Shown here piece by piece: positions 1 to 64,000 of a DNA stretch of 64,000 nt (its first letter is position 1; each line of letters opens with the position of its first letter). Location: assembly GCF_017874535.1 (NCBI RefSeq), contig NZ_JAGGLS010000006.1, positions 62,001 to 126,000 on the forward strand, given 5' to 3'. The translations under genes were made by a program, and so were the position numbers. Source of the stretch: Anaerococcus nagyae (GTDB taxonomy: Bacteria > Bacillota > Clostridia > Tissierellales > Peptoniphilaceae). Under the pieces are notes generated by a model that made no database searches, was not told where the DNA came from, and saw only the letters and a list, made by a program, of their open reading frames with translations.

Positions 1-1442
1 TCTCTTGTAGGTGTCTGTGGCATCAAATGTTCTACACTTAATTTTTCTAGTCTCACAGGAGCCGGATTATTATCATGTTCTAGCTTATCTAAGAATATTC
101 TTAAGGCCGATTTGTTCTTATACATGTTTGAATTAACAATTAAGTCATGTATTTGTTTATCATCTGGTACGTACATACTATTATTAATGTTTTTGTACAC
201 TAAGTTTTTCTTTAAAATAGATGTAATGTTACTATAGTTTTCCTTGCATTCGATCTCTATATCTTTAATAAGAGTTGGAAACAACCTTGTAATTGCATTA
301 GTGTCTAAGTCCGCTAAGGCGCGTCTAATTAAATAATTATTTATAACATATATACACTCACTCAACTGCTTTATACTAATTAAATTTTGATCATACTTAT
401 CATATAAATCCATTATGAGTGAAGCTGGCATTTCAGATAAGGTTTTACGGTATTCCCCTATAGACTTACTTATGTCAGGATCTATACTTGATATGTCTTT
501 GTAGTAAACTTCGTTATAGAATGATGCATACCTGATTATTTCTTTAAAAATTGTTTCTTTATTTAATATCTGGCTTTCTTTCTTGTACCATTTTACGAAT
601 TCATTGTATACACTGTTTTTATTTGGAAGATTATAATTTTTAGCTGCTAAAAATAATCTAAAGAATGATTCTAGTTTTTTAGAATCATTTCCCAAAAATC
701 TTTCAATTTCCATCCAATAGTCTTTATAAAACTTTTCTTGAATTTCACTATCCATATCCATCAACAAAAAGTTTCTTATTAGGTCTGATGCTGTTAATTT
801 GACGCCTGTGGCATTGATAGATTCAAAGATTTTTTGGGCGTTATCATCTTCTGAAAGAGGGATACAAACGACATATAGCTGATTTAAAGCTGTTAGAATT
901 TGATTTAAATCATACTCTTTATTTAACTTTTTTATTTCTTTATAAATGTACACAAAATTTTTGTAAACAGTGGAATTTTTATTTGTTATATTTTCAAGCT
1001 TTTCGTTAATAATGAGTTGATAAACATCATCATCTGCTACTAGTGGCTTTAATTTGTATTTAATCCTTTCGCTAGCAAATGGATTGGTTAAAAACTGTCC
1101 ATCTAAAGCTACTATAGCATCATCCATTTTATTTTCTTTCATTATGTATCTAATAGCATATAGGATTAAAAAAGTTGTAGTGAGTCTTTGTTGACCATCA
1201 ATAACCGAGAATTCTTTAGTTGAAAAGTCAATAGCTGTATCTATATAAATGATTATTCCTAAGAAATGATTTTTGTATTCTCCATTTAAAACACTTTTCA
1301 AATCATCCAGATATTGTTTGACTTCTTTATTGGCTGTCCAAGTATAATTTCTTTGATATACCGGAATTACAAATTGACTTCCACTACTTTTTTGAATAAA
1401 ATCTAATAAACCTGTTCTAATTGGTGGTTGTATATTCGACAT
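1..1442 (-). CDS. DUF262/DUF1524 (GmrSD-like) protein, 3' end outside window
   Basis: The reading frame opens at an ATG preceded by GGAGAACGA and runs off the left edge after about 480 codons. Near residue 80 it has VIDGQQRLTT, the DGQQR signature of the DUF262 (GmrS/ParB-like) nucleotide-binding domain. Just before the edge it has SVEHLMPQT, the His-centred motif that opens a DUF1524 HNH nuclease domain. In the known family these two domains are fused in GmrSD-type enzymes that restrict modified DNA, and related proteins occur in phage-defence sets. The end of the nuclease domain is not visible, so activity cannot be judged. No methylase or other restriction gene is seen next to it. Confidence 0.85.
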   Translation of the reverse strand, partial: MSNIQPPIRTGLLDFIQKSSGSQFVIPVYQRNYTWTANKEVKQYLDDLKSVLNGEYKNHFLGIIIYIDTAIDFSTKEFSVIDGQQRLTTTFLILYAIRYIMKENKMDDAIVALDGQFLTNPFASERIKYKLKPLVADDDVYQLIINEKLENITNKNSTVYKNFVYIYKEIKKLNKEYDLNQILTALNQLYVVCIPLSEDDNAQKIFESINATGVKLTASDLIRNFLLMDMDSEIQEKFYKDYWMEIERFLGNDSKKLESFFRLFLAAKNYNLPNKNSVYNEFVKWYKKESQILNKETIFKEIIRYASFYNEVYYKDISSIDPDISKSIGEYRKTLSEMPASLIMDLYDKYDQNLISIKQLSECIYVINNYLIRRALADLDTNAITRLFPTLIKDIEIECKENYSNITSILKKNLVYKNINNSMYVPDDKQIHDLIVNSNMYKNKSALRIFLDKLEHDNNPAPVRLEKLSVEHLMPQTPTR

Positions 1443-1643
1443 TCGTTCTCCTAATAATTGATTTGAATTTTATTAGATACATTATACTGGTTTGCACATG
1501 CCTTTCTTTGAATAAATTAGAATATAAAGTATTCACACATTCTGTGAAAATAGGCATCAGAATAGATATAATAAACAATATATGTTAGTTATAGAATTGT
1601 ATATAAAATAAAAGCAACAAGTAATAATTGATCCTAAGGATTG

Positions 1644-1817
1644 ATCAGACTGTTGACAAACTAAAAATTTGCCCATTTCGACCGAGTGCAACGAGCGGAG
1701 AAATCTCATGAGATCTCTCCATGCGTTCGTTTCACTCACTTAGTCGAGATGGGTTATAGCGTGATTTTATTTTTGAATTATTAATGAATTATTAAACTGA
1801 TTTTGTCTACGCCCTGA
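1644..1817. mobile_element. MITE-like non-coding element with imperfect terminal inverted repeats
   Basis: The ends are related inverted repeats: TCAGACTGTTGACAAA on the left, and the complement of the right end reads TCAGGGCGTAGACAAAA. The centre (1672-1753) is a long imperfect palindrome starting CCCATTTCGACCGAGTG and ending in the mirrored CTCACTTAGTCGAGATGGG. The element is flanked by the 15-base direct repeat TTGATCCTAAGGATT (1628-1642 and 1818-1832), which could be a target duplication. A 60-codon reading frame inside it has no ribosome site and looks accidental. Confidence 0.5.
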
Positions 1818-1852
1818 TTGATCCTAAGGATTAATATATATTTACAGATAAT

Positions 1853-1903
1853 AAATCGACTAGGTAAATTTACTTTTAAATAGTATGCTTTCCTAGTCGA
1901 TTT
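1853..1903. terminator. Hairpin terminator downstream of the XRE gene
   Basis: AAATCGACTAGG at 1853-1864 pairs with CCTAGTCGATTT at 1892-1903. The leftward XRE gene ends three bases away at 1906. The long T run is on the plus strand, so it may act in both directions. Confidence 0.5.
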
Positions 1904-1905
1904 TT

Positions 1906-2415
1906 TTATCTTTCTTTTTTAAAAATATAATAAAAAACTATAAATGGTGATATTATAAAAACTACAGGCAGTATTAATTTTGAAAATGTAAAATAATCGG
2001 TATCTTCTAGTTTGTTTCCCATATTTTTAACTGCTTGTGGGAAGGCTATTACTGATATGGCTAGAAAAACTGTAAGTATTAAAAATGGCATTTGTTTTGG
2101 GTCTTTGTTTAAGGCTCCCTCCATTATTCCAAAGTAATATATGAAATAGAAAACTATTCCTATAGCAGCGTACAAAATATCCCAAAATATTCTTGAACCA
2201 AGGGACTTATCCTCTTCTATCTCATTGTCTTTTTTAAAGTAGTCTATATCAACTCCGAATATTTCAGATAGTTTAACTAGATTATCCATAGATGGTTCGC
2301 TAAGTCCTTTTTCCCACTTTGATACAGCTTGCCTTGAAATGTTTAATTCTTTTGCTAAATATTCCTGGGTCAAGTTCAATTCTTTTCTTTTATTTTTAAT
2401 TTTTTCTCCAATCAT
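1906..2415 (-). CDS. XRE-family DNA-binding protein with membrane C-terminus
   Basis: 169 residues. Residues 1-60 form a classic Cro/CI-type helix-turn-helix: GEKIKNKRKELNLTQEYLAK, followed by LNISRQAVSKWEKG. The C-terminal half holds about three hydrophobic helices with short loops, so the regulator is probably anchored in the membrane. Such HTH plus membrane proteins are common single-gene regulators in Firmicutes, with mostly unknown signals. The ATG is preceded by AAAGGAGATTTT. An 18-base palindrome sits just upstream of the ribosome site and may serve autoregulation. No partner gene is adjacent. Confidence 0.85.
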   Translation of the reverse strand: MIGEKIKNKRKELNLTQEYLAKELNISRQAVSKWEKGLSEPSMDNLVKLSEIFGVDIDYFKKDNEIEEDKSLGSRIFWDILYAAIGIVFYFIYYFGIMEGALNKDPKQMPFLILTVFLAISVIAFPQAVKNMGNKLEDTDYFTFSKLILPVVFIISPFIVFYYIFKKER

Positions 2416-2427
2416 AAAATCTCCTTT

Positions 2428-2445
2428 TTTCCTATTGTAAGGAAA
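2428..2445. promoter_or_regulatory. Palindrome upstream of the XRE gene, possible operator
   Basis: TTTCCT and AGGAAA are spaced by six bases and lie immediately before the Shine-Dalgarno sequence of the XRE gene. The spacer (TACAAT on the coding strand) resembles a -10 box. An autoregulatory role is inferred from position only. Confidence 0.3.
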
Positions 2446-2701
2446 TTTTTCAAAAAAGCTAGCAACTATAGGGCAACTTAGGCACTTTTCCCTATATTTT
2501 TTAGTTTTTTCTTTGTATTTTGCTAATTTATAAGATTTCTCTACTTATTTCATGCAATCGATGTGAGTGGTTAATTTTTTAATAAATTATTAAAGTTCTT
2601 TATTTATAATTTTTTATAATATATTTTTATTAGAATAATATATTCTCACAAATATGTTAAATCTTTCCATCACTGTTTCACAATTTAACCACAAAAAAAG
2701 C

Positions 2702-2719
2702 AGTTAGATATTTCTAACT
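2702..2719 (-). terminator. Intrinsic terminator of the YkvI-type permease gene
   Basis: On the minus strand AGTTAGA and TCTAACT form a stem followed by GC and seven T residues. The stop codon of the gene lies inside the stem. Confidence 0.75.
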
Positions 2720-3808
2720 ACTTCTATATTTTCTCTTAAAAAACTTAAATACCATTATAGCCAAAAGCACTATCCCTAAGTATCCATTAACCACATAAAT
2801 ATATTTGACCAAAATATTAAAGTCAAATAGTAGTCCTACTACTATTCCGGCTGCTCCTATGAGTACAGTTGCTAGTTTGAATCCCTTGGTGCCTTCTTCA
2901 AAGAACCTTGCTATAGGGTTCCATAGGAGTGGGACCGCTGAGGTGTAGATTCCTAGGATGATTGTTAAGGAAAATATTTTGCCTAGGATAGGGTTGATAT
3001 TTCCTGCTAGTATTAGGGATGGAATTTGTGAATCGTATACCTTTTCTATAGATAGGATAATGGCAAAGTACATCACAAGAATGGCTAATGATAGGCCTAT
3101 GGCTCCTAGGATTTGGCCATCCCTAGCTTCCTTGAAGTTTTCTGCCTCACTTCCCACTGTTGCAGAAAAGGCTCCTAACCACATCATGTTAAAGCCTACA
3201 TAGGTTAGGGCTGATACGAAAAATCCTAGCTTTGTGGACTTGGTAAGGTCATTGCTAGCGCTTAGGACCTTGATGGTTTCTAAGGACTCTCCTAGCCCTC
3301 CTCTATTTTGTATTATAGAAATTCCTCCTACTAGGATAGCTAGTACTACTATGACAGGTCCTATCTTTCCTATAATCTCTACCATGGTCTTTAGACCAAA
3401 TGCTACTGTTATTATGGCTAGTATTCCTAGAATGATTCCTCCTAGGTAGTTGGGTGCATGGTATTGGTACTCGACTGTAGCATCGGCGCCTGCTACCATA
3501 ACTGTAAATGATAGAAATAGGAAAAAGGTAGAAAAATAATCATAGAAAGTCCCTATCTTCTTACCTGCTATTTCCTTATATACATCATTTGGATTTGCCA
3601 ATTCTCTCTCATGGCCATATGTTACAAACTCAACTCCTACAAATGCAAATAGTATAAACGATACTACTATTCCTAAAAGACCTTTTATACCATATGAAGC
3701 AAAAAATTGCATAAGTTCTTGGCCTGTTGCAAATCCTGAACCTATCAAAAGAGCCATAAACGCTCCAGCATAGATTAAGACTTTTGACATTCTAACTTTT
3801 TTATTCAT
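2714..3808 (-). CDS. YkvI-family membrane transporter
   Basis: 364 residues with about ten hydrophobic segments and a short N-terminus containing the motif GSGFATGQELMQFF. This matches the YkvI-type membrane proteins, which belong to the amino-acid/polyamine/cation (LeuT-fold) transporter superfamily. The substrate is not known for the family. The G-rich break in helix 1 (IGSGFATGQE) is the usual substrate-site unwinding point in that fold. The start is preceded by TTAAGGAAGAATT. It is a single gene with its own terminator; argF lies upstream on the same strand after a gap of about 110 bases. Confidence 0.8.
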   Translation of the reverse strand: MNKKVRMSKVLIYAGAFMALLIGSGFATGQELMQFFASYGIKGLLGIVVSFILFAFVGVEFVTYGHERELANPNDVYKEIAGKKIGTFYDYFSTFFLFLSFTVMVAGADATVEYQYHAPNYLGGIILGILAIITVAFGLKTMVEIIGKIGPVIVVLAILVGGISIIQNRGGLGESLETIKVLSASNDLTKSTKLGFFVSALTYVGFNMMWLGAFSATVGSEAENFKEARDGQILGAIGLSLAILVMYFAIILSIEKVYDSQIPSLILAGNINPILGKIFSLTIILGIYTSAVPLLWNPIARFFEEGTKGFKLATVLIGAAGIVVGLLFDFNILVKYIYVVNGYLGIVLLAIMVFKFFKRKYRSS

Positions 3809-3919
3809 AATTCTTCCTTAATGTTTTCTTATCTACTTATTTATAGGTAATAATATACTTTAATGAATTGAAAAATCATAGGATATATGTTGTCAAAAGT
3901 CTCAATTATGACTAAATAA

Positions 3920-4927
3920 TTATTTTAATGTAGCATACATCATTGCCTTTATAGTATGAATCCTATTTTCTACTTGGTCAATAGATTTTGCTTTGCCTGA
4001 TCTAAAGACCTCATCTGTAACTTCCATACCATTTGATAGATCAAACTCTCCCTTAAACCTTTCTGCTACATCTCTGCCTATTTCTGTATTTGTATCGTGA
4101 AAGGCTGGTAAACAGTGCATAAATATAGCATCATCATTTGTCATATTCATTATCTTTTGATTTACTTGATATGGATAAAGTTTTCTGATACGAGCATCCC
4201 ACACTTCTGGTGCTTCTCCCATAGAAACCCAAGTGTCTGTATAAATAATATCTGCATTCTTGACAGTATCCTCTATCTCTTCGCTAAAGTTTACTTCTGT
4301 ATGATGATTTCTAGAAAAATCTTTTGCTAGGTCTATAACTTCTTTTTCTGGCCATAGGTCTTTTGGAGCTAGGGCTGTGAAATTTACGCCTAGCTTAGCA
4401 CATGTTACGGCAAGGGAGTTCGCCATATTATTTCTTGCATCTCCCATATAAACAAAGTTTAAACCATGTATTTTACCAAAATTCTCTCTTATAGTCAGCA
4501 TATCTGCTAACATTTGAGTTGGATGCCACTGGTCTGTAAGTCCATTATATACTGGTACACCAGCGTATTTAGATATTTCTTCTACGATTTCTTGTCCAAA
4601 TCCCCTATATTCTATGGCATCATAATATCGTCCTAGAACTCTTGCTGTATCTTCTATGGATTCCTTTTTGCTCATTTGACTATCTGACTTATTTAAAAAT
4701 GTAACCCCCATTCCTAAATCAAAACCTGCTACTTCAAATGATGAACGTGTTCTTGTTGAGGTTTTTTCAAATAGCAAAACAATATTTTTTCCTGTAAGGT
4801 ATTTATGATCTGTCCCCGTTAGTTTTAATCTTTTGAATTCTTCTGCTAGATCTAATAAATAAAGTATCTCTTCTTCACTAAAATCAGCTATTTTTAGTAC
4901 ACTTCTACCTCTTAAATTGATTCCCAT
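3920..4927 (-). CDS. argF: Ornithine carbamoyltransferase
   Basis: 335 residues, full length for the family. It joins carbamoyl phosphate and ornithine to make citrulline, or runs in reverse in the arginine deiminase pathway. Visible signatures are STRTR at residues 57-61 (carbamoyl-phosphate site), HPTQMLADM (ornithine domain) and HCLPAFHD with the catalytic Cys near residue 268. The ATG has a strong site (TAGGAGGAAATT). No arcA, arcC, argG or argH lies nearby, so the catabolic (arcB) and anabolic (argF) roles cannot be separated. A lone carbamoyl-phosphate synthase large subunit lies 11 kb away on the same strand. Confidence 0.93.
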   Translation of the reverse strand: MGINLRGRSVLKIADFSEEEILYLLDLAEEFKRLKLTGTDHKYLTGKNIVLLFEKTSTRTRSSFEVAGFDLGMGVTFLNKSDSQMSKKESIEDTARVLGRYYDAIEYRGFGQEIVEEISKYAGVPVYNGLTDQWHPTQMLADMLTIRENFGKIHGLNFVYMGDARNNMANSLAVTCAKLGVNFTALAPKDLWPEKEVIDLAKDFSRNHHTEVNFSEEIEDTVKNADIIYTDTWVSMGEAPEVWDARIRKLYPYQVNQKIMNMTNDDAIFMHCLPAFHDTNTEIGRDVAERFKGEFDLSNGMEVTDEVFRSGKAKSIDQVENRIHTIKAMMYATLK

Positions 4928-4936
4928 AATTTCCTC

Positions 4937-5956
4937 CTATTCTCCATCTAGAACTGTGTCTGAAAATACTATAAAGCTATTAAGTCCTGGTTCTTTATAT
5001 AGGGAAAGAACTCCATATTCTACAATATTTAACTCTCTATTTTCCTTAAATCTTTTATCAGGACTACCATCCTTATTGGTATGCTCATATGTTTTACCTA
5101 GTAGTGTAGCATCAGCTGGAGGTCTATCTTCTTCCAAAAATGTAAGCTTATGCAAACTTATTTCCATATCATTAAAGCTTAAAGCAGACATTTTGGATCC
5201 TTCTTTAATAAACAATGCATCTGGTAAAAATATTAGTTTAGTTTGGTCATTAGACAGAGTAAATGTTTCTGCATTAGTTTCTATTTCATCATTATCCTTA
5301 CTAAATTTCATTGATATACGCTGGTTAATCTTCATATCAGCTTCACTTGTTTCTGGTAATTCCTCTACTGATCTTACAAGCCAAACTTGGTCAGATTCCA
5401 TGATTCCTGCAAGGAAATCATTGCTAGCATCTAGCTCTTTCTTAGCATCTTCTGTCATGTCATAGTCTATAGCAATTTTGTCATTTGATTTGTTATAAAA
5501 TAACAAAATAAGCCCTAAAATAGCTAGGATCAAAAACAAGGGATTGACAATAGCAAGACCTATACCAACTACCACTAGTAAAATAGCTAGGATTTTTTTG
5601 CTCCTATTTTCTTGACTAATCTCTATAACATCTGCCATTGATCCTGGATTTATAGCAGAAAGGTCATTCTCAAATCTTCTCATATTTACACTTGTTGGCT
5701 CACTTGACCTTGACTTTGTATTTTTTGAGGATGACTTTTCCTTGCTAGCTGTATTAATTTTTTTATGAGGATTTCCAAAATCTTTTTGATATGAAATGCC
5801 TGTTCCAGGTATATAGGCTGTACCCCTGATGTTACCATTTGCAGTACGAGTTATCCTGTATCCCTTGCCACCCCAGCTAAAACCAGGACCCGTCTTACTC
5901 ATATTTACACGAAAACCCTTACCGAGATTTATACTTTTTCTATATCTAATTCCCAT
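4937..5956 (-). CDS. DUF4236 domain membrane protein
   Basis: 339 residues. The N-terminus (about 1-60) is a DUF4236 domain: MGIRYRKSINLGKGFRVN, then TGPGFSWGGKG and GTGISYQK. After a Ser/Lys-rich linker come two adjacent hydrophobic helices (about 120-160). The remainder is a soluble acidic region of unknown type. DUF4236 has no established function. The start is backed by AAGGAGTTAAT. It ends nine bases before argF and may be co-transcribed with it, although the pairing makes no obvious functional sense. Confidence 0.8.
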   Translation of the reverse strand: MGIRYRKSINLGKGFRVNMSKTGPGFSWGGKGYRITRTANGNIRGTAYIPGTGISYQKDFGNPHKKINTASKEKSSSKNTKSRSSEPTSVNMRRFENDLSAINPGSMADVIEISQENRSKKILAILLVVVGIGLAIVNPLFLILAILGLILLFYNKSNDKIAIDYDMTEDAKKELDASNDFLAGIMESDQVWLVRSVEELPETSEADMKINQRISMKFSKDNDEIETNAETFTLSNDQTKLIFLPDALFIKEGSKMSALSFNDMEISLHKLTFLEEDRPPADATLLGKTYEHTNKDGSPDKRFKENRELNIVEYGVLSLYKEPGLNSFIVFSDTVLDGE

Positions 5957-6019
5957 ATTAACTCCTTATAGATATTATACCAAAGATAAAACATTTTAAT
6001 AAACTTAAAATAATTAAAC

Positions 6020-6046
6020 TTGACTTTCAAATATTTGAAGTATAAT
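6020..6046 (+). promoter_or_regulatory. Promoter with palindromic spacer before the DUF1232 gene
   Basis: TTGACT (6020-6025) and TATAAT (6041-6046) are separated by only 15 bases. Fourteen of these are the perfect palindrome TTCAAATATTTGAA (6026-6039). A short spacer filled by a palindrome is typical of promoters controlled by a regulator that binds between -35 and -10. The regulator is unknown. Confidence 0.45.
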
Positions 6047-6095
6047 AATGATGTAAATAAATTATATTTAAACTTGTTTTAATAAAGGAGTTTTT

Positions 6096-6380
6096 ATGAA
6101 TAAATTCAATACAATTAGAACTTCAATTCCAGCTTTTTTTAAGGCTCTAACAAATAAAAATACACCAATTATAGCTAAACTTGCTGTAGTCGCTGCAATT
6201 GCTTATGCAATATTGCCAGCTGACCTAGTAGTAGATGCTATTCCATTTTTAGGTTGGTTTGATGATGCCATCGTCATGACAGTCTTATTTTCTATAGCAA
6301 ATAAAATGATCCCAGATTATATAATGGATGCCAAAAAATCTGAAGTAATAGATGATATTGACTATGAAATGGTAGATTAA
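6096..6380 (+). CDS. DUF1232 (YkvA-type) small membrane protein
   Basis: 94 residues. The core, LPADLVVDAIPFLGWFDDAI, is the DUF1232 signature (pattern P-D-x-IP-x-x-G-x-x-DD), here flanked by two hydrophobic helices. Family members such as YkvA are small proteins of unknown function found across bacteria. The start follows AAAGGAGTTTTT. It is a single gene with its own promoter, and a terminator follows. Confidence 0.85.
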   Translation: MNKFNTIRTSIPAFFKALTNKNTPIIAKLAVVAAIAYAILPADLVVDAIPFLGWFDDAIVMTVLFSIANKMIPDYIMDAKKSEVIDDIDYEMVD

Positions 6381-6397
6381 GGTTAATTGTTAAAGAA

Positions 6398-6440
6398 AAA
6401 GAGTTATTACACATGAGTTTGTGCAATAACTCTTTTTTAT
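6398..6440. terminator. Bidirectional terminator between convergent genes
   Basis: GAGTTATTACAC pairs with GTGCAATAACTC (one mismatch), followed by a T run on the plus strand and preceded by an A run. It serves the DUF1232 gene and probably the leftward methionine gamma-lyase gene. Confidence 0.75.
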
Positions 6441-6463
6441 ATACAAAATTTTTAGTTTATTTT

Positions 6464-7660
6464 TTACTTAATTTTATCCATAGCTTCTCTTAGGTCTTCT
6501 ATTATATCTTCTGCATCTTCAAGTCCAGGTGAAAGTCTTACTAAACCTGGATCTATACCTGCTTCTTTCAAATCTTCTGGACTATAAGTTGAATGAGTCA
6601 TGCTAGCTGGATGTTCGATCAATGTTTCTGCATCTCCTAAAGAAACGGCTAATGAACATAACTTAACATTGTTCATTATAGTCTTGCCTGCTTCTAAGCC
6701 ACCTTCAACTTCAAATGATATCATAGCTCCGTAGTCATTCATCTGCTCTTTTGCTACTTCATGATTTACAAAGTCTTCTAAGCCAGGATAGTTTACTTTC
6801 TTTACCTTTGGATGATCTACTAAAAAATTAACTATCTCTTTGGCATTTGCTATATGCTTTTCCATTCGGATTCCTAGAGTTTTCATTCCTCTATAAATCA
6901 TAAAAGCATCATTTGGGCTAAGCACTGATCCAGTAAAGTCTTTTTGACCTATAAATCTAACTTGAGTCATTAAATCTTTTTTTCCTGCTGAGAATCCTGC
7001 TATTACATCTCCATGGCCATTTAGGTACTTAGTTGCTGAGTGAACTACAATATCAGCTCCAAGTTTAAGTGGATTTTGTAAAAATGGTGTTGCAAATGTA
7101 TTATCTGTTATAACCATAGTATCTTTACTATTTGCCTTGGCAATCTCTGATATAGCCTTTATATCAATAACATCAAGGGTTGGATTAGCTGGAGTTTCTA
7201 GGTAAACTAACCTAGTGTTCTCCCTTATAGAGTTTCTTACATTATCAAGATCTGTCATATCGATAAAGTCTACTTCGATATTAAATTTTTGAATTTCATT
7301 TAAAAAGGCGAATGTACATCCATAAAGAGTCTTACAAGCTAATATATGATCTCCTGCTTTAACAAATGGCCATATGGATGAGGTAATAGCCCCCATACCA
7401 GATGAAAATGATACTGCTGCCTCAGCATGTTCAAGTAAAGCAAGTTTATTTTCAACTGCTTGGTTGGTTGGGTTACCTAATCTTGAGTATATAAATCCAT
7501 CTTCCTCAAGGGCAAATCTTCTTGCTCCTTCATCTGCATCTTTAAATATAAATGTTGAAGTCTGGTATATCGGTATACCCAAACTTCCAAATTCGTTGCT
7601 ATAATCTCCTCCATGGATTGTCTTTGTTGAAAATCTTTTATCATTAAAATCTTTTATCAT
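6464..7660 (-). CDS. megL: Methionine gamma-lyase (PLP-dependent)
   Basis: 398 residues, a full-length Cys/Met-metabolism PLP enzyme. The PLP lysine is K211 in SATKYLNGHGD; phosphate-site residues lie in YSRLGNPT (58-65) and SSGMG. The tell-tale is YGCT at 113-116: a Cys here is characteristic of methionine gamma-lyases, whereas cystathionine enzymes usually have another residue. It would cleave methionine to methanethiol, ammonia and 2-oxobutyrate. AGGAGGGTAAATA precedes the ATG. A LysR gene diverges 76 bases away and probably controls it. Cystathionine gamma-lyase or synthase is the alternative. Confidence 0.82.
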   Translation of the reverse strand: MIKDFNDKRFSTKTIHGGDYSNEFGSLGIPIYQTSTFIFKDADEGARRFALEEDGFIYSRLGNPTNQAVENKLALLEHAEAAVSFSSGMGAITSSIWPFVKAGDHILACKTLYGCTFAFLNEIQKFNIEVDFIDMTDLDNVRNSIRENTRLVYLETPANPTLDVIDIKAISEIAKANSKDTMVITDNTFATPFLQNPLKLGADIVVHSATKYLNGHGDVIAGFSAGKKDLMTQVRFIGQKDFTGSVLSPNDAFMIYRGMKTLGIRMEKHIANAKEIVNFLVDHPKVKKVNYPGLEDFVNHEVAKEQMNDYGAMISFEVEGGLEAGKTIMNNVKLCSLAVSLGDAETLIEHPASMTHSTYSPEDLKEAGIDPGLVRLSPGLEDAEDIIEDLREAMDKIK

Positions 7661-7736
7661 TATTTACCCTCCTAAATTTTACATTGTTAACCTTAAAATC
7701 TATAATTGAATATATAAATACTTTAAGGAGTTACTT

Positions 7737-8669
7737 ATGGACTTAAATAAAATATTATATGCTGTAGAAGTTTCTAAAACTGGATCCTTTTCTAAAGCAG
7801 CATCAAAACTATATATCTCTCAGCCCGCTATATCTCAAGCCATAGCAGATTTAGAAAACGAGCTAGGATTCGAGATATTTATAAGGACAAATTCTGGCTG
7901 TCAAACCACTCCAAAGGGCTTGGAGTTTCTGATCAAATGCAACAAATTAGTAAATTCATACAGCGCTCTAAAAAGAGAATACATACATAACCCCAAAGAG
8001 GATGAGCTTTCACTAAGAGTTTCTAGCCAACATTACAACTTTATAGTATCCTCCTTTATAAAATTGATTAATAAATATAAGGAAGATAACTTTAAATTTT
8101 TTCTTAAAGAAAGCACTTCCTTAGAAGCCATAGAACATGTAGAAAAAGACTACAGCGATTTAGCTTTCATATATGTTAATTCATCTTATGAAAAAGCAAT
8201 ATTTAGCTTATTTAAAGATAAGAAATTAACTTATAGATCATTAGCAAACGTTAACCCCCATATATTCTTAAGAGATACTCATCCCCTAGCAGCTGAAGAT
8301 ATGATAAAATCCGAAAGCCTTTACAATTATCCTATGATTATATATGAGCAAAATGAAACTACAATATTACCTGAAGAATTTACTAACTTACCTGACCACA
8401 AACAAATTATATACACTAAAGATAAAGGAACTACCTTAAGTCTTATTGCAAATTCTAATGCTTTCAATATAGGAACTGGTTGTATTGATCCTTACTCTGG
8501 ATTTCCTAATATAAAATCTATAAAGCTATATAATCCAGAAAAACTTTCTATGGATATAGGATACATATATAAGTCATCCAATAAATTAAGTCCTCTTTCA
8601 AAAGAATTTATTAAACTTACTAAAATTGAGCTTATAAATTGTTTGCCTGAAGATTCTTCTGTGAATTAG
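7737..8669 (+). CDS. LysR-family transcriptional regulator
   Basis: 310 residues, normal for the family. Residues 1-60 are the winged HTH (KTGSFSKAASKLYISQPAIS and so on) and the rest is the effector-binding domain. It is divergent from the methionine gamma-lyase gene with a 76-base shared intergenic region, the classic layout for a LysR protein and its target. A sulfur amino-acid derivative is a plausible effector, by inference. The ATG follows AAGGAGTTACTT. Its 3' end overlaps the convergent antiporter gene by 38 bases. Confidence 0.9.
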   Translation: MDLNKILYAVEVSKTGSFSKAASKLYISQPAISQAIADLENELGFEIFIRTNSGCQTTPKGLEFLIKCNKLVNSYSALKREYIHNPKEDELSLRVSSQHYNFIVSSFIKLINKYKEDNFKFFLKESTSLEAIEHVEKDYSDLAFIYVNSSYEKAIFSLFKDKKLTYRSLANVNPHIFLRDTHPLAAEDMIKSESLYNYPMIIYEQNETTILPEEFTNLPDHKQIIYTKDKGTTLSLIANSNAFNIGTGCIDPYSGFPNIKSIKLYNPEKLSMDIGYIYKSSNKLSPLSKEFIKLTKIELINCLPEDSSVN

Positions 8670-10011
8670 CGCTATCCTTTGGGAGATCTTTCTCGTAGTC
8701 CCATTCTCCTTTCGGGTTAGCATATGGTATGTATACTGATATTACAGCAAATATTAACAAAATGAACTGATACCATAAATATGGCATTATATCTAAGGGA
8801 CATACAGATCCATTCGTAAATCCAGCTGCTATTAAAACCTGTGCAGAGTAAGGTATAATACCTTGGAAAATACAAGCAAAGGTATCTAATAAGGAGGCTG
8901 ATCTTCGAGGGTCAATTTTATATTTACTGCACATATTTTTTGCTATAGGCCCAGAAATTATGATAGCCACTGTATTATTTGCTACAGCTATATCAGCTAT
9001 AGATACCAGAGTTATTATTCCTACTTCTGCGGACCTCTTGCTTTTTATAGACTTCTCAATCTTTGAAATAATCCAGTTTATACCGCCCTCCTTCTCAACC
9101 ATATGAGAGAGACCACCTATAAACATGGATAAAAGGAATATTTCAAACATACCAGTAAATCCTTCCCATATGAGCTGTCCAGCATTTAATAAATCAAAAC
9201 TTGTCTTAGTTAACAATAGAATAGTTGAAAAAAATACTCCACCAGTTAAGACTACTAATACATTTACTCCAGCAAGGGCTGCTATAAATACAAATACATA
9301 TGGTAGTATATCTACTATATTGTATGAAATATTGCTTATTTGAGGAGTACCATCGGGTTTTGCTAAGAATAAAAATAGAAAAAACGTTATTATAGCACTT
9401 GGAAGTGCCATTCTAATATTTAATTTAAATTTATCCTTCATATCTATTTTTTGAGTTCTAGTTGCTGCTATGTTAGTATCTGATATGATTGATAGATTGT
9501 CACCAAACATAGCCCCACCCACTAGAGCGCCTAACATCATAGCAGGATTTGTTCCTCCTGTAGATGAAAGACCTATTGCTATAGGACCTAGAGCTGTGAT
9601 AGCACCTACTGATGAACCTGTTGCCAGTGATAAAAAGGAAGATATTAAAAATACTCCCCCTGTAAGAAATCTTACTGGCACTAAGCTTAGTCCTATACCT
9701 ACTACAGACTCAACTCCTCCTGATGCTTTTGCTAAAGTTGAAAAGGCACCGGCTAGTAAATAAATTAAACACATTATAATTATGTTTGAGTCTCCACAAC
9801 CCTCTATAAAAGTATCTGCTTTTTGTTCGATACTACCTTTAAAAATAATAAAGGCTACTATTATGCCTACAAATGCAGCTACAGGTGGGGGAAGCTGGTA
9901 AAAGGCCATCTCTGCTCCTGAAGCTTGTAATACAAGCCCTGTTAACAAATATAGAATAATAAAAACTAGCATAGGTATCAAAGCTTTTGCTGATTTTCTT
10001 TCGGTATTCAT
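8632..10011 (-). CDS. nhaC: NhaC-family Na+/H+ antiporter-type transporter
   Basis: About 459 residues with 10-12 membrane helices. GDNLSIISDTNIAATRTQ is the conserved NhaC-family motif. Members exchange sodium for protons, or sodium/proton-coupled solutes such as malate/lactate or amino acids. I chose the ATG at 10011 because GGAGGTGAGAATA directly precedes it; an ATG five codons upstream overlaps that ribosome site. The gene converges on, and overlaps, the LysR gene. Its place in the methionine gamma-lyase neighbourhood allows a role in amino-acid or keto-acid transport, but that is inference. Confidence 0.85.
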   Translation of the reverse strand: MNTERKSAKALIPMLVFIILYLLTGLVLQASGAEMAFYQLPPPVAAFVGIIVAFIIFKGSIEQKADTFIEGCGDSNIIIMCLIYLLAGAFSTLAKASGGVESVVGIGLSLVPVRFLTGGVFLISSFLSLATGSSVGAITALGPIAIGLSSTGGTNPAMMLGALVGGAMFGDNLSIISDTNIAATRTQKIDMKDKFKLNIRMALPSAIITFFLFLFLAKPDGTPQISNISYNIVDILPYVFVFIAALAGVNVLVVLTGGVFFSTILLLTKTSFDLLNAGQLIWEGFTGMFEIFLLSMFIGGLSHMVEKEGGINWIISKIEKSIKSKRSAEVGIITLVSIADIAVANNTVAIIISGPIAKNMCSKYKIDPRRSASLLDTFACIFQGIIPYSAQVLIAAGFTNGSVCPLDIMPYLWYQFILLIFAVISVYIPYANPKGEWDYEKDLPKDSANSQKNLQANNL

Positions 10012-10052
10012 TATTCTCACCTCCATTCATGATAACGTTTTCTAATTAAATA

Positions 10053-10078
10053 TTAACATTAAACGCCAGCAATGTTAA
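10053..10078. repeat. Inverted repeat in the nhaC leader
   Basis: TTAACATT (10053-10060) and AATGTTAA (10071-10078) form a perfect 8-base stem about 40 bases upstream of the nhaC start. It could be an operator or a leader hairpin. Confidence 0.35.
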
Positions 10079-10168
10079 ATATCTATAAATTATATCTGTT
10101 ATAAGAGTTACTTATAGCCAACAAATATAAACTTTTCCAAATGTGTAACTTTCAATTAATACACACAA

Positions 10169-10198
10169 AAACTCTCAGGGAAGATTCCCTGAGAGTTT
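10169..10198 (-). terminator. Intrinsic terminator of the glutaredoxin gene
   Basis: A 14-base perfect stem (AAACTCTCAGGGAA / TTCCCTGAGAGTTT) with a two-base loop is followed on the minus strand by a T run. Confidence 0.85.
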
Positions 10199-10211
10199 AC
10201 TCTAAATGTAA

Positions 10212-10484
10212 TTATTTTACAAGGTTTTCCTTAGCATATTCTATAATATCATCAGATTCATACATAGCTTTGCCATCTACTACTAGGCATGGTACTTGGA
10301 TCTTGCCTCCAACTTTTTCAAGCTTTTCTTGATTTTCATATCCTGCTGTTTCATCTTCTATATTATATGAAATAAATTTTATAATACCATTATCTTTAAA
10401 GTAATTTAATACTTTTAAGCAAAAAGGACAATCTGGTTTAAAATATAATTCAAAATCTTGTTTTCTTACTATTTCCTTAGTCAT
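10212..10484 (-). CDS. Glutaredoxin-like protein
   Basis: 90 residues with the dithiol active site CPFC at residues 19-22 (FKPDCPFCLKV) and a cis-Pro segment (KIQVPCLVVDG), as in the thioredoxin/glutaredoxin fold. It probably reduces disulfides, or serves as a small electron donor. Glutathione use is uncertain in such an anaerobe. AAAGGAGTAAAT precedes the ATG. Monocistronic, with its own terminator. Confidence 0.85.
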   Translation of the reverse strand: MTKEIVRKQDFELYFKPDCPFCLKVLNYFKDNGIIKFISYNIEDETAGYENQEKLEKVGGKIQVPCLVVDGKAMYESDDIIEYAKENLVK

Positions 10485-10566
10485 ATTTACTCCTTTTTAT
10501 TTTATCTAGTATCTCTTATAGTTTATACATACCCAATTTTTAAGTTCGTTCGATAAAAGAATTTAG

Positions 10567-10595
10567 TTGACAAGCATTTTGTATCTTCATATAAT
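10567..10595 (+). promoter_or_regulatory. Consensus sigma-A promoter for the amidohydrolase operon
   Basis: TTGACA (10567-10572), a 17-base spacer and TATAAT (10590-10595) match the vegetative consensus exactly, 46 bases before the start codon. Confidence 0.85.
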
Positions 10596-10641
10596 TAGTA
10601 AAATAAATAAATTATAATCTAAATCATAAAGGAGAATAAAT

Positions 10642-11820
10642 ATGGATTATATCAAACTTGCTAAAGATAACGAAGATCTTTGCATAGAAATGAGACGTGA
10701 ACTACATAAGATCCCAGAATTGGAACTAAACTTACCAAAAACTGTTGCCTTTGTTAAATCAAAGCTTGATGAATTTGGCATTAAGTACAAAGAATACGTA
10801 AATGGCAACGGTCTATCAGCCTTAATAGAAGGAAGCCTGCCAGGCAAATGTCTTGCTATCAGAACTGACATGGATGCCCTTCCAATTACAGAAGAAACTG
10901 GTTTAGATTTTGCATCTACTCATCCTGGCAAGATGCACGCATGTGGACATGACTCTCATACAGCCATAGCTCTAACTGCTGCAAAAATTATCAACGAAAA
11001 CAAGGATAAACTAAAAGGATCTGTTAAATTTATCTTCCAACCAGGCGAAGAAATCCCTGGTGGTGCAAAACCTATGATAGAAGAAGGAGTCCTTGAAAAT
11101 CCTAAGGTCGATTTCATAGTCGGTATGCACGGTGGTCACCTTGCTGATGTGCCTAGAGGAAGCATTGCCTTTAAAGAAAATGAGATGATGGCTGCTATGG
11201 ATAAGTTTACTATAGAAGTCAATGGAAAAGGTGGACATGGAGCAAGTCCTCATGCTGCAGTAGACCCAATTATAATTTCTGCGGAAATATTACTAGGTCT
11301 GCAAAAAATTATATCAAGAGAAATAGCACCCGTGGATAGTGCGGTAGTTTCCGTTTGCAAAATTGATGGTGGATTTACACAAAATATTATCCCAGATAAG
11401 GTTGATATGATGGGTACATCTAGAGCATTAGATGAGGACGTAAGAGATATTGTTGAAAAAAGAATCAGTGAAATATCAGATGGTATTGCTAGAACTTATG
11501 GTGGCTCCGCTAAAGTAAATTATCAAAGATTTTATCCTGTGCTAGATAATGATCCAGAATTTACAAATCAAATTAAAAGTATAGTTTCCAAAATGATCCC
11601 AGAAGATGTATTTGAAATGAGAAAACCAGTAATGGGCGGAGAAGATATGGCGTTTTATCAAAAAGAAGTACCTGGTTGCTTTATGTTCTTGTCAAATCTA
11701 AAAGAACATTCTGATGGTATATGCTATCCTAATCATAGCCCTAGATTTAACCTTGACGAATCACTATTCTATAAGGGAGTTGCTACATTTGTGGCTTCTG
11801 CTTTTGAAATACTACAATAG
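10642..11820 (+). CDS. M20-family amidohydrolase
   Basis: 392 residues, the usual length of M20D amidohydrolases (HipO/IAA-amino-acid hydrolase/N-acyl-aminoacylase type). The metal site is visible as MHACGHDSHTA (Cys101, His103, Asp104) and QPGEEIPGGA (the Glu pair near 136). The dimerisation domain follows, then a final NHSPRFNLDE segment. It hydrolyses an N-acyl amino acid; the exact substrate cannot be read off. It heads an operon with two membrane-protein genes, which suggests that the substrate or product is moved by them. The start follows AAAGGAGAATAAAT. Confidence 0.9.
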   Translation: MDYIKLAKDNEDLCIEMRRELHKIPELELNLPKTVAFVKSKLDEFGIKYKEYVNGNGLSALIEGSLPGKCLAIRTDMDALPITEETGLDFASTHPGKMHACGHDSHTAIALTAAKIINENKDKLKGSVKFIFQPGEEIPGGAKPMIEEGVLENPKVDFIVGMHGGHLADVPRGSIAFKENEMMAAMDKFTIEVNGKGGHGASPHAAVDPIIISAEILLGLQKIISREIAPVDSAVVSVCKIDGGFTQNIIPDKVDMMGTSRALDEDVRDIVEKRISEISDGIARTYGGSAKVNYQRFYPVLDNDPEFTNQIKSIVSKMIPEDVFEMRKPVMGGEDMAFYQKEVPGCFMFLSNLKEHSDGICYPNHSPRFNLDESLFYKGVATFVASAFEILQ

Positions 11821-11829
11821 GAATGAATT

Positions 11830-12639
11830 ATGCATAAATTTAAATTAAAAGAAGATCTAAGGCTACATATATCAGTAATTATTATAGCTATTATAAGTAT
11901 CCTCATAGGGCCTAAAAACTTAAATATAGGAGGGATTACCATAGTCTTTTCTCCATTAATATGGGCTATGATATTAGCATTTGCTTTATACATGTCTCCT
12001 ATAAAATCAATGAGTGAAAAGGATGCACCGTCAGCAAATTCTATGATGAGCTTAATGCTTGCAATACTAATTGCAAAGCTTGGAGTCGCAAGTGGATCAC
12101 AGCTTGAAGCTATCAAAGAAGCTGGACTTGCCCTTGTACTTCAAAATTTTGGTAATCTTGGAACTATAATTATTTCTTTACCAATCGCCATACTTCTAGG
12201 TTTAAAAAGAGAATCAATAGGCATGTGCCATGCCTTAAGTAGAGAGGCCAATGTTGGACTTATCCAAGATAATTATGGAGCAGAGTCTCCTGAATTTAGG
12301 GGTGTAATGGCCGTTTATATTATAGGAACTATCCTTGGACCTATAATTTTAAGCATACTAACATCAATCACTATTAGTTTAGGTATAGTAAGCCCTCAAG
12401 CAGCAGCTATGGGAACTGGTGCAGGCTCAGCATCTATGATGACAGCTGGGCTTTCTGCTTTGATTGCTAATTATCCTAACCTAGAAGCAGAGATGACAGC
12501 ATTTGCAGGACTTTCAAATCTAATCTCGAGTGTAATAGCCTTGCCACTAGGTATATTTTTGGGATTACCACTGACAGAATTTTTATATAAAAAGCTAAAT
12601 AGGCTTAGAGGAGGAAAAGATGCAAAAGTTCAAAACTGA
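11830..12639 (+). CDS. DUF3100 membrane protein
   Basis: 269 residues, about seven to eight membrane helices, with glycine/serine-rich helices (GTGAGSASMMTAGLSALIA) typical of transport proteins. I recognise it as DUF3100, an integral membrane family of unknown function often found beside M20 hydrolases. It starts ten bases after the amidohydrolase and overlaps the next gene by 20 bases, so the three are translationally coupled. The stop codon is TGA. Transport of the amidohydrolase substrate is inference. Confidence 0.75.
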   Translation: MHKFKLKEDLRLHISVIIIAIISILIGPKNLNIGGITIVFSPLIWAMILAFALYMSPIKSMSEKDAPSANSMMSLMLAILIAKLGVASGSQLEAIKEAGLALVLQNFGNLGTIIISLPIAILLGLKRESIGMCHALSREANVGLIQDNYGAESPEFRGVMAVYIIGTILGPIILSILTSITISLGIVSPQAAAMGTGAGSASMMTAGLSALIANYPNLEAEMTAFAGLSNLISSVIALPLGIFLGLPLTEFLYKKLNRLRGGKDAKVQN

Positions 12640-13075
12640 TTTTCCATCAATATTAATAGCTCTATTATTTACTATAATAGCCTGCACAGTTTCAAATATG
12701 ATAGGATATGATACATTTGGTAATTCCCTACCTGGTATAGTAGTTCTATCAGCTATTACTCTTGCTGGTTACTTCCTATCCTATGTAGTCCCTCTTAAAA
12801 AGATATCATCTGTACTATGGATTTCTATAATAGCAATTTTGCTTGCAAGTCCAATATCCCCAGTTTCAGACTTTGTTATAAAAAGCGTAGAAGGGGTTAA
12901 TATAAATGCGATAATTACCCCAATACTCGCCTATGCAGGAGTTATAATAGGCAAAGACTGGGGAGCTTTCAAGTCAGTTGGAATCAAGGGTATAATAGTG
13001 GCTATATTTGTAATAGTAGGAACTTTCCTAATATCATCACTTCTAGGTGACTTCTTTATGGGAATATTTAACTAA
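12620..13075 (+). CDS. Small hydrophobic partner of the DUF3100 protein
   Basis: 151 residues, almost entirely membrane, with about five helices and short loops. The start lies inside the DUF3100 gene after GGAGGAAAAG, so translation is coupled. I do not recognise a named family. Size, hydrophobicity and coupling suggest a second subunit of a two-part transporter. The last gene of the operon. Confidence 0.7.
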   Translation: MQKFKTDFPSILIALLFTIIACTVSNMIGYDTFGNSLPGIVVLSAITLAGYFLSYVVPLKKISSVLWISIIAILLASPISPVSDFVIKSVEGVNINAIITPILAYAGVIIGKDWGAFKSVGIKGIIVAIFVIVGTFLISSLLGDFFMGIFN

Positions 13076-13170
13076 TAAAAGTATTAACTCACTTAATGTA
13101 TTTATGGTTAATTATTTAGTCTATATAGAACTAACATTTACTTACTAAACTTAATAAAATAGATAATGAA

Positions 13171-13252
13171 AAATCGCTAAGTTTTATTAAAAAGCTGTTT
13201 TAAAAATTAATTTCTATATTAATTACCCCATGCTTAATAAGCTTAGCGATTT
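13171..13252. repeat. Long inverted repeat between convergent genes
   Basis: AAATCGCTAAGTTTTATTAA (13171-13190) is mirrored by TTAATAAGCTTAGCGATTT (13234-13252), with a loop of about 43 bases. It lies between the end of the amidohydrolase operon and the leftward permease gene and could terminate both, but it lacks a strong T tail. Confidence 0.5.
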
Positions 13253-13294
13253 GCATTATTATTATTTTCTTTTCATATGTGTTAATAATTTATC

Positions 13295-14440
13295 CTACTC
13301 TTGAATCTTTAATTTTTTCATTAAATTTAATATATTCTCTTTAGAGTATTCTTTTAATCTCAAATGTATTATTATAATCAATAATACGGCTAATATCCCT
13401 ATTGATATAATGATATTTAAAAAGTCTGTAAATCCTTTTATTATACCAAACTTATATAAAATAAAATTAATTACTATAACTATGATACATGAAATACCAA
13501 TTCCTTTAATAATAGGATCCATATATATCTTTTCAATCTGTTTTTGGCAAAAACCCATATGTTTTAAAACAGCAATATCTCCTACTGAACTTTTTAGACT
13601 AATCTCATATATTAATGGCAATACTATTAAAGTAAAGATAAATAAAATTACAATAACTAGCTTACTAATCTTAAGAGTAGAAGATATACTGCTATCCAAA
13701 TCATTATAGTACATAAAAGCATCTGTTTCTTCATAACCTTGCTTGGTCAATAATTTAGCTACTTTTCTTACATTAGATATATCACTAGTCTTTACTAAAA
13801 TTTTCTTTAAATCTTGATTCTTATAGTTTTCAGACATCTTTTCACTTATTTTTTGAAAATCTTCTTGGCTTATTAAAAGTTCATTATCTGAAAAATATTT
13901 AGATAAAATAGAATTCGAATCTATGCTAATTAATTTAAAATTCTTATGAAATAACTTATCAGAGCTATAATTTCCATCCTTTTCTTTTACTATTGGTATA
14001 TCTAATCTTATATTTTTTAGACTACTATTAAACTTTATAATTGCACTATTTGTTACATCAATAGAATTGTCTTTAAAAAGATTATCAGAAAAAGATTTTA
14101 AATAATATACATTTCCATCATTAGCAGATATTCCAAAATTTATAGCATAGGAAGGATATATATCTACCTTATAAGGTGAATCCTCCATAATTTTTTGGAT
14201 TTCTTCTATATCTTTTTCTTCTAAAGATCTATTCTCATTATTAGAAGATCTTGCCATAGAAACTTCTACTATTTTAGCATAGTCATTATCGGTAAAATTT
14301 GACTTTGTCATTTTATATTGACCTAATGAATAAGACAATACAAATGATAAAATTATAGATACCAAAATGAAAATTATAAAAAGAATATTAAGAATCTTCT
14401 TTCTTTTATTATTTACTATCTTGATAATATTATAGTCCAT
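13295..14440 (-). CDS. FtsX/MacB-type ABC transporter permease
   Basis: 381 residues: one N-terminal membrane helix (about 15-40), an extracellular region of about 200 residues, then three C-terminal helices with LKHMGFCQKQIEKIY between helices 2 and 3. This is the FtsX layout of MacB/LolC-type exporters and bacteriocin-resistance permeases. It overlaps the ATPase gene remnant upstream by 11 bases. Because that ATPase has lost its N-terminus, this permease is probably orphaned unless another ATPase serves it. Ribosome site AAGGGGGCTAAAATAT. Confidence 0.75.
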   Translation of the reverse strand: MDYNIIKIVNNKRKKILNILFIIFILVSIILSFVLSYSLGQYKMTKSNFTDNDYAKIVEVSMARSSNNENRSLEEKDIEEIQKIMEDSPYKVDIYPSYAINFGISANDGNVYYLKSFSDNLFKDNSIDVTNSAIIKFNSSLKNIRLDIPIVKEKDGNYSSDKLFHKNFKLISIDSNSILSKYFSDNELLISQEDFQKISEKMSENYKNQDLKKILVKTSDISNVRKVAKLLTKQGYEETDAFMYYNDLDSSISSTLKISKLVIVILFIFTLIVLPLIYEISLKSSVGDIAVLKHMGFCQKQIEKIYMDPIIKGIGISCIIVIVINFILYKFGIIKGFTDFLNIIISIGILAVLLIIIIHLRLKEYSKENILNLMKKLKIQE

Positions 14441-14915
14441 ATATTTTAGCCCCCTTTAGAGTCAATTCCTTAATATCTCTATTAAATATAGGCATTTGAT
14501 CATGAGTAGCTATAAGTACTATTTTTTCTTTAAAAGTATCCAGTAAATATTGCATAAGATCCTTGGCGTAGGTCTTTTCTATATTTGCTGTTGGCTCATC
14601 TAGAAATATTACATCCTTATCTTTTATTATTAACTGAGCAATTGATAGTTTTTTTCTTTCACCACCAGATAAATCAGAAACTTTTTTATCTAATAACTCA
14701 TCTATCCCAAGTTTAGTAGATATAATATTGATTCCTTTTTGATCTATTATTTTATTTTGAGCATATTCTTCAAGCTTCAGATTATCTCTTACAGTTAGGT
14801 TTTTTAGCAAAAGATCATCTTGATATAAATATCCTATGGATAAATTATTTAAGTTAACTTCTCCTTCATAGTCTTGGTCATAGGAGGATAATATATTTAA
14901 AAGAGTGCTCTTTGA
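14430..14915 (-). pseudogene. ABC transporter ATPase, 5' end removed by an IS fragment
   Basis: The frame can be read from KSTLLNIL at the junction through LSGGERKKLSIAQL (signature motif) and DVIFLDEPTA (Walker B) to the stop. The first 40 or so residues and the glycine loop of Walker A are gone: sequence upstream of Lys-Ser-Thr is IS end. A shorter frame from the internal ATG at 14810 would make 126 residues with no nucleotide-binding loop. It was the partner of the permease downstream (11-base overlap). Confidence 0.85.
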
Positions 14916-15116
14916 TGTGTACCCATAAAACTGGACACAATATATAATTAACTAATTGTAGTGGATGCTAACCTATACTTTGTAGGTGGCATCCATTTTG
15001 TTTTTGATTGAATTCTTTCGTTATTGTAATAATCAATATATTCCTCAATTACTTTCGAAAATTCTTCAAAAGAGCTATAGCTCTTTTCATAATCATAATA
15101 AATTTCATTTTTTAAT
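14916..15116 (-). mobile_element. IS3-family (IS150-like) remnant, transposase C-terminus
   Basis: The minus strand encodes, from about 15113 to a stop at 14948, YIDYYNNERIQSKTKWMPP and flanking residues, the typical C-terminal end of IS3-family OrfB (integrase-fold DDE transposase). Beyond the stop lies TGTCCAGTTTTATGGGTACA, which resembles an IS3-type terminal repeat. Only about 55 codons remain; the rest of the element and the 5' part of the interrupted ATPase gene are missing. So an insertion was followed by a deletion. Confidence 0.8.
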
Positions 15117-15233
15117 TGTCAATATAATATTAATTTTTTATAAATGATAAATTGTAAATAAATAGAATGAGTCAACTCTAAAATTAAATTTAGAGATGGT
15201 GAGAATATAAATAAGTAAAAAGAAGGAAAAAAA

Positions 15234-15290
15234 GGCTGTTGCAAAATGAATAAATCCTTCCAACATTATTCATAGTTTTGCAACAGCTCC
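15234..15290 (-). repeat. Short copy of the GCTGTTGCAAAA palindrome family, probable terminator
   Basis: GGCTGTTGCAAAATGAATAA is mirrored by TTATTCATAGTTTTGCAACA and a few more bases, followed on the minus strand by a run of seven T residues. It ends the small gene at 15303. The same arm sequences bound the two 153-base elements at 18971 and 25146. Confidence 0.7.
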
Positions 15291-15302
15291 AATTAAATTT
15301 TT

Positions 15303-15518
15303 TTATTTACTTTCAAAAGTTCTGGAAAAGTCTGAAAACCACTTTAGCTCTTCTTTTGCTGTATGATCGTCCCAACCATATTGACCTATTAAAAACTCTT
15401 TGAAGTTTTCTACACTTGTAAAGTCTGCTTCTAGGGGTTCTGTTTTTAGATTGCCCCAGTGGGCTATTGCTGAGTCTCTATGCTCAGTCCATAAATCTTT
15501 TATATTTAAATTTGCCAT
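15303..15518 (-). CDS. Small acidic protein of unknown function
   Basis: 71 residues, soluble, Trp- and acid-rich (WTEHRDSAIAHWGNLKTEPL, then GQYGWDDHTAKEELKWF), with no signal peptide or Cys residues. I do not recognise the family. It is probably real because it has a good ribosome site (TTAGGAGATTAAT), its own terminator and no overlap with other genes. Located downstream of carB on the same strand. Confidence 0.65.
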   Translation of the reverse strand: MANLNIKDLWTEHRDSAIAHWGNLKTEPLEADFTSVENFKEFLIGQYGWDDHTAKEELKWFSDFSRTFESK

Positions 15519-15579
15519 ATTAATCTCCTAAAATTTGATCTTTTTATTCCCAAGGATACTTCATATATATATATATAAT

Positions 15580-18500
15580 TTACTCAGATACTTCTCCTAA
15601 TTCATATATATTTAGATCTAAGTCGTTAAAGTTTGAACTTGCTATATCTATCCTTGCTCTTAGGGTATCTAGGCTCGTAATAATCTCTACACCATATTCT
15701 ATAGCCTTACGTCTGATCTTAAATCCGTCACGTTCGCTATCTCCTGCCTTGGTTGGCGTATTAACTACTAGATCTATTTTTCCACTTTCTATTAGTTCTA
15801 ATATATCTATATCTTGATTTTCGTTATTACCTATTTTTGAAACTCTAGTTGAGTCTATACCATTTGCTTTTAGCATATCACTTGTTCCATAGGTTGCTAT
15901 AAATTCGTAGCCTAGATCTTTCATATCCTTAGCTATTTCTAAGAATTCTTCCTTATCTGTGTCATTTATTGTTGCTAAGACTTTTTTGTGGTTTTTAGAT
16001 ATAGGTTCTCCACTTGCAAAAAATCCTTTATAGAGTGCTTCTTCTAAGCTATTACCTATGCCTAGTACTTCTCCTGTAGATTTCATTTCTGGTCCTAAGG
16101 ATACTTCTACACGTGCAAGTTTATTTAAGGAAAATACTGGAACTTTTACACAAGTCATCTTTGCTTCTTTGTATATTTCTGTTCCATATCCCATGTCTTT
16201 TAGTTTTTCTCCCATCATAAGCTTTGTTGCTATATCAACTATTGGAAGACCTGTTACCTTTGAGATATATGGAACTGTACGGGATGCCCTAGGATTTACC
16301 TCTATGACATATAAATCATCGTCGTATTCTATAAATTGAATATTAATCATACCGTTGATTCCAAGTTCTAGGGCAAGTTTTGTAGTATAGTCTAATATTT
16401 TTTCTTTGATTTTATCGCTAATATTTATAGGTGGATAAATTGACGTTGAATCTCCTGAGTGAACTCCTGCACGTTCTAAGTGTTCCATGATACCAGGAAT
16501 TAGTACATTCTCTCCGTCTGCTATAGCATCTACTTCTATCTCACGACCTATGAGGTACTTATCTATAAGGACTGGATTTTCACTATCACGATCAAAAGCT
16601 GACTCTAAGTAAGATCTAAGTTTTTCTTCTTCATAAGTGATTTCCATACCTTGTCCACCTAGAACATAGGAAGGTCTTACGAGTACTGGATAACCTAGCT
16701 TGTCTAAAGCCTTTATACCATCCTCTACACTAGTAACGCCTACTCCTTGTGGATGGTTTATATCTAGTTTCTTAAGCATCTCTTCAAATCTTTCACGATC
16801 TTCTGCCCTATCTATAGCATCAAATCCAGTTCCTAGTATATTTACTCCATACTCGTCTAAAGATTTGGCAAGCTTGATAGCTGTTTGTCCACCAAAGGCT
16901 AGGATAATTCCATATGGTTTTTCTATATCTATAATCTCTTTTACATCTTCTTCAGTAAGTGGTTCAAAGTATAACTTATCAGATGTGTCAAAGTCTGTAC
17001 TTACTGTTTCTGGGTTATTGTTGATAGTTATAGTTTCAATGCCCATATTTATAAGAGATTTTATAGAATGTACTGAGCAATAGTCAAACTCTATACCTTG
17101 ACCTATCCTAATTGGACCTGACCCTATAACTATAACTTTCTTCTTATCATCTACTTGTACGCTGATATTATCATTATAGGTTGAATAATAATAGGCACCA
17201 TTGTTTCTAAATGCTGATGTATCTACTTTTTTGTAAGAAGGACGAATATCAAAATCTTTTCTCTTTGCTATAACTTCTTTTAAACTAGCATTAGTAGAAT
17301 CTGCTATGAGCTTATCAGCAAACCCTTTTTGTTTTAAATTTAGGAAAGTTTCCTTATCAAGGTCAAAGAAAGATTTTTCTTTTAATCCTTGTTCAGTTTT
17401 TACAAGATCTTCGATTTTTTCAAGGAAGAATATATCTATTTTTGTAATCTCATGAACTCTTTTTATAGAATTGCCACGTCTTATAAACTCAGCTATATCA
17501 AAAAGTCTCTCATCATCTGGATACTCCATTCTTTTTTCTAGTTCTTGATCAGATTTAGTCTTAGAAAACTTAGACTCTAAACCAAACTTACCTATTTCTA
17601 GAGATCTAATGCCTTTTAAGAGAGCTTCCTCAAAGTTATCACCTATGGCCATAACTTCCCCTGTAGCCATCATCTTAGTGCCAAGTTTTCTGTTAGCATT
17701 TTTAAACTTATCAAAAGGCCATTTTGGTATTTTTACTACTGTGTAATCCACAGTAGGACTTGCTGTACCAAGAGATTCTCCCGTAGTTTCATTAAGAATA
17801 TCATCAAAGTTAAGTCCTGTGGCAATCTTTGTAGCAATTCTTGCTATAGGATAACCTGTTGCCTTACTTGCTAGGGCTGATGAACGAGATACCCTTGGAT
17901 TAATCTCTATAACTGCATATTCATCATTTTCTTTGTTGTAAGCAAGTTGAACATTACAAGCACCCTTTACACCGATTGCCTCTACTATATCAAAGGAAGC
18001 TTGTTTTAACCTATCAACAGTTTCTTTTTTAAGAGTTTGACATGGAGCCACTACTATTGAATCTCCTGTATGAACTCCTACTGGGTCCACATTCTCCATA
18101 TCGCAAACTATGACTTTGCCACCATTATTATCTCTTAGAACTTCAAATTCTATTTCAGACCAACCTTTTATAGATTTTTCTATAAGACATTCATTAACTG
18201 GTGATAAGGAAAGCCCAAGGCTTAGAGTTTCTATTAATTCCTTTTCGTTAGCTGCAAATCCTCCGCCAGTACCTCCTAAGGTATATGCAGGTCTAATAAC
18301 AAGTGGGTATCCAATTTTCTCTGCTGCTTTTTTACCTTCTTCAAGACTTGTTGCAATCTCTGATTCTATAATAGGTTGACCAATTTCTCTCATAGTTTGA
18401 CGGAAAAGATCACGGTCTTCACCCTTTTTAATAGCATTAATATCTGTTCCTATAAGCCTTACATTATATTTATCAAGTATACCCGACTCTTGTAAGTCAA

Positions 18501-18798
18501 GGGTCATATTTAGCCCTGTTTGACCACCCATAGAGGCTATAACTGAGTCCGGTCTTTCTTTTTTGATTATTTCTTCTACTACATCAATGGTAATTGGCTC
18601 TATGTAAGTCTTGTCAGCTACACCTTTATCAGTCATTATTGTTGCTGGATTTGAGTTTACTAAAATAGTTTCAATCCCTAAAGATTTAAAAGTTTCTATA
18701 GCTTGAGTTCCAGAATAGTCAAACTCTGCTGCTTGTCCTATAACTATAGGACCAGATCCAATTACAAGTGTCTTTTTAATAGAATTATCAAATGTCAT
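15580..18798 (-). CDS. carB: Carbamoyl-phosphate synthase large subunit
   Basis: 1072 residues, full length. Two ATP-grasp halves are visible, each starting with a GSGP-I motif ([20 protein letters not shown] near 10; [19 protein letters not shown] near 560). A C-terminal allosteric MGS-like domain follows (from about 935). It makes carbamoyl phosphate from bicarbonate, ATP and ammonia delivered by the small subunit CarA. No carA is adjacent: upstream is only a promoter and a MITE-like element. The start follows GAAAGGATACTT. Product users could be argF (in this window) and pyrimidine synthesis. Confidence 0.95.
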
Positions 18799-18905
18799 AA
18801 GTATCCTTTCTTAAAAATAGGCAAAAAAAATTTGTCTTTGAAATCACTAAAAATGGACAAAAAAAATTTGTAGAAAAATCTTCCTAGAAATTTTTTATCC
18901 TTATC

Positions 18906-18934
18906 ATTAAAACACTTTTTAGAAAAAATTACAA
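18906..18934 (-). promoter_or_regulatory. Probable promoter of carB
   Basis: On the minus strand TTGTAA, a 17-base spacer and TTTAAT. Between it and the start codon are two near-identical copies of a CAAATTTTTTTTG segment (around 18828-18840 and 18858-18872), which may be a leader element. Confidence 0.5.
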
Positions 18935-18970
18935 GTTTTCTTATAAATTTTAATCTATATAAATAAAAAT

Positions 18971-19123
18971 GGGGCCGTTGCAAAACTATAAATAACTATC
19001 ATCTCATCATCAGAAGAATCTCTTAGGAATCTTTTTACATAACTTGCCAGATCGTATAGGCAAAACTTCCGTAGAGGTTCTTCTGATTATTTTAGGACAA
19101 TTTATTCATTCTGCAACAGACCC
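18971..19123. mobile_element. MITE-like element, GTTGCAAAA family, copy 2
   Basis: 153 bases. The left end GGGGCCGTTGCAAAACTATA is mirrored by a right end reading ATTCATTCTGCAACAGACCC. An inner inverted repeat (CAGAAGAA / TTCTTCTG) gives a long hairpin. It has the same length and organisation as the element at 25146-25298 and no coding capacity. It separates the opp operon from carB. Confidence 0.75.
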
Positions 19124-19131
19124 TTTAAATT

Positions 19132-19320
19132 TCATAATAATATAGCAAATAGTAATAGAGGACCTACTACTATTAATAGACCTGGTAGAAATACCTTAAG
19201 TGCTGCTAAAAACATAGCTAGACGGTCGTTTTTTTCCAAATTATCCTCATCTAGTAGCAGCTCTTTTTGATAGATTTCTTCTTCACTTTTTCCTTCAAAT
19301 CTATCTATAGGCTTTTTCAT
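19132..19320 (-). CDS. Small single-pass membrane protein of the opp operon
   Basis: 62 residues: an acidic soluble N-terminus followed by one C-terminal hydrophobic helix (VFLPGLLIVVGPLLLFAILL). Its ATG overlaps the oppF stop as ATGA, so it is translationally coupled and belongs to the operon. Family and function unknown; perhaps an accessory subunit. Confidence 0.65.
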   Translation of the reverse strand: MKKPIDRFEGKSEEEIYQKELLLDEDNLEKNDRLAMFLAALKVFLPGLLIVVGPLLLFAILL

Positions 19321-20936
19321 ATAGCACTCATCTCTTCTAATTCATGGTCTAATTCTTTTTTGGCTTTCCTATTCTTTTCGAGAGCTTTTTGCTTCTCCTC
19401 TTCACTTACTTCCATCAAGTGACAAGATACATAATGGCCATTACCATAGTCTTTAAGCTCTGGAACATATGTTTTACAAATATCCATAGCATATTTACAT
19501 CTAGTATGGAAACGGCATCCTTTTGGTGGATTTACTGCTGATGGTATATCTCCCTCAATAGTTTGCAGTTCTTGCCCTTGGTCTACGTCTGTTCTTGGTA
19601 TAGCTTGAAGTAAGGCCTTAGTATATGGATGGTATGGACTATCGAAGATTTGTTCTGTACTTGCTAATTCTACAAGAACTCCAAGATACATTACACCTAT
19701 TCTATCAGATATATATTTTACGACTGATAGGTCATGAGTAATAAATAAATAAGTTAAATTATTTTCCTCTTTTAAGTCTTGAAGTAAATTTATAATTTGT
19801 GATTGTATTGATACGTCAAGAGCTGATACCGCTTCATCACATACTATAAAGCTTGGTTTAAGGGCAAGGGCTCTTGCAATCCCTATTCTTTGTCTTTGCC
19901 CACCTGAAAATTGATGAGGATATCTATGCAAGAAATATGGTGCTAGACCACATTCTTCCATAATTTCTTGAATATATTCATTGTATCCCTTATCTTTTCT
20001 AGATTTAAATAAATCGTGACCTAGGACGCCCTCACCTATGATATTACCTACTGTCATCTTAGTGTCGAGAGATCCATATGGATCTTGGAAGATCATTTGT
20101 AGGTCTTTTCTCATAGCTCTCATTTCTTCATCATTTAATTCTGATAAGTCGATACCACTATCTCTTTGACTTTCTAGTTCTTTAAAGCCTTCATTACCAG
20201 CAAGACTCTGCCTATATTCTTCGATTTTGTTGTATTTTTCGCCAACTTTTTTAGAAAGTGTAGCTCTTTTATCCAATAAATCCTGGTATTTTGAATCATT
20301 TTCAAGTGCTTTATGATACTGATCCAATTGTCTAGTTCTCATTTGGAGCTTATACTCAAATATTTCTATAGATTCTAAGATAGCTGCACGTTCTTTAAGA
20401 AGCTTGTAATAATCAGCTAATAGATTAGATACCTTAGCTAGATCTTTGCTGGTTAAAAGACCTCCAGCAATTCTTATCATATTAAGATATTTTTCTTCTA
20501 TCTCACGTCGTTTAAACATAGCCTTTTCATTAAATTCTGCTCTAGCCTCATCTGTATCAGCTTTATCTAGATTAGCATAAATTTCTTCTAGCTCTTTTTG
20601 AGCATTGGCATAATGAGGAAATTGACTTGGAATGTTTTTAATCATTTTTCCCATATATTCAGGAGCTATATCTTCTAAAGTTTTTCCATAATACAGAGTT
20701 GTTCCCTCTGTTTGATCATATATTTGAAGAAGTGTTCTACCAAAAGTTGACTTTCCACACCCTGATTCTCCTACAAGACCTAAAGTCTCTCCTTGGTAAA
20801 TATCTATAGTAATTGATTCATTAGCATGAACATAAGATCCTGGACCTTTATCGAAAAGACCTTTTTTCTTTAATGGAAAATATTTTTTAAGATTTTTTAT
20901 CTTAAATAAGACCTTTTTATCTTGTGTATGTTCCAT
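19317..20936 (-). CDS. oppF: Oligopeptide ABC transporter ATPase OppF with coiled-coil insert
   Basis: About 539 residues from the ATG at 20936, chosen because GAAAGGAAAGAGAAG precedes it; an ATG 20 codons upstream has no such site. Walker A is GESGCGKST (about 56-64). The Q-loop (MIFQDPYGSL), signature (SGGQRQR), Walker B (FIVCDEAVSALD) and the C-terminal oligopeptide-transporter domain with its Cys cluster follow. Usual OppF proteins have about 310-330 residues; this one has some 180 extra residues, highly charged and predicted helical/coiled-coil, between Walker A and the Q-loop. It energises peptide uptake together with OppD. It overlaps oppD by 20 bases. The stop is TGA. Confidence 0.92.
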   Translation of the reverse strand: MEHTQDKKVLFKIKNLKKYFPLKKKGLFDKGPGSYVHANESITIDIYQGETLGLVGESGCGKSTFGRTLLQIYDQTEGTTLYYGKTLEDIAPEYMGKMIKNIPSQFPHYANAQKELEEIYANLDKADTDEARAEFNEKAMFKRREIEEKYLNMIRIAGGLLTSKDLAKVSNLLADYYKLLKERAAILESIEIFEYKLQMRTRQLDQYHKALENDSKYQDLLDKRATLSKKVGEKYNKIEEYRQSLAGNEGFKELESQRDSGIDLSELNDEEMRAMRKDLQMIFQDPYGSLDTKMTVGNIIGEGVLGHDLFKSRKDKGYNEYIQEIMEECGLAPYFLHRYPHQFSGGQRQRIGIARALALKPSFIVCDEAVSALDVSIQSQIINLLQDLKEENNLTYLFITHDLSVVKYISDRIGVMYLGVLVELASTEQIFDSPYHPYTKALLQAIPRTDVDQGQELQTIEGDIPSAVNPPKGCRFHTRCKYAMDICKTYVPELKDYGNGHYVSCHLMEVSEEEKQKALEKNRKAKKELDHELEEMSAI

Positions 20937-21924
20937 CTTCTCTTTCCTTTCTATTTGGATAATGGCATCTGATTTTTTGATGTTCATTAAGTGCAACTAG
21001 CTCAGGCATTTGATTTACACATTTTTCTGTGGCAAAGCTACATCTATCTGCAAATTTACATCCTGGTGGTAAGTTTAGTGGATGTGGTACAGAACCAGGG
21101 ATTATATCAAGTCTTTGGTTCTTATCACTTGTTATAGATGGTATTGAGTTTAATAAAGCTACCGTATATGGATGGTTATAGTCTGTTATATCATGTTTAA
21201 ATATAAATTCTACTGGTGATTGCTCTACTATCTGTCCTGAATACATTACCGCAACTTCATCTGCCATTTGATTAATTACTCCAAGGTCATGGGTAATAAA
21301 AAGAATAGAGGTATTAAGTCTATGCTTTAAGTCATTCATAAGTCTTAGGATTTGAGCTTGTATAGTTACGTCTAGGGCTGTTGTAGGCTCATCTGCTATA
21401 AGAAGTTTGGGTTCACAAGCAAGAGCCATAGCAATCATTACCCTTTGGTTCATACCACCTGATAGCTCAAATGGATATTGTTTAGCTACTACATGCGGAT
21501 TAGGTATCTTTACAGATGCTAGGAGCTCTTCGCATCTTTTTGCTGCTTCGTGTTTGCTCATATGCCTATGGAGCATGAGTACTTCTGAAATTTGTTTTTC
21601 AACTGTAAATACTGGGTTTAGGGAGCTCATAGGTTCTTGGAAAATCATAGAGATTTCATTACCTCTTATCTTTTCCATTTGGCTACGACTATATTTAGTC
21701 ATATCCTCACCTTTATAGATGATTTCCCCTTCATATATCTTTTGATTAGGTTCAAATAACTGCAAAATACTCATAGCAGTTTGACTCTTACCTGAACCAG
21801 ATTCTCCTACAAGACCTAAGGTCTTTCCCTCATCTATAGTGAAAGAAACCCCATTAACAGCCTTAATAAGGCCTTTTCTTGTAGAGAAATATGTGTGAAG
21901 CTTGTTAATTTCTAGTAATCTCAT
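20917..21924 (-). CDS. oppD: Oligopeptide ABC transporter ATPase OppD
   Basis: 335 residues, standard length. Walker A GESGSGKSQ, signature LSGGMNQRVMIAMAL, Walker B LLIADEPTTALD. The C-terminal OppD/F domain contains LPPGCKFADRCSFA with the conserved Cys residues that can hold an iron-sulfur cluster in some members. It pairs with OppF. Starts after AGAGGAAAAG, eight bases from the oppC stop. Confidence 0.95.
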   Translation of the reverse strand: MRLLEINKLHTYFSTRKGLIKAVNGVSFTIDEGKTLGLVGESGSGKSQTAMSILQLFEPNQKIYEGEIIYKGEDMTKYSRSQMEKIRGNEISMIFQEPMSSLNPVFTVEKQISEVLMLHRHMSKHEAAKRCEELLASVKIPNPHVVAKQYPFELSGGMNQRVMIAMALACEPKLLIADEPTTALDVTIQAQILRLMNDLKHRLNTSILFITHDLGVINQMADEVAVMYSGQIVEQSPVEFIFKHDITDYNHPYTVALLNSIPSITSDKNQRLDIIPGSVPHPLNLPPGCKFADRCSFATEKCVNQMPELVALNEHQKIRCHYPNRKEREDGTYTR

Positions 21925-21932
21925 CTTTTCCT

Positions 21933-23909
21933 CTATCTCTCATTTGCTCTTGGATCTATAGCATCACGCATAGCATCACCTATAAGGTTTACTGAAAAAG
22001 ATGCTAAAAATACTGCAAGTACTGGGAATATCCATCTCCACCAGTAGATGTTAAGTACATCAGAGCTTTGTGCTGCTGTTAGCATATTACCCCAAGATGG
22101 TGTAGGTTCTTGAACACCAAAACCCAAAAATGATAAACCAGATTCTGTTAGTAAGTTTCCAGCATATCCTAAAGTTGCATTTACTATAACTATAGAAAGT
22201 ATATTTGGCAATATATGTTTTATCATTATAGACCAGTTTCTCACACCTAGGGCACGAGCAGCTGTAATATAATCACGTTCACGTTCTGCAAGTATTTGTC
22301 CACGTACAAGACGAGCAAGTCCTGTCCAACCAAGCAAACCTAAAAGTATCATTACCATAGTAATCCTCTTTGTTTGACTGGCTCCTGGCGGAAGTAGAGC
22401 TGATAAGGAGATAAGCATTGGATAAAATGGGAATGATGAAATAATTTCAGAAATTCTCATTAATACATTATCAACCTTACCGCCTGCAAAACCTGATATC
22501 ATACCAATTAATACACCCAGAACTACTTGGATCACTGTAGAAATAAGGGCAATTATCATAGTCATACGACCACCATGAATAAGTCTTGTAAAAATATCAC
22601 GACCTTGGTCATCTGATCCAAATCTAAATCCATTAAGACCCCAAGTTTTAATTCCACCTTCTTTTTCTACTGCATATTGATTGAAGTAAGAAGCATATAT
22701 TTGGTCAAATTCTCCTTCAGGAGCATTTAGCTCACCGTAATTATCCTTACCCCAAGTATAAATTTTTCCATTTTTATCAAGTGCAGTAAATGTTGTATCT
22801 CCACCTTGAATATCCACTATTGGAGCTTCAAATTTTGGTATCTTATCCCCAGTAAGTCCCGAACGAGAAGGACCCCATACAAAAAGTTCACCCTTATCAT
22901 CAAGTGCTGCTGCAGATGAACTAGATAAGGCTACTTTTTTGATAAAGTGTGACCCATCTGTTACTTCACTTGGCATAGCTGTTTGATTTTCCGCTCCCAT
23001 TACACCTAGTAATTGAACAGTACCATCTGTCTTTGCTACTATCATATTTATTGGAGAAGTGTCAAAATCTTCTACTTTGCCTTGAACATCTGATGGTATT
23101 AGATTAAGACGACTTGCCATTGTAGAACCCCAAACAACGATATTTTTCGCATTTGTTAGGACAACTGAATATTGAACACCTGCACCAAGTTTTTTTATAC
23201 CTTCGCTTTTGATTTGACTTTCTTGCATCTTTGGCATTTCAGTTTGTTGGAAAGAATTATTTCCCCAACCATATATTTCGTTATCTTCAGTTGCTACTAG
23301 TATATGTCTATCTCCTGCAGTAACATCGGTAACCTTTTTGCCATCGAGACCATCTTTTACCTTTTCAGGTATAGATATAATCTTATCTTCATTATCTGAT
23401 CCCCAAACATAAACATTGCCTTCTTTAGTAAGGCCGACAGCAAATGTATTACCTATGGATATTTTCTCAGTTCCTTCTTTTTCCATCTCTTTAGGGTAGT
23501 TCATGTAAGCTCCTCCTGGAGCTACATTAGTAAGATTACCTTGTGAATAATATTGATTAAATGGTAATATAGCACTCCCTACAAATACAATTAGGATAAT
23601 TGCTATAAACATTATAAGCCCAATAACACCAAGTGGATTTCTAAAGTAATTTCTGACAGCTACCTTACCTGGAGAAAGGATAGCTTCTTCTTTTAATTTG
23701 TCATTTTCATTATTTTGAGGATTTTGTCCCACATTTGTATTTGATCCATTTAAATTTTCACGAACATCTGGATCAAGTCTCTGATCTTCCGCTAATCTAG
23801 GCTCATTAGCCATATCAGGTGTATCACTTGAGAAAGTAAAACCCCTTAGGGCATATGATTTTAAAAACCTAGCATAAGATTTTATTGATTTATTAAAAGT
23901 TTTATTCAT
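21933..23909 (-). CDS. oppC: Oligopeptide ABC transporter permease OppC with extracellular RCC1-like repeat domain
   Basis: 658 residues, about twice the usual length. An N-terminal cytoplasmic tail (1-88) and TM1 (about 92-116) are normal for OppC. From about 145 to 430 there are seven repeats, each ending in a V-x-x-WG-like strand (NVYVWG, EIYGWG, NIVVWG, TVQLLG, ELFVWG, KIYTWG, GIKTWG). These are RCC1/BNR-style blades, enough for one seven-bladed propeller. The last repeat runs straight into GSDDQGRDIFTRLIHGG, the conserved start of the OppC core, which then holds the EAA loop (ITAARALGVRNWSIMIKHIL). The insert lies outside the membrane. Peptide capture or partner binding is inference. Confidence 0.93.
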   Translation of the reverse strand: MNKTFNKSIKSYARFLKSYALRGFTFSSDTPDMANEPRLAEDQRLDPDVRENLNGSNTNVGQNPQNNENDKLKEEAILSPGKVAVRNYFRNPLGVIGLIMFIAIILIVFVGSAILPFNQYYSQGNLTNVAPGGAYMNYPKEMEKEGTEKISIGNTFAVGLTKEGNVYVWGSDNEDKIISIPEKVKDGLDGKKVTDVTAGDRHILVATEDNEIYGWGNNSFQQTEMPKMQESQIKSEGIKKLGAGVQYSVVLTNAKNIVVWGSTMASRLNLIPSDVQGKVEDFDTSPINMIVAKTDGTVQLLGVMGAENQTAMPSEVTDGSHFIKKVALSSSSAAALDDKGELFVWGPSRSGLTGDKIPKFEAPIVDIQGGDTTFTALDKNGKIYTWGKDNYGELNAPEGEFDQIYASYFNQYAVEKEGGIKTWGLNGFRFGSDDQGRDIFTRLIHGGRMTMIIALISTVIQVVLGVLIGMISGFAGGKVDNVLMRISEIISSFPFYPMLISLSALLPPGASQTKRITMVMILLGLLGWTGLARLVRGQILAERERDYITAARALGVRNWSIMIKHILPNILSIVIVNATLGYAGNLLTESGLSFLGFGVQEPTPSWGNMLTAAQSSDVLNIYWWRWIFPVLAVFLASFSVNLIGDAMRDAIDPRANER

Positions 23910-23919
23910 ATTACCCCTC

Positions 23920-24882
23920 TTAAGCGTCTAATTTAACCCTTGGATCTACTAATGCGTAGGCTATATCCATTAACAAGTTTCCTAAAAGTGTAAGAACCGC
24001 ATAAAACATTGATAGGGCTAGTATGATATTGTAGTCTTGGGCCATAACAGCAGTTATAAGCTCATTACCAATTCCCCTATAAGAGAAAATTCTTTCTGTA
24101 ATAGCAGAACCAGAAAACATTCCAAGTATAGCCCAAGTAAGAGCTGTAACAACAGGAATTAAAGCATTTCTAAAAGCATGAGAATAAATAACTGTCTTTT
24201 CCTTAAGACCCTTAGATCTAGCTGTTCTTATATAATCCTGATTTAAAGCATCTATCATAGAATTTCTTACATATCTGGAAAGACCTGCAAGAGAACCTAT
24301 AGTTAAGGTTATAGTTGGAAGTGCTAAGTATCTAACCCATTGACCAAATGTATTTTCACGAGGCATACCATTGGCTGGCAACCATTTTAGTTTAAATGCA
24401 AAAATATAAATTAAAATTAGACCTATAAAAAATACTGGTATAGACATACCAATTAGAGTTAAAGTCTGGAAAGTCCTATCAAAAACCCCGCCTCTATGGG
24501 TGGCCGACCTTATACCTATAAGCACCGAAAGAATAAATGATATTATTGTAGAACCGAGATTTAGATAAATAGTGTTTTTAAGTGGTTCTCTTAGATATTC
24601 ACGTACGTCGCGTCTTACTCTTATAGACTCACCAAAGTCACCCTTTAGGGTTCTACCTAACCATCTAACATATTGTTCTGGTAGCGGTTTATCAAGACCA
24701 TAACGTTCTGATAAGGTTTGATATAATTCTTCTTGCTGAGCCTTGGTCATACGTGTACCCGTTGGCATCATTGCTTGGATAGGATCTCCAGGCATGGCCT
24801 TAGAAAAAGCAAAAAGCAAAATAGAGATTATAAGAGCTACTGGTATTAAGTTAATAATTCTCTTTACTATATAACGAAGCAT
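23920..24882 (-). CDS. oppB: Oligopeptide ABC transporter permease OppB
   Basis: 320 residues from the ATG at 24882, chosen because AGGAAGGGAAATT precedes it and OppB proteins characteristically begin MLRYIVKRI. Six membrane helices; the EAA loop is YIRTARSKGLKEKTVIYSHA. First gene of oppBCDF plus the small membrane gene, all tightly spaced. It forms the pore with OppC. OppA genes lie just upstream on the same strand beyond a MITE-like element. Confidence 0.95.
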   Translation of the reverse strand: MLRYIVKRIINLIPVALIISILLFAFSKAMPGDPIQAMMPTGTRMTKAQQEELYQTLSERYGLDKPLPEQYVRWLGRTLKGDFGESIRVRRDVREYLREPLKNTIYLNLGSTIISFILSVLIGIRSATHRGGVFDRTFQTLTLIGMSIPVFFIGLILIYIFAFKLKWLPANGMPRENTFGQWVRYLALPTITLTIGSLAGLSRYVRNSMIDALNQDYIRTARSKGLKEKTVIYSHAFRNALIPVVTALTWAILGMFSGSAITERIFSYRGIGNELITAVMAQDYNIILALSMFYAVLTLLGNLLMDIAYALVDPRVKLDA

Positions 24883-25145
24883 AATTTCCCTTCCTAGTTC
24901 ATATTTAAATTTCAATTATTCATTCCAATAAATTATTAAAATGTAAAATTTAAATAATAAATTTTATTAGTACTATATTATAATAATTCACAAATTTTGT
25001 CAAATAAAATACCGTTCTCAAACTCTAAATCATGGGATTATAGATGATTAATTTTTCTATTTTTTTTATTTCCCCAAAATATAATTATGCAATAATTTTT
25101 ATAAATACAAAATGATATATAATTTATTCATAACAAAAATCAAAA
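24883..25145. other. AT-rich non-coding gap upstream of oppB
   Basis: Very AT-rich, with no convincing gene. It must hold the oppB promoter unless transcription reads through from oppA. I saw no near-consensus -35/-10 pair. Confidence 0.4.
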
Positions 25146-25298
25146 GAGACTGTTGCAAAACTATAAATAATTATCGTCCCACTATTAGAAGGTCATCTTA
25201 GGAAATTTTTTTACATAGCCTGCCAACTAGTGAATACAAAATTTCCGTAGAAATTCTCTAATGATTTTGGGACGATTTATTCATTCTGCAACAGCCCC
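25146..25298. mobile_element. MITE-like element, GTTGCAAAA family, copy 3
   Basis: 153 bases, bounded by GAGACTGTTGCAAAACTATA and ATTTATTCATTCTGCAACAG. It carries the same inner arms as copy 2 (ATTAGAAGG... and ...TTCTCTAATGA) and a second inverted pair, TCGTCCCA / GGGACGA. Non-coding. It sits between the oppA stop and oppB and could act as a terminator or attenuator that separates binding protein from permease expression. Confidence 0.75.
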
Positions 25299-25311
25299 TA
25301 TTTAGTTAAAT

Positions 25312-27531
25312 CTATTTTGAAAGTGACATTGCGTTTATTTGATATGAAGCTGGCCACTGAGGTGTATTTATATCAAAACCCTGAACTCTATTTGTATACC
25401 CTGTGTGGTATTGATTAGAGTAAAGCGGTATTTCTGGTAGATAGTCGTTATACCATAATTGGAAGTCTTCCCATTTATCTAAGTATCCTTCTTTATCCTC
25501 TGGATCTGTCTTTCTAAGAGATTCTGTTACCTCATCGCCCTTAGAGTCGTTTGTCTTAGTATGGTTATCAAATCCTTTAGAGTTAAATTGATAGTATGGA
25601 TCGAATGGCGGTTCAAATGATTGTCCCATATTAAATGCTGTATATTCCGCATTTTCCGTTGGATTGTAGTAGTAGTCAAGCAATGTAGCAAAGCTTCCAG
25701 CTGTTACGTTATATTCCATACCTACTTGCTTAGCATTGTTTGGAACTTGATTAGAAATCAATGTAGTTATAGGTGATTCATCAGAACCATATTGATTTAC
25801 AACAAGTCTATCACCTTTTTCATCATATCTATAGTAGTCAAAGCCATCTGAATCTTTACTAAATAAATCATCAGCCTTTGACTTATCCCAAGCTGTCTTA
25901 CCATCAGATTCATACTTATATGGACTCTTATCTAATAATTCATTAGCTTCATCTAGGTTTAGTTGATAGTTTACTAATTCTGGATTGTTCTCGAGGTCTG
26001 CTCCTCTTTCCTTATACATCCATTGGCTAGTACCATACATGGCATTTGTTACTACACCATAACCACCTGCAAATTGTTGAACAAAAGAGTTTCTATCCAT
26101 AAGATGTGCTATAGCTTGTCTAACCTCTTTATATTGAGTTGAGCCTCTATCTGTTAAGAAAGCTACGTTGCCATAACCATTTCTATCATAAGTGTTGTAT
26201 TTAATTTTTCCTTCATCAGCGGCACTTCTCATATGTTCAATTTGTCCACCTTCAGTTTCATCTTGCCATATATCTATATTTCCATTTTCAAGAAGATCAA
26301 TTGCTATATTTTTATTTACAAACTGAACTATTACATGAGGAATGCTCGCTTTTTCACCTTTAAAATTTCCCTTGTAGTTTTCATTTAGAGAAAGTTTAGC
26401 CATATTATTAGAGTAACTATCAAATACATATGGCCCACATACTACTGATGGATTTAGCCTATATTCATTGGCTACTTTTAGCATAGCTTGTTCTTTAAGC
26501 TGCTGAATAGGATCTACATCAGCATTTAATCTTTCTTTAAGACTAGCTATTGCTTCATCATGAGCTTTTTGACTTTCCTCATCAACTTCAGAACCTTCAT
26601 TCTCCTCTTCAAATTGTTTATTTAAGTTTTCAATTTGCTTTTCAATAGATTCCTTATAAGCTTTCTTATCCTCTTCTGTAACCTCATAACCGTCTTTAAC
26701 TACAAGTTTTTTACCATTATCGCTTATTGATAAGTTATCAGTTACTACATGCATTGGGAATGGAACTTGTTGGGCTAAATAAGATTCTTCATAATAAGGC
26801 AAGAACGATGAGTCTATTGTTACCGAAAAAGTATAGTCATCAATTTTTTCAAGTCCTTCAAATTCCTCAGCAGGATTGCTAGTATCATGGAAAGCTTCAT
26901 AGCCTTTTAAAGAATCTTTACCTACTGCTGTAGCTCCAGTTACTGGTATGTATGATGAATCAGAGAATAATAAGCTATAAAATAGATAATCATCTGCTGT
27001 TACAGGCTTACCATCAGACCATTTCAAATCTTTGTTTAACTTATAAGTAATAGTTTTAGATCCATCTTCATTCTCAACTTTTTTAGGTTCTTCAGCAAGA
27101 ACTGTATCATTATTTACCCATTGTCCAGATTCATCCACTACTGCAGTAGCATAAGAATTAGTCCCTTCAGTACCTATAAGTCTTCTTACGATAACATCAT
27201 AAGAATTGTTAGACCATCCTTCAAAAAAGTCTCCACTCATCTCACTTGTACCAATTACAAGAGTATCATCTCCTGTTACATTGTTAAAGTCAGCAAGCTC
27301 TGCCTTATCTTTTTCAGAAAGGCCTTGTTTATCTTCTTCGTTTCCTAATTCAGTAGAATCTTCATCAATTTTTGAAGTATCTTCACTCTTAGATTCGTCT
27401 GTTTTTTCTACATCTGATTTCTTATCTTTTTCATCAGATGTATTTATTGAATCATTTCCTCCGCCACAGGCTGCTAAAGTTGTAGCAAGTCCTAAAGCCA
27501 TTAAAGAAGAAAAGACTTTTTTCATTTTCAT
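25312..27531 (-). CDS. oppA: Peptide-binding lipoprotein OppA, copy 1
   Basis: 739 residues, longer than typical OppA (about 540-600). Lipoprotein signal peptide with lipobox LATTLAACGGG, then an acidic Ser/Asp/Glu/Lys-rich linker (about 25-75), then a solute-binding family 5 domain (VIGTSEMSGDFFEGW onward; KWSDGKPVTADDYLF motif). A charged, probably helical insert occupies about 275-335. It would deliver peptides to OppBCDF. Start after GGAGGTTAGATT; strong promoter at 27562-27590. A close paralogue lies directly upstream. Confidence 0.93.
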   Translation of the reverse strand: MKMKKVFSSLMALGLATTLAACGGGNDSINTSDEKDKKSDVEKTDESKSEDTSKIDEDSTELGNEEDKQGLSEKDKAELADFNNVTGDDTLVIGTSEMSGDFFEGWSNNSYDVIVRRLIGTEGTNSYATAVVDESGQWVNNDTVLAEEPKKVENEDGSKTITYKLNKDLKWSDGKPVTADDYLFYSLLFSDSSYIPVTGATAVGKDSLKGYEAFHDTSNPAEEFEGLEKIDDYTFSVTIDSSFLPYYEESYLAQQVPFPMHVVTDNLSISDNGKKLVVKDGYEVTEEDKKAYKESIEKQIENLNKQFEEENEGSEVDEESQKAHDEAIASLKERLNADVDPIQQLKEQAMLKVANEYRLNPSVVCGPYVFDSYSNNMAKLSLNENYKGNFKGEKASIPHVIVQFVNKNIAIDLLENGNIDIWQDETEGGQIEHMRSAADEGKIKYNTYDRNGYGNVAFLTDRGSTQYKEVRQAIAHLMDRNSFVQQFAGGYGVVTNAMYGTSQWMYKERGADLENNPELVNYQLNLDEANELLDKSPYKYESDGKTAWDKSKADDLFSKDSDGFDYYRYDEKGDRLVVNQYGSDESPITTLISNQVPNNAKQVGMEYNVTAGSFATLLDYYYNPTENAEYTAFNMGQSFEPPFDPYYQFNSKGFDNHTKTNDSKGDEVTESLRKTDPEDKEGYLDKWEDFQLWYNDYLPEIPLYSNQYHTGYTNRVQGFDINTPQWPASYQINAMSLSK

Positions 27532-27561
27532 AATCTAACCTCCATAATTTATATTATTGAT

Positions 27562-27590
27562 ATTCTATTCTTAATTTTAACTTTTGTCAA
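27562..27590 (-). promoter_or_regulatory. Promoter of oppA copy 1
   Basis: On the minus strand TTGACA, a 17-base spacer and TAGAAT, 30 bases before the start codon. No hairpin or riboswitch is seen in the short leader. Confidence 0.75.
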
Positions 27591-27791
27591 TACTTTATAT
27601 GTTTTTTTATTTATATAATTGCATTCTTATACATTGTATTCGCTATAATTTAACGAATATATTTTTTCATTGTAATTTATTCCATAAACCTTTATCATAT
27701 TATAGCAATACTTTGTTAAAATAAACTGTTCTTTTATCACTCCGTGTAAAAGTAAACAAAATTTTTACTATTTCTAAAAATAGATATAAAA

Positions 27792-27817
27792 AAACAGCAG
27801 AATAAACTCTGCTGTTT
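27792..27817 (-). terminator. Intrinsic terminator of oppA copy 2
   Basis: AAACAGCAGA / TCTGCTGTTT with a six-base loop and a T7 tail on the minus strand. The two oppA genes are therefore separate transcription units. Confidence 0.85.
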
Positions 27818-27828
27818 AATAATCTCTA

Positions 27829-30054
27829 TTATTTTTCCAATGATAATGCATTGATCTGATCAGAGAATCCCCATGTTGGAGTACTTACATCAAATCCTTG
27901 AACTCTATTTGCATAAGCTGTGTGGTATTGATTAGAATAAAGTGGTATTTCTGGTAGATAGTCGTTGTACCAAAGTTCAAAATCTTCCCAATTATCTAGA
28001 TATCCTTCTTTATCCTTTGGATCTGTTTGACGTAATTTAACTGTCAACTCATCTGCTTTAGGATCATTTGTATGAGTCTTGTTATCATTACCCTTAGAAT
28101 TATATTGATACCATGGATCAAATGGTGTACCAAAATCTTGTCCCATATTGAATGCTGTATATTCTGGATCTTCTTCTTGTGTGTAATAATATTGAAGAAG
28201 TGTAGCAAAAGAACCAGCTGTTACATTATATTCCATACCTGCTTGTTTAGCGTTGTTTGGAAGTTGGTTAGAAATCAATGTAGTTATAGGTGATTCATCA
28301 GATCCGTATTGATTAACTACAAGCTTCTTGCCATTTTCATCATATCTATAATAATCAAAATTATCTGCGTCAGAGTTGAACGCTTCTTCTGCTTTTGCTT
28401 TATCCCAAGCAGTTTTACCATCAGATTCAAACTTATAAGGTGTTTTATCAAGTAATTCATTAGCTTTATCTATATTTAATTGATAATTTGTAAGTTTTCC
28501 TTCAAGATCAGCCCCTCTATCTTGATACATCCATTGACTAGTACCGTACATACCATTAGTTACTACACCGTAACCACCTGCATATGATTGGACGAAAGAA
28601 TTTCTATCTATTAAGTGAGCTATAGCTTGACGCACTTCTTTATACTTTGTATTTCCTCTATCCGTTAAGAAATTTATAGAACCATAACCATTTCTTTCAT
28701 AAGTATTGTATTTTATCTTACCAGCATCTGCTTCTGATCTGATTTGGTCAATCTTACCGCCATCAGTTTCTTTTTCCCAAACGTCAATGTCGCCATTTTC
28801 TACTAAGTCAACAGCTATATTTTGGTTTACATATTGAGCTATAATATGTGGTATAGTTGCCTTTTCACCCTTGAAGTTTCCAGCGTAGTTAGGGTTTAGA
28901 GATAACTTAACCATATTATTCTTGTATTCGTCAAATACATATGGTCCACAAACTACACTTGGAGCTAATCTATATTCATTAGTTATATTAAGCATAGCTT
29001 GTTCAAGAAGTTGTTGAGTAGGATCTACATCTCCGTTAAGACGATCTTCAAGCTCTTTTACTTGATCATCATGTTCCTTTTTAGCTTCATCATAAGCTGA
29101 TTTTTCATCTTCTGAAGCATCATCTGCTGGTTTTTCATTATTTTCTTCAAAATCTTTATCTAAATTGTCAATTTGTTCTTGAAGAGAATCTTTGTATTTT
29201 TGTTTTTCTTCTTCACTTGGTTCATAGCCATCTTTAGCTACTAGTTTGTTACCTTCTTCATTAAGAATAAGGTTTTCACTTACTACATGTAATGGAAGTG
29301 GATCTAACGCTGCTAAAGATACTTCTTCATAGTATGGTAAGAATGAGCTATCTATTGTAGATTCGAAAGTATAATCATCAATTTTCTTTAAACCTTCGAA
29401 TGTATCACTTTTACCTAAATGATAATCTTCATATCCTTTTAAGGCATTTGAACCAATTCTTGTAGATCCAGTTACTGGTATAAATGATGGGTGAGAATAT
29501 ATTAATGAATCATATAAATAATCATCAGCAGTGATTTCTTTTCCATCTGACCATTTCAAACCTTTTTTAATCTTATAAGTATATGTTCTAGAACCATCTT
29601 CATTGTCTGTAACTTTTGGATCTTCTTCAAGAACGGCTTTATTATTTACCCAAGCACCAGTTTCATCTTGAACTACTGTTCTATAGCCATTATTACCTTC
29701 TATACCAAGAAGTCTTCTGACTTGTACGTCGGATGTGTTGTTTTGCCAACCTTCTAGGAAGTCTCCAGAAAATTCTCCGATACCTAAAACTATAGTATCA
29801 TCGCTTGTTTGAGCATCGAAGTCTTCAAGTTCTTTTTGATCTGCTGCATTTTGTTCGCCTTCTTTTCCATCAGCTGTTTTATCATCTGCATTATCAGCAT
29901 CTTGACTATCATCTTTTTTATCTTCTGTCGCAGAATCCTTAGTCTTTGAATCATCTTTTGATTTTTTTGCTGAATCTGTATCTCCTCCACATGCCACTAG
30001 GGTTGTTGCAAGTCCTAAAGCCATTAAGGAAGAAAAAACTCTTTTCATTTTCAT
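27829..30054 (-). CDS. oppA: Peptide-binding lipoprotein OppA, copy 2
   Basis: 741 residues, colinear with copy 1 along its whole length, including the identical start of the signal peptide (MKMKRVFSSLMALGLATTL), lipobox VACGG, the KWSDGKEITADDYLY motif and the C-terminal GFDVSTP segment. The acidic linker (25-75) and the charged insert (about 275-340) are the most divergent parts. It arose by tandem duplication; different peptide preferences are likely but cannot be read from sequence. Its own promoter and terminator allow separate control. Confidence 0.93.
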   Translation of the reverse strand: MKMKRVFSSLMALGLATTLVACGGDTDSAKKSKDDSKTKDSATEDKKDDSQDADNADDKTADGKEGEQNAADQKELEDFDAQTSDDTIVLGIGEFSGDFLEGWQNNTSDVQVRRLLGIEGNNGYRTVVQDETGAWVNNKAVLEEDPKVTDNEDGSRTYTYKIKKGLKWSDGKEITADDYLYDSLIYSHPSFIPVTGSTRIGSNALKGYEDYHLGKSDTFEGLKKIDDYTFESTIDSSFLPYYEEVSLAALDPLPLHVVSENLILNEEGNKLVAKDGYEPSEEEKQKYKDSLQEQIDNLDKDFEENNEKPADDASEDEKSAYDEAKKEHDDQVKELEDRLNGDVDPTQQLLEQAMLNITNEYRLAPSVVCGPYVFDEYKNNMVKLSLNPNYAGNFKGEKATIPHIIAQYVNQNIAVDLVENGDIDVWEKETDGGKIDQIRSEADAGKIKYNTYERNGYGSINFLTDRGNTKYKEVRQAIAHLIDRNSFVQSYAGGYGVVTNGMYGTSQWMYQDRGADLEGKLTNYQLNIDKANELLDKTPYKFESDGKTAWDKAKAEEAFNSDADNFDYYRYDENGKKLVVNQYGSDESPITTLISNQLPNNAKQAGMEYNVTAGSFATLLQYYYTQEEDPEYTAFNMGQDFGTPFDPWYQYNSKGNDNKTHTNDPKADELTVKLRQTDPKDKEGYLDNWEDFELWYNDYLPEIPLYSNQYHTAYANRVQGFDVSTPTWGFSDQINALSLEK

Positions 30055-30087
30055 GGTTTACCCTCCATTAATATTTTGTTAACTTTC

Positions 30088-30116
30088 ATTTTAATCCTTA
30101 TCGATCATTTTGTCAA
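30088..30116 (-). promoter_or_regulatory. Promoter of oppA copy 2
   Basis: On the minus strand TTGACA, a 17-base spacer and TAAAAT, 33 bases before the start codon. Confidence 0.75.
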
Positions 30117-30486
30117 TAGTTTATATATAATTATTATATATTATTAAGTATTTTTATACACAAAGATGATTAATATTTAAGGATTATACAAAATCATTTG
30201 GATTAAATTCCACAATTCTTTATCTCATTAAAATATTGGGTACTGATATATAGCCGTTTAGGATATGGATTTCCCAAGTAAAGATTATTAATTATTATTT
30301 ATGCTCATTATGCAGTTTTACTATAAATTATTAATTACTCTTTGACTAATAAAAAATAGGCTTTATAAAAAACCTACTTTAAAAATTTTCTTTATCTAAT
30401 CAAACTTATAGAATTGTTTTTATTATCAATATTTAAAACTATATACTAGCAGAAAAGATAATATATGAATTTATATTATAACAAAA
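30117..30486. other. AT-rich intergenic region, no gene seen
   Basis: Separates oppA copy 2 from the cell-wall hydrolase. I find no open frame with a ribosome site and no clear structured RNA. A weak hairpin (AATAGG / CCTACTT, about 30355-30382) is the only symmetry. Confidence 0.5.
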
Positions 30487-30528
30487 AAAGAGCTCTTATA
30501 GAAAATCAATTTTCTACAACAGCTCTTT
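30487..30528 (-). terminator. Intrinsic terminator of the cell-wall hydrolase gene
   Basis: 20-base arms (AAAGAGCTCTTATAGAAAAT and its near complement, two mismatches) with a tiny loop and a T7 tail on the minus strand. Confidence 0.85.
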
Positions 30529-30543
30529 AAACATGTTATTAGT

Positions 30544-32709
30544 CTATCTTCTATTTAGGTACTTCTTACTAGAGTTTGAGCCTACTAGTCTATAGTACCT
30601 AACTGGTAAACCTCTAGAGTCTCCCATATATCCTTTTCTAGGTGTTACAGCTACTCCATTTTTGCTATATGTCATATGGATAATTGTATCTTTATGTGGG
30701 TTTAATATAAATCCTGTATGACCTGCTGCTCCTGCTGAGCCTCCTGGTCTTCCTGATACGAATATATCACCATATTGAAGTTCATTTTCTTTGATTTCAT
30801 ACATAACCTTACCCTCTGCTCCTAGTTGGAATAAAGTTTCTGTATTACCCACCCAAGCATTTTTACTTAGGAAACCACCATATATTAATGATCTATAAAC
30901 AGCTGAAGAACAATCGGCTTGAGTTGAAGAGTTTCTTCCAGCTCCCATATTATAAGTCATTCTTCTATCTCTTGCATTGAACATCCATTCAAGAGCTTTA
31001 TCTAAACTCTTACTTCCTGGGATATTATTATCTTCTTTTGTTGCTATTCCATTTTTATCAACTGTATATACTACTCCTCTTTGAGTAATTTTCTTATTTG
31101 GTGTCAATCCATTTTGAGTGAAATAGTAGTATTGATTATCTATTTTCCAAACACCTTCTTTAACATATCCATTTGAATTAGTATGATATTTTTTTCCATC
31201 AAGATTTACCCAAGAGTTTCTAACAACAGTTGCTACACCTCTATTATCAATTCTGTAGTATTTTCCAGCAGATATTACAGATCTATTTTGGATCATTACA
31301 CCATTGCTTTCAAACACATATGTATTATTATTTATTGTCTTGGCACCTTTTGCAAGTTTACCATTTTGATCAGATCTATATGTCTTACCACCCATGCTAA
31401 ACCAAGCATTTTTAGGGTTTTTAACCACACCATTTCTATCAACTAAATAATACTTGTCAGCAGCTATTAGCTTTTTATTTGTTGAAAGTGCACCTTTACT
31501 ATCAAAATAATATGACTTATTCTTGATAGTTGCAATACCTTTTAATAATTTACCATTGTTATCATTATAGTATTTACGATTATTAATATTTATCCATTGA
31601 TTCTTAGGATTTATCATAGAACCATCATTGGATACATTGTAAAATGATTTATTCGTTACTATAATTTTATTTCTTTGTAAATGACCTTGCTTATTGAAAT
31701 AATACTTGCTGCCATTAATCTCCTTGATACCTCTTATAATATTTCCTTCTTCATTCAGATAGAAAATATTCTTATTAATGCTTGACCACATAGATTTTGG
31801 ATTTGTAGCAATACCATTTTGATCTATATCATAAATTTTATCTTCTATAAGAATACGAGCATTCTTAACTAATTTATTATCTTCATAGTATTTAACATTA
31901 CCATTTTCATTAACAAGGTAGCCAGTACCTTTTTGTGAGTAATAATTTGTTTTTTCTAATTTTGTTTCTTCTTCTTTAGATTCATCATCATCTAATTTTT
32001 TTGATTTATCATTGCTGGAATCTGATTTTTCTTCATCAGCTTTATTATCAGAAGTAGTATTTTGATTTGTATCTAGAGTTTGATTTTCATTTTTGTTAGT
32101 AGTTTTTGCTGGCTTATAATTAGGATTAAAGATTTCATCGAGATTTTTGTTGTTATAATAAACTACATCATCTAAATTTTCCTTAGATATAGTTTCTTTA
32201 TCTTCATCTTCTTTATAGTCATTCTCTATACCATCAGAATCTTCTTCTTTTTTATCTTGCTGTTTATCATCATCTTTGCTAATATCGTCCTTATCAGCTT
32301 CATCTTCAAAATCTTTATTAGCTTCAGGATTTTCTAAAGATTCATTTACTTCTGGTGTTTCTTTTATTTCTTTTGATTGTTCTGATTCTTCATCTTGTTG
32401 TTCTAAAGTATTTTCTTGTGGTGTAAGACTAGTAGTTTCATCTGTTTTATCTATAGAATCATTATTAGTTTCAGAATATTCATTTGTTCCATCAGAAATA
32501 AAGCTAGATTCATCTTCACTAGCTTCAGTTGTGCTTGAATTTTCTGCTTCGTTATTTGTTTGAGTTTCGTTATTATCTAAATTAGTCGACTTGCTCGGTT
32601 CAACATTTAGGTCATACCCCTCATCCGCATAAGATTTATCAGCTAAGCTAACAGTTGAGGATACAAATAATGTTGAGGCAAGTAACAATGTTTTATTTAA
32701 TTTTTTCAT
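30544..32709 (-). CDS. Secreted peptidoglycan hydrolase with cell-wall-binding repeats
   Basis: 721 residues. Signal peptide 1-27 (cleavage after SYA), then a very acidic Ser/Thr/Glu/Asp-rich region (about 30-260). Next come about a dozen choline-binding-type repeats of the form KYYFNKQGHLQ / NQWININNRKYY (about 265-565). The C-terminal catalytic domain starts near 575, with Cys600 in ADCSSAVYRS and His664 in GHTGF, which matches the Amidase_5 phage-lysin type of the NlpC/P60 clan. Aromatic repeats anchor the enzyme to wall polymer; the C-terminal domain cuts peptidoglycan, probably in cell separation or lysis. Monocistronic. Confidence 0.88.
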   Translation of the reverse strand: MKKLNKTLLLASTLFVSSTVSLADKSYADEGYDLNVEPSKSTNLDNNETQTNNEAENSSTTEASEDESSFISDGTNEYSETNNDSIDKTDETTSLTPQENTLEQQDEESEQSKEIKETPEVNESLENPEANKDFEDEADKDDISKDDDKQQDKKEEDSDGIENDYKEDEDKETISKENLDDVVYYNNKNLDEIFNPNYKPAKTTNKNENQTLDTNQNTTSDNKADEEKSDSSNDKSKKLDDDESKEEETKLEKTNYYSQKGTGYLVNENGNVKYYEDNKLVKNARILIEDKIYDIDQNGIATNPKSMWSSINKNIFYLNEEGNIIRGIKEINGSKYYFNKQGHLQRNKIIVTNKSFYNVSNDGSMINPKNQWININNRKYYNDNNGKLLKGIATIKNKSYYFDSKGALSTNKKLIAADKYYLVDRNGVVKNPKNAWFSMGGKTYRSDQNGKLAKGAKTINNNTYVFESNGVMIQNRSVISAGKYYRIDNRGVATVVRNSWVNLDGKKYHTNSNGYVKEGVWKIDNQYYYFTQNGLTPNKKITQRGVVYTVDKNGIATKEDNNIPGSKSLDKALEWMFNARDRRMTYNMGAGRNSSTQADCSSAVYRSLIYGGFLSKNAWVGNTETLFQLGAEGKVMYEIKENELQYGDIFVSGRPGGSAGAAGHTGFILNPHKDTIIHMTYSKNGVAVTPRKGYMGDSRGLPVRYYRLVGSNSSKKYLNRR

Positions 32710-32774
32710 TATTCTCCCTCACTCTATATTACAATATTATTACAAATTTAATTCTTTCGCTAATCACTGCCCCT

Positions 32775-32803
32775 ATTATAATATATCTTTCTGATAATTG
32801 CAA
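32775..32803 (-). promoter_or_regulatory. Promoter of the cell-wall hydrolase gene
   Basis: On the minus strand TTGCAA, a 17-base spacer and TATAAT, 65 bases before the start codon. Confidence 0.65.
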
Positions 32804-32934
32804 CAAAAAGGTTACAGTTTTATTAAAAAATATCAAGACTTCTTACAAAATTAGTTAAAAATTAATTACAATTAGGTCTAAAGCTATTTAAATTTAGCTA
32901 TATATGGTAAAATAAAAGCAATTAAGGAGGCCTT

Positions 32935-33936
32935 ATGAAAAAAAATAAAATTATTATAAGCTTATCTTTAGGATTACTTCTTACATCTTGCAATCAAACA
33001 AATAACCAAAATAAAAATTCAGTGTCAGAAGAAACCATAGCCCAAGCCTTAGATGGAGAAAAAGAAAAAAAATCTAATGAAATCTTAGATTCAGATGATA
33101 AAGAAAAAAAATCAAAAAAATTAGGTGCCGATGACTGGAGAGATATAATAGTAGATATGGGAGATTTTTCCCAAACACTTGCAAAAAATCTTACAGATGA
33201 TCAAATTCAAGAACTAGTAGATGATGCTACTAAAAAATCAAAAGAAACTGGATATTGGGATGTAAAAGATTTTGTATTTCAAGAATTATCCAGACAATAT
33301 CCAGAATTATCTAATAAATTTCCTTTAGATACTATAGGAAGAAGAGAAAATTGGACTGCATCTAAAAAAGGTGAAGTTACTGATAAATTTAACTATGAAA
33401 GACAAGTCATGGCAGATTTGGGATATCCATCAAATTCTGTTTGGTCTATAGATGATAAGCTAATTGAAGATGCCTTCCATACAGCTTATGAAAATGATCC
33501 AAAACTTTATTATGATGATTATGTTAAAAATGCAGCCGATTTACTCTTTGAAAAAATAGATGATCAAGAAGAAAATAAAGCAACCGAAAATGCAGAAGAT
33601 GATAAAGAAAAAACAAGTGAAGAAAATGTAGAAGAAACAGATAATAATACTTCTAATAATAGTGACAAAAATAAACTTAAAAAATATGGATCAAGTCAAA
33701 CAGACTATGATGCTATAAAATCAGCTCTAGTGCAATACTATGAATTTAGTCCTTCAAGTGTAAATCAAATGACCAACGAAGATATAGATATAGCCTATAC
33801 ACGCGCTTTAAAAAGATTAGATGAAACAGGCTTTGGTGATATAGGAGTAATATTTGAAGAATTAGGTAAGATGTATCCAGGCTCATCAACAATGTATCCA
33901 GGAGATGAAAGCGAGAATTCTGAATCAAATAATTAA
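32935..33936 (+). CDS. Lipoprotein with three related helical modules
   Basis: 333 residues. The lipobox is LLLTSC (Cys19). After a charged linker come three modules of about 55-70 residues. Module 1 starts at DDWRDIIVDM and module 2 at FNYERQVMADLG. Module 3 starts at TDYDAIKSALVQ. Each has D-D/E-x-I-x-x-A-(F/Y/T)-x-x-A in the second helix; modules 1 and 3 end in QYPELSNKFP and MYPGSSTMYP. I do not recognise the family. Surface-anchored, unknown function. Start after AAGGAGGCCTT; a terminator follows. Confidence 0.8.
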   Translation: MKKNKIIISLSLGLLLTSCNQTNNQNKNSVSEETIAQALDGEKEKKSNEILDSDDKEKKSKKLGADDWRDIIVDMGDFSQTLAKNLTDDQIQELVDDATKKSKETGYWDVKDFVFQELSRQYPELSNKFPLDTIGRRENWTASKKGEVTDKFNYERQVMADLGYPSNSVWSIDDKLIEDAFHTAYENDPKLYYDDYVKNAADLLFEKIDDQEENKATENAEDDKEKTSEENVEETDNNTSNNSDKNKLKKYGSSQTDYDAIKSALVQYYEFSPSSVNQMTNEDIDIAYTRALKRLDETGFGDIGVIFEELGKMYPGSSTMYPGDESENSESNN

Positions 33937-33941
33937 TAAAA

Positions 33942-33990
33942 AAATGAACTGTTTTGTGTATTTTTATAATGCATTCCAGTTCATTTTTTA
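33942..33990. terminator. Terminator of the repeat lipoprotein gene
   Basis: AAATGAACTG / CAGTTCATTT with a 25-base loop, T run on the plus strand and A run on the other side, so it may act both ways. Confidence 0.7.
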
Positions 33991-34012
33991 TAAATTATCC
34001 TTATTTTATTTT

Positions 34013-34177
34013 CTATTTATTCTTTAAATCATTAACTATATTAATGACTCCTGTTATAGCTATAATAGCTGCTAATATAGTCATAAAATCGTAATTACCG
34101 GTACTTAAATTTTTTATAAGTAATATAATTGCAAATATTATAGCTATTATTTGTACTATTTTTAATGTTTTATTCAT
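34013..34177 (-). CDS. 54-residue two-helix membrane protein
   Basis: Very short gene: starts MNKTLKIVQIIAIIFAIILL and ends ITGVINIVNDLKNK. Two hydrophobic helices separated by NLSTGNYDFMT. It is clearly homologous to the small protein at 47636-47812, whose matching segments are NISNSVYDGMT and FTGIINIVKNIIKK; conservation at protein level argues that both are real. The copy at 47636 follows a secreted-protein gene, so an immunity-like role is possible. This copy stands alone, perhaps an orphan. The upstream Shine-Dalgarno sequence is weak. Confidence 0.6.
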   Translation of the reverse strand: MNKTLKIVQIIAIIFAIILLIKNLSTGNYDFMTILAAIIAITGVINIVNDLKNK

Positions 34178-34326
34178 ATTCTAACTCATAAATTTATTAA
34201 ATAAAAAATTTCTATAAATCCCTAAACTACTGCACAATTTTTTTGGAATCCTATAAACTATATATAGTAAAATTTATTAAATAAAAAATTGAACTTCAAG
34301 TTAAATCTGATTTCGTTTATATTTAC

Positions 34327-35799
34327 TTAAAACATACCAATCTTATCTTTTGAACCATCTATCATAATATTTTTAACCTGTGTATAGGCTTCATAAGTAA
34401 GTTTATCTGTTTCACGACCTATACCTGATTCTTTATAGCCACCAAATGAGGATCCTGCTGGGAATTGATTGTAAGTATTTACCCAAACTCTTCCTGTTCT
34501 CATTCCATTTGCTACTTTCATTATTCTATATATATCATTGGAGTATATTCCACCTGCTAGGCCATATCTACTATCGTTGGCTTTTTCGATTACATTTTCC
34601 TCATCTTTAAATTTATCTACAACTATTACAGGACCAAAAATTTCTTCCTTTACTGCATCATTATCCTCTGGAACATTTGCAAGTATGGTTGGTGCAAAGA
34701 AAGCCCCTTTATCTAGTCCATTTTCTGTAAGTGGATGACCACCTGTAAGAACTTTTCCACCAGCAGCTTTAGCTTTTTCAATAAATTTTTCAAGTACTGC
34801 AAATCTTTCTTTATCTCTCAAAGCTCCCATTTGAGTTTCTAGATCTAACGGATCGCCTACCTTTACATGTTCAAATGCTTTTACAAGTTTTTCTACAAAT
34901 TCATCATAAATTGTTTCTTGAATAAATAATCTTGAACCTGCTGAGCATACTTCACCTTGATTAAATAATATACCTAATTGAGTGCCTTCTATAGCTTTAT
35001 CAATATCGCAATCATCAAATATGACATGAGCTGACTTACCTCCTAGCTCTAGAGTTGCTGGTATTATATTTTCGGCTGCTGATACTCCTATATGACGGCC
35101 TATCGCTGTAGATCCAGTAAAGGCCAATTTATCAAATCCATGATGGTGTTGTAGATATTCTCCAGTTACTGATCCTTTTCCTGTTACAAGATTAATAAGA
35201 CCTTTTGGAAGTATATCTTCGATAATACGTATAAACTCAAGAATAGAAAGTGATGTATGACTTGATGGAGAAATTACTATAGTATTTCCTCCTGCTATTG
35301 CTGGAGCAAGCTTCCAAGCTGCCATTAGTAGAGGAAAGTTCCAAGGTATCATTTGTCCAACTACTCCCCATGGTTCACGTTTTCTAATTGATATAAATCT
35401 TCCACCGAGTTTTGTAATCTCATCTTCATCTGCTCTTAGAATGGCTGCAAAATATTTGAAATGATCAGAAACTAGCGGAATATCTCCATTAAGTGTTTCG
35501 CGAATTGGCTTACCATTATCCATTGATTCTAGTTTTGCTAAATATTCTCTATTTTCATCAACCTTAGCTGCTATATCTAATAGAAGTTCTACTCTCTTCT
35601 CTTTTGACCATAAACCATATTCTCCATCGAAAGCTTTGCGAGCTGCAACAACAGCCTTATCCACATCAGCACTATTTGCAGCAGCAAATTCACCAAGCTT
35701 TTCCCCAGTGGATGGGTTAATAATATCTATATATTCGCCACTTTCCGGCTTAACCCATTCGCCATCTATAAAAAGTTCATATCTATCTAAAGTATTCAT
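34327..35799 (-). CDS. NAD(P)-dependent aldehyde dehydrogenase
   Basis: 490 residues, full length. Visible: PWNFPLLMAAWKLAPA (cofactor site), FTGSTAIGRHIG (NAD-binding GSTxxG), LELGGKSAHVIFDD (catalytic Glu), NQGEVCSAGSRL (catalytic Cys) and EEIFGPVI. It oxidises an aldehyde to the acid. The closest class by eye is the betaine-aldehyde/broad-range ALDH group; the substrate is not identifiable. Start after TTAGGAGGATAT. Monocistronic. A decayed copy of its C-terminal part lies at 49246-49444. Confidence 0.92.
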   Translation of the reverse strand: MNTLDRYELFIDGEWVKPESGEYIDIINPSTGEKLGEFAAANSADVDKAVVAARKAFDGEYGLWSKEKRVELLLDIAAKVDENREYLAKLESMDNGKPIRETLNGDIPLVSDHFKYFAAILRADEDEITKLGGRFISIRKREPWGVVGQMIPWNFPLLMAAWKLAPAIAGGNTIVISPSSHTSLSILEFIRIIEDILPKGLINLVTGKGSVTGEYLQHHHGFDKLAFTGSTAIGRHIGVSAAENIIPATLELGGKSAHVIFDDCDIDKAIEGTQLGILFNQGEVCSAGSRLFIQETIYDEFVEKLVKAFEHVKVGDPLDLETQMGALRDKERFAVLEKFIEKAKAAGGKVLTGGHPLTENGLDKGAFFAPTILANVPEDNDAVKEEIFGPVIVVDKFKDEENVIEKANDSRYGLAGGIYSNDIYRIMKVANGMRTGRVWVNTYNQFPAGSSFGGYKESGIGRETDKLTYEAYTQVKNIMIDGSKDKIGMF

Positions 35800-35895
35800 A
35801 TATCCTCCTAAGTATTATAATTTAATCAATTGATATTTAATATCAATTTACCCTTAAAGTTATGTATTCAAAACTAAAATAAAATTTGTACAATA

Positions 35896-35985
35896 AAAAA
35901 TCACACCATAATTGAACTGATCGACTCCTTAAGTTGTATTAATATCTACAACTTTTTTAGGATCAACTTAAATTGGTGTGATTTT
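35896..35985. terminator. Large hairpin downstream of the CAMP-factor gene
   Basis: Outer arms AAAATCACACCA and TGGTGTGATTTT enclose a second stem, AAGTTGTA / TACAACTT (35931-35954). The same outer stem recurs at 43409-43443, and part of the inner sequence near 46805-46843, so this is also a small repeat family. Confidence 0.6.
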
Positions 35986-36033
35986 CTATTTAGAAGGAAA
36001 ATTTTAAATTAATAAGTTTTATACAATACTATC

Positions 36034-36999
36034 CTAGTATTTTAATGCCTCCATTGTTTGTATTAGGCCATTTACATTCATTTTTGAAGGACGAATGTAT
36101 CCTAATTCTTCTTTTGCTCTATCAATAGCTTCTGCTACTTCTGGTCTGCTATCTCCACGTCTTTTTGCCTTCTTTAGATCTGCTAAAAGTTCTTTCAATT
36201 TATCAATTTCATTTGGCATTGCTCTTTCATCTTCATTACTTAGAGCTACTGCTACAGCTTGATCTAGTCTATCTGATAATTGATAAATTTCTAGAACTGT
36301 TGCTTGTGGACGTAATCTACCATTTGTAATCTCAGCTACTTCCTTATCCAATTCTTTAATTACATAAGTTGGTTTATTTTTTAATTCATTATATTTCATG
36401 AATCTTGCCTTGTGAAGTTTAACATCTAGATCACTTCTTACATACATATTTGCTGTATCATTTAGGCCCATTTCTGGATAAGATAATAGTTTTGCCTTTA
36501 ATACTTCAAATTTTGCCATGTAAGCTTTCATATCTTCTACTGTATGAAATGGTGATGCTGCTATGACTAAGCCTTCAAATACGTATTCAGCTATTTCTGC
36601 ATGGGCATCATCAACTTTGTATCTTAGTTGTGTTGTTGCAAATCTAATTGCTCTACCAACTCTACCTAATACTAATAATCTTTGCGGAATTGATGCTGGG
36701 TCATATAGGTCAGCAGCACTAAATCCTTGTGAAGATTTTTCTATATTATCTTCAATTTCTAATGTTTTTGAGTTAAATTCATCTACCATTTCTTTATCTT
36801 GGTCATCTGTGATATTTAGTGAATTAACTTCATCTCTCATTGACCTAATTTGTTGTTTATATACTTCTGCCTCATCCATTGTAAGACTATTTGTTTCTTC
36901 TGGTGTATCTACTATAATATTTGAAGCAAATGTTGGAGCAATATGTCCAAATGTTAGTGTTATTGCTAGGGCTGATGCAAAAATTTTATTAAGTTTCAT
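36034..36999 (-). CDS. CAMP-factor-family secreted protein (short form)
   Basis: 321 residues. Signal peptide 1-26 (cleavage after TFA), an acidic helical region (30-95), then a CAMP-factor domain (about 97-260). It shows DPASIPQRLLVLGRVGRAIR, ATTQLRYKVDDAHAEI and LLSYPEMGLNDTANMY, the hallmarks of streptococcal and cutibacterial CAMP factors. Those proteins are secreted pore-forming co-haemolysins that bind host membranes. A C-terminal helical tail follows. It starts 12 bases after the preceding gene, so it is in one operon with the larger CAMP protein and probably the protease. Toxic activity is inferred from family only. Confidence 0.85.
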   Translation of the reverse strand: MKLNKIFASALAITLTFGHIAPTFASNIIVDTPEETNSLTMDEAEVYKQQIRSMRDEVNSLNITDDQDKEMVDEFNSKTLEIEDNIEKSSQGFSAADLYDPASIPQRLLVLGRVGRAIRFATTQLRYKVDDAHAEIAEYVFEGLVIAASPFHTVEDMKAYMAKFEVLKAKLLSYPEMGLNDTANMYVRSDLDVKLHKARFMKYNELKNKPTYVIKELDKEVAEITNGRLRPQATVLEIYQLSDRLDQAVAVALSNEDERAMPNEIDKLKELLADLKKAKRRGDSRPEVAEAIDRAKEELGYIRPSKMNVNGLIQTMEALKY

Positions 37000-37010
37000 T
37001 TATTTCTCCT

Positions 37011-38774
37011 TTAATTAAAAGCTAATTCTATATCTTGACTGATATCTTTTATATTGACTGTGCCTGATAATTCTTTTTGCCATGTTGGTATATCAAAGCC
37101 TGTATATTTTTTAACTGCCTTCCCATTTTTTAGATATATTCTATTGTTTATAGTTTTATTTCCGTAAAAAAGTGTAATATCGCATGGACCATTGTAAGCC
37201 TTGTCATTTTCCATAGCTTCTACACTAATAGTAAATACTCCTGCATTCCTTGGTGAAATCTCAATATTTGTAATAGAATAAGTTTTTTCCACTTCTTTTT
37301 CGGCTATGTTTACTTTTATAGATTTTTTTATACCATTTACACTTGTTGCTGTTACTTCTGTATTACCAGGGTTAAGGGCTGTTATATTTCCATTTTCATC
37401 TATACTTGCTATATCTGGATTAGAAATATCATAAGTAAGAGTCTTATCACTTACTCTTTCTGGAAATACTAGAACCTTTTGTCCTAGTGGATAAGTTTCA
37501 CCTAATTTCATTTCAACAGATCCTACTGTAAATGATATATCATTTACTTCATCGGAATTATTTTTAACTAATTTTTCCTGTTTATCTGTATCTTTTTTTG
37601 CACTTAAATATTGATCATTTGCACCAGTTGGTTCTAGCATTGGTAGGCTTGTTGGTTCACCTGGATTTAGGATTTGTAATTCAAAATCTTTTGTTATTCC
37701 GTTATCTAAAGCCATAACAGTGATAATTACATTACCTGTTTTTAGAGGAATGATTTCATTGCCTATAACACGAGCTACATATGGGTTTGATGAGTAAATT
37801 ATATAATCTTTATTTTTTACCTCTGCTGGCATGATTACAGGTCTTATCTTTGTTTTATTATCTATGTTGATAGCTCCTGCTCCACCTTCCATAAATTCGA
37901 TTTTTTCTGCTCTAATTTTAGGTCCAGCAACTTTTTCTATAGCTAATATTAATTTTTCCTCTTCTTCATCAAGCTCTCCACAAGTGACGGTGATTCTCCA
38001 CCATAATCCTGCTGCTTTGGATATTTCCTTATCCAATTCTCTAGCTTGAAATTTTCTACCTGTTCTATTAGCATCATTTCTTACCTTGCGAGCTTCTCTT
38101 ATAGTTCTATGATAAGCAGCCTTTTTATAAATGGTTGCTATATCTTCTGGTGATAGATCAGGATATGATAGAAGTTCTTGCTCTAAAGCTTCAAATTTTT
38201 CTATGTATTCCATGATTTGACTTTCACTCGCAAATGGATTAGCAGCATATACTATTCCTGTTAGTATATATTCAGTCAGCTTTGTATGAGCTGCTATAAT
38301 CTTATTTGATAATTCAGTACTACCAAACCTTATTGCTCTACCTATTCTTATTAAAAGTTGAACTCTAACTGGAATAGTTGTTAAATCATAGATGCTTCCT
38401 TCTGCTAGTCCACCTTGACGAGATAGCGTTCCGTTTTCTACACCTTGTTCATAATCGTCTATTTCTAGACCCACTGTTCTTACTGCCTCATTAAATTGTT
38501 TTAAGCATTCTTCATACTTTTCATCGGCAGCTTCTACTCCTTCTACTGACTTTTGTGCTTTAGTTAGTTCTTCTCTAACTTCTGCAATTTCTAGCTTTTG
38601 TTGGTCTGATCCGATATTAGTATCTACTGTTATGCCTGGTTTTCTTTCTCTAATCAATGTATCCTCATTGATTTCAAGATTATTTGCATAAGCAATAGAA
38701 CTGATACCTGGAGCTACTGCCAAACTTGACATTAGAAGTACAAGAGCTATGGCAACATTTTTGCTCTTTTTCAT
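37011..38774 (-). CDS. CAMP-factor domain fused to Ig-like (Big_2) domains and a novel C-terminal domain
   Basis: 587 residues. Signal peptide 1-30 (after AYA). CAMP-factor domain about 120-290 (TTIPVRVQLLIRIGRAIRFG, AANPFASESQIMEYIEKFEA, LLSYPDLSPEDIATIYKKAA). Two bacterial Ig-like modules follow (about 300-375 and 415-495; SNPDIASIDENGNITALNPG is Big_2). The last 90 residues are a domain also present twice at the end of the neighbouring protease. The fusion suggests a CAMP protein held at the cell surface or delivered by adhesion modules. Located 56 bases downstream of the protease gene; start after GGGAGGGAAAT. Confidence 0.85.
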   Translation of the reverse strand: MKKSKNVAIALVLLMSSLAVAPGISSIAYANNLEINEDTLIRERKPGITVDTNIGSDQQKLEIAEVREELTKAQKSVEGVEAADEKYEECLKQFNEAVRTVGLEIDDYEQGVENGTLSRQGGLAEGSIYDLTTIPVRVQLLIRIGRAIRFGSTELSNKIIAAHTKLTEYILTGIVYAANPFASESQIMEYIEKFEALEQELLSYPDLSPEDIATIYKKAAYHRTIREARKVRNDANRTGRKFQARELDKEISKAAGLWWRITVTCGELDEEEEKLILAIEKVAGPKIRAEKIEFMEGGAGAINIDNKTKIRPVIMPAEVKNKDYIIYSSNPYVARVIGNEIIPLKTGNVIITVMALDNGITKDFELQILNPGEPTSLPMLEPTGANDQYLSAKKDTDKQEKLVKNNSDEVNDISFTVGSVEMKLGETYPLGQKVLVFPERVSDKTLTYDISNPDIASIDENGNITALNPGNTEVTATSVNGIKKSIKVNIAEKEVEKTYSITNIEISPRNAGVFTISVEAMENDKAYNGPCDITLFYGNKTINNRIYLKNGKAVKKYTGFDIPTWQKELSGTVNIKDISQDIELAFN

Positions 38775-38830
38775 ATTTCCCTCCCATTGGATTTATTTAT
38801 ATTTAGCCTTACTAAATACCACAATTATTA

Positions 38831-41656
38831 TTAGTTCATACTATAAGCAACACTTGATTGAGTATTGACAACTTTTAAGCTAGTTACAAAATCTTTTTTC
38901 CAAACTCCAAAATCACCTCCAGAATATCTAATACTAGCTTTGCCATCTTTAAAATTCACAGTATTTATTCTTGTTGTCCCTTCAGATATTGTTTCTACAA
39001 TACCCATGCCATTATAAAGATTTCCATCTTCAAAAGCTTCAAACGATAAAGTAAAAAATCCATTTTCTCGTTGTCCCACTTTTATATCACCAAGTTCATA
39101 TTGTTTTTGAGTAAGACCAACAACTTTTTTAGGATATTCTCTTATAAAAGCTTCTGACTTATTATCCTTAGAGAATTCATAAGATATATGATCCTCTATA
39201 TCACGTAGTTTTAGATCTGTTTGAAAGTTAGTTCTCCAAACACCAAATTGTCCACCATTATATGTGATACTAGCTTCTCCATTTTTAAAGTAAAGTGTTG
39301 ACGTTTTTTCTACTAGCTTATCTTCTTTATTGCCAGCCCTAGTTGTAATAGTTGCAGGACCTTGATATCCCACTCCATTTTGACTGGCTTTAAGGCTTAT
39401 AGTGAAATATCCACTTTTTCTTTGTGATACATCAAATCCATCTAATTCAACCGGATAATTTTCAAAGTTTGGTAGTACCCTTACGTTTACTGATTTTTTT
39501 ATATTGTTATTTGTTTTAACAGTTAATGTAGTTTTTCCTACAGATTTTGCTGTAACTAGACCATTTTTATCGATATTTGCTATTTCTGGATTTTTTGATT
39601 CATAAGTGAATTCTCTTTTAGCAGTATCTGGATAAACTGTAATCTTTTCTGATAGGTCTAAAGTTTCACCTTCCCTTAGGCTTGCTTGAGGAATTTTTAT
39701 AGACATATTTCTTATAATGTAAGGATCTTCATATGGCTTTGGAGGATCCGGGAATTTTTCCCCATTATCTATTTCTCCATTCTCATACAATTCGTTATCC
39801 CCTACCACAGGTATTTCACTTAATTTGTCATAACGTAAATTTTCTGGAATTATTTCAAGGTTAAATCTAGATCTTAGAATTCCACGAGAAACTCTTGTTT
39901 CTACTAATATATTTGCCGTTCCAACTTTTTTAGGAACTATCACTCCATCTGCTTTTACATCTACTATATCTGTATCTAAAGTGTAGATCTTTATGGCTAC
40001 GTTTTCTATATCTTTAGGTTCAATTATTGGAGTTAGTTTTCCTTTTTTATTTATTCTTAGATAACCACCAGCTCCTTCTGCAACACTTATATTTTTAACC
40101 TCTTTAACAGGTTCTGGAGTGTTAGGATCTACTGGTAATTCATCATCTCCTATAACTTCACCTGTTGTAGTAATAGCCTTTAGGCATACATTTGCTCCTT
40201 TTAGTTCGCTTGAAAGATCAGTCCATTTTTTACCATCACTTGATACAAAAGATTGACCAGGTTCCGAATCTGCTTTGGATGAAAAATTATTTATTCTTGC
40301 TTCAACTGCTAGAGGATATTTGTAATTTGCCTTTGATGAATCTAGATATGCCATCACAGCAAATTGTTCACCTTCCTCTAATTCCATTTGACTAATATCA
40401 ATTGTATAATATCCTGGATATTGTAAAGTTCCTGAAGCCACTTCTACTTTTTCACTATCTAATTGGCTAGTCCTTTCAATATTTCTTACTACATATAGTT
40501 TATAATCTGTATACATACTTACATTGAAAATTCCAATTTCGTGAAGAGTTTCTTTACCATCTGACTTAAAGATATTACACATATATCCTTGTTTATTATA
40601 GCCTACAGATCTAGTAGCACCTAGTGGATCATATTGGTAAATATGCCCATTAGGATCTTTTTTCTTGGGTATAAAACAAGCATTAGATTTACCTGCATAA
40701 ACATCTTCATAGGATACATAATAGTATCCATTATCCATATAGGAAGATCCCCATGAATTCTTACAAATCCATGCACCATTCGCCTTTGGCTTGATTGAGA
40801 ATAATTCTTTTGGGAAGGTATCATCCCAACCAACTATAGTAACTGCATGATCATCGCTGCCCCCACCTGGGTTAAAGTAGCTATTATTTTTAGCATTTTC
40901 GTAGTACTTTGAACTATTGATAGTTGTATAAACACCACCGTATTTCATAATAGTTTGTTTGATATCCGTAGTATCTACAAAATTGTACACATCTGGTAGA
41001 TATAAAACTTTATCAATGTCTAAGACCCTATCTACATCTGTTGGAGATACTGATATTACTGGATCATACATATCGTCTTTTTCATCAACAGGACCTGACC
41101 ATCTAGCCATATATGCTGCAGCTATATCCCTATTTCCACCATCATTTGGACCCCAGTCAAATCCATGGGTATTTCTAAGATGCTTTTCTGAAAAATCAAA
41201 TTTTCCATATTTACTTAAAACTGACTCCATAGAACCATATGTAGCAAAAGCCCAACATGAACCATTTTTTCCTTGATTTTTAACAGGTGATACTCTATTA
41301 TGATCTCTAAGATCATATTTTTCTGGTAAATTTGAAGATTTGGATCTTGTCCTTGTCTTTATATAATCAAAATTTACATCTAATGGAGATACCTTATTAC
41401 CAGACTTTTGAGCTGCCTTAAATTCATCTGATATCGGGCTTACTTCTAGTATTTCATTCTCATCTTTTGAGTCTTGGTAGATATCTGTAGGATCTGGAGC
41501 TATTTCTAGCTGAGGAATAAGTTCTGCTTCTTGCTTTTCTTGTGTGCTAACTGAACTATCAGCTTTTTGATCCGTAGCTAAGGCTGGATCGGCTTGGAAT
41601 ATTAGTGATCCCATAACCAATAGAGCGAATAGATTTTTTAAGTACTTCTTTTTCAC
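38831..41656 (-). CDS. Secreted papain-like (C1A) cysteine protease with lectin-like and Ig-like domains
   Basis: 941 residues. Signal peptide 1-27 (after ALA), a pro-region, then a C1A domain (about 110-335): Cys134 in NQGKNGSCWAFA, His270 in DDHAVTIVGWDD, Asn300 in CKNSWGSSYMDNGYYYVSY, so the triad is intact. A C1-associated lectin-like domain (about 340-500) and an Ig-like module (510-600) follow. A Big_2 module (about 645-730) comes next, and two copies of a novel C-terminal domain (735-830, 850-941) end the protein. No LPXTG is seen. The start is GTG, preceded by GAAGGAAATC. It heads the operon with the two CAMP-type genes, downstream of a peptide/regulator pair. Confidence 0.92.
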   Translation of the reverse strand: MKKKYLKNLFALLVMGSLIFQADPALATDQKADSSVSTQEKQEAELIPQLEIAPDPTDIYQDSKDENEILEVSPISDEFKAAQKSGNKVSPLDVNFDYIKTRTRSKSSNLPEKYDLRDHNRVSPVKNQGKNGSCWAFATYGSMESVLSKYGKFDFSEKHLRNTHGFDWGPNDGGNRDIAAAYMARWSGPVDEKDDMYDPVISVSPTDVDRVLDIDKVLYLPDVYNFVDTTDIKQTIMKYGGVYTTINSSKYYENAKNNSYFNPGGGSDDHAVTIVGWDDTFPKELFSIKPKANGAWICKNSWGSSYMDNGYYYVSYEDVYAGKSNACFIPKKKDPNGHIYQYDPLGATRSVGYNKQGYMCNIFKSDGKETLHEIGIFNVSMYTDYKLYVVRNIERTSQLDSEKVEVASGTLQYPGYYTIDISQMELEEGEQFAVMAYLDSSKANYKYPLAVEARINNFSSKADSEPGQSFVSSDGKKWTDLSSELKGANVCLKAITTTGEVIGDDELPVDPNTPEPVKEVKNISVAEGAGGYLRINKKGKLTPIIEPKDIENVAIKIYTLDTDIVDVKADGVIVPKKVGTANILVETRVSRGILRSRFNLEIIPENLRYDKLSEIPVVGDNELYENGEIDNGEKFPDPPKPYEDPYIIRNMSIKIPQASLREGETLDLSEKITVYPDTAKREFTYESKNPEIANIDKNGLVTAKSVGKTTLTVKTNNNIKKSVNVRVLPNFENYPVELDGFDVSQRKSGYFTISLKASQNGVGYQGPATITTRAGNKEDKLVEKTSTLYFKNGEASITYNGGQFGVWRTNFQTDLKLRDIEDHISYEFSKDNKSEAFIREYPKKVVGLTQKQYELGDIKVGQRENGFFTLSFEAFEDGNLYNGMGIVETISEGTTRINTVNFKDGKASIRYSGGDFGVWKKDFVTSLKVVNTQSSVAYSMN

Positions 41657-41817
41657 GATTTCCTTCTTTCAATTTGTTATTTAGGGTTTGATATAAACTG
41701 CCGATAAGGCCATATACTTTATAGTTATTGATAGATTAAATTTATAATTTATCTACAGAAGTTAAAATTTATTCAGATGATATATACATAGTGATAGAAT
41801 TTTAATATCAAATTGTC

Positions 41818-41835
41818 TATGAATATAAGTGCATA
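41818..41835. promoter_or_regulatory. Imperfect palindrome upstream of the protease operon
   Basis: On the minus strand TATGCA, six bases, TTCATA, about 165 bases before the protease start. It is reminiscent of PlcR-type boxes (TATGNA...TNCATA) but the spacing differs by two bases. A possible -35 (TTGATA) lies just downstream. Candidate operator for the adjacent regulator; chance cannot be excluded. Confidence 0.25.
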
Positions 41836-41873
41836 TCCTAGCAAATCACTACGATATATTGTTAAAAAGAAAT

Positions 41874-41891
41874 AAAGACACAATGGTCTTT
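41874..41891 (-). terminator. Short terminator after the peptide gene
   Basis: AAAGAC / GTCTTT with a six-base loop, followed on the minus strand by ATTTCTTTTT. It separates the peptide gene from the protease operon. Confidence 0.55.
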
Positions 41892-41918
41892 ATAATGTAA
41901 AGTTTATAAAACTTAGTT

Positions 41919-42095
41919 TTAATAAATAGATATAGGCTCAACTTCTGAAGTAATCCTATAAATTGATATAGGTTCAGTCTCTGGATTTCTAGAATAAGTT
42001 ATCATATTATCTTTAGCTTGTAATTTTGCACTTGAAAATATAGTAAGAGTAAAAATTAATAAGGTACATAATTTTTTTATATTTTTTCTTCTCAT
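41919..42095 (-). CDS. Candidate exported signalling peptide precursor with duplicated EPISIY
   Basis: 58 residues from the ATG at 42095, chosen because AAAGG lies nine bases upstream; an ATG three codons earlier overlaps that site. The N-terminus RRKNIKKLCTLLIFTLTIFS is a Sec signal with cleavage likely after LQA. The short tail holds TEPISIY, then a seven-residue spacer (RITSEVE overlaps the second copy) and a final EPISIY at the C-terminus. Small size, export signal and C-terminal repeats are as in precursors of RRNPP signalling peptides (PapR, cCF10). It lies just downstream of an RRNPP-like regulator, like papR after plcR. Function is inferred. Confidence 0.6.
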   Translation of the reverse strand: MRRKNIKKLCTLLIFTLTIFSSAKLQAKDNMITYSRNPETEPISIYRITSEVEPISIY

Positions 42096-42138
42096 ATCTA
42101 TCATCCTTTCAACTATAATTATATATTACTAACAAAAA

Positions 42139-42170
42139 AAAGTAACCCCACAGTTTTGTGGGGTTACTTT
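42139..42170 (-). terminator. Strong terminator at the end of the regulator gene
   Basis: 14-base perfect stem AAAGTAACCCCACA / TGTGGGGTTACTTT with a four-base loop and a T8 tail on the minus strand. The regulator stop codon is inside the stem. The peptide gene downstream thus depends on read-through or a promoter between 42096 and 42138. Confidence 0.9.
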
Positions 42171-43063
42171 TCTTCTAATATTGAGGATACATTTTTTCTT
42201 ATAATAAGTTTCAATTCAGGCTTAGCTAACAAGTCACATAGGACTAAAGATTTTTCTATATCTTCACTAAAAGAAGTTTCATTTAGTTTAAATTTACTAA
42301 TCCCAATTAAGTAGTAAACCAATATTATTCTCCTATAATTATTAGTTTTAGAACTTATATCTATAGCTTTTTGGCAAATATTTATTGATTCTTTATAATT
42401 TTTTTGTATGTAATTGTATTTAGATAAATTATATAATATATCTATATAATTTATATCTGTAACCTCTATGTTCTCAGCTAGATAATCTAAAATAAGTTTT
42501 GAATTAGCTTCAAAATTATTATAAAAGTAATATTCTGATAATTTTATTAATATTCTTTTCTCTATATCACTATATGAATTTTTAAATCCTTTTTCTAGAG
42601 ATTTACCATTAATCTCTAAGGCTTTTAATAAACAGTTACGAAAAGTTAGATAATCTTTCTTTATATCCTTCTCATATATACCTTCATAATATAATATATA
42701 TTGCATAAGTTTTTTTTCATATGATGAGGGAATAAAATCTTTTAATTTTTTAAGCTTATCAATATTGGTATGCAAATTATCTAAAGAAAGATTTTCTAAA
42801 TCATTGTCTATGATCTTGATCTGTTTGTTAATCAAATTCCATGAAGAACCACTATCATCCATTAAAATAATCTCAAAATCTATACCCAAAACATCAAGAA
42901 TTTCTAAAAAATTATCTACTCGTGGATTATTATGGTTGTTTTCGATTCTTCTAAGACTCTCTTCAGAAATTCCAACCATAAGAGATAAATCCTTTTGAGA
43001 AATATTTCTACTTTTCCTAATTCTTCTAATTTCACTACCTATAAAGCTATAGTCATAAGACAT
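42164..43063 (-). CDS. HTH/TPR regulator of RRNPP (Rgg/PlcR-like) type
   Basis: 299 residues. The N-terminal XRE-type HTH (about 7-62: EIRRIRKSRNISQKDLSLMV, then GISEESLRRIENN) is followed by an all-helical region (about 85-299). That region has TPR-like pairs such as YIDILYNLSKYNYIQKNYKE and SINICQKAIDISSKTNNYRR. This is the layout of cytoplasmic receptors that bind re-imported peptides and switch DNA binding. The next gene downstream encodes a candidate signal peptide, and beyond that lies the protease/CAMP operon. Start after GTAAAGGAGGAGCAA. An unrelated HTH-TPR regulator is the alternative. Confidence 0.78.
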   Translation of the reverse strand: MSYDYSFIGSEIRRIRKSRNISQKDLSLMVGISEESLRRIENNHNNPRVDNFLEILDVLGIDFEIILMDDSGSSWNLINKQIKIIDNDLENLSLDNLHTNIDKLKKLKDFIPSSYEKKLMQYILYYEGIYEKDIKKDYLTFRNCLLKALEINGKSLEKGFKNSYSDIEKRILIKLSEYYFYNNFEANSKLILDYLAENIEVTDINYIDILYNLSKYNYIQKNYKESINICQKAIDISSKTNNYRRIILVYYLIGISKFKLNETSFSEDIEKSLVLCDLLAKPELKLIIRKNVSSILEEK

Positions 43064-43248
43064 TTGCTCCTCCTTTACATGCTATATCTTATAGTATAGG
43101 ATTTTAATCATAATTATCTTACCAACAATAAACGATTTTACAAATAATCTATAAAAGTTTTTAATTTCTTATAACGAATTGTTACATTTTTACAATAACG
43201 TAGTATTATGATAAATTTTTCAGCTATTATATACTATTAAAAAATTAT

Positions 43249-43264
43249 TGTTTCATGTGAAACA
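43249..43264. promoter_or_regulatory. parS-like site
   Basis: TGTTTCATGTGAAACA differs by one central base from the Firmicutes parS consensus TGTTNCACGTGAAACA and is extended by AT at each end. It lies about 15 kb from dnaA, within the origin domain where ParB (Spo0J) loads. No parA/parB gene is in the window. Confidence 0.6.
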
Positions 43265-43638
43265 ATAGTTAATGTTATAATCATATACATAATAATAACG
43301 ATTACTTTTTAATAAGGATTTTTTACCTCTGCAAATAATGTCCTATTATATATCTAAATAACAAGTGTTTTTACTTTCATCCCGCTAAACTCACTAAATT
43401 GAACAATAAAAATCACACCAAATTTATTCTTGGTGTGATTTTATATAGCAAAACTCATTCAAATTCTTTTTTTAATATTTTGAATAATTCTCTGCTAAAA
43501 TAGTTACATATTCAATGTTATTATTTAGTACAAATTTTGTTCCATTGGATTTCATGCTCTAAAATATTAGAGCAAAAAATCTTAATTAAAGTCTTGTATA
43601 TAAACAATTATATATTTTTTTGATTTCGAGATATTTTA
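43265..43638. other. Non-coding gap with a recurrent hairpin
   Basis: Contains the perfect stem AAAATCACACCAA / TTGGTGTGATTTT (43409-43443), the same as the hairpin after the CAMP gene, and a second palindrome, GCTCTAAAATATTAGAGC (about 43557). No gene is seen. The regulator promoter lies to its left. Confidence 0.5.
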
Positions 43639-44310
43639 TTAAAATATTTCAAAATATGTCTTTTTAAGATTTTCATCTAATAATTTTATATTATTGTTTA
43701 TAATAATATACATTCTATCACAGAGTTTTTCTAAATATTCATGTTGATGAGAGCTTATTAATATAGTTTTATCTTGTGACTTAAGATTTTTTATTATATT
43801 AACTACATCAACATTTGATTGAAAGTCAAGAGCGTTGAAAGGTTCATCTAAGAATATTAAATCTTGACCCTCCATTATAGCTTGACATATACCAAGCTTT
43901 TGTTTCATACCTTGGGAATAATTCTTAACTTTAGTTTTATCATCAGGATTTAATCCCACACTTATCATAGTTTCTATAACCTGATCATCCGTAATTAAGT
44001 TTTTTATATCTGCCAGCATTTTTAGATTTGTAAAACCATCATAAAATTCTATATATCCTGGCTGATTTACAAAGTAACCTATATCTTCTGGAAAGTCTAA
44101 GTTTTTACCTACTTTTTTGCCCTTAACAATTATCTTACCACTATCATAATCTTCAATACCTGCAAGCATCTTAAATAGTACACTTTTTCCTGTACCATTA
44201 CTTCCTACTATGCCTACACATTCTCCTTTATTTATAGTAAATGATACATCTTCATAAAGGATTTTTGTGCCAAATTTTTTACTCATATTTTCTACTTGTA
44301 TTGCCTTCAT
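43639..44310 (-). CDS. ABC transporter ATPase (exporter type)
   Basis: 223 residues, a complete compact ATPase: Walker A GSNGTGKSVLF, signature YSQGMKQKLG, Walker B DLIFLDEP, switch His in ISSHQHEYLE. It overlaps the membrane-protein gene upstream by 32 bases, starting after AGAGGTTATAATT within it, so the two form one transporter. It resembles ATPases of small-peptide or bacteriocin immunity/export systems (BcrA/CcmA-like). Substrate unknown. Confidence 0.88.
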   Translation of the reverse strand: MKAIQVENMSKKFGTKILYEDVSFTINKGECVGIVGSNGTGKSVLFKMLAGIEDYDSGKIIVKGKKVGKNLDFPEDIGYFVNQPGYIEFYDGFTNLKMLADIKNLITDDQVIETMISVGLNPDDKTKVKNYSQGMKQKLGICQAIMEGQDLIFLDEPFNALDFQSNVDVVNIIKNLKSQDKTILISSHQHEYLEKLCDRMYIIINNNIKLLDENLKKTYFEIF

Positions 44311-45688
44311 AATTATAACCTCTATTATATTTTAAAATTACTATAATTAAATATAGTAAAACTACTAATAATTTAACAAAAATCACTGAACTGATTTGTC
44401 CATCTTCTAATAAATTCACTATCCCATAATTTATTTTTAATACATCATAAGAAGCTAGGAAAAAAAGAATAAACTTACTTAGTAAGATTATAACTATAGC
44501 GAATACTTCTCCAATAAATGATGATAGGATATAAAATAATCCAAAACAAAAAAGAAGATTTATAGCAAATCCTACATTATATTTACTTAATATACCTAGA
44601 TCGTAAATCATCCCATATGCTTCTTTAAGAAAAGTAGAACTCAAATCAGATGTCTTTCCTATGAAAAACGTTATATAATTTATCAAAATTACTATTAATA
44701 TATAGATAACAATATAAAAAAAATGAATTTTTCTTACATTGTATTTAAAGTCCTCAATATTCTTAAATCTTATAAGCAACGGTTCGTTAAAATAATTCTT
44801 AAGCCTACTCTTAGATAAGCCAAGTATAAATATAGGAGTAGTATTTACTATAGTTAAACTTAAGAAAGATATAAAAGATTTCTCCTTAGTAGAACTACCA
44901 AACAAAGTAAGAAGACCTAGCTCTCTAATACCAAAGTCTATATTATCTACATTCTTTATATATGTAAGTATGTATAAGATTAAAACTACTAGAAGACTTA
45001 TAGTTATATCTTTTCTATTTATTATTAATTCATTAAACGATCTATTAGTCTTTGCTATTGTTTTGGGCTTAACTACAGAAAAAAGTATGATTAAAATTCC
45101 AATAGCAATTACTAATATAAATTTAAACAAACCATTTACAATTAGCCCATGGTGTAGCAATATATAGTTGTTGAAAAATAAAACTGGAAGCTTCGTTTTT
45201 AAATCAGTTTTAAACCCTATATATGTAAGAATATATATGATAATAGCAGATACAATTGTATTTTTATATCCCTTATTTTGATTAATCTTGGTTAATAAGG
45301 CATATAATACAGTAAAACCAAATATAAAATATATAATAACAGCAAAATTAGCTAAAATTATATTATCAAATATATTTATATATCTATTATATAAATCGAC
45401 TATTTCACTGTATCCTTCTAGCCTTATAGGACTTATAGATGTGGTATTTTTAAAATTTAAAGCGCCTATTAGCAAGAGTATAAGTATATGAGCTAAAAAA
45501 TATAAGTTTAAAAAAGCTAAAAAATATCTTATCCTACTTAAGTTATAGGCAAATATATTTTTATACCTAAGCTGTTGAGTATAATTTATGTCCTTTATAT
45601 CTTTTGAAATTATTACAATAAGCGAAATTATCATACAATACAAAACATAATAATGATCTGTCAAATTCAAAAGTATAAAATCCCACAT
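44279..45688 (-). CDS. ABC exporter membrane subunit
   Basis: 469 residues with about 10-12 hydrophobic helices and only short loops. I do not recognise a named family. Overlap with the ATPase gene identifies it as the permease partner. The ATG at 45688 has no convincing Shine-Dalgarno sequence and follows a decayed gene, so the true start could be slightly downstream or expression may be poor. Base composition is even more AT-rich than the neighbours. Confidence 0.7.
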   Translation of the reverse strand: MWDFILLNLTDHYYVLYCMIISLIVIISKDIKDINYTQQLRYKNIFAYNLSRIRYFLAFLNLYFLAHILILLLIGALNFKNTTSISPIRLEGYSEIVDLYNRYINIFDNIILANFAVIIYFIFGFTVLYALLTKINQNKGYKNTIVSAIIIYILTYIGFKTDLKTKLPVLFFNNYILLHHGLIVNGLFKFILVIAIGILIILFSVVKPKTIAKTNRSFNELIINRKDITISLLVVLILYILTYIKNVDNIDFGIRELGLLTLFGSSTKEKSFISFLSLTIVNTTPIFILGLSKSRLKNYFNEPLLIRFKNIEDFKYNVRKIHFFYIVIYILIVILINYITFFIGKTSDLSSTFLKEAYGMIYDLGILSKYNVGFAINLLFCFGLFYILSSFIGEVFAIVIILLSKFILFFLASYDVLKINYGIVNLLEDGQISSVIFVKLLVVLLYLIIVILKYNRGYNYEGNTSRKYE

Positions 45689-45695
45689 GCTTATA

Positions 45696-46090
45696 TCATA
45701 TAGTATCGTTAAAAGAAGCTAGATAAGCAATTGCTTTTTTTTCAATAAATGTACAATATTTAATTTTGTCTTTAGACTTTGTATAAATTATTGTTTTGGG
45801 AACTACATCAATAAAATCGTTTAAGTTTTCTGTAAGTGAATTCACACTACAATGTGTTTTAGCGTAATAATTATAGAGAATTTTACAACAATACTTATAC
45901 TCCAATTGACCATTTTTAGTTTTTAAAATATCCCCAAATATACTTTCTAGGGCAAATTTTAAATCTTATTTGCTAACTTCTACCGCATAACATTTTTTCT
46001 TTAAAGAAAAACCATTCTTAATTAATAAATCAATTAATTCATAATTATCAGAATTGACTCCAGTTTGAAGTGGACCATTATATTGATCAA
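45696..46090 (-). pseudogene. Interrupted unknown gene
   Basis: One frame reads, from about 46090 leftward, QYNGPLQTGVNSDNYELIDL, a GFSLKKKCY segment, a TAA near 45965, then DLKFALESIFGDILKTKNGQ and a tail to the stop at 45696. Upstream the frame has another stop. Continuous protein-like sequence across a stop indicates a gene lost by nonsense mutation. Family uncertain; the pattern loosely recalls GNAT acetyltransferases, but I would not assign it. Confidence 0.5.
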
Positions 46091-46313
46091 TCAATTTATC
46101 AAAATCCTAATTTTTTAATCGCTTGTATTTTGTACAGCACCTATAAGGCGCAAATATCAATACTAACTATTATGATTGCCGAGTATTTTAATCATATGCA
46201 CCACTTTTCAAACTACTGCTTAATCAGTTTTTCCATTTGTTTTATTTACTGACTTTCCTGTAAAAGGGTAATAGTATTCCTTTATACTTATTCAGTCAAT
46301 GTAATAATCTTAT

Positions 46314-46688
46314 TTATAATTGATTTAGTATATATTTTTTTATTTTTTTCATTTCTTCCCACTATATATACATAATATCCCCTATACCAAAAATATCTAT
46401 TTCCTTATTTATATTTCAGATTGGCGTGCATATTGAATATTATTAATGAATTTTTACTTTTAGATATACATAATATGTGATATTATCTATTTTTGTGTAA
46501 TTTCTATAAAAATGTGGACATAGCTCAACTTCTATTATTTTTATTCTTTTTCTTAAACATAGTTCTCAAAGTATAATTACTATGTATTTTCTTAGTTATC
46601 TATATATTACTTGGCTTTTATATTTTGATACAAAAACTACATGATATTTACATCTCCAGCTTGTATGTTATAAAGTATTTTTATCCAT
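46314..46688 (-). pseudogene. IS200/IS605-type TnpA remnant
   Basis: Broken frames on the minus strand give CKYHVVF-SKYK near the start, LCPHFYRN in the middle, and MHANLKYK-GNRYFWYRGYYV followed by KKIKKYILNQL at the end. These match the order of IS200-family Y1 transposases (WNCKYHVVF, ACPDHIH, NLKYKYGNR-FW-RGYYVDTVG, EYI-NQ). There are many stops and shifts, and the HUH pair is mutated (CPHFYRN), so it is dead. Confidence 0.75.
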
Positions 46689-46739
46689 GAATAACTCCAT
46701 GTGATTATCACAACTATACTTTACAAAGGTTTTCTTGGT

Positions 46740-46843
46740 GCTTGAAGCTAAAGCTTAATCCCTCTACCTACATAGAAGGTGGATTTTTATTTCAATATTT
46801 TTTGTTCGATCAACTCACTTAAGTTAACAACAAAAATCATACC
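46740..46843 (-). mobile_element. End structure of the IS200-type remnant
   Basis: Upstream of the dead tnpA lies the hairpin CCACCTTCTATGTAGGTAGAGG (46761-46783, partly paired), typical of IS200 subterminal hairpins. It is followed by a sequence related to the loop of the hairpin at 35896-35985 (GATCAACTCACTTAAGTT). The region up to 47043 shows no other gene with a start and ribosome site. Confidence 0.45.
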
Positions 46844-47043
46844 TCATCTAAAATCTTATATTCTATAGTAAACTAAATATAAATTATAATAATCCACATT
46901 TATGTGTATTGTAATTATATATAAAAAATATTATTATATTAAATAACAAATCATAGGAGATGAAGATATAAATTAAATAATATTATATTAGTTGGTTATT
47001 TATTAGGGGAATATTTTAAAGTAATTAAAACAGAGAAAAAGTA

Positions 47044-47622
47044 ATGAAGAAAAATAATAAGTTTGTTATGTTAATTTTAGCAATGGTAATGACAATTAGT
47101 TCATTTTTACCAAATCTTTCATATGCATCTGATATGTCTTGAGGGAGTAAAGAATTAAGACAAGATACTCAAGTAATAGATGTTACCGATGAAAATGGTA
47201 TTACTTGGGGTGTAGAGATCACTGAAAATATATATTATAGTAATATAAAAAATAATTCAAAATTCTTAATGAATTATTCTTCAGCTCCTAAAGTTGGTGA
47301 CAAACGAAAATATACGGTTAAAATTTCTAATGAAGCGATGGGATTACCTTCTGGTGTTGCTAGTACTATAGGTCTAGCATCTGGAACTAAAGTCGTTAAG
47401 ATTGCAGCAGATGCTATAGCAAAAAAATTAGGATCTAAATTTTTACCTGGACTTAATATTATATCTTGAATGTTAGGAACAGGAGCTTTGATTAATGGAT
47501 TAACTGGAAAATCTGGTATAACTTTAGCTATTGATTTAGAGTATAAGAAAGTATATTCCTATTATACAGGTAATTATGAAGAAGGATGGTATCCAGTTAA
47601 TTTATCGGTTGGCCGATATTAA
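47044..47622 (+). CDS. Secreted protein with two in-frame TGA codons (probable pseudogene)
   Basis: A single frame of 193 codons. It has a Sec signal peptide (MKKNNKFVMLILAMVMTISS, cleavage after SYA) and a mature part with VIDVTDENGITWGVEITEN. A glycine/alanine-rich segment (GVASTIGLASGTKVVKIAAD) and a tail EEGWYPVNLSVGRY follow. TGA interrupts it at codon 33 (DMS-TGA-GSK) and codon 142 (NIIS-TGA-MLG); both positions would suit Trp (TGG). TGA is a real stop elsewhere here (gyrA, oppF), so the gene is probably dead or makes fragments. A small membrane protein gene follows 13 bases later, like a toxin/immunity pair. Family not recognised. Confidence 0.6.
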
Positions 47623-47635
47623 GGGAGATTTAAAA

Positions 47636-47812
47636 ATGGATAGAAGTAATAACACATACTTAACTGTATTACAGTTAGTAGCTGTAATTTTGGCAGCAAT
47701 TTTATTTTTTAAAAATATAAGTAACTCAGTTTATGATGGTATGACTATAATATCAGGAGTTATAATGTTTACAGGTATTATTAATATAGTTAAGAATATT
47801 ATAAAAAAATAA
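47636..47812 (+). CDS. 58-residue two-helix membrane protein, possible immunity protein
   Basis: Two hydrophobic helices (LTVLQLVAVILAAILFFKNI and MTIISGVIMFTGIINIVKNI), with a short polar loop and a Lys-rich end. It follows the secreted-protein gene by 13 bases with a ribosome site AAGGGAG. It is homologous to the orphan at 34013-34177. Order and type resemble bacteriocin immunity genes; this is inference. Confidence 0.65.
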   Translation: MDRSNNTYLTVLQLVAVILAAILFFKNISNSVYDGMTIISGVIMFTGIINIVKNIIKK

Positions 47813-47984
47813 AAATGCTATATATTACTTGTAAAAAGATTTTTAACGAGTAGATTTTACGTAATGAACTTATCTTCAAAAGTTAGATCTAAAATCAAAC
47901 TTAAGGAAGTCAGTTTTTATTCTGACTTTTGGGGTTAGTACAGCTATGGTTTTATTTTAGTTTTGCTAGGCTTTTTAAAGCAAC

Positions 47985-48674
47985 TTATAAGATAGATCTT
48001 AAATAATTAAGTAAATCATTTTTTTCTAAGGGGGACGTATGTCCTAAAATGCAAGTGTTACAATCTATTCTCTCTATAGTTTTTATTAATGAATTTAATT
48101 TATCTATATCCATATAATTGTTATTAAAGAAATCTTCACTTGTAGAATCTCCTAAAAATAAGATTTTTTCTTCAGGGATATAAATTAAAACTGTATCTTC
48201 AGAATGAGGCGCTTTGGTATGGAAAATTTTTGCTTTAATACCTCCAAGATTAATTACAAGTTTCTTATCGAATTCAATATCTGATAAAGTGACAATAATA
48301 TCCTCATTATTTGCATATTCTCTAGCAAGATAAATATTTTCTTTTTTTATATTATCTAAATAAGAAGAATCTCTAAGTTTATTCTTTTCTTCTTTTAAAA
48401 ATTCATTGGTTTTTTTATGAGCAATGGATAATCCATTTATATTGTGCATACCAAAAGTATGATCCCAATGCCAATGGGTAATAATTGTCACTTCTGGTTT
48501 TTTTTAATTTTCTGCTTCTAAAGATTTGTAGAATTTATTAACATGGTCAGCAGAATTTCCTGCGTCTATGGCAAGAGAAAACTTCTCACCTTTTACATAA
48601 GCTAATAGGGGCCTGTCAGTCTGAGTTTCATGAGGTAGATAAAATATTCTATCACTAAATTTCACTAATTCCAT
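47985..48674 (-). pseudogene. Metallo-beta-lactamase-fold hydrolase broken by a stop codon
   Basis: The first part (from the ATG at 48674, after GTTGGGATT) reads RIFYLPHETQTDRPLLAYVK to EAEN, then TAA at 48504-48506. The same frame continues KKPEVTIITHWHWDHTFGMH, with the zinc motif HxHxDH, and later FHTKAPHSEDTVLIYIPEEK and CILGHTSPL. The frame is identical on both sides of the stop, so one substitution (TTA to TAA would do) disrupts an otherwise complete gene of about 230 codons. The 3' part could only be made by re-initiation and would lack the N-terminal strand set. It overlaps the cytidine deaminase gene. Confidence 0.8.
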
Positions 48675-49054
48675 TTGTAATCCCAACTTTCTGGTAATAA
48701 GTCTTTAAGTAGTACCTCTTCTAGTTCTGGAAGCACTATTATAGTTTCTATATTTTTATTATCTATTTGCGAAATAAATTCTCTGCATCTTCCACATGGA
48801 GGTAAAATGCTTCCATCTTCATACACGACAATTATTTTATTAATTACAGTCTCATTATTTTTTATCATTTCAGCAATAGCTGATTGTTCTGCACAAAGAC
48901 CAATTGAACATGGTAAATCAATGCAAATACCTGTAAATATATTTCCTTCTTTACTTTCTAGGGCACATGCAACATGACCTGCAGTTCCAAACTGCTTTAA
49001 ATCAATATGATTTATATGATTATATGCAATTTTATACAATTCTTTATTAGTCAT
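48665..49054 (-). CDS. cdd: Cytidine deaminase-family enzyme
   Basis: 129 residues, usual for homotetrameric cytidine deaminases. The zinc site is complete: C54-A-E56 (GLCAEQSAIAEM) and C87/C90 (PPCGRCREF). It deaminates cytidine/deoxycytidine for pyrimidine salvage; the blasticidin-S deaminase group is a close alternative. Start after AAAAGGAAAAATA. Its end overlaps the start of the broken hydrolase by ten bases, so they were one operon. Confidence 0.85.
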   Translation of the reverse strand: MTNKELYKIAYNHINHIDLKQFGTAGHVACALESKEGNIFTGICIDLPCSIGLCAEQSAIAEMIKNNETVINKIIVVYEDGSILPPCGRCREFISQIDNKNIETIIVLPELEEVLLKDLLPESWDYKWN

Positions 49055-49198
49055 TATTTTTCCTTTTTTAATTATAATTATTAATATATAAATATATTGA
49101 TCTTTACTTCAATCATTAAATATCTAGTTTTACTATACAATTATAAAAATAATTATGTAAAATTAGATCAAAATTTATAAATGGTTATTAATTTTTAA

Positions 49199-49230
49199 AA
49201 AATTAGACCTCAATTGAAGTCTAATTTTTT
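49199..49230. terminator. Hairpin terminator
   Basis: AAATTAGAC / GTCTAATTT around a CTCAATTGAA loop, with T/A runs on both sides, so usable in either direction. It lies just after the aldehyde dehydrogenase remnant. Confidence 0.65.
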
Positions 49231-49245
49231 TATTTATTCTATTAG

Positions 49246-49444
49246 TTAAAACATACCCAATTTATCTTGGTATGCATCTACCATGATGTTTTTAACTTGG
49301 GTATATTCATCTAGAGCAAGTTTATCTGTTTCACGATCGATTCCTGATTCTTTGTAGCCACCGAATGATGATCCTGCTAGAAATTAGTTGTAGGTATTTA
49401 ACTATACTATTCCAACCCTCATTTCATAATCCTATAGATACCAT
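49246..49444 (-). pseudogene. Degraded C-terminal fragment of an aldehyde dehydrogenase
   Basis: The minus strand reads NGIYRIMK, a deletion, then MRVGIV-stop-LNTYN-stop-FLAGSSFGGYKESGIDRETD and VKNIMVDAYQDKLGMF with a natural stop. This aligns with the last 65 residues of the intact gene at 34327-35799 (MRTGRVWVNTYNQFPAGSSF). The stops are TGG to TAG and CAA to TAA changes. The rest of the gene is absent. Confidence 0.85.
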
Positions 49445-49545
49445 TTGAATTGAAACAATTGAATAATAATATAACAAGATATAAAAAATTTATATAATTA
49501 AAAAATCTATTAAAAATAGATAAATCGTTCTAAAATTATTAAAAT

Positions 49546-49610
49546 ACCCTATTAGAAAGTTTAGTCTATATGAGAATCGAAATACTAGATCTCAAGCTTT
49601 CTAATAGGGT
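49546..49610 (-). terminator. Hairpin downstream of the sigma factor gene
   Basis: Perfect 14-base arms ACCCTATTAGAAAG / CTTTCTAATAGGGT, with inner partial pairing (TGAGATC / GATTCTCA). It follows the sigB-type gene by 46 bases and probably ends the long dnaA-gyrA-sigB transcript. The T tail is weak (TATTTTAATAATTTT). Confidence 0.6.
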
Positions 49611-49655
49611 GTCCAATGATATAACAATAGATAACTATTGATTTGTAATAGTTCC

Positions 49656-50444
49656 TTAAACTTCCTCCATTTTTTCTAGTTCTAGTGTGAACTTTTGGAG
49701 TATCTTCTTTTCTATTCTACTTACTGTCATTTGAGATATATCTAAGGTACTAGCTATATCTATTTGTGTACGTCCCTCGTAATACCTTAGTTCAAGTATT
49801 TCTTTTTCTAGATCATTTAGTCTCGCTGTTGATTTTTCTATAAGATCTGATAGTTCTACTGAATCGAAGTTCCTATCTTCTTCTCCTATCATCTCTGCAA
49901 GGTCTATGGAATTTTCTCCTTTTTGAACTTGATATTTCATATCTAAGCTTTGTGGAGAATATACTTTGCTTGCTTCCATAGTTTCTAGAATAGTTTCTTC
50001 ATCTTCCCCAAGATAGTCTGCTATATCTTTTACTGTTGGAGTTCTTTGAAGCTCCTGGGGTAGAGTTTTTTTGGCAGAGTTTATCTTTTTATATAAGTTT
50101 TGAATCCTTCTTGGTACTCTTATTACCCAACCCTTATCTCTAAAATATCTTTTGAGTTCTCCCATTATAGTTGGAGTAGCAAATGAAGAGAATTCGTAAC
50201 CTTTGGTCGGATCATATCTGTCGATAGCATAGATTAAGCCAAGGCTTGCTACTTGATAAAGATCATCTTTTTCTATGCCCTTTCCAACGTATTTATTTGA
50301 TAAAATATCAACTATATACATATGCTCTTCTATAAGCTCATCACGAAGATCCTTATCACGGGTTTGATAAAACTCTTCAAACTTTCTTTTGATCTCTTCT
50401 TTATGCTCTTGTTCAGTTTTATCTTTGTCTTTCTTATCTGTCAT
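49656..50444 (-). CDS. sigB: SigB/SigF-type RNA polymerase sigma factor
   Basis: 262 residues. Region 2 (DDLYQVASLGLIYAIDRYDP, FSSFATPTIMGELKRYFRDK), region 3 (LQRTPTVKDIADYLGEDEE) and region 4 (LRYYEGRTQIDIASTLDISQ) are all present. That is the SigB/F/G group, used for general stress or, in spore formers, forespore genes. It is the last gene after rsbV and rsbW homologues, so partner switching is the likely control. No RsbU/RsbT genes are seen. Start two bases after rsbW; site AAAAGGCATAG. Confidence 0.9.
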   Translation of the reverse strand: MTDKKDKDKTEQEHKEEIKRKFEEFYQTRDKDLRDELIEEHMYIVDILSNKYVGKGIEKDDLYQVASLGLIYAIDRYDPTKGYEFSSFATPTIMGELKRYFRDKGWVIRVPRRIQNLYKKINSAKKTLPQELQRTPTVKDIADYLGEDEETILETMEASKVYSPQSLDMKYQVQKGENSIDLAEMIGEEDRNFDSVELSDLIEKSTARLNDLEKEILELRYYEGRTQIDIASTLDISQMTVSRIEKKILQKFTLELEKMEEV

Positions 50445-50446
50445 AA

Positions 50447-50779
50447 CTATGCCTTTTGTGTGATTTCGATAGCATCCTCACTTATATTAACTTCATCTGC
50501 TAACTCTTTAAGGATTAGATCACGCATTTTTAGTGCTCGTTCATCTAGGGATTTATCTTTACCTATAACTTTTATAGATAGACTTTCATCTTCTGGTAAA
50601 AATTCAACTGTTATAGCCTCATCACTGAGCTTATAATTTATAGCTTCGCTTACTACTACTCTTAAATCCTCTACCTTTTCTATATTAAATCCTAAATCAC
50701 TAGCTAATGAAGCTGTAAATAGTCTGATTGACTTTATATATATTTTATTCGGTGGAATTTTAATACTTATATTTTCCAT
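50447..50779 (-). CDS. rsbW: RsbW-like anti-sigma factor with a reduced ATPase domain
   Basis: 110 residues, against about 140-160 for RsbW/SpoIIAB. The N-box helix region is recognisable (VEDLRVVVSEAINYKLSDEA, with the E...N pattern), but the usual D-x-G-x-G loop of the GHKL kinase fold is not visible. The C-terminal half is short. It may bind the sigma factor without working as a kinase, or be a divergent form. The position between RsbV and sigma genes makes the anti-sigma role likely. Start after GGAGTAAAGA. Confidence 0.7.
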   Translation of the reverse strand: MENISIKIPPNKIYIKSIRLFTASLASDLGFNIEKVEDLRVVVSEAINYKLSDEAITVEFLPEDESLSIKVIGKDKSLDERALKMRDLILKELADEVNISEDAIEITQKA

Positions 50780-50782
50780 TCT

Positions 50783-51085
50783 TTACTCCATATCAAAAAG
50801 AGCAGTAAGATCTGTTATTTTGAATAATTTTTTGATGTTTTCTTTAGCATTTATGATTTTTATACTCTTACCATTTGCATCTAACATTTTGTATATATTC
50901 ATAAACATACCAAGACCTGTGGAATCCAAATATTCTAGGTCGGAAAGATCTAATACTATATCTTTATTTACATCTATTTGCTCATCAATGAATGACTTAA
51001 AGTCATCTTCAGAGTATACATCTAAATCGCCTATTAATTTAATAGTTTGAGTATTACCATTTGTTTCTAATTTTTTATCAAACAT
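50783..51085 (-). CDS. rsbV: Anti-anti-sigma factor RsbV (STAS domain)
   Basis: 100 residues, one STAS domain. The phosphorylatable Ser55 sits in the conserved [10 protein letters not shown] motif. In its unphosphorylated form such a protein sequesters RsbW and frees the sigma factor. The start (AGGAAGAAA before ATG) lies inside the end of gyrA with an eight-base overlap, so the stress module is translationally tied to gyrase expression. Confidence 0.88.
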
Positions 51086-53540
51086 TTTCTTCCTCTGCTT
51101 CTACTTCAATAGTACCATCATACTTTGCAACAGAAACTATCTTATCTGTTTCATCCTTAAGATTTTTAAGTGTCACACCCATGGTATTTCTACCTGTTGT
51201 TGATATATCTTTTGCTTTAATCCTAATCATATCACCATTTAGGGATACCATCAAGACATCATCATCTAGATCTACCGGAAGGGTATCTACTACACAGCCT
51301 GTTTTTTCTGTGACCTTATGACATCTGATTCCTTTACCACCTCTGTTTTGGTTGTTGAAATTGTTAAAGGAAGTCTTTTTACCAAAGCCATTTTCTGTCA
51401 CTACTAGTAAGTAAGTTTCATCTCCTCTGATATTCATTGCTACTACTTCATCGTTATCGCTAAGTTTTATAGCACGAACACCACGAGCTTGACGACCCAT
51501 ACTTCTTACATCCTCCGTATTAAATTGGATAGTCATACCATCTTTAGTTGATATTATTAGTTCTTCTTCTTTTTCAATATGACGTGCTGAAATTAGTTTG
51601 TCATCTTCTTCTAGACCTATAGCTATTATTCCATTTCTTTGTATAGATGTGAAATTAATTGCATCAGTTTTCTTTATTTTACCATTTTTTGTTTGTAAAA
51701 CTATCTGATCATCTTCATTTAGTTCTGATAGACTCATAATTTCTGTTATCTTTTCTCCAGTATTTAGGCTTAGAATGTTTATAATAGCTTGACCACGGCT
51801 TGTGCGACTCCCTTCTGGGATTTGATATCCCTTTAAGGAATAAACTCTACCAAATGACGTAAAGAATAGTAAATCTTCATGAGTATTTGTTGTCATTATG
51901 CGTTTAATAAAGTCATCTTCTTTAGTATTTGCCGCAGATATACCTTTACCACCTCTATTTTGTACTTTGTAGGTATCTACTGGAAGTCTTTTAATATATC
52001 CATCATTTGTAAGAGTAATTAGTATATCTTCTTTTTCGATTAGTTCTTCTATATCAATCTCACCCTCGTCAGCTACTATTTTAGTACGACGTTTATCTCC
52101 GTATTTTTCTTTGATTTCATTAAGCTCATCTTCTATAAGTTCGATTAATTTCTCCTCAGAATCTAGAATAGATCTTAAATAAGAAATTGTTTCTTCAAGC
52201 TCTTTATTTTCAGCATTAAGCTTTTCAATTTCGAGTCCTGATAGACGTTTTAATCTCATATCTAAGATAGCTTGAGATTGGAGATCTGTAAGTCCAAATC
52301 TCTCTAAGAAAATCCCTTTAATTTGCTCATCATCATAAGAAGATCTGATAATTTTGATAATTTCATCTATATTATCTATAGCAATTATCAATCCTTCCAC
52401 TATATGCTTGCGGGCATTTGCACGTGCCAAGTCAAATTCTGTTCTTCTAGTTACTACATCTTTTTGATGATCAATATAATATTTTATTAGTTCCTTAAGA
52501 TTTAATATCTTTGGAACACCATCTACTAAAGCTAGATTTATTATTCCAAATGTTGTTTCTAATTGAGTATATTTGTATAAGTTATTTAAAACTATATTAG
52601 CATTTGCATCACGTTTAATTTCAATAACTATACGCATACCTTTTCTATCTGATTCATCACGTATATCAGATATGCCGTCTATTCTCTTATCTTTTACAAG
52701 ATCTGCAATTTTTTCTATAAGTCTTGCCTTATTAACTTGATAAGGAATCTCTGAAACTATTATGCGTTCACGATTTTTCTTAAATGGCTCAATCTCTGCA
52801 ATACCACGTAGCTTAACCTTGCCACGTCCAGTTTCATAGGCTTCTTTAATACCTGATTTTCCTAAAATCTTTGCACCTGTTGGAAAATCTGGACCTTTTA
52901 TGATTTTATTTAATTCTTGGATGTTAATCTCAGGATTTTTCATATAGGCAATTGATGCATCTATGGCTTCATTTAGATTATGCGGTGCCATATTTGTTGC
53001 CATACCTACAGCTATACCATTAGAACCATTTACAAGTAAATTTGGAAATCTGGACGGTAGAACTATTGGTTCTTTTTCTTCTTCATCGAAGTTTGGCATA
53101 AAATCTACTGTATCTTTGTTGATATCGCGTAGCATTTCTTTGGCAATTTTACTCATCTTAACTTCTGTATAACGCATAGCGGCTGGGTCATCCCCGTCTA
53201 TAGAACCAAAGTTACCTTGACCTTGGGCTAAAGGATATCTAGTTGAGAAATCTTGAGCAAGTCTTACAAGAGCATCATATATGGCAGAGTCACCATGAGG
53301 ATGATATTTACCCATTACTTCTCCGACTACTCTTGCTGATTTACGGGTTGGCTTGCTTGGATCTAGTCCTAGGCCATCCATTCCATAAAGAATCCTTCTA
53401 TGTACGGGTTTTAACCCATCCCTAACATCGGGTAAAGCACGAGATACTATTACGGACATGGAATAGTCTAGATAAGCATCTTTCATTTTATCTTCTAGAT
53501 CTACATTTATAATATTATTATCATTATTAATTTCTATCAT
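51078..53540 (-). CDS. gyrA: DNA gyrase subunit A
   Basis: 820 residues, full length. The N-terminal breakage-reunion domain has the catalytic Tyr in DPAAMRYTE. The quinolone-determining region reads [13 protein letters not shown] with Ser85 and the following Asp intact, the quinolone-sensitive form. The GyrA-box in the C-terminal wrapping domain is QARGVRA. It introduces negative supercoils together with GyrB. Start after TAGGAGGCAAG. The stop is TGA, which confirms that TGA is a stop codon in this genome. Confidence 0.97.
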
Positions 53541-53548
53541 CTTGCCTC

Positions 53549-55450
53549 CTATACGTCAATATTGCTTGCGTATTTGGCGTTTTCTTCTATGAATTCACGT
53601 CTTGGTTCTACTTTTTCTCCCATAAGTAGACTAAAGATATTATCTGTAGTAGTTGATTCAGAATCTGCTAATACTCTTAGAAGTACTCTATTATCTGGAT
53701 TCATAGTAGTTTCCCAAAGTTGCTCAGCGTTCATTTCACCAAGTCCCTTATAACGGTTTATTTTATAATTAGCACCATCAAGATCTTTTAGGACTCTATC
53801 ACGTTCTTGATCTGAGTATACATAGCGTTCGGTTTTGCCATGACTAATTTTATATAAGGGCGGTTGAGCTACGTAAATATGTCCATCGTCTACTAATTCT
53901 CTCATGTATCTATAAAAGAATGTAAGCAATAGTGTTCTAATATGAGCACCATCGACATCGGCATCTGTCATGATTATAATTTTTCCATAACGAAGTTTTG
54001 ATATATCAAAATCTTTACCTATACCTGTACCAAATGCTGTAATCATAGCCTTAATTTCTTCCGAATTTAAGATACGATCAAGTTTTGCTTTTTCTACATT
54101 AAGGATTTTTCCTCTTAGAGGAAGGATAGCTTGAATTTTATTATCACGTCCCCCTTTTGCAGAACCGCCAGCTGAGTTACCTTCGACTATAAATATTTCA
54201 TTTTCATTTATATCTGTTGATTGACAATCGGCAAGTTTTCCTGGAAGTGTTGCAGAATCTAGAATTGATCTTTTACGAGTTAAATCACGAGCCTTGCGAG
54301 CTGCTTCACGAGCTCTTCTAGATGATAAGGCTTTATCTAAGATTACTGCTGCTACTTTTGGATTTTCTTCTAAGAATGCTTCAAGTTTTGATGAAAAAAA
54401 TGAATCTACTGCTCCACGCACTTCTGAATTACCAAGTTTTGCCTTAGTTTGTCCTTCAAATTGTGGCTCAGATATCTTTACAGATACTATAGCAGTCATC
54501 CCTTCACGAACATCTTCACCTTGTAGATTATCTTCATTTTCTTTTATAAAATTATATTTTCTAGCATAATCATTTACTCCACGAGTTAAGGCTGATCTAA
54601 ATCCTGATAGGTGAGTCCCTCCTTCTGGAGTTAATATATTATTTGCAAAAGTTAAGATATTTTCGCTATAAGAATCTGTATATTGGAAAGCTATTTCTAT
54701 TTCTGTATCCTCTTGACTACCTACAAAATGTGGGATAGTAGTCATTATTGAATCTTTGTTACGGTTTAAGTATTCTACAAATTCCCTAACTCCACCATCA
54801 TATTTAAAGGTATCTATAGATTCATCTCTTTTATCTTCTAATATAATTTGAACACCAGAATTTAAAAATGCCATTTCACGGAATCTGCGTTCCAAAGTTT
54901 TTTTATCAAATACAGTTGTTTCAAATATTTCAGAATCTGGTTTAAAAGTTATTGTTGTACCAGTCTCATTAGTTTCGCCTAGAATTTCAAGATCACTTGT
55001 AGCTACACCACGCTCAAAAGTCATCCTATGAAGGTGACCATCTCTTTTTACTTCAGCTATAAGATACTCCGATAAAGCGTTTACTACAGAAACACCTACA
55101 CCGTGAAGCCCTCCTGAAAATTGGTAGGCAGATGAATCAAATTTACCCCCTGCATGTAAGACTGTAAGAACTGTTTCTAAGGTAGATTTGTGAGTTTGTG
55201 GGTGTTCTTTAACAGGAATACCTGATCCATCATCTTCTACTGTTATTATGTTATCTTCTGATACAGTTACTTTTATGTAATCACAACGACCAGCTAATGC
55301 CTCATCTACAGAGTTATCTACAACCTCATATACTAGATGATGTAAGCCCTTTTCGCTAGTTGAGCCTATATACATACCAGGTCTAAGTCTAACAGGTTCA
55401 AGCCCTTCTAAGACCCTGATATTACCGGCATCATAATTGTTTTCTGTCAT
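53549..55450 (-). CDS. gyrB: DNA gyrase subunit B
   Basis: 633 residues from the ATG at 55450, chosen because AGAAAGGAAAATT precedes it; an ATG seven codons upstream lacks a site. GHKL ATPase motifs ([36 protein letters not shown]) and the TOPRIM domain ([27 protein letters not shown]) are intact. At residue 425 the usual EGDSAGG reads EGNSAGG; the equivalent Asp-to-Asn change (D426N of E. coli GyrB) is a known quinolone-resistance position. Eight bases separate it from gyrA. Confidence 0.97.
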
Positions 55451-55495
55451 AATTTTCCTTTCTAAAATCAAGATTAGCTATTAATTTAATCTTTA

Positions 55496-56575
55496 TTAAT
55501 TATCAAAAATTATTCCATTTTTTATATATCTAATGCTTGATTTATCTACCATATCCAAACTCTTGGTATTGGTAGCTGTAATAATTGTCTGATAGCCTCC
55601 TAAGTTTTCTAAAAGAAACCTCGATCTTTTTTCATCTAATTCTGAAAAAACATCATCAAATAAAATGACAGATGTTTCACCTGTCACTTCTTTTATCAAT
55701 TTAACTTGGGCTAATTTTATATTTAATATTGCTGACCTCTGTTGGCCTTGAGATCCAAAGTTTTTTATTAGCTTATCATTTATTAATATATCAACATCAT
55801 CCTTATGGATTCCTTTTTGAGTTGTCATATATCTTAAATCATCGCTTCTTTTTTTAAAAAAATTTTGATAATAGTCTTCTATACTTGCTGCATTTATATC
55901 TGGATTATAAGTAAGCTTAAGATTTTCTTTTCCTTCTGATAAATTAAGATGATAGTCCCTTGCAAAATCATTTAAAAGATTTATAAATTTTTTGCGTCTT
56001 TTATAAATTTTATAGCCGTATTTTACTATAGATTTATCAAAAGCATCCAATTGTTCTTTAAAGTAAGGACTATTTTGATTTTTTAAAAGCTTATTGCGTT
56101 CAAAAACAAGCTTATCGTATTCTTTTTTTGTTTTCTTATAGGAAAAATCTATGCTTACTATTATATCATCTATAAGATCACGTCTTAAATTAGGACCTTC
56201 CTTTATAATTAACAAGTCTTCAGGGGTAAATAATACCACAGAAAATAAAGCCTTTAAATCCTTGTTTCTCTCATATTTTACTCCATTTACAGAAATTTTC
56301 TTACCATAAGCATCTACTTCTATTACTACATCCTTAAAATACATGCCTTTTCTAATAAGACCAGATAATTTCATAGATGACTTATTAAAGCTTATTATGT
56401 CCTTATCTCTATTTTTCTTAAAGCTTGTCGCATTGGCCAAATAATAAAGTGATTCTAGCAGATTAGTCTTACCTTGGGCATTATCTCCAATAAAGATGTT
56501 AATCCCATCACTAAAGCTAAGCTCACTATTGGAATAATTTCTAAAAGATTTTAAATTTATCTTATCTATCCACAT
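55496..56575 (-). CDS. recF: DNA replication/repair protein RecF
   Basis: 359 residues. Walker A GDNAQGKTNLL near 35-43, signature FGSQGQQRS, Walker B VILFDDVFSELD: a complete SMC-like RecF ATPase that loads RecA at gaps. It starts six bases after the S4 gene; the Shine-Dalgarno sequence is weak, which suggests coupling. Standard position between dnaN and gyrB. Confidence 0.95.
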   Translation of the reverse strand: MWIDKINLKSFRNYSNSELSFSDGINIFIGDNAQGKTNLLESLYYLANATSFKKNRDKDIISFNKSSMKLSGLIRKGMYFKDVVIEVDAYGKKISVNGVKYERNKDLKALFSVVLFTPEDLLIIKEGPNLRRDLIDDIIVSIDFSYKKTKKEYDKLVFERNKLLKNQNSPYFKEQLDAFDKSIVKYGYKIYKRRKKFINLLNDFARDYHLNLSEGKENLKLTYNPDINAASIEDYYQNFFKKRSDDLRYMTTQKGIHKDDVDILINDKLIKNFGSQGQQRSAILNIKLAQVKLIKEVTGETSVILFDDVFSELDEKRSRFLLENLGGYQTIITATNTKSLDMVDKSSIRYIKNGIIFDN

Positions 56576-56580
56576 TATAA

Positions 56581-56787
56581 TTATATAATAGTTATACTTA
56601 TATCATCAAAAATTACTGTATCACCCTTATAAAGTTTTTTACCTGGAATAAAACACTCTTCTCCATTAAGAATGACTCCCTCATCTTTTATAATAGCCTT
56701 AGCAAGACCTCCTGAAGGAATTATTTGAGTGACTTTAAGTAAATCTTTTAAGGTGATCATTTCAGTTTCAAATTCTAAATTTTCCAT
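56581..56787 (-). CDS. rlbA: S4-domain RNA-binding protein (YaaA/RlbA family)
   Basis: 68 residues, a single S4 domain (TLKDLLKVTQIIPSGGLAKA, KDEGVILNGEECFIPGKKLY). Members in Firmicutes are encoded between dnaN and recF and act in ribosome assembly or translation control, poorly defined. Start after AGAGAGAGATTT. Confidence 0.9.
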   Translation of the reverse strand: MENLEFETEMITLKDLLKVTQIIPSGGLAKAIIKDEGVILNGEECFIPGKKLYKGDTVIFDDISITII

Positions 56788-56798
56788 AAATCTCTCTC

Positions 56799-57911
56799 TT
56801 AATTTGCAAGTCTTACCGGAAGTACTAGATAAGTAAAATCTTCATCTTCGTATTTACTATCTACTGGATATATTAGACAAGGATTTAATGAAGATTTAAA
56901 ACTTAATTTTATTTTTTCACTATCAAATGCACGAACACCTTCTTGCATATATCTTGCATTAAATGCTATATCCAAATCTTCTCCTTCTTGTTCTGTTTCT
57001 ACTACTTCTTTTACATCTCCTACTTCTGAATTAGATTTTATAACCATATGATCTTCTGATATTTCTATTCTTATAAGATTTGCCCTACCTGGATCTGATA
57101 ATACTTGAGCACGATCAAGAGCACGAACGAGAGCATCTCTATTAAGTATTACTGTAGTATCAGATATATCATTTATTATATTTCTATAATCTATGAAATT
57201 TTTATCTATTACTCTGCAATACATAGTAGTAGCATCACTTTTAAATACTATGTCATTTTCATTTTTATAAATATAAGAAGTATTGTCATCAGAAATAATT
57301 CTAGACCATTCTATAAGAGATCTTTTTGGAATTATAAATTCACTATTTTCATAATCACTAATATAGTCTATGCTGTTTTGCTTAAGAGCTACTCTATATC
57401 CATCAAGAGCTACCATATTAAGCTTGTTTTCTTTTAGTTCAAATAAAATACCTGTAAGAGCAAGCTTTGTTTCATCCATACTTGTAGCAAACTCTGTTTG
57501 TAAGATAGATCTTTTAAGCTTATCATTTCCTATCTCTAATGGTTTTGTTTCTGGTAAATCTAAGTCTTGTTTCTCAAAGTATTCAAAAGCTATAAGATTA
57601 AAGTTAGAATTTTGACTCCTTATATTTATTTTGCCTTCTTTTGTTTCAATTTTTACTGTATCGTTTGGTAATTTTCTTATTATATTAGTAAATAGACTTG
57701 CTTTTACTGCCATTTCACCTTCTTCTTTAATTATAGCTGATATAGATGTCTTTATTGTAATTTCTCCATCAAAAGCAGTCAGTGAAAGTCTATCTTCTTT
57801 AGCTTCAAAGTATATTAATTCATGTATTTGTATATTGGTATTTTTACTTACTGCTTTATTAGCTATGTTAATAGCATTCATTAATTCATTTTGTTTTACT
57901 TCAAATTTCAT
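56799..57911 (-). CDS. dnaN: DNA polymerase III beta subunit (sliding clamp)
   Basis: 370 residues with the three clamp repeats; conserved LTAFDGEITIKT, SALTG-type LALTGILFELKENKLNMVAL and the C-terminal YLVLPVRL. It forms the ring that tethers the polymerase. Start after GAGGAGATAAC. Separated from dnaA by an origin segment. Confidence 0.96.
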   Translation of the reverse strand: MKFEVKQNELMNAINIANKAVSKNTNIQIHELIYFEAKEDRLSLTAFDGEITIKTSISAIIKEEGEMAVKASLFTNIIRKLPNDTVKIETKEGKINIRSQNSNFNLIAFEYFEKQDLDLPETKPLEIGNDKLKRSILQTEFATSMDETKLALTGILFELKENKLNMVALDGYRVALKQNSIDYISDYENSEFIIPKRSLIEWSRIISDDNTSYIYKNENDIVFKSDATTMYCRVIDKNFIDYRNIINDISDTTVILNRDALVRALDRAQVLSDPGRANLIRIEISEDHMVIKSNSEVGDVKEVVETEQEGEDLDIAFNARYMQEGVRAFDSEKIKLSFKSSLNPCLIYPVDSKYEDEDFTYLVLPVRLAN

Positions 57912-58135
57912 GTTATCTCCTCATATAACTATATATATTTAGTAGTATTAGTAGTAGGTGTTATTAATATGTGGATAAGTGATCAAAGTAGCTTTATTAA
58001 GCCAATATTTTTACAAAATTAATTCTTAATAAGTCTAGGATAAGTTATATAGTTTTCCACATATTAAATTCATCATTAAGATACAATATTAAATGCTATT
58101 TTATCCACATGTTAATCCCCTAAGTTATGCACATT
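57912..58135. other. Origin segment between dnaA and dnaN, with DnaA boxes
   Basis: Contains TGTGGATAA (57970-57978), TTTTCCACA (58053-58061), TTATCCACA (58101-58109, perfect) and TTATGCACA (58125-58133) in very AT-rich DNA. In Firmicutes with bipartite origins, this intergene usually contains the unwinding region (DUE). The dnaN promoter must also be here. Confidence 0.8.
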
Positions 58136-59536
58136 TTACTCCATAATCGACTTTTTAATATTTTCTATTTCGTCATTGAAATTTTCATCAATTAGCATCT
58201 CATCTTTAACTTTATCTATACCATGCATAACTGTTGTATGGTCTCTGCTAAAGGCATTTGATATAGTTACTAGACTATCATCTAGTATGTCTCGAGCAAG
58301 ATACATAGCTATATGCCTTGGTTTTACTATTTCTTTTTTACGAGATTTACCTTTTAAATCTGATAATTTCACAGAATACTTATCAGCTACTATTTGTTGA
58401 ATATCATCTATACTTACATGTTTTTGCTTATTTAGTGATCTAGTATTTACTCCTTTTTTGGCATCATCCATGCTTATAGTATTTCTATTATCTCCTTTAG
58501 CATAGGCTATGGCAGTAGATAAGGCTCCTTCTAGATCTCTTATATTTGTATCTATATTTTCTGCTATGTAAGTTAATATTTCACTATCAATATAAGCTCC
58601 TAGTTCATCTGATTTTTTTTGAAGTATTGCTACTCTTGTTTCAAAATCTGGCTTACCTATATCTACTGTGATACCCCAGGAAAATCTTGAAAGTAATCTA
58701 TCTTCTAAATCCTTGATTTCTAGGGGTGGTCTATCTGATGATAGGACAATTTGCTTATCTGCGTAGTATAAGTCGTTGAAAGTATGAAATAACTCTGTTT
58801 GTGTCCCTTCTTTGTTTGATAAAAATTGTATGTCATCTATTAATAAAATATCAGCTGACCTATATTTATCTCGAAATTCTTGATTTAGATTTTGATTTTT
58901 ATTCTTGCTAGTTGGCTGAATGCTTGCAATTAGTTCATTTGTAAATCTTTCACTTGATATATACATGACATATAAATCATCACGTTCTTCAAGAATTTTA
59001 TGGGCTATTGCTTGCATTAAGTGGGTTTTACCAAGTCCAGATTCTCCATATATAAATAGAGGATTATATACCTTGGTAGGGTCATTATTTATAATATTTT
59101 GAGTTACAGCACTTGCTATGGCATGAGCATATTGATTTGATTTACCTTGTACAAAATTTTCAAATGTATAATTGCGATCTAGTAAAGGTTTTGGAAACTT
59201 AGACACCTGCTTTAGTCTCATTTGTCCATCTTCTTCATAATTATTGCCTAGAGTTAATATTTTACTGTAAGAATCTGAATCTTTAGCTATAATTACTACC
59301 TTTATATTATAGTCATAGTCTCTTGTAATCTTATCTAGATTTTCTTGTAATGCTGGAGTCCATATTTTTTCATAGACAAACATCATCTCAGACTTAGGAA
59401 TCTCTAAATAAAGGGTATTTTCATAGAGATTTAAAGGCTTTAATATATCTATCCAAGTATAATATTGTTGGCTATCAGCAATATTCATTTTCATTTCATT
59501 TTTTAATTCATCTGTAATGTATTCTAAACTAATCAT
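58136..59536 (-). CDS. dnaA: Chromosomal replication initiator DnaA
   Basis: 466 residues from the ATG at 59536, chosen because AAGAAAGGTGTAGTA precedes it; an upstream ATG would add 25 atypical residues. Domains: I (NIADSQQYYTWIDILKPLNL), III AAA+ with Walker A GESGLGKTHL and Walker B ILLIDDIQFL, and IV with the DNA-binding signature SRDHTTVMHGIDKV. It binds DnaA boxes on both sides of its gene and opens oriC. Confidence 0.97.
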   Translation of the reverse strand: MISLEYITDELKNEMKMNIADSQQYYTWIDILKPLNLYENTLYLEIPKSEMMFVYEKIWTPALQENLDKITRDYDYNIKVVIIAKDSDSYSKILTLGNNYEEDGQMRLKQVSKFPKPLLDRNYTFENFVQGKSNQYAHAIASAVTQNIINNDPTKVYNPLFIYGESGLGKTHLMQAIAHKILEERDDLYVMYISSERFTNELIASIQPTSKNKNQNLNQEFRDKYRSADILLIDDIQFLSNKEGTQTELFHTFNDLYYADKQIVLSSDRPPLEIKDLEDRLLSRFSWGITVDIGKPDFETRVAILQKKSDELGAYIDSEILTYIAENIDTNIRDLEGALSTAIAYAKGDNRNTISMDDAKKGVNTRSLNKQKHVSIDDIQQIVADKYSVKLSDLKGKSRKKEIVKPRHIAMYLARDILDDSLVTISNAFSRDHTTVMHGIDKVKDEMLIDENFNDEIENIKKSIME

Positions 59537-60161
59537 TACTACACCTTTCTTCACAAAATCTATCCACAGGCTATAATAGGCTTTTCGATAGGATTTAGTT
59601 AAGATTTTCAAACTTATCCACTATTGTGGATTAAATTGTGGATAAGTTTCTGTTTATAAGTTTTTTATTTAAAAATAAGGATTTTAATAATATGAATTTT
59701 ACATAAATTTTAAAATTAAAAACTTTTCCACAAAAGTTAATCTTTTAAAAAGGAAATTTGAGATTATCCATATATTTTTACACATCAAATTATACTCTAA
59801 AATAGAGCTTTTGACAACTTATCCACAAGAAGTAGATAAATTTTGGGAAAACTTAATTATCATATTTATATTATCTTAATAATATTTGTGTAATTGTGGA
59901 TAAGTATGTGTATTTATTAAAACTTTTTATATTTATCAAGAGAATTCAAACTTTTAGATTTTTTTAAACATATATTCTTATATTTATCCATATAATTTTT
60001 TGGTTAATATCCTGTGGAGAAATAATTTATGTAAAAAGTTATACACATTGCATTATTATTAGCTTATCAGTAATTATTTGTATATTTATGAGTTAATGGA
60101 TAGAAATATTATTCATTTATTGTTATGATGGGTTATAAGAGCTTAAAATCAACAAAAAACC
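59537..60161. other. Origin segment upstream of dnaA, cluster of DnaA boxes
   Basis: No gene. DnaA boxes or one-mismatch variants include CTATCCACA (59560), TTATCCACT (59614), TGTGGATTA (59625), TGTGGATAA (59637-59645) and TTTTCCACA (59724). Others are TTATCCATA (59764), TTATCCACA (59819-59827), TGTGGATAA (59895-59903), TGTGGAGAA (60013) and TTATACACA (60039). Together with 57912-58135 this makes a bipartite oriC flanking dnaA. The dnaA promoter lies here and is probably autoregulated by the nearest boxes. Confidence 0.88.
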
Positions 60162-60190
60162 TTGACATATTAACTATTTCTACATATAAT
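60162..60190 (+). promoter_or_regulatory. Consensus promoter of rpmH operon
   Basis: TTGACA (60162-60167), a 17-base spacer and TATAAT (60185-60190), an exact vegetative consensus 35 bases before the rpmH start. Confidence 0.9.
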
Positions 60191-60225
60191 AGTATGAGTC
60201 TAAAATTTTATGAGGAGGTGTAACT

Positions 60226-60360
60226 ATGAAAAGAACCTATCAACCAAATAGAAGAAAAAGAGCTAAAGATCATGGTTTTAGAAAAAGAATGTCTACTCCA
60301 GGTGGCAGAAGAGTTCTAAAAGCAAGACGTAAAAAGAATAGAAAAAGATTATCTGCTTAA
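60226..60360 (+). CDS. rpmH: Ribosomal protein L34
   Basis: 44 residues beginning [20 protein letters not shown] and ending KNRKRLSA, very basic and typical of bL34. Strong ribosome site GAGGAGGTGTAACT. First gene of the conserved rightward cluster rpmH-rnpA-yidD-yidC-jag next to the origin. Confidence 0.97.
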
Positions 60361-60424
60361 TTATAGTAGGCTAGTTTATTAGCCTATAGTTAAGCAATCG
60401 CTTTATTAGAAATTTAGGACACAA

Positions 60425-60775
60425 ATGGAAAAGCGACTTAGTTTAAGAAAAGATACAGATTTTAAGCGTGTATATAAGAAAAGTGATGCTTTTTTTAATA
60501 GAGATTTTACTATATTAATAAAAAATAATGGTCTTGATCATCCCAGATTTGGATTTTCTATCAGTAAGAAGATTGGCAAGGCTAACCAGCGCAATCTACT
60601 AAAAAGAAGGCTCCGTGATATAGTAAGAAAAAATTATAATAATCTTAATGGAGTAGATATAATTATCATTCCTAAAAAGCATGTAACTGACTTTGATTAT
60701 AAGTCTCTTAAAAAAACCTTGGGTCATGTATTAAACAAGGCATTTAAAAAGAATAAGATTTTTTATGTTAAATAA
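60425..60775 (+). CDS. rnpA: Ribonuclease P protein component
   Basis: 116 residues; the RNP motif is visible as KANQRNLLKRRLRDIVRKNY, and FGFSISKKIG precedes it. It binds the catalytic RNase P RNA to mature tRNA 5' ends. Start after TAGGACACAA. It overlaps yidD by 11 bases. Confidence 0.95.
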   Translation: MEKRLSLRKDTDFKRVYKKSDAFFNRDFTILIKNNGLDHPRFGFSISKKIGKANQRNLLKRRLRDIVRKNYNNLNGVDIIIIPKKHVTDFDYKSLKKTLGHVLNKAFKKNKIFYVK

Positions 60776-60980
60776 AATTTTTATTAGAATAATTAATTTT
60801 TATAAAACTTACATTTCTCCACAGTTAGGCAGAGGAAAATGCAAATACTACCCTACTTGCTCGCAATACGCTATCGAGTGTTTTACAAAATATGGGTTTT
60901 TTAAAGCTTTTTTTATGTCTTTGTGGAGAATTTTAAGATGTAATCCTTTTTCTAAAGGTGGTTATGATCCTGTTAGATAG
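60765..60980 (+). CDS. yidD: Membrane protein insertion efficiency factor YidD
   Basis: 71 residues with the family motif CKYYPTCSQYAIECF, then WRILRCNPFSKGGYDPV. A small amphipathic membrane-associated protein that assists YidC-dependent insertion. It starts within the rnpA 3' end. Confidence 0.95.
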   Translation: MLNKIFIRIINFYKTYISPQLGRGKCKYYPTCSQYAIECFTKYGFFKAFFMSLWRILRCNPFSKGGYDPVR

Positions 60981-61029
60981 ACTATTAGACCTGCATAGGG
61001 GTTTTCCCGAATAAATTTATGGAGTATTT

Positions 61030-61788
61030 ATGTTAAATTTTATAGCTACTTTACTTGGTAAGCTAATGAGGTGGATATACGATTCACTTGCAGCAAATCA
61101 AGTAGAACCTAGCAATATAAGCTTTTACGCTATTGCAATTATACTTATGACTCTGCTTGTAACTTTGCTTACAGTACCAGTTACTATTTCTCAACAAAAA
61201 CAAGCAGAAAGTACACAAAAGATAAAACCAAAGATGGATAAAATTCAAAAGAAATATTCTTATGATCCTCAAATCATGCAAAAGAAAATGCAAGAATTAT
61301 ATAAGGAAGAGGGAGTCAATCCTGGTTTCTCATCCTGTTTAATGATGATTTTGCAACTTTTAATTCTTTTTGCTTTATTTAGGGTTATGCGTGATACTAA
61401 AACTTTCGTATTTCCAGAAGGTATAGAAGGTATTAGAAAAGATTTTTATTGGGTAAGTGACTTAACTAAACAAGACCCATATTGGTTTGGTCTTCCACTT
61501 TTAACGAGTTTATCCCAATTTGGTGTTCAATTATTTTCAATGAAGACCAATCCACAAATGTCAGAAGGTCCTATGGCTGGTATGAGCAAGACATTTTTAA
61601 TGATGCCTCTACTCTATTTTTTCATGTTTAGAAGCCTTCCTGCAGGTCTTCCACTTTATTATACAATGAGTTCTATTATAAGACTTATAATAATGGTTAT
61701 ATTGCATTTTACAGTTAAAAAACCTAAACAAGTTCAAACATTCGAGGTAAAAGATGAGAAAGTCAATAATAAAACAAGCAAAAACTAA
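61030..61788 (+). CDS. yidC: Membrane protein insertase YidC/Oxa1
   Basis: 252 residues, about five membrane helices, with the core YidC region (TLLTVPVTISQQKQAESTQK, then MQELYKEEGVNPGFSSCLMM). Unlike many Firmicutes paralogues it has no obvious lipoprotein signal; the N-terminus starts directly with a hydrophobic helix. It inserts membrane proteins with or without Sec. It overlaps jag by 35 bases. Confidence 0.94.
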   Translation: MLNFIATLLGKLMRWIYDSLAANQVEPSNISFYAIAIILMTLLVTLLTVPVTISQQKQAESTQKIKPKMDKIQKKYSYDPQIMQKKMQELYKEEGVNPGFSSCLMMILQLLILFALFRVMRDTKTFVFPEGIEGIRKDFYWVSDLTKQDPYWFGLPLLTSLSQFGVQLFSMKTNPQMSEGPMAGMSKTFLMMPLLYFFMFRSLPAGLPLYYTMSSIIRLIIMVILHFTVKKPKQVQTFEVKDEKVNNKTSKN

Positions 61789-63031
61789 AGATGAAGCTAT
61801 TAGACGTGCTCTAGCAGAAATTGCTAAAGAAAGGTCAGAAGTAGATATAGAAGTTATAAACGAAGGCTCTAGCGGATTTTTAGGGATTGGAAGTAAGGAT
61901 GCCGTTGTTCGTATATCTTATGATGAAGATATAAATGAAGCTCTCTTAGATATTGAAGATGAGATTAAAAGAGATACAGTAGGAGGCTCTGACTTCGATC
62001 GTGAATATAATATAAAAGATCGTAGCAATTATTATAAGGACGAAGCTTCTGCAAATTATAAAGATGAAGGTCCTATAGCAGAGGATGATTCTAAAAAGGA
62101 AGATTATGCTCGTGATGGAGCTGAGTTTGAACAAAGTATTCATAATATCAAAGATGAAGAAGAAAATCTTGGAAATTATGAGAGACTTCAAAAGATCAAT
62201 TCTTATGAAGAAAATTCCAAGACTTATAAAAAAGATACAGAAGATTTATCGAAAATCCTTGATCAAAGAATCGATTCTTTAGAAAAAAGAGATATAAATA
62301 GACAATCAATAGAACCAGAAGAACTTAAAAGAGAAAATAATGAAAAAGATAATTCAGTTTTATTTACTAAGTTTGAGGATGATTCTAATATCAAGTCTGA
62401 TAAAAAAACAGAAAGTTCTAATCTTACAGAAAAATTAACCTTTGAATCATCCGATTCAGAGGTTAACACTGATAAGAATTTAGATGAAATTAATGAAAAG
62501 CTTTCTGATGACTTTAAAGCTAATAATAGTCATGATATAGTATATGATAAGCAACAAACAGATATAGATAAGTACTATAAAGCTAAGGAATTTTTGGAAG
62601 AAATTCTAAGACAAATGCACTTTGAAAATGCTAGTGTATATGGAAATCTAGAAGGATCTATAATTAAACTAGATGCTAAAGTAGAAGAAAAGGATACAGG
62701 TATTGCTATAGGAAAGGGTGGGGCAACTCTTGATGCTATAGAGCTTATTATAAGAAAATCAATTGACTCAAGAGCTAATAATTTAAGAGTAAATGTAGAT
62801 ATAAATAATTATAAAAAACGTCGCGATGAAAAGATTAAAGAACTTGCTAGAGATACTGCAAAAAAAGTAGCTAAAAGTAAGAAAGCATGGAATCTTAAAT
62901 ACATGAACTCATATGAAAGACGATTAGCCCATGAAGAGATAAGTAAGCATCCAAATGTAGATAGCCATTCAGAAGGTCAAGAACCTAAAAGATATGTAGT
63001 TGTAGACTATGTTGGAGAAGATGAAAAATAG
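61754..63031 (+). CDS. jag: RNA-binding protein KhpB (Jag) with long acidic linker
   Basis: 425 residues, about twice the usual 200-260. Jag_N domain at 1-55 (TKDEAIRRALAEIAKE, GFLGIGSKDAVV). An acidic Lys/Asp/Glu/Ser-rich low-complexity linker runs from about 60 to 265. A KH domain follows (about 270-345) with a GIAIGKGGATLDAI loop, then an R3H domain (about 350-420; NSYERRLAHEEISKHPNVDS). It binds RNA with KhpA and affects cell elongation and division in related cocci. The start lies inside yidC. Confidence 0.92.
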   Translation: MRKSIIKQAKTKDEAIRRALAEIAKERSEVDIEVINEGSSGFLGIGSKDAVVRISYDEDINEALLDIEDEIKRDTVGGSDFDREYNIKDRSNYYKDEASANYKDEGPIAEDDSKKEDYARDGAEFEQSIHNIKDEEENLGNYERLQKINSYEENSKTYKKDTEDLSKILDQRIDSLEKRDINRQSIEPEELKRENNEKDNSVLFTKFEDDSNIKSDKKTESSNLTEKLTFESSDSEVNTDKNLDEINEKLSDDFKANNSHDIVYDKQQTDIDKYYKAKEFLEEILRQMHFENASVYGNLEGSIIKLDAKVEEKDTGIAIGKGGATLDAIELIIRKSIDSRANNLRVNVDINNYKKRRDEKIKELARDTAKKVAKSKKAWNLKYMNSYERRLAHEEISKHPNVDSHSEGQEPKRYVVVDYVGEDEK

Positions 63032-63076
63032 AAATTTAGTATTTTATATACTTAACTTAATAAAAATATACTTTAT

Positions 63077-63116
63077 GCGGAGTATTCCTGTTCGTAGCTG
63101 GAATACCCGCTTTTTT
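63077..63116 (+). terminator. Terminator of the rpmH-jag operon
   Basis: GCGGAGTATTCC / GGAATACCCGC (one bulge) followed by six T residues. The convergent regulator gene ends five bases beyond. Confidence 0.88.
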
Positions 63117-63120
63117 GATA

Positions 63121-64000
63121 TTAATCAACATTTGTAATCATAAAACCAATATGTAGTCTTATTAAATCATTAATATTTCTGGGATCATAACCGGTTATTT
63201 CTTTAAGTTTATTTAACCTATATTGTACAGTGTTTTTATGAATAAAAAGTTCATCTGCACATTTTATTATTGAACCGTTGTTTTTAACATAAGTTTCTAT
63301 TAGATTCTTGTATATATTAAAATCCTTATCTTCTATATTTGATAAAACTGTGGATCTATATTTACTTAAAGAATTTTTATCTACAGAGGTTAGTAAAAGT
63401 TCTAAATCAAAATTTTTATATTCGTAAAATTTTTTATTGGTTCCTGAAATCTCTCCCCAATTAAGAGCTATATTTGCTTGCTTATACATTTCTTTTGATA
63501 ATTCAATATTATTAAATGATTCACTAATTCCAAATTTGAGATTATAATTGGTAGCAAGATTTATCTTATTACTTACTTTTTCTAACTGTTTATAGGTAAT
63601 ATCTAAATCCCAATGAAAGCTATATATAACTATTTCATTAAAAAATACAGCATATATACAATTTTTACTATATAAATATTTGTTCAGTATTTCATATATC
63701 TGATCAATATATTCGATAGATATATGAGAAGTGGAATTTTTTCCTACAGCTAGTATCATTTTATCTTGAAATTTATCTGAGAAGTCTATTTCCTTATTTA
63801 GATTATCTCCGTGTATTAATCCTTCTATATAGTATTTTATTCCTTCTCTATTTTTTGCTTCTATAGATTGGTTATAATTTTCTTTGATTAAAATTTCCGT
63901 CATTTTTTTAATAATTGTGCTATATTTTATGATTTCTTTTCCGATTCCTGTAATACCTATAGCACCTATAACTTCATTTTTAAATACAACAGGCATATTT
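63121..64000 (-). CDS. CdaR/PucR-family transcriptional regulator, 5' end outside window
   Basis: At least 293 residues are visible. The C-terminus is the PucR-type HTH (YVKNNGSIIKCADELFIHKN, then TVQYRLNKLKEITGYDPRN). The central part (about 60-220) is the GGDEF-like CdaR domain. At the window edge the frame contains EVIGAIGITGIGKEI, the end of a sugar-diacid recognition domain, so the true start is beyond 64000. It probably responds to a sugar acid such as glycerate and controls its uptake and use. In most Firmicutes this position next to jag holds mnmE; here that cluster is interrupted. Confidence 0.85.
   Translation of the reverse strand, partial: NMPVVFKNEVIGAIGITGIGKEIIKYSTIIKKMTEILIKENYNQSIEAKNREGIKYYIEGLIHGDNLNKEIDFSDKFQDKMILAVGKNSTSHISIEYIDQIYEILNKYLYSKNCIYAVFFNEIVIYSFHWDLDITYKQLEKVSNKINLATNYNLKFGISESFNNIELSKEMYKQANIALNWGEISGTNKKFYEYKNFDLELLLTSVDKNSLSKYRSTVLSNIEDKDFNIYKNLIETYVKNNGSIIKCADELFIHKNTVQYRLNKLKEITGYDPRNINDLIRLHIGFMITNVD

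Follow-up and report, generated by a model that had tools for sequence, protein, structure and literature searches.

A PlcR-like regulator and an adjacent precursor with repeated EPISIY motifs as a probable quorum-sensing pair in Anaerococcus

In a stretch of 64,000 nucleotides from Anaerococcus nagyae, in the following called the window, which is situated on contig 6 of a 1.75-Mb genome (G000), a gene for an HTH-TPR regulator is followed by a very small gene, and the question arose whether the two encode the receptor and the signal of a quorum-sensing system. An earlier note had proposed an RRNPP pair arranged like PlcR/PapR, with a 58-residue precursor that contains a Sec signal and two copies of the hexapeptide EPISIY. 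The results described below make it very likely that the two genes are a PlcR/PapR-like (RRNPP-type) quorum-sensing pair, and that the regulator is an activator with positive feedback on its own peptide gene.

The regulator gene (42164..43063, minus strand) encodes a PlcR-like protein of 299 aa, the putative receptor and transcription factor. A Pfam search identified HTH_3 at residues 12-64 (E 2.5e-14), and every TPR match stayed under the Pfam cut-offs. The predicted structure revealed a PlcR-like TPR fold, and the resemblance extended over the full length, HTH included. The HTH domain, the modelled TPR fold and the size, which is within the range of 250-500 aa, are those of RRNPP(A) receptors. 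A conserved TPR asparagine holds the peptide backbone in RRNPP(A) receptors; in the alignment N212 of the regulator corresponded to N201 of PlcR, and asparagine was present at this position in 33 of 35 aligned regulators. A mobile-element origin was also considered and found no support, as relatives of the regulator were absent from 72,556 plasmid and 50,697 phage records and from 193 candidate stretches of viral contigs, an absence that says little.

The peptide gene (41919..42095, minus strand) begins 68 nt past the regulator stop codon. Its product has a K/R-rich hydrophobic, signal-like N-terminus, as judged by a hydropathy rule and not by SignalP, and two EPISIY copies (copy 1, 41958..41975; the C-terminal copy 2, 41922..41939; both minus strand), the C-terminal end being ...ETEPISIYRITSEVEPISIY. 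A small adjacent gene with such a positively charged, hydrophobic N-terminus is typical of RRNPP(A) precursors. The first ATG of the frame (42104), which is directly abutted by AAAGG, would yield 61 aa, but it is missing from the homologues in two related loci (L035 and L036, see below). Therefore, the conserved ATG at 42095 was taken as the start; the length of 58 codons and the two EPISIY copies downstream of the regulator gene are as the earlier note had described them. The precursor had no Pfam match and no NCBIfam match over the cut-off; the best NCBIfam match was PhrA_Strep (E 0.026, 14.7 bits compared with a cut-off of 40), and it covered the signal region only.

To search for homologous pairs, 31 Anaerococcus genomes including G000 were surveyed. 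Peptide homologues at E≤0.004 were detected in only four of them (G000, G012, G014, G024), and seven further genomes gave weak peptide matches (E 0.07-0.4). The same four genomes contain a regulator that is at least 69% identical, and the peptide gene is always located directly 3′ of it, so that the two-gene arrangement is indeed present in three relatives, i.e., G014 (A. octavius, locus L035), G012 (L036) and G024 (L037). The public counterparts of these three loci are, in the order given, those of Anaerococcus octavius NCTC9810 (L055), Anaerococcus sp. mt242 (L056) and Anaerococcus sp. 9403502 (L057).

When the 31 genomes were scanned with a degenerate DNA pattern that covers EPI-x-IY (x being S, T, C, R, W or stop), 16 matches resulted. 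Ten encode EPISIY, and all ten lie inside the four homologous peptide genes; the remaining six would encode T, C or stop at the position of the serine. The ten copies differ at five codons, exclusively in third bases, and all of the at least seven changes are synonymous (seven of seven; chance 2.7e-5 under a simple equal-change model). EPISIY is thus conserved at the protein level; a 58-codon frame without conservation as protein had been named in the earlier note as an argument against the pair. In the first 21 codons, species pairs differed by 4-9 codons with and 0-6 codons without an amino-acid change. The spacers between the copies drift, the hexapeptide alone being conserved, and only the start methionine, one leucine and PISIY are invariant when the paralogue L038 is included in the protein alignment. 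The four species have 2, 2, 2 and 4 copies per precursor. In G014 and G012 the copies are spaced by 24 instead of 12 residues, and HGSNAVY or HELITAC occupies the position of a middle copy; read from the sequences, this segment is a decayed repeat between intact outer copies. The conserved hexapeptide and the intact copies around a decayed repeat point to selection on the hexapeptide and not on the precursor.

A tree of 35 regulators grouped the five that are paired with a PISIY peptide into one clade (100/98). Its fifth member, L038 from G012, is 46% identical, and the adjacent 37-residue peptide ends with IPISIYSL. Eight regulators with a second peptide type formed a separate clade (100/100), which comprises all eight rows of a family that a crude labelling pattern had split. 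The peptide tails thus follow the regulator clade, a co-variation of the kind that had been suggested as a check. After removal of L055-L060 (duplicates under public names), of ORFs <250 or >345 aa and of C-terminus duplicates, 46 regulator-type ORFs remained. Sixteen had a small ORF with a Shine-Dalgarno motif and a signal-like N-terminus within 350 nt downstream; among the other long ORFs of these loci, an uncurated set with antisense frames, the figure was 5 of 258. The regulators are orthologues and hence not independent, and one of the 16, L078 (TTG start), is probably spurious. Homologous regulators without a small exported peptide gene had been regarded as evidence against a pair. Among more distant homologues this is partly the case, no peptide gene being detectable with the small-ORF rule for 30 of the 46, including L040 and L041, but all five members of the EPISIY/PISIY clade have one, as does one of three members of the sister clade (L039; L040 and L041 are without). 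Among the matches listed, eight further full-length, more distant regulators had no convincing peptide gene.

The second family of PlcR-like pairs has an unrelated peptide and consists of eight orthologues (L043, L045-L050, L052), including one of the A. nagyae genome itself (L043, contig 10; regulator at 9830-10741 of L043, minus strand). The peptides have 40-51 aa, a signal-like N-terminus for export and a region like DxxIIDxFY, and their genes are always located 83-84 nt past the regulator stop codon, with a 6-base Shine-Dalgarno match. Several other loci were noted. In a third clade, four regulators lie beside lactococcin-972-like genes, the Pfam match to Lactococcin_972 stemming from L002, the only one examined. 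At L038 (6523-10142, minus strand) the regulator, the PISIY peptide, a circular-bacteriocin precursor (PF09221, class IId) and a SpoIIM-family membrane protein are encoded in a row, possibly a bacteriocin cluster under peptide control. At L039 (7374-9123, minus strand) a gene for a 41-aa exported peptide, which may be a signal or a modified-peptide precursor, precedes PqqD-like and radical-SAM/SPASM genes beside the sister-clade regulator. At L042 (9885-10801, minus strand; G018) a regulator of the same family is broken by stop codons, and behind it lie a 56-aa frame and genes for an ABC transporter.

The region between the two genes of the window was claimed to contain a strong terminator. 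At 42142..42167 (minus strand) there is a perfect hairpin with the stem GTAACCCCACA/TGTGGGGTTAC, followed by eight T, which reaches -26.9 kcal/mol with its A/T-run extension (z -6.6) and qualifies as an intrinsic terminator. The three nearest relatives (L035-L037) share the 26-nt core CCCCACAAAACTGTGGGGTTACTTTT without any difference, but their T tracts are shorter, with six T in L037 and four in L035 and L036, and therefore the designation as a strong terminator fits the window best. A consensus terminator scan of 41000-44000 yielded two sites, neither of which is this hairpin or the one behind the peptide gene; the intergenic hairpin probably escaped the scan through pairing of its T run with the A-rich stretch before it. 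The hairpin 3′ of the peptide gene (41861..41893, minus strand) is weak and terminator-like, with a T-rich tail (-6.3 kcal/mol, z -2.4), and counterparts were recognized by eye in the three relatives.

The stem of the intergenic hairpin takes in the regulator stop codon and a CAC-N6-GTG palindrome (42149..42160, minus strand), the candidate operator of the regulator. The predicted -10 element of the peptide promoter, TATAAT (42118..42123, minus strand), is 31 nt away from the palindrome centre, which is at about -43 from the predicted transcription start. Within 60 nt of the regulator stop, the palindrome is present at 13 of the 46 loci, which are exactly the five PISIY and the eight second-family pairs, and at none of the 33 others; the background was 26 of 6442 sixty-base tiles in the 20 stretches L035-L054, pair loci included. 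The best-scoring -10 hexamer lies 31 nt from the palindrome centre at 12 of these 13 loci, which are orthologous and not independent and for which the hexamer was chosen by score; at L043 the distance is 34 nt, or 29 nt for an alternative hexamer. Of the 13 regulators whose loci have the palindrome, 12 share the recognition-helix core SEE[ST] (L038 has NIES), which the other 22 aligned regulators lack.

The combined motif CAC-N6-GTG-N25-TATAAT had 11 matches in the 31 genomes and none in controls. Five are the PISIY-family peptide promoters; the other six are located beside broken regulator-like frames (G009, G013), before a 490-aa HTH protein (G001), before a 57-aa membrane protein (G012), or overlap opposite-strand genes (G023, G025), and no clear regulon emerged from this motif across the 31 genomes. 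In the A. nagyae genome the palindrome with a TATAAT element occurs a single time, at the peptide gene, and thus indicates no wider regulon. For the second family, the pattern YMCACN6GTGTATTD had 16 matches in the 31 genomes, nine inside genes and seven intergenic, including four pair leaders. Because only four of the eight second-family leaders match, the true form of the site must be looser than the pattern. The three further intergenic sites are each located before an exported-protein frame, and the genomes concerned all have a second-family pair. At +31, one of these sites has the hexamer TATTAT (5/6), and those of G027 and G029, which are near-identical and therefore count as one, have TAATAT (4/6, TG before). 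In the window, a second-family-type palindrome TCCACATTTATGTGTATTG is present at 46895-46906, with TATTAT at +31, about 140 nt before an exported-protein frame (47044-47622, plus strand) that would be open but for two in-frame TGA codons. Lone intergenic CAC-N6-GTG palindromes near other genes (window 45845, L036 16806, L035 9410) were not counted as support; the former two had no -10 element at +31.

Genes for one or more papain-family proteases and for CAMP-factor proteins come after the pair at each of the four EPISIY loci, as revealed by BLAST homologues; Pfam domains were determined for three proteins of the window and one of L036. The protease of the window (38831..41656, minus strand; 941 aa) has lectin-like and Ig-like domains (Peptidase_C1 1.7e-24, Lectin_like 1.3e-43) and, by eye, a signal-like N-terminus, and its homologues adjoin the pair in L035, L036 and L037. 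It is followed by genes for two CAMP-factor domain proteins of 587 aa (37011..38774, minus strand; PF07373 8.2e-28) and 321 aa (36034..36999, minus strand; PF07373 8.6e-22). Judged by synteny, these neighbours are the most likely further outputs of the pair, the regulation being proposed from gene order because the protease and CAMP-factor genes have no intergenic palindrome in front of them, either in the window or in L035-L037; direct control via the palindrome was discarded for this reason. A terminator-like hairpin stands between the peptide gene and these genes.

A candidate peptide importer is encoded by oligopeptide permease genes at 19317..30054 (minus strand), which comprise two ATPases, two permeases and two OppA-type binding proteins; the genome contains only two PF00496 matches at E≤0.001, both inside this region. 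In one permease, of OppC type (21933-23909, minus strand; 658 aa), the N-terminal domain is separated from the transport domain by RCC1-like beta-propeller repeats (PF13540, in three stretches); a homologue in G012 is 85% identical over 659 aa. An ATPase nearby (19317-20996) has a split ABC domain. On the 5′ side of the regulator gene, a parS-like sequence TGTTTCATGTGAAACA was noted at window positions 43249-43264 (plus strand); the pattern TGTTNCAYGTGAAACA has a single other match in the genome, at 130632 of contig 6, and TGTTTCACGTGAAACA is found 5′ of the A. octavius regulator (L035). Also 5′ of the regulator gene, an ABC ATPase and a 469-aa membrane protein are encoded (43639-45688, minus strand). 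The best NCBIfam match of the ATPase is of lantibiotic-protection type, under its cut-off, and homologues of this transporter are present in L036 and absent from the 20-kb stretches L035 and L037.

Taken together, the initial reading as a PlcR-like RRNPP pair gained support from the homologous pairs, the protein-level conservation of EPISIY, the tails that follow the regulator clade, the PlcR-like predicted fold, the conserved TPR asparagine, the Opp-type genes and the conserved intergenic hairpin. From this we infer the following course of export, maturation, import, binding and regulation, including its direction and targets. The propeptide would leave the cell via Sec and be processed by signal peptidase, and proteases outside the cell would free EPISIY, or a somewhat extended version of it, from every repeat. 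Once taken up again by the oligopeptide permease, the peptide would bind in the TPR groove of its receptor; together they would activate transcription from the CAC-N6-GTG palindrome, which is situated a short distance 5′ of the peptide promoter, and positive feedback would result. Several EPISIY copies per precursor would raise the signal dose.

For the role of the palindrome, an alternative has appreciable weight. It could be part of a terminator only and no operator at all, the sites of the regulator being elsewhere, which is a rather doubtful but serious possibility. In the four EPISIY loci the palindrome is included in a strong hairpin stem (-15.7 to -26.9 kcal/mol over about 50 nt) followed by four to eight T, and the core hairpin of L038 still has -9.1 kcal/mol; as the palindrome forms the stem, its conservation there has another explanation. 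The second family, however, has a weak core hairpin (-1.4 to -6.4 kcal/mol), although all eight loci contain the half-sites and seven of eight the 31-nt spacing, and therefore a role at the DNA level is likelier there. The three intergenic second-family sites outside of pairs, which precede exported-protein frames in genomes with that family, also argue against a terminator function alone.

The sign of the regulation could also be different. The peptide may be a true RRNPP-type ligand that inhibits a repressor, as with Rap and PrgX, or the regulator may repress until the peptide relieves it. RRNPP members do differ in the sign of the peptide effect (passages in PMC3601957: the peptide activates PlcR and NprR but inhibits Rap and PrgX), but PlcR, the closest protein in fold and sequence, is an activator, and a palindrome centred at about -43 is more in keeping with an activator site than with a roadblock that covers the -10 element; repression is thus considered to be unlikely. 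It is very improbable that the exported peptide has another job, e.g., as a bacteriocin-like molecule or as a protease substrate or inhibitor, and merely adjoins an HTH-TPR regulator. Homologous regulators are indeed found beside bacteriocin genes (Lactococcin_972 at L002, class IId circular at L038), and protease genes are adjacent to the pair. However, only the hexapeptide is conserved while the spacers drift, the PISIY peptide of L038 is encoded by a separate short gene before the bacteriocin gene, and for a ligand one would expect tails that follow the receptor clade, as is observed.

Beyond the single pair, it is tempting to speculate, tentatively and with somewhat less than even confidence, that Anaerococcus has a network of PlcR-like peptide receptors of its own. 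In it, two or more families of ancient divergence and with unrelated peptides would use one promoter code (CAC-N6-GTG 31 nt before the -10 element) and a common SEE[ST] core, and they would drive their own pheromone genes and scattered exported proteins including bacteriocins, one family tuning its dose by gain and loss of 12-residue repeats. If the activator reading of the EPISIY pair is true, quorum sensing with peptides of the PlcR kind exists in a common, little-studied human-associated genus and adjoins protease, CAMP-factor and bacteriocin genes. The four species, with 2, 2, 2 and 4 copies and a decayed middle repeat in two of them, are a natural series for the processing of multi-copy precursors, a question that is raised in the discussion of PMC9765709. 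The EPISIY hexapeptide can be synthesised and tested at once.

How does the pair compare with known systems? A literature search for Anaerococcus together with RRNPP and quorum sensing, or with PlcR, found nothing, most subscription journals lying outside the search, in line with the earlier note, which knew of no description of such a pair in this group; the only match to the string EPISIY is unrelated and concerns BLAST E-values (PMC13395823, in the excerpt available). RRNPPA genes are found almost wholly in Bacilli according to a section of PMC9765709. Pairs are predicted more widely in the available text of PMC10075063, including one candidate antimicrobial cluster in a Peptoniphilaceae genome; its main text does not contain the name Anaerococcus, and an overlap with its candidate lists is possible. 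Such RRNPP_detector candidates outside of Bacilli, as well as Qsr/QssR of Clostridium, have the same five-part signature as the pair described here; a small precursor, a Sec signal, a TPR receptor of 250-500 aa and adjacent genes are common to both.

The closest known system in fold and sequence is PlcR/PapR of the Bacillus cereus group, with about 20% identity to the regulator. The host is Anaerococcus and not Bacillus, and the signal is EPISIY in two to four copies, unlike the PapR heptapeptides (ADLPFEF in an excerpt of PMC6568020). The PlcR box TATGNAN4TNCATA was absent from -1500 to +9000 relative to the regulator stop in the window and L035-L037, the CAC-N6-GTG palindrome being present instead. 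A 6-spaced variant of the box, TATGCACTTATATTCATA at +328 in the window, is not found in L035-L037 and was dismissed as chance. Because neither the PlcR box nor a PapR-type peptide was found, the pair is an RRNPP system of PlcR type and not PlcR/PapR proper, and its type of mechanism is already known. The PlcR regulon consists of secreted proteins (PMC2464732, in part), a parallel to the neighbouring protease and CAMP-factor genes as far as synteny suggests.

The two copies per precursor had been called unusual, but tandem copies are not new in kind. Sections of PMC9765709 report up to six pheromone copies in propeptides of AimR, NprR, PlcR and Rap systems, and two duplicated Phr propeptides were studied in PMC11343458, as its accessible part states; the internal copies of such tandem precursors need cuts on both sides (passages in both papers). 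Like these precursors (Phr3T, Phr105, and those beside AimR, NprR and PlcR), the one described here would supply several identical or near-identical signals. In contrast to them, it belongs to another receptor subfamily and another genus, and the number of its copies ranges from two to four among related species, two of which have a decayed middle repeat.
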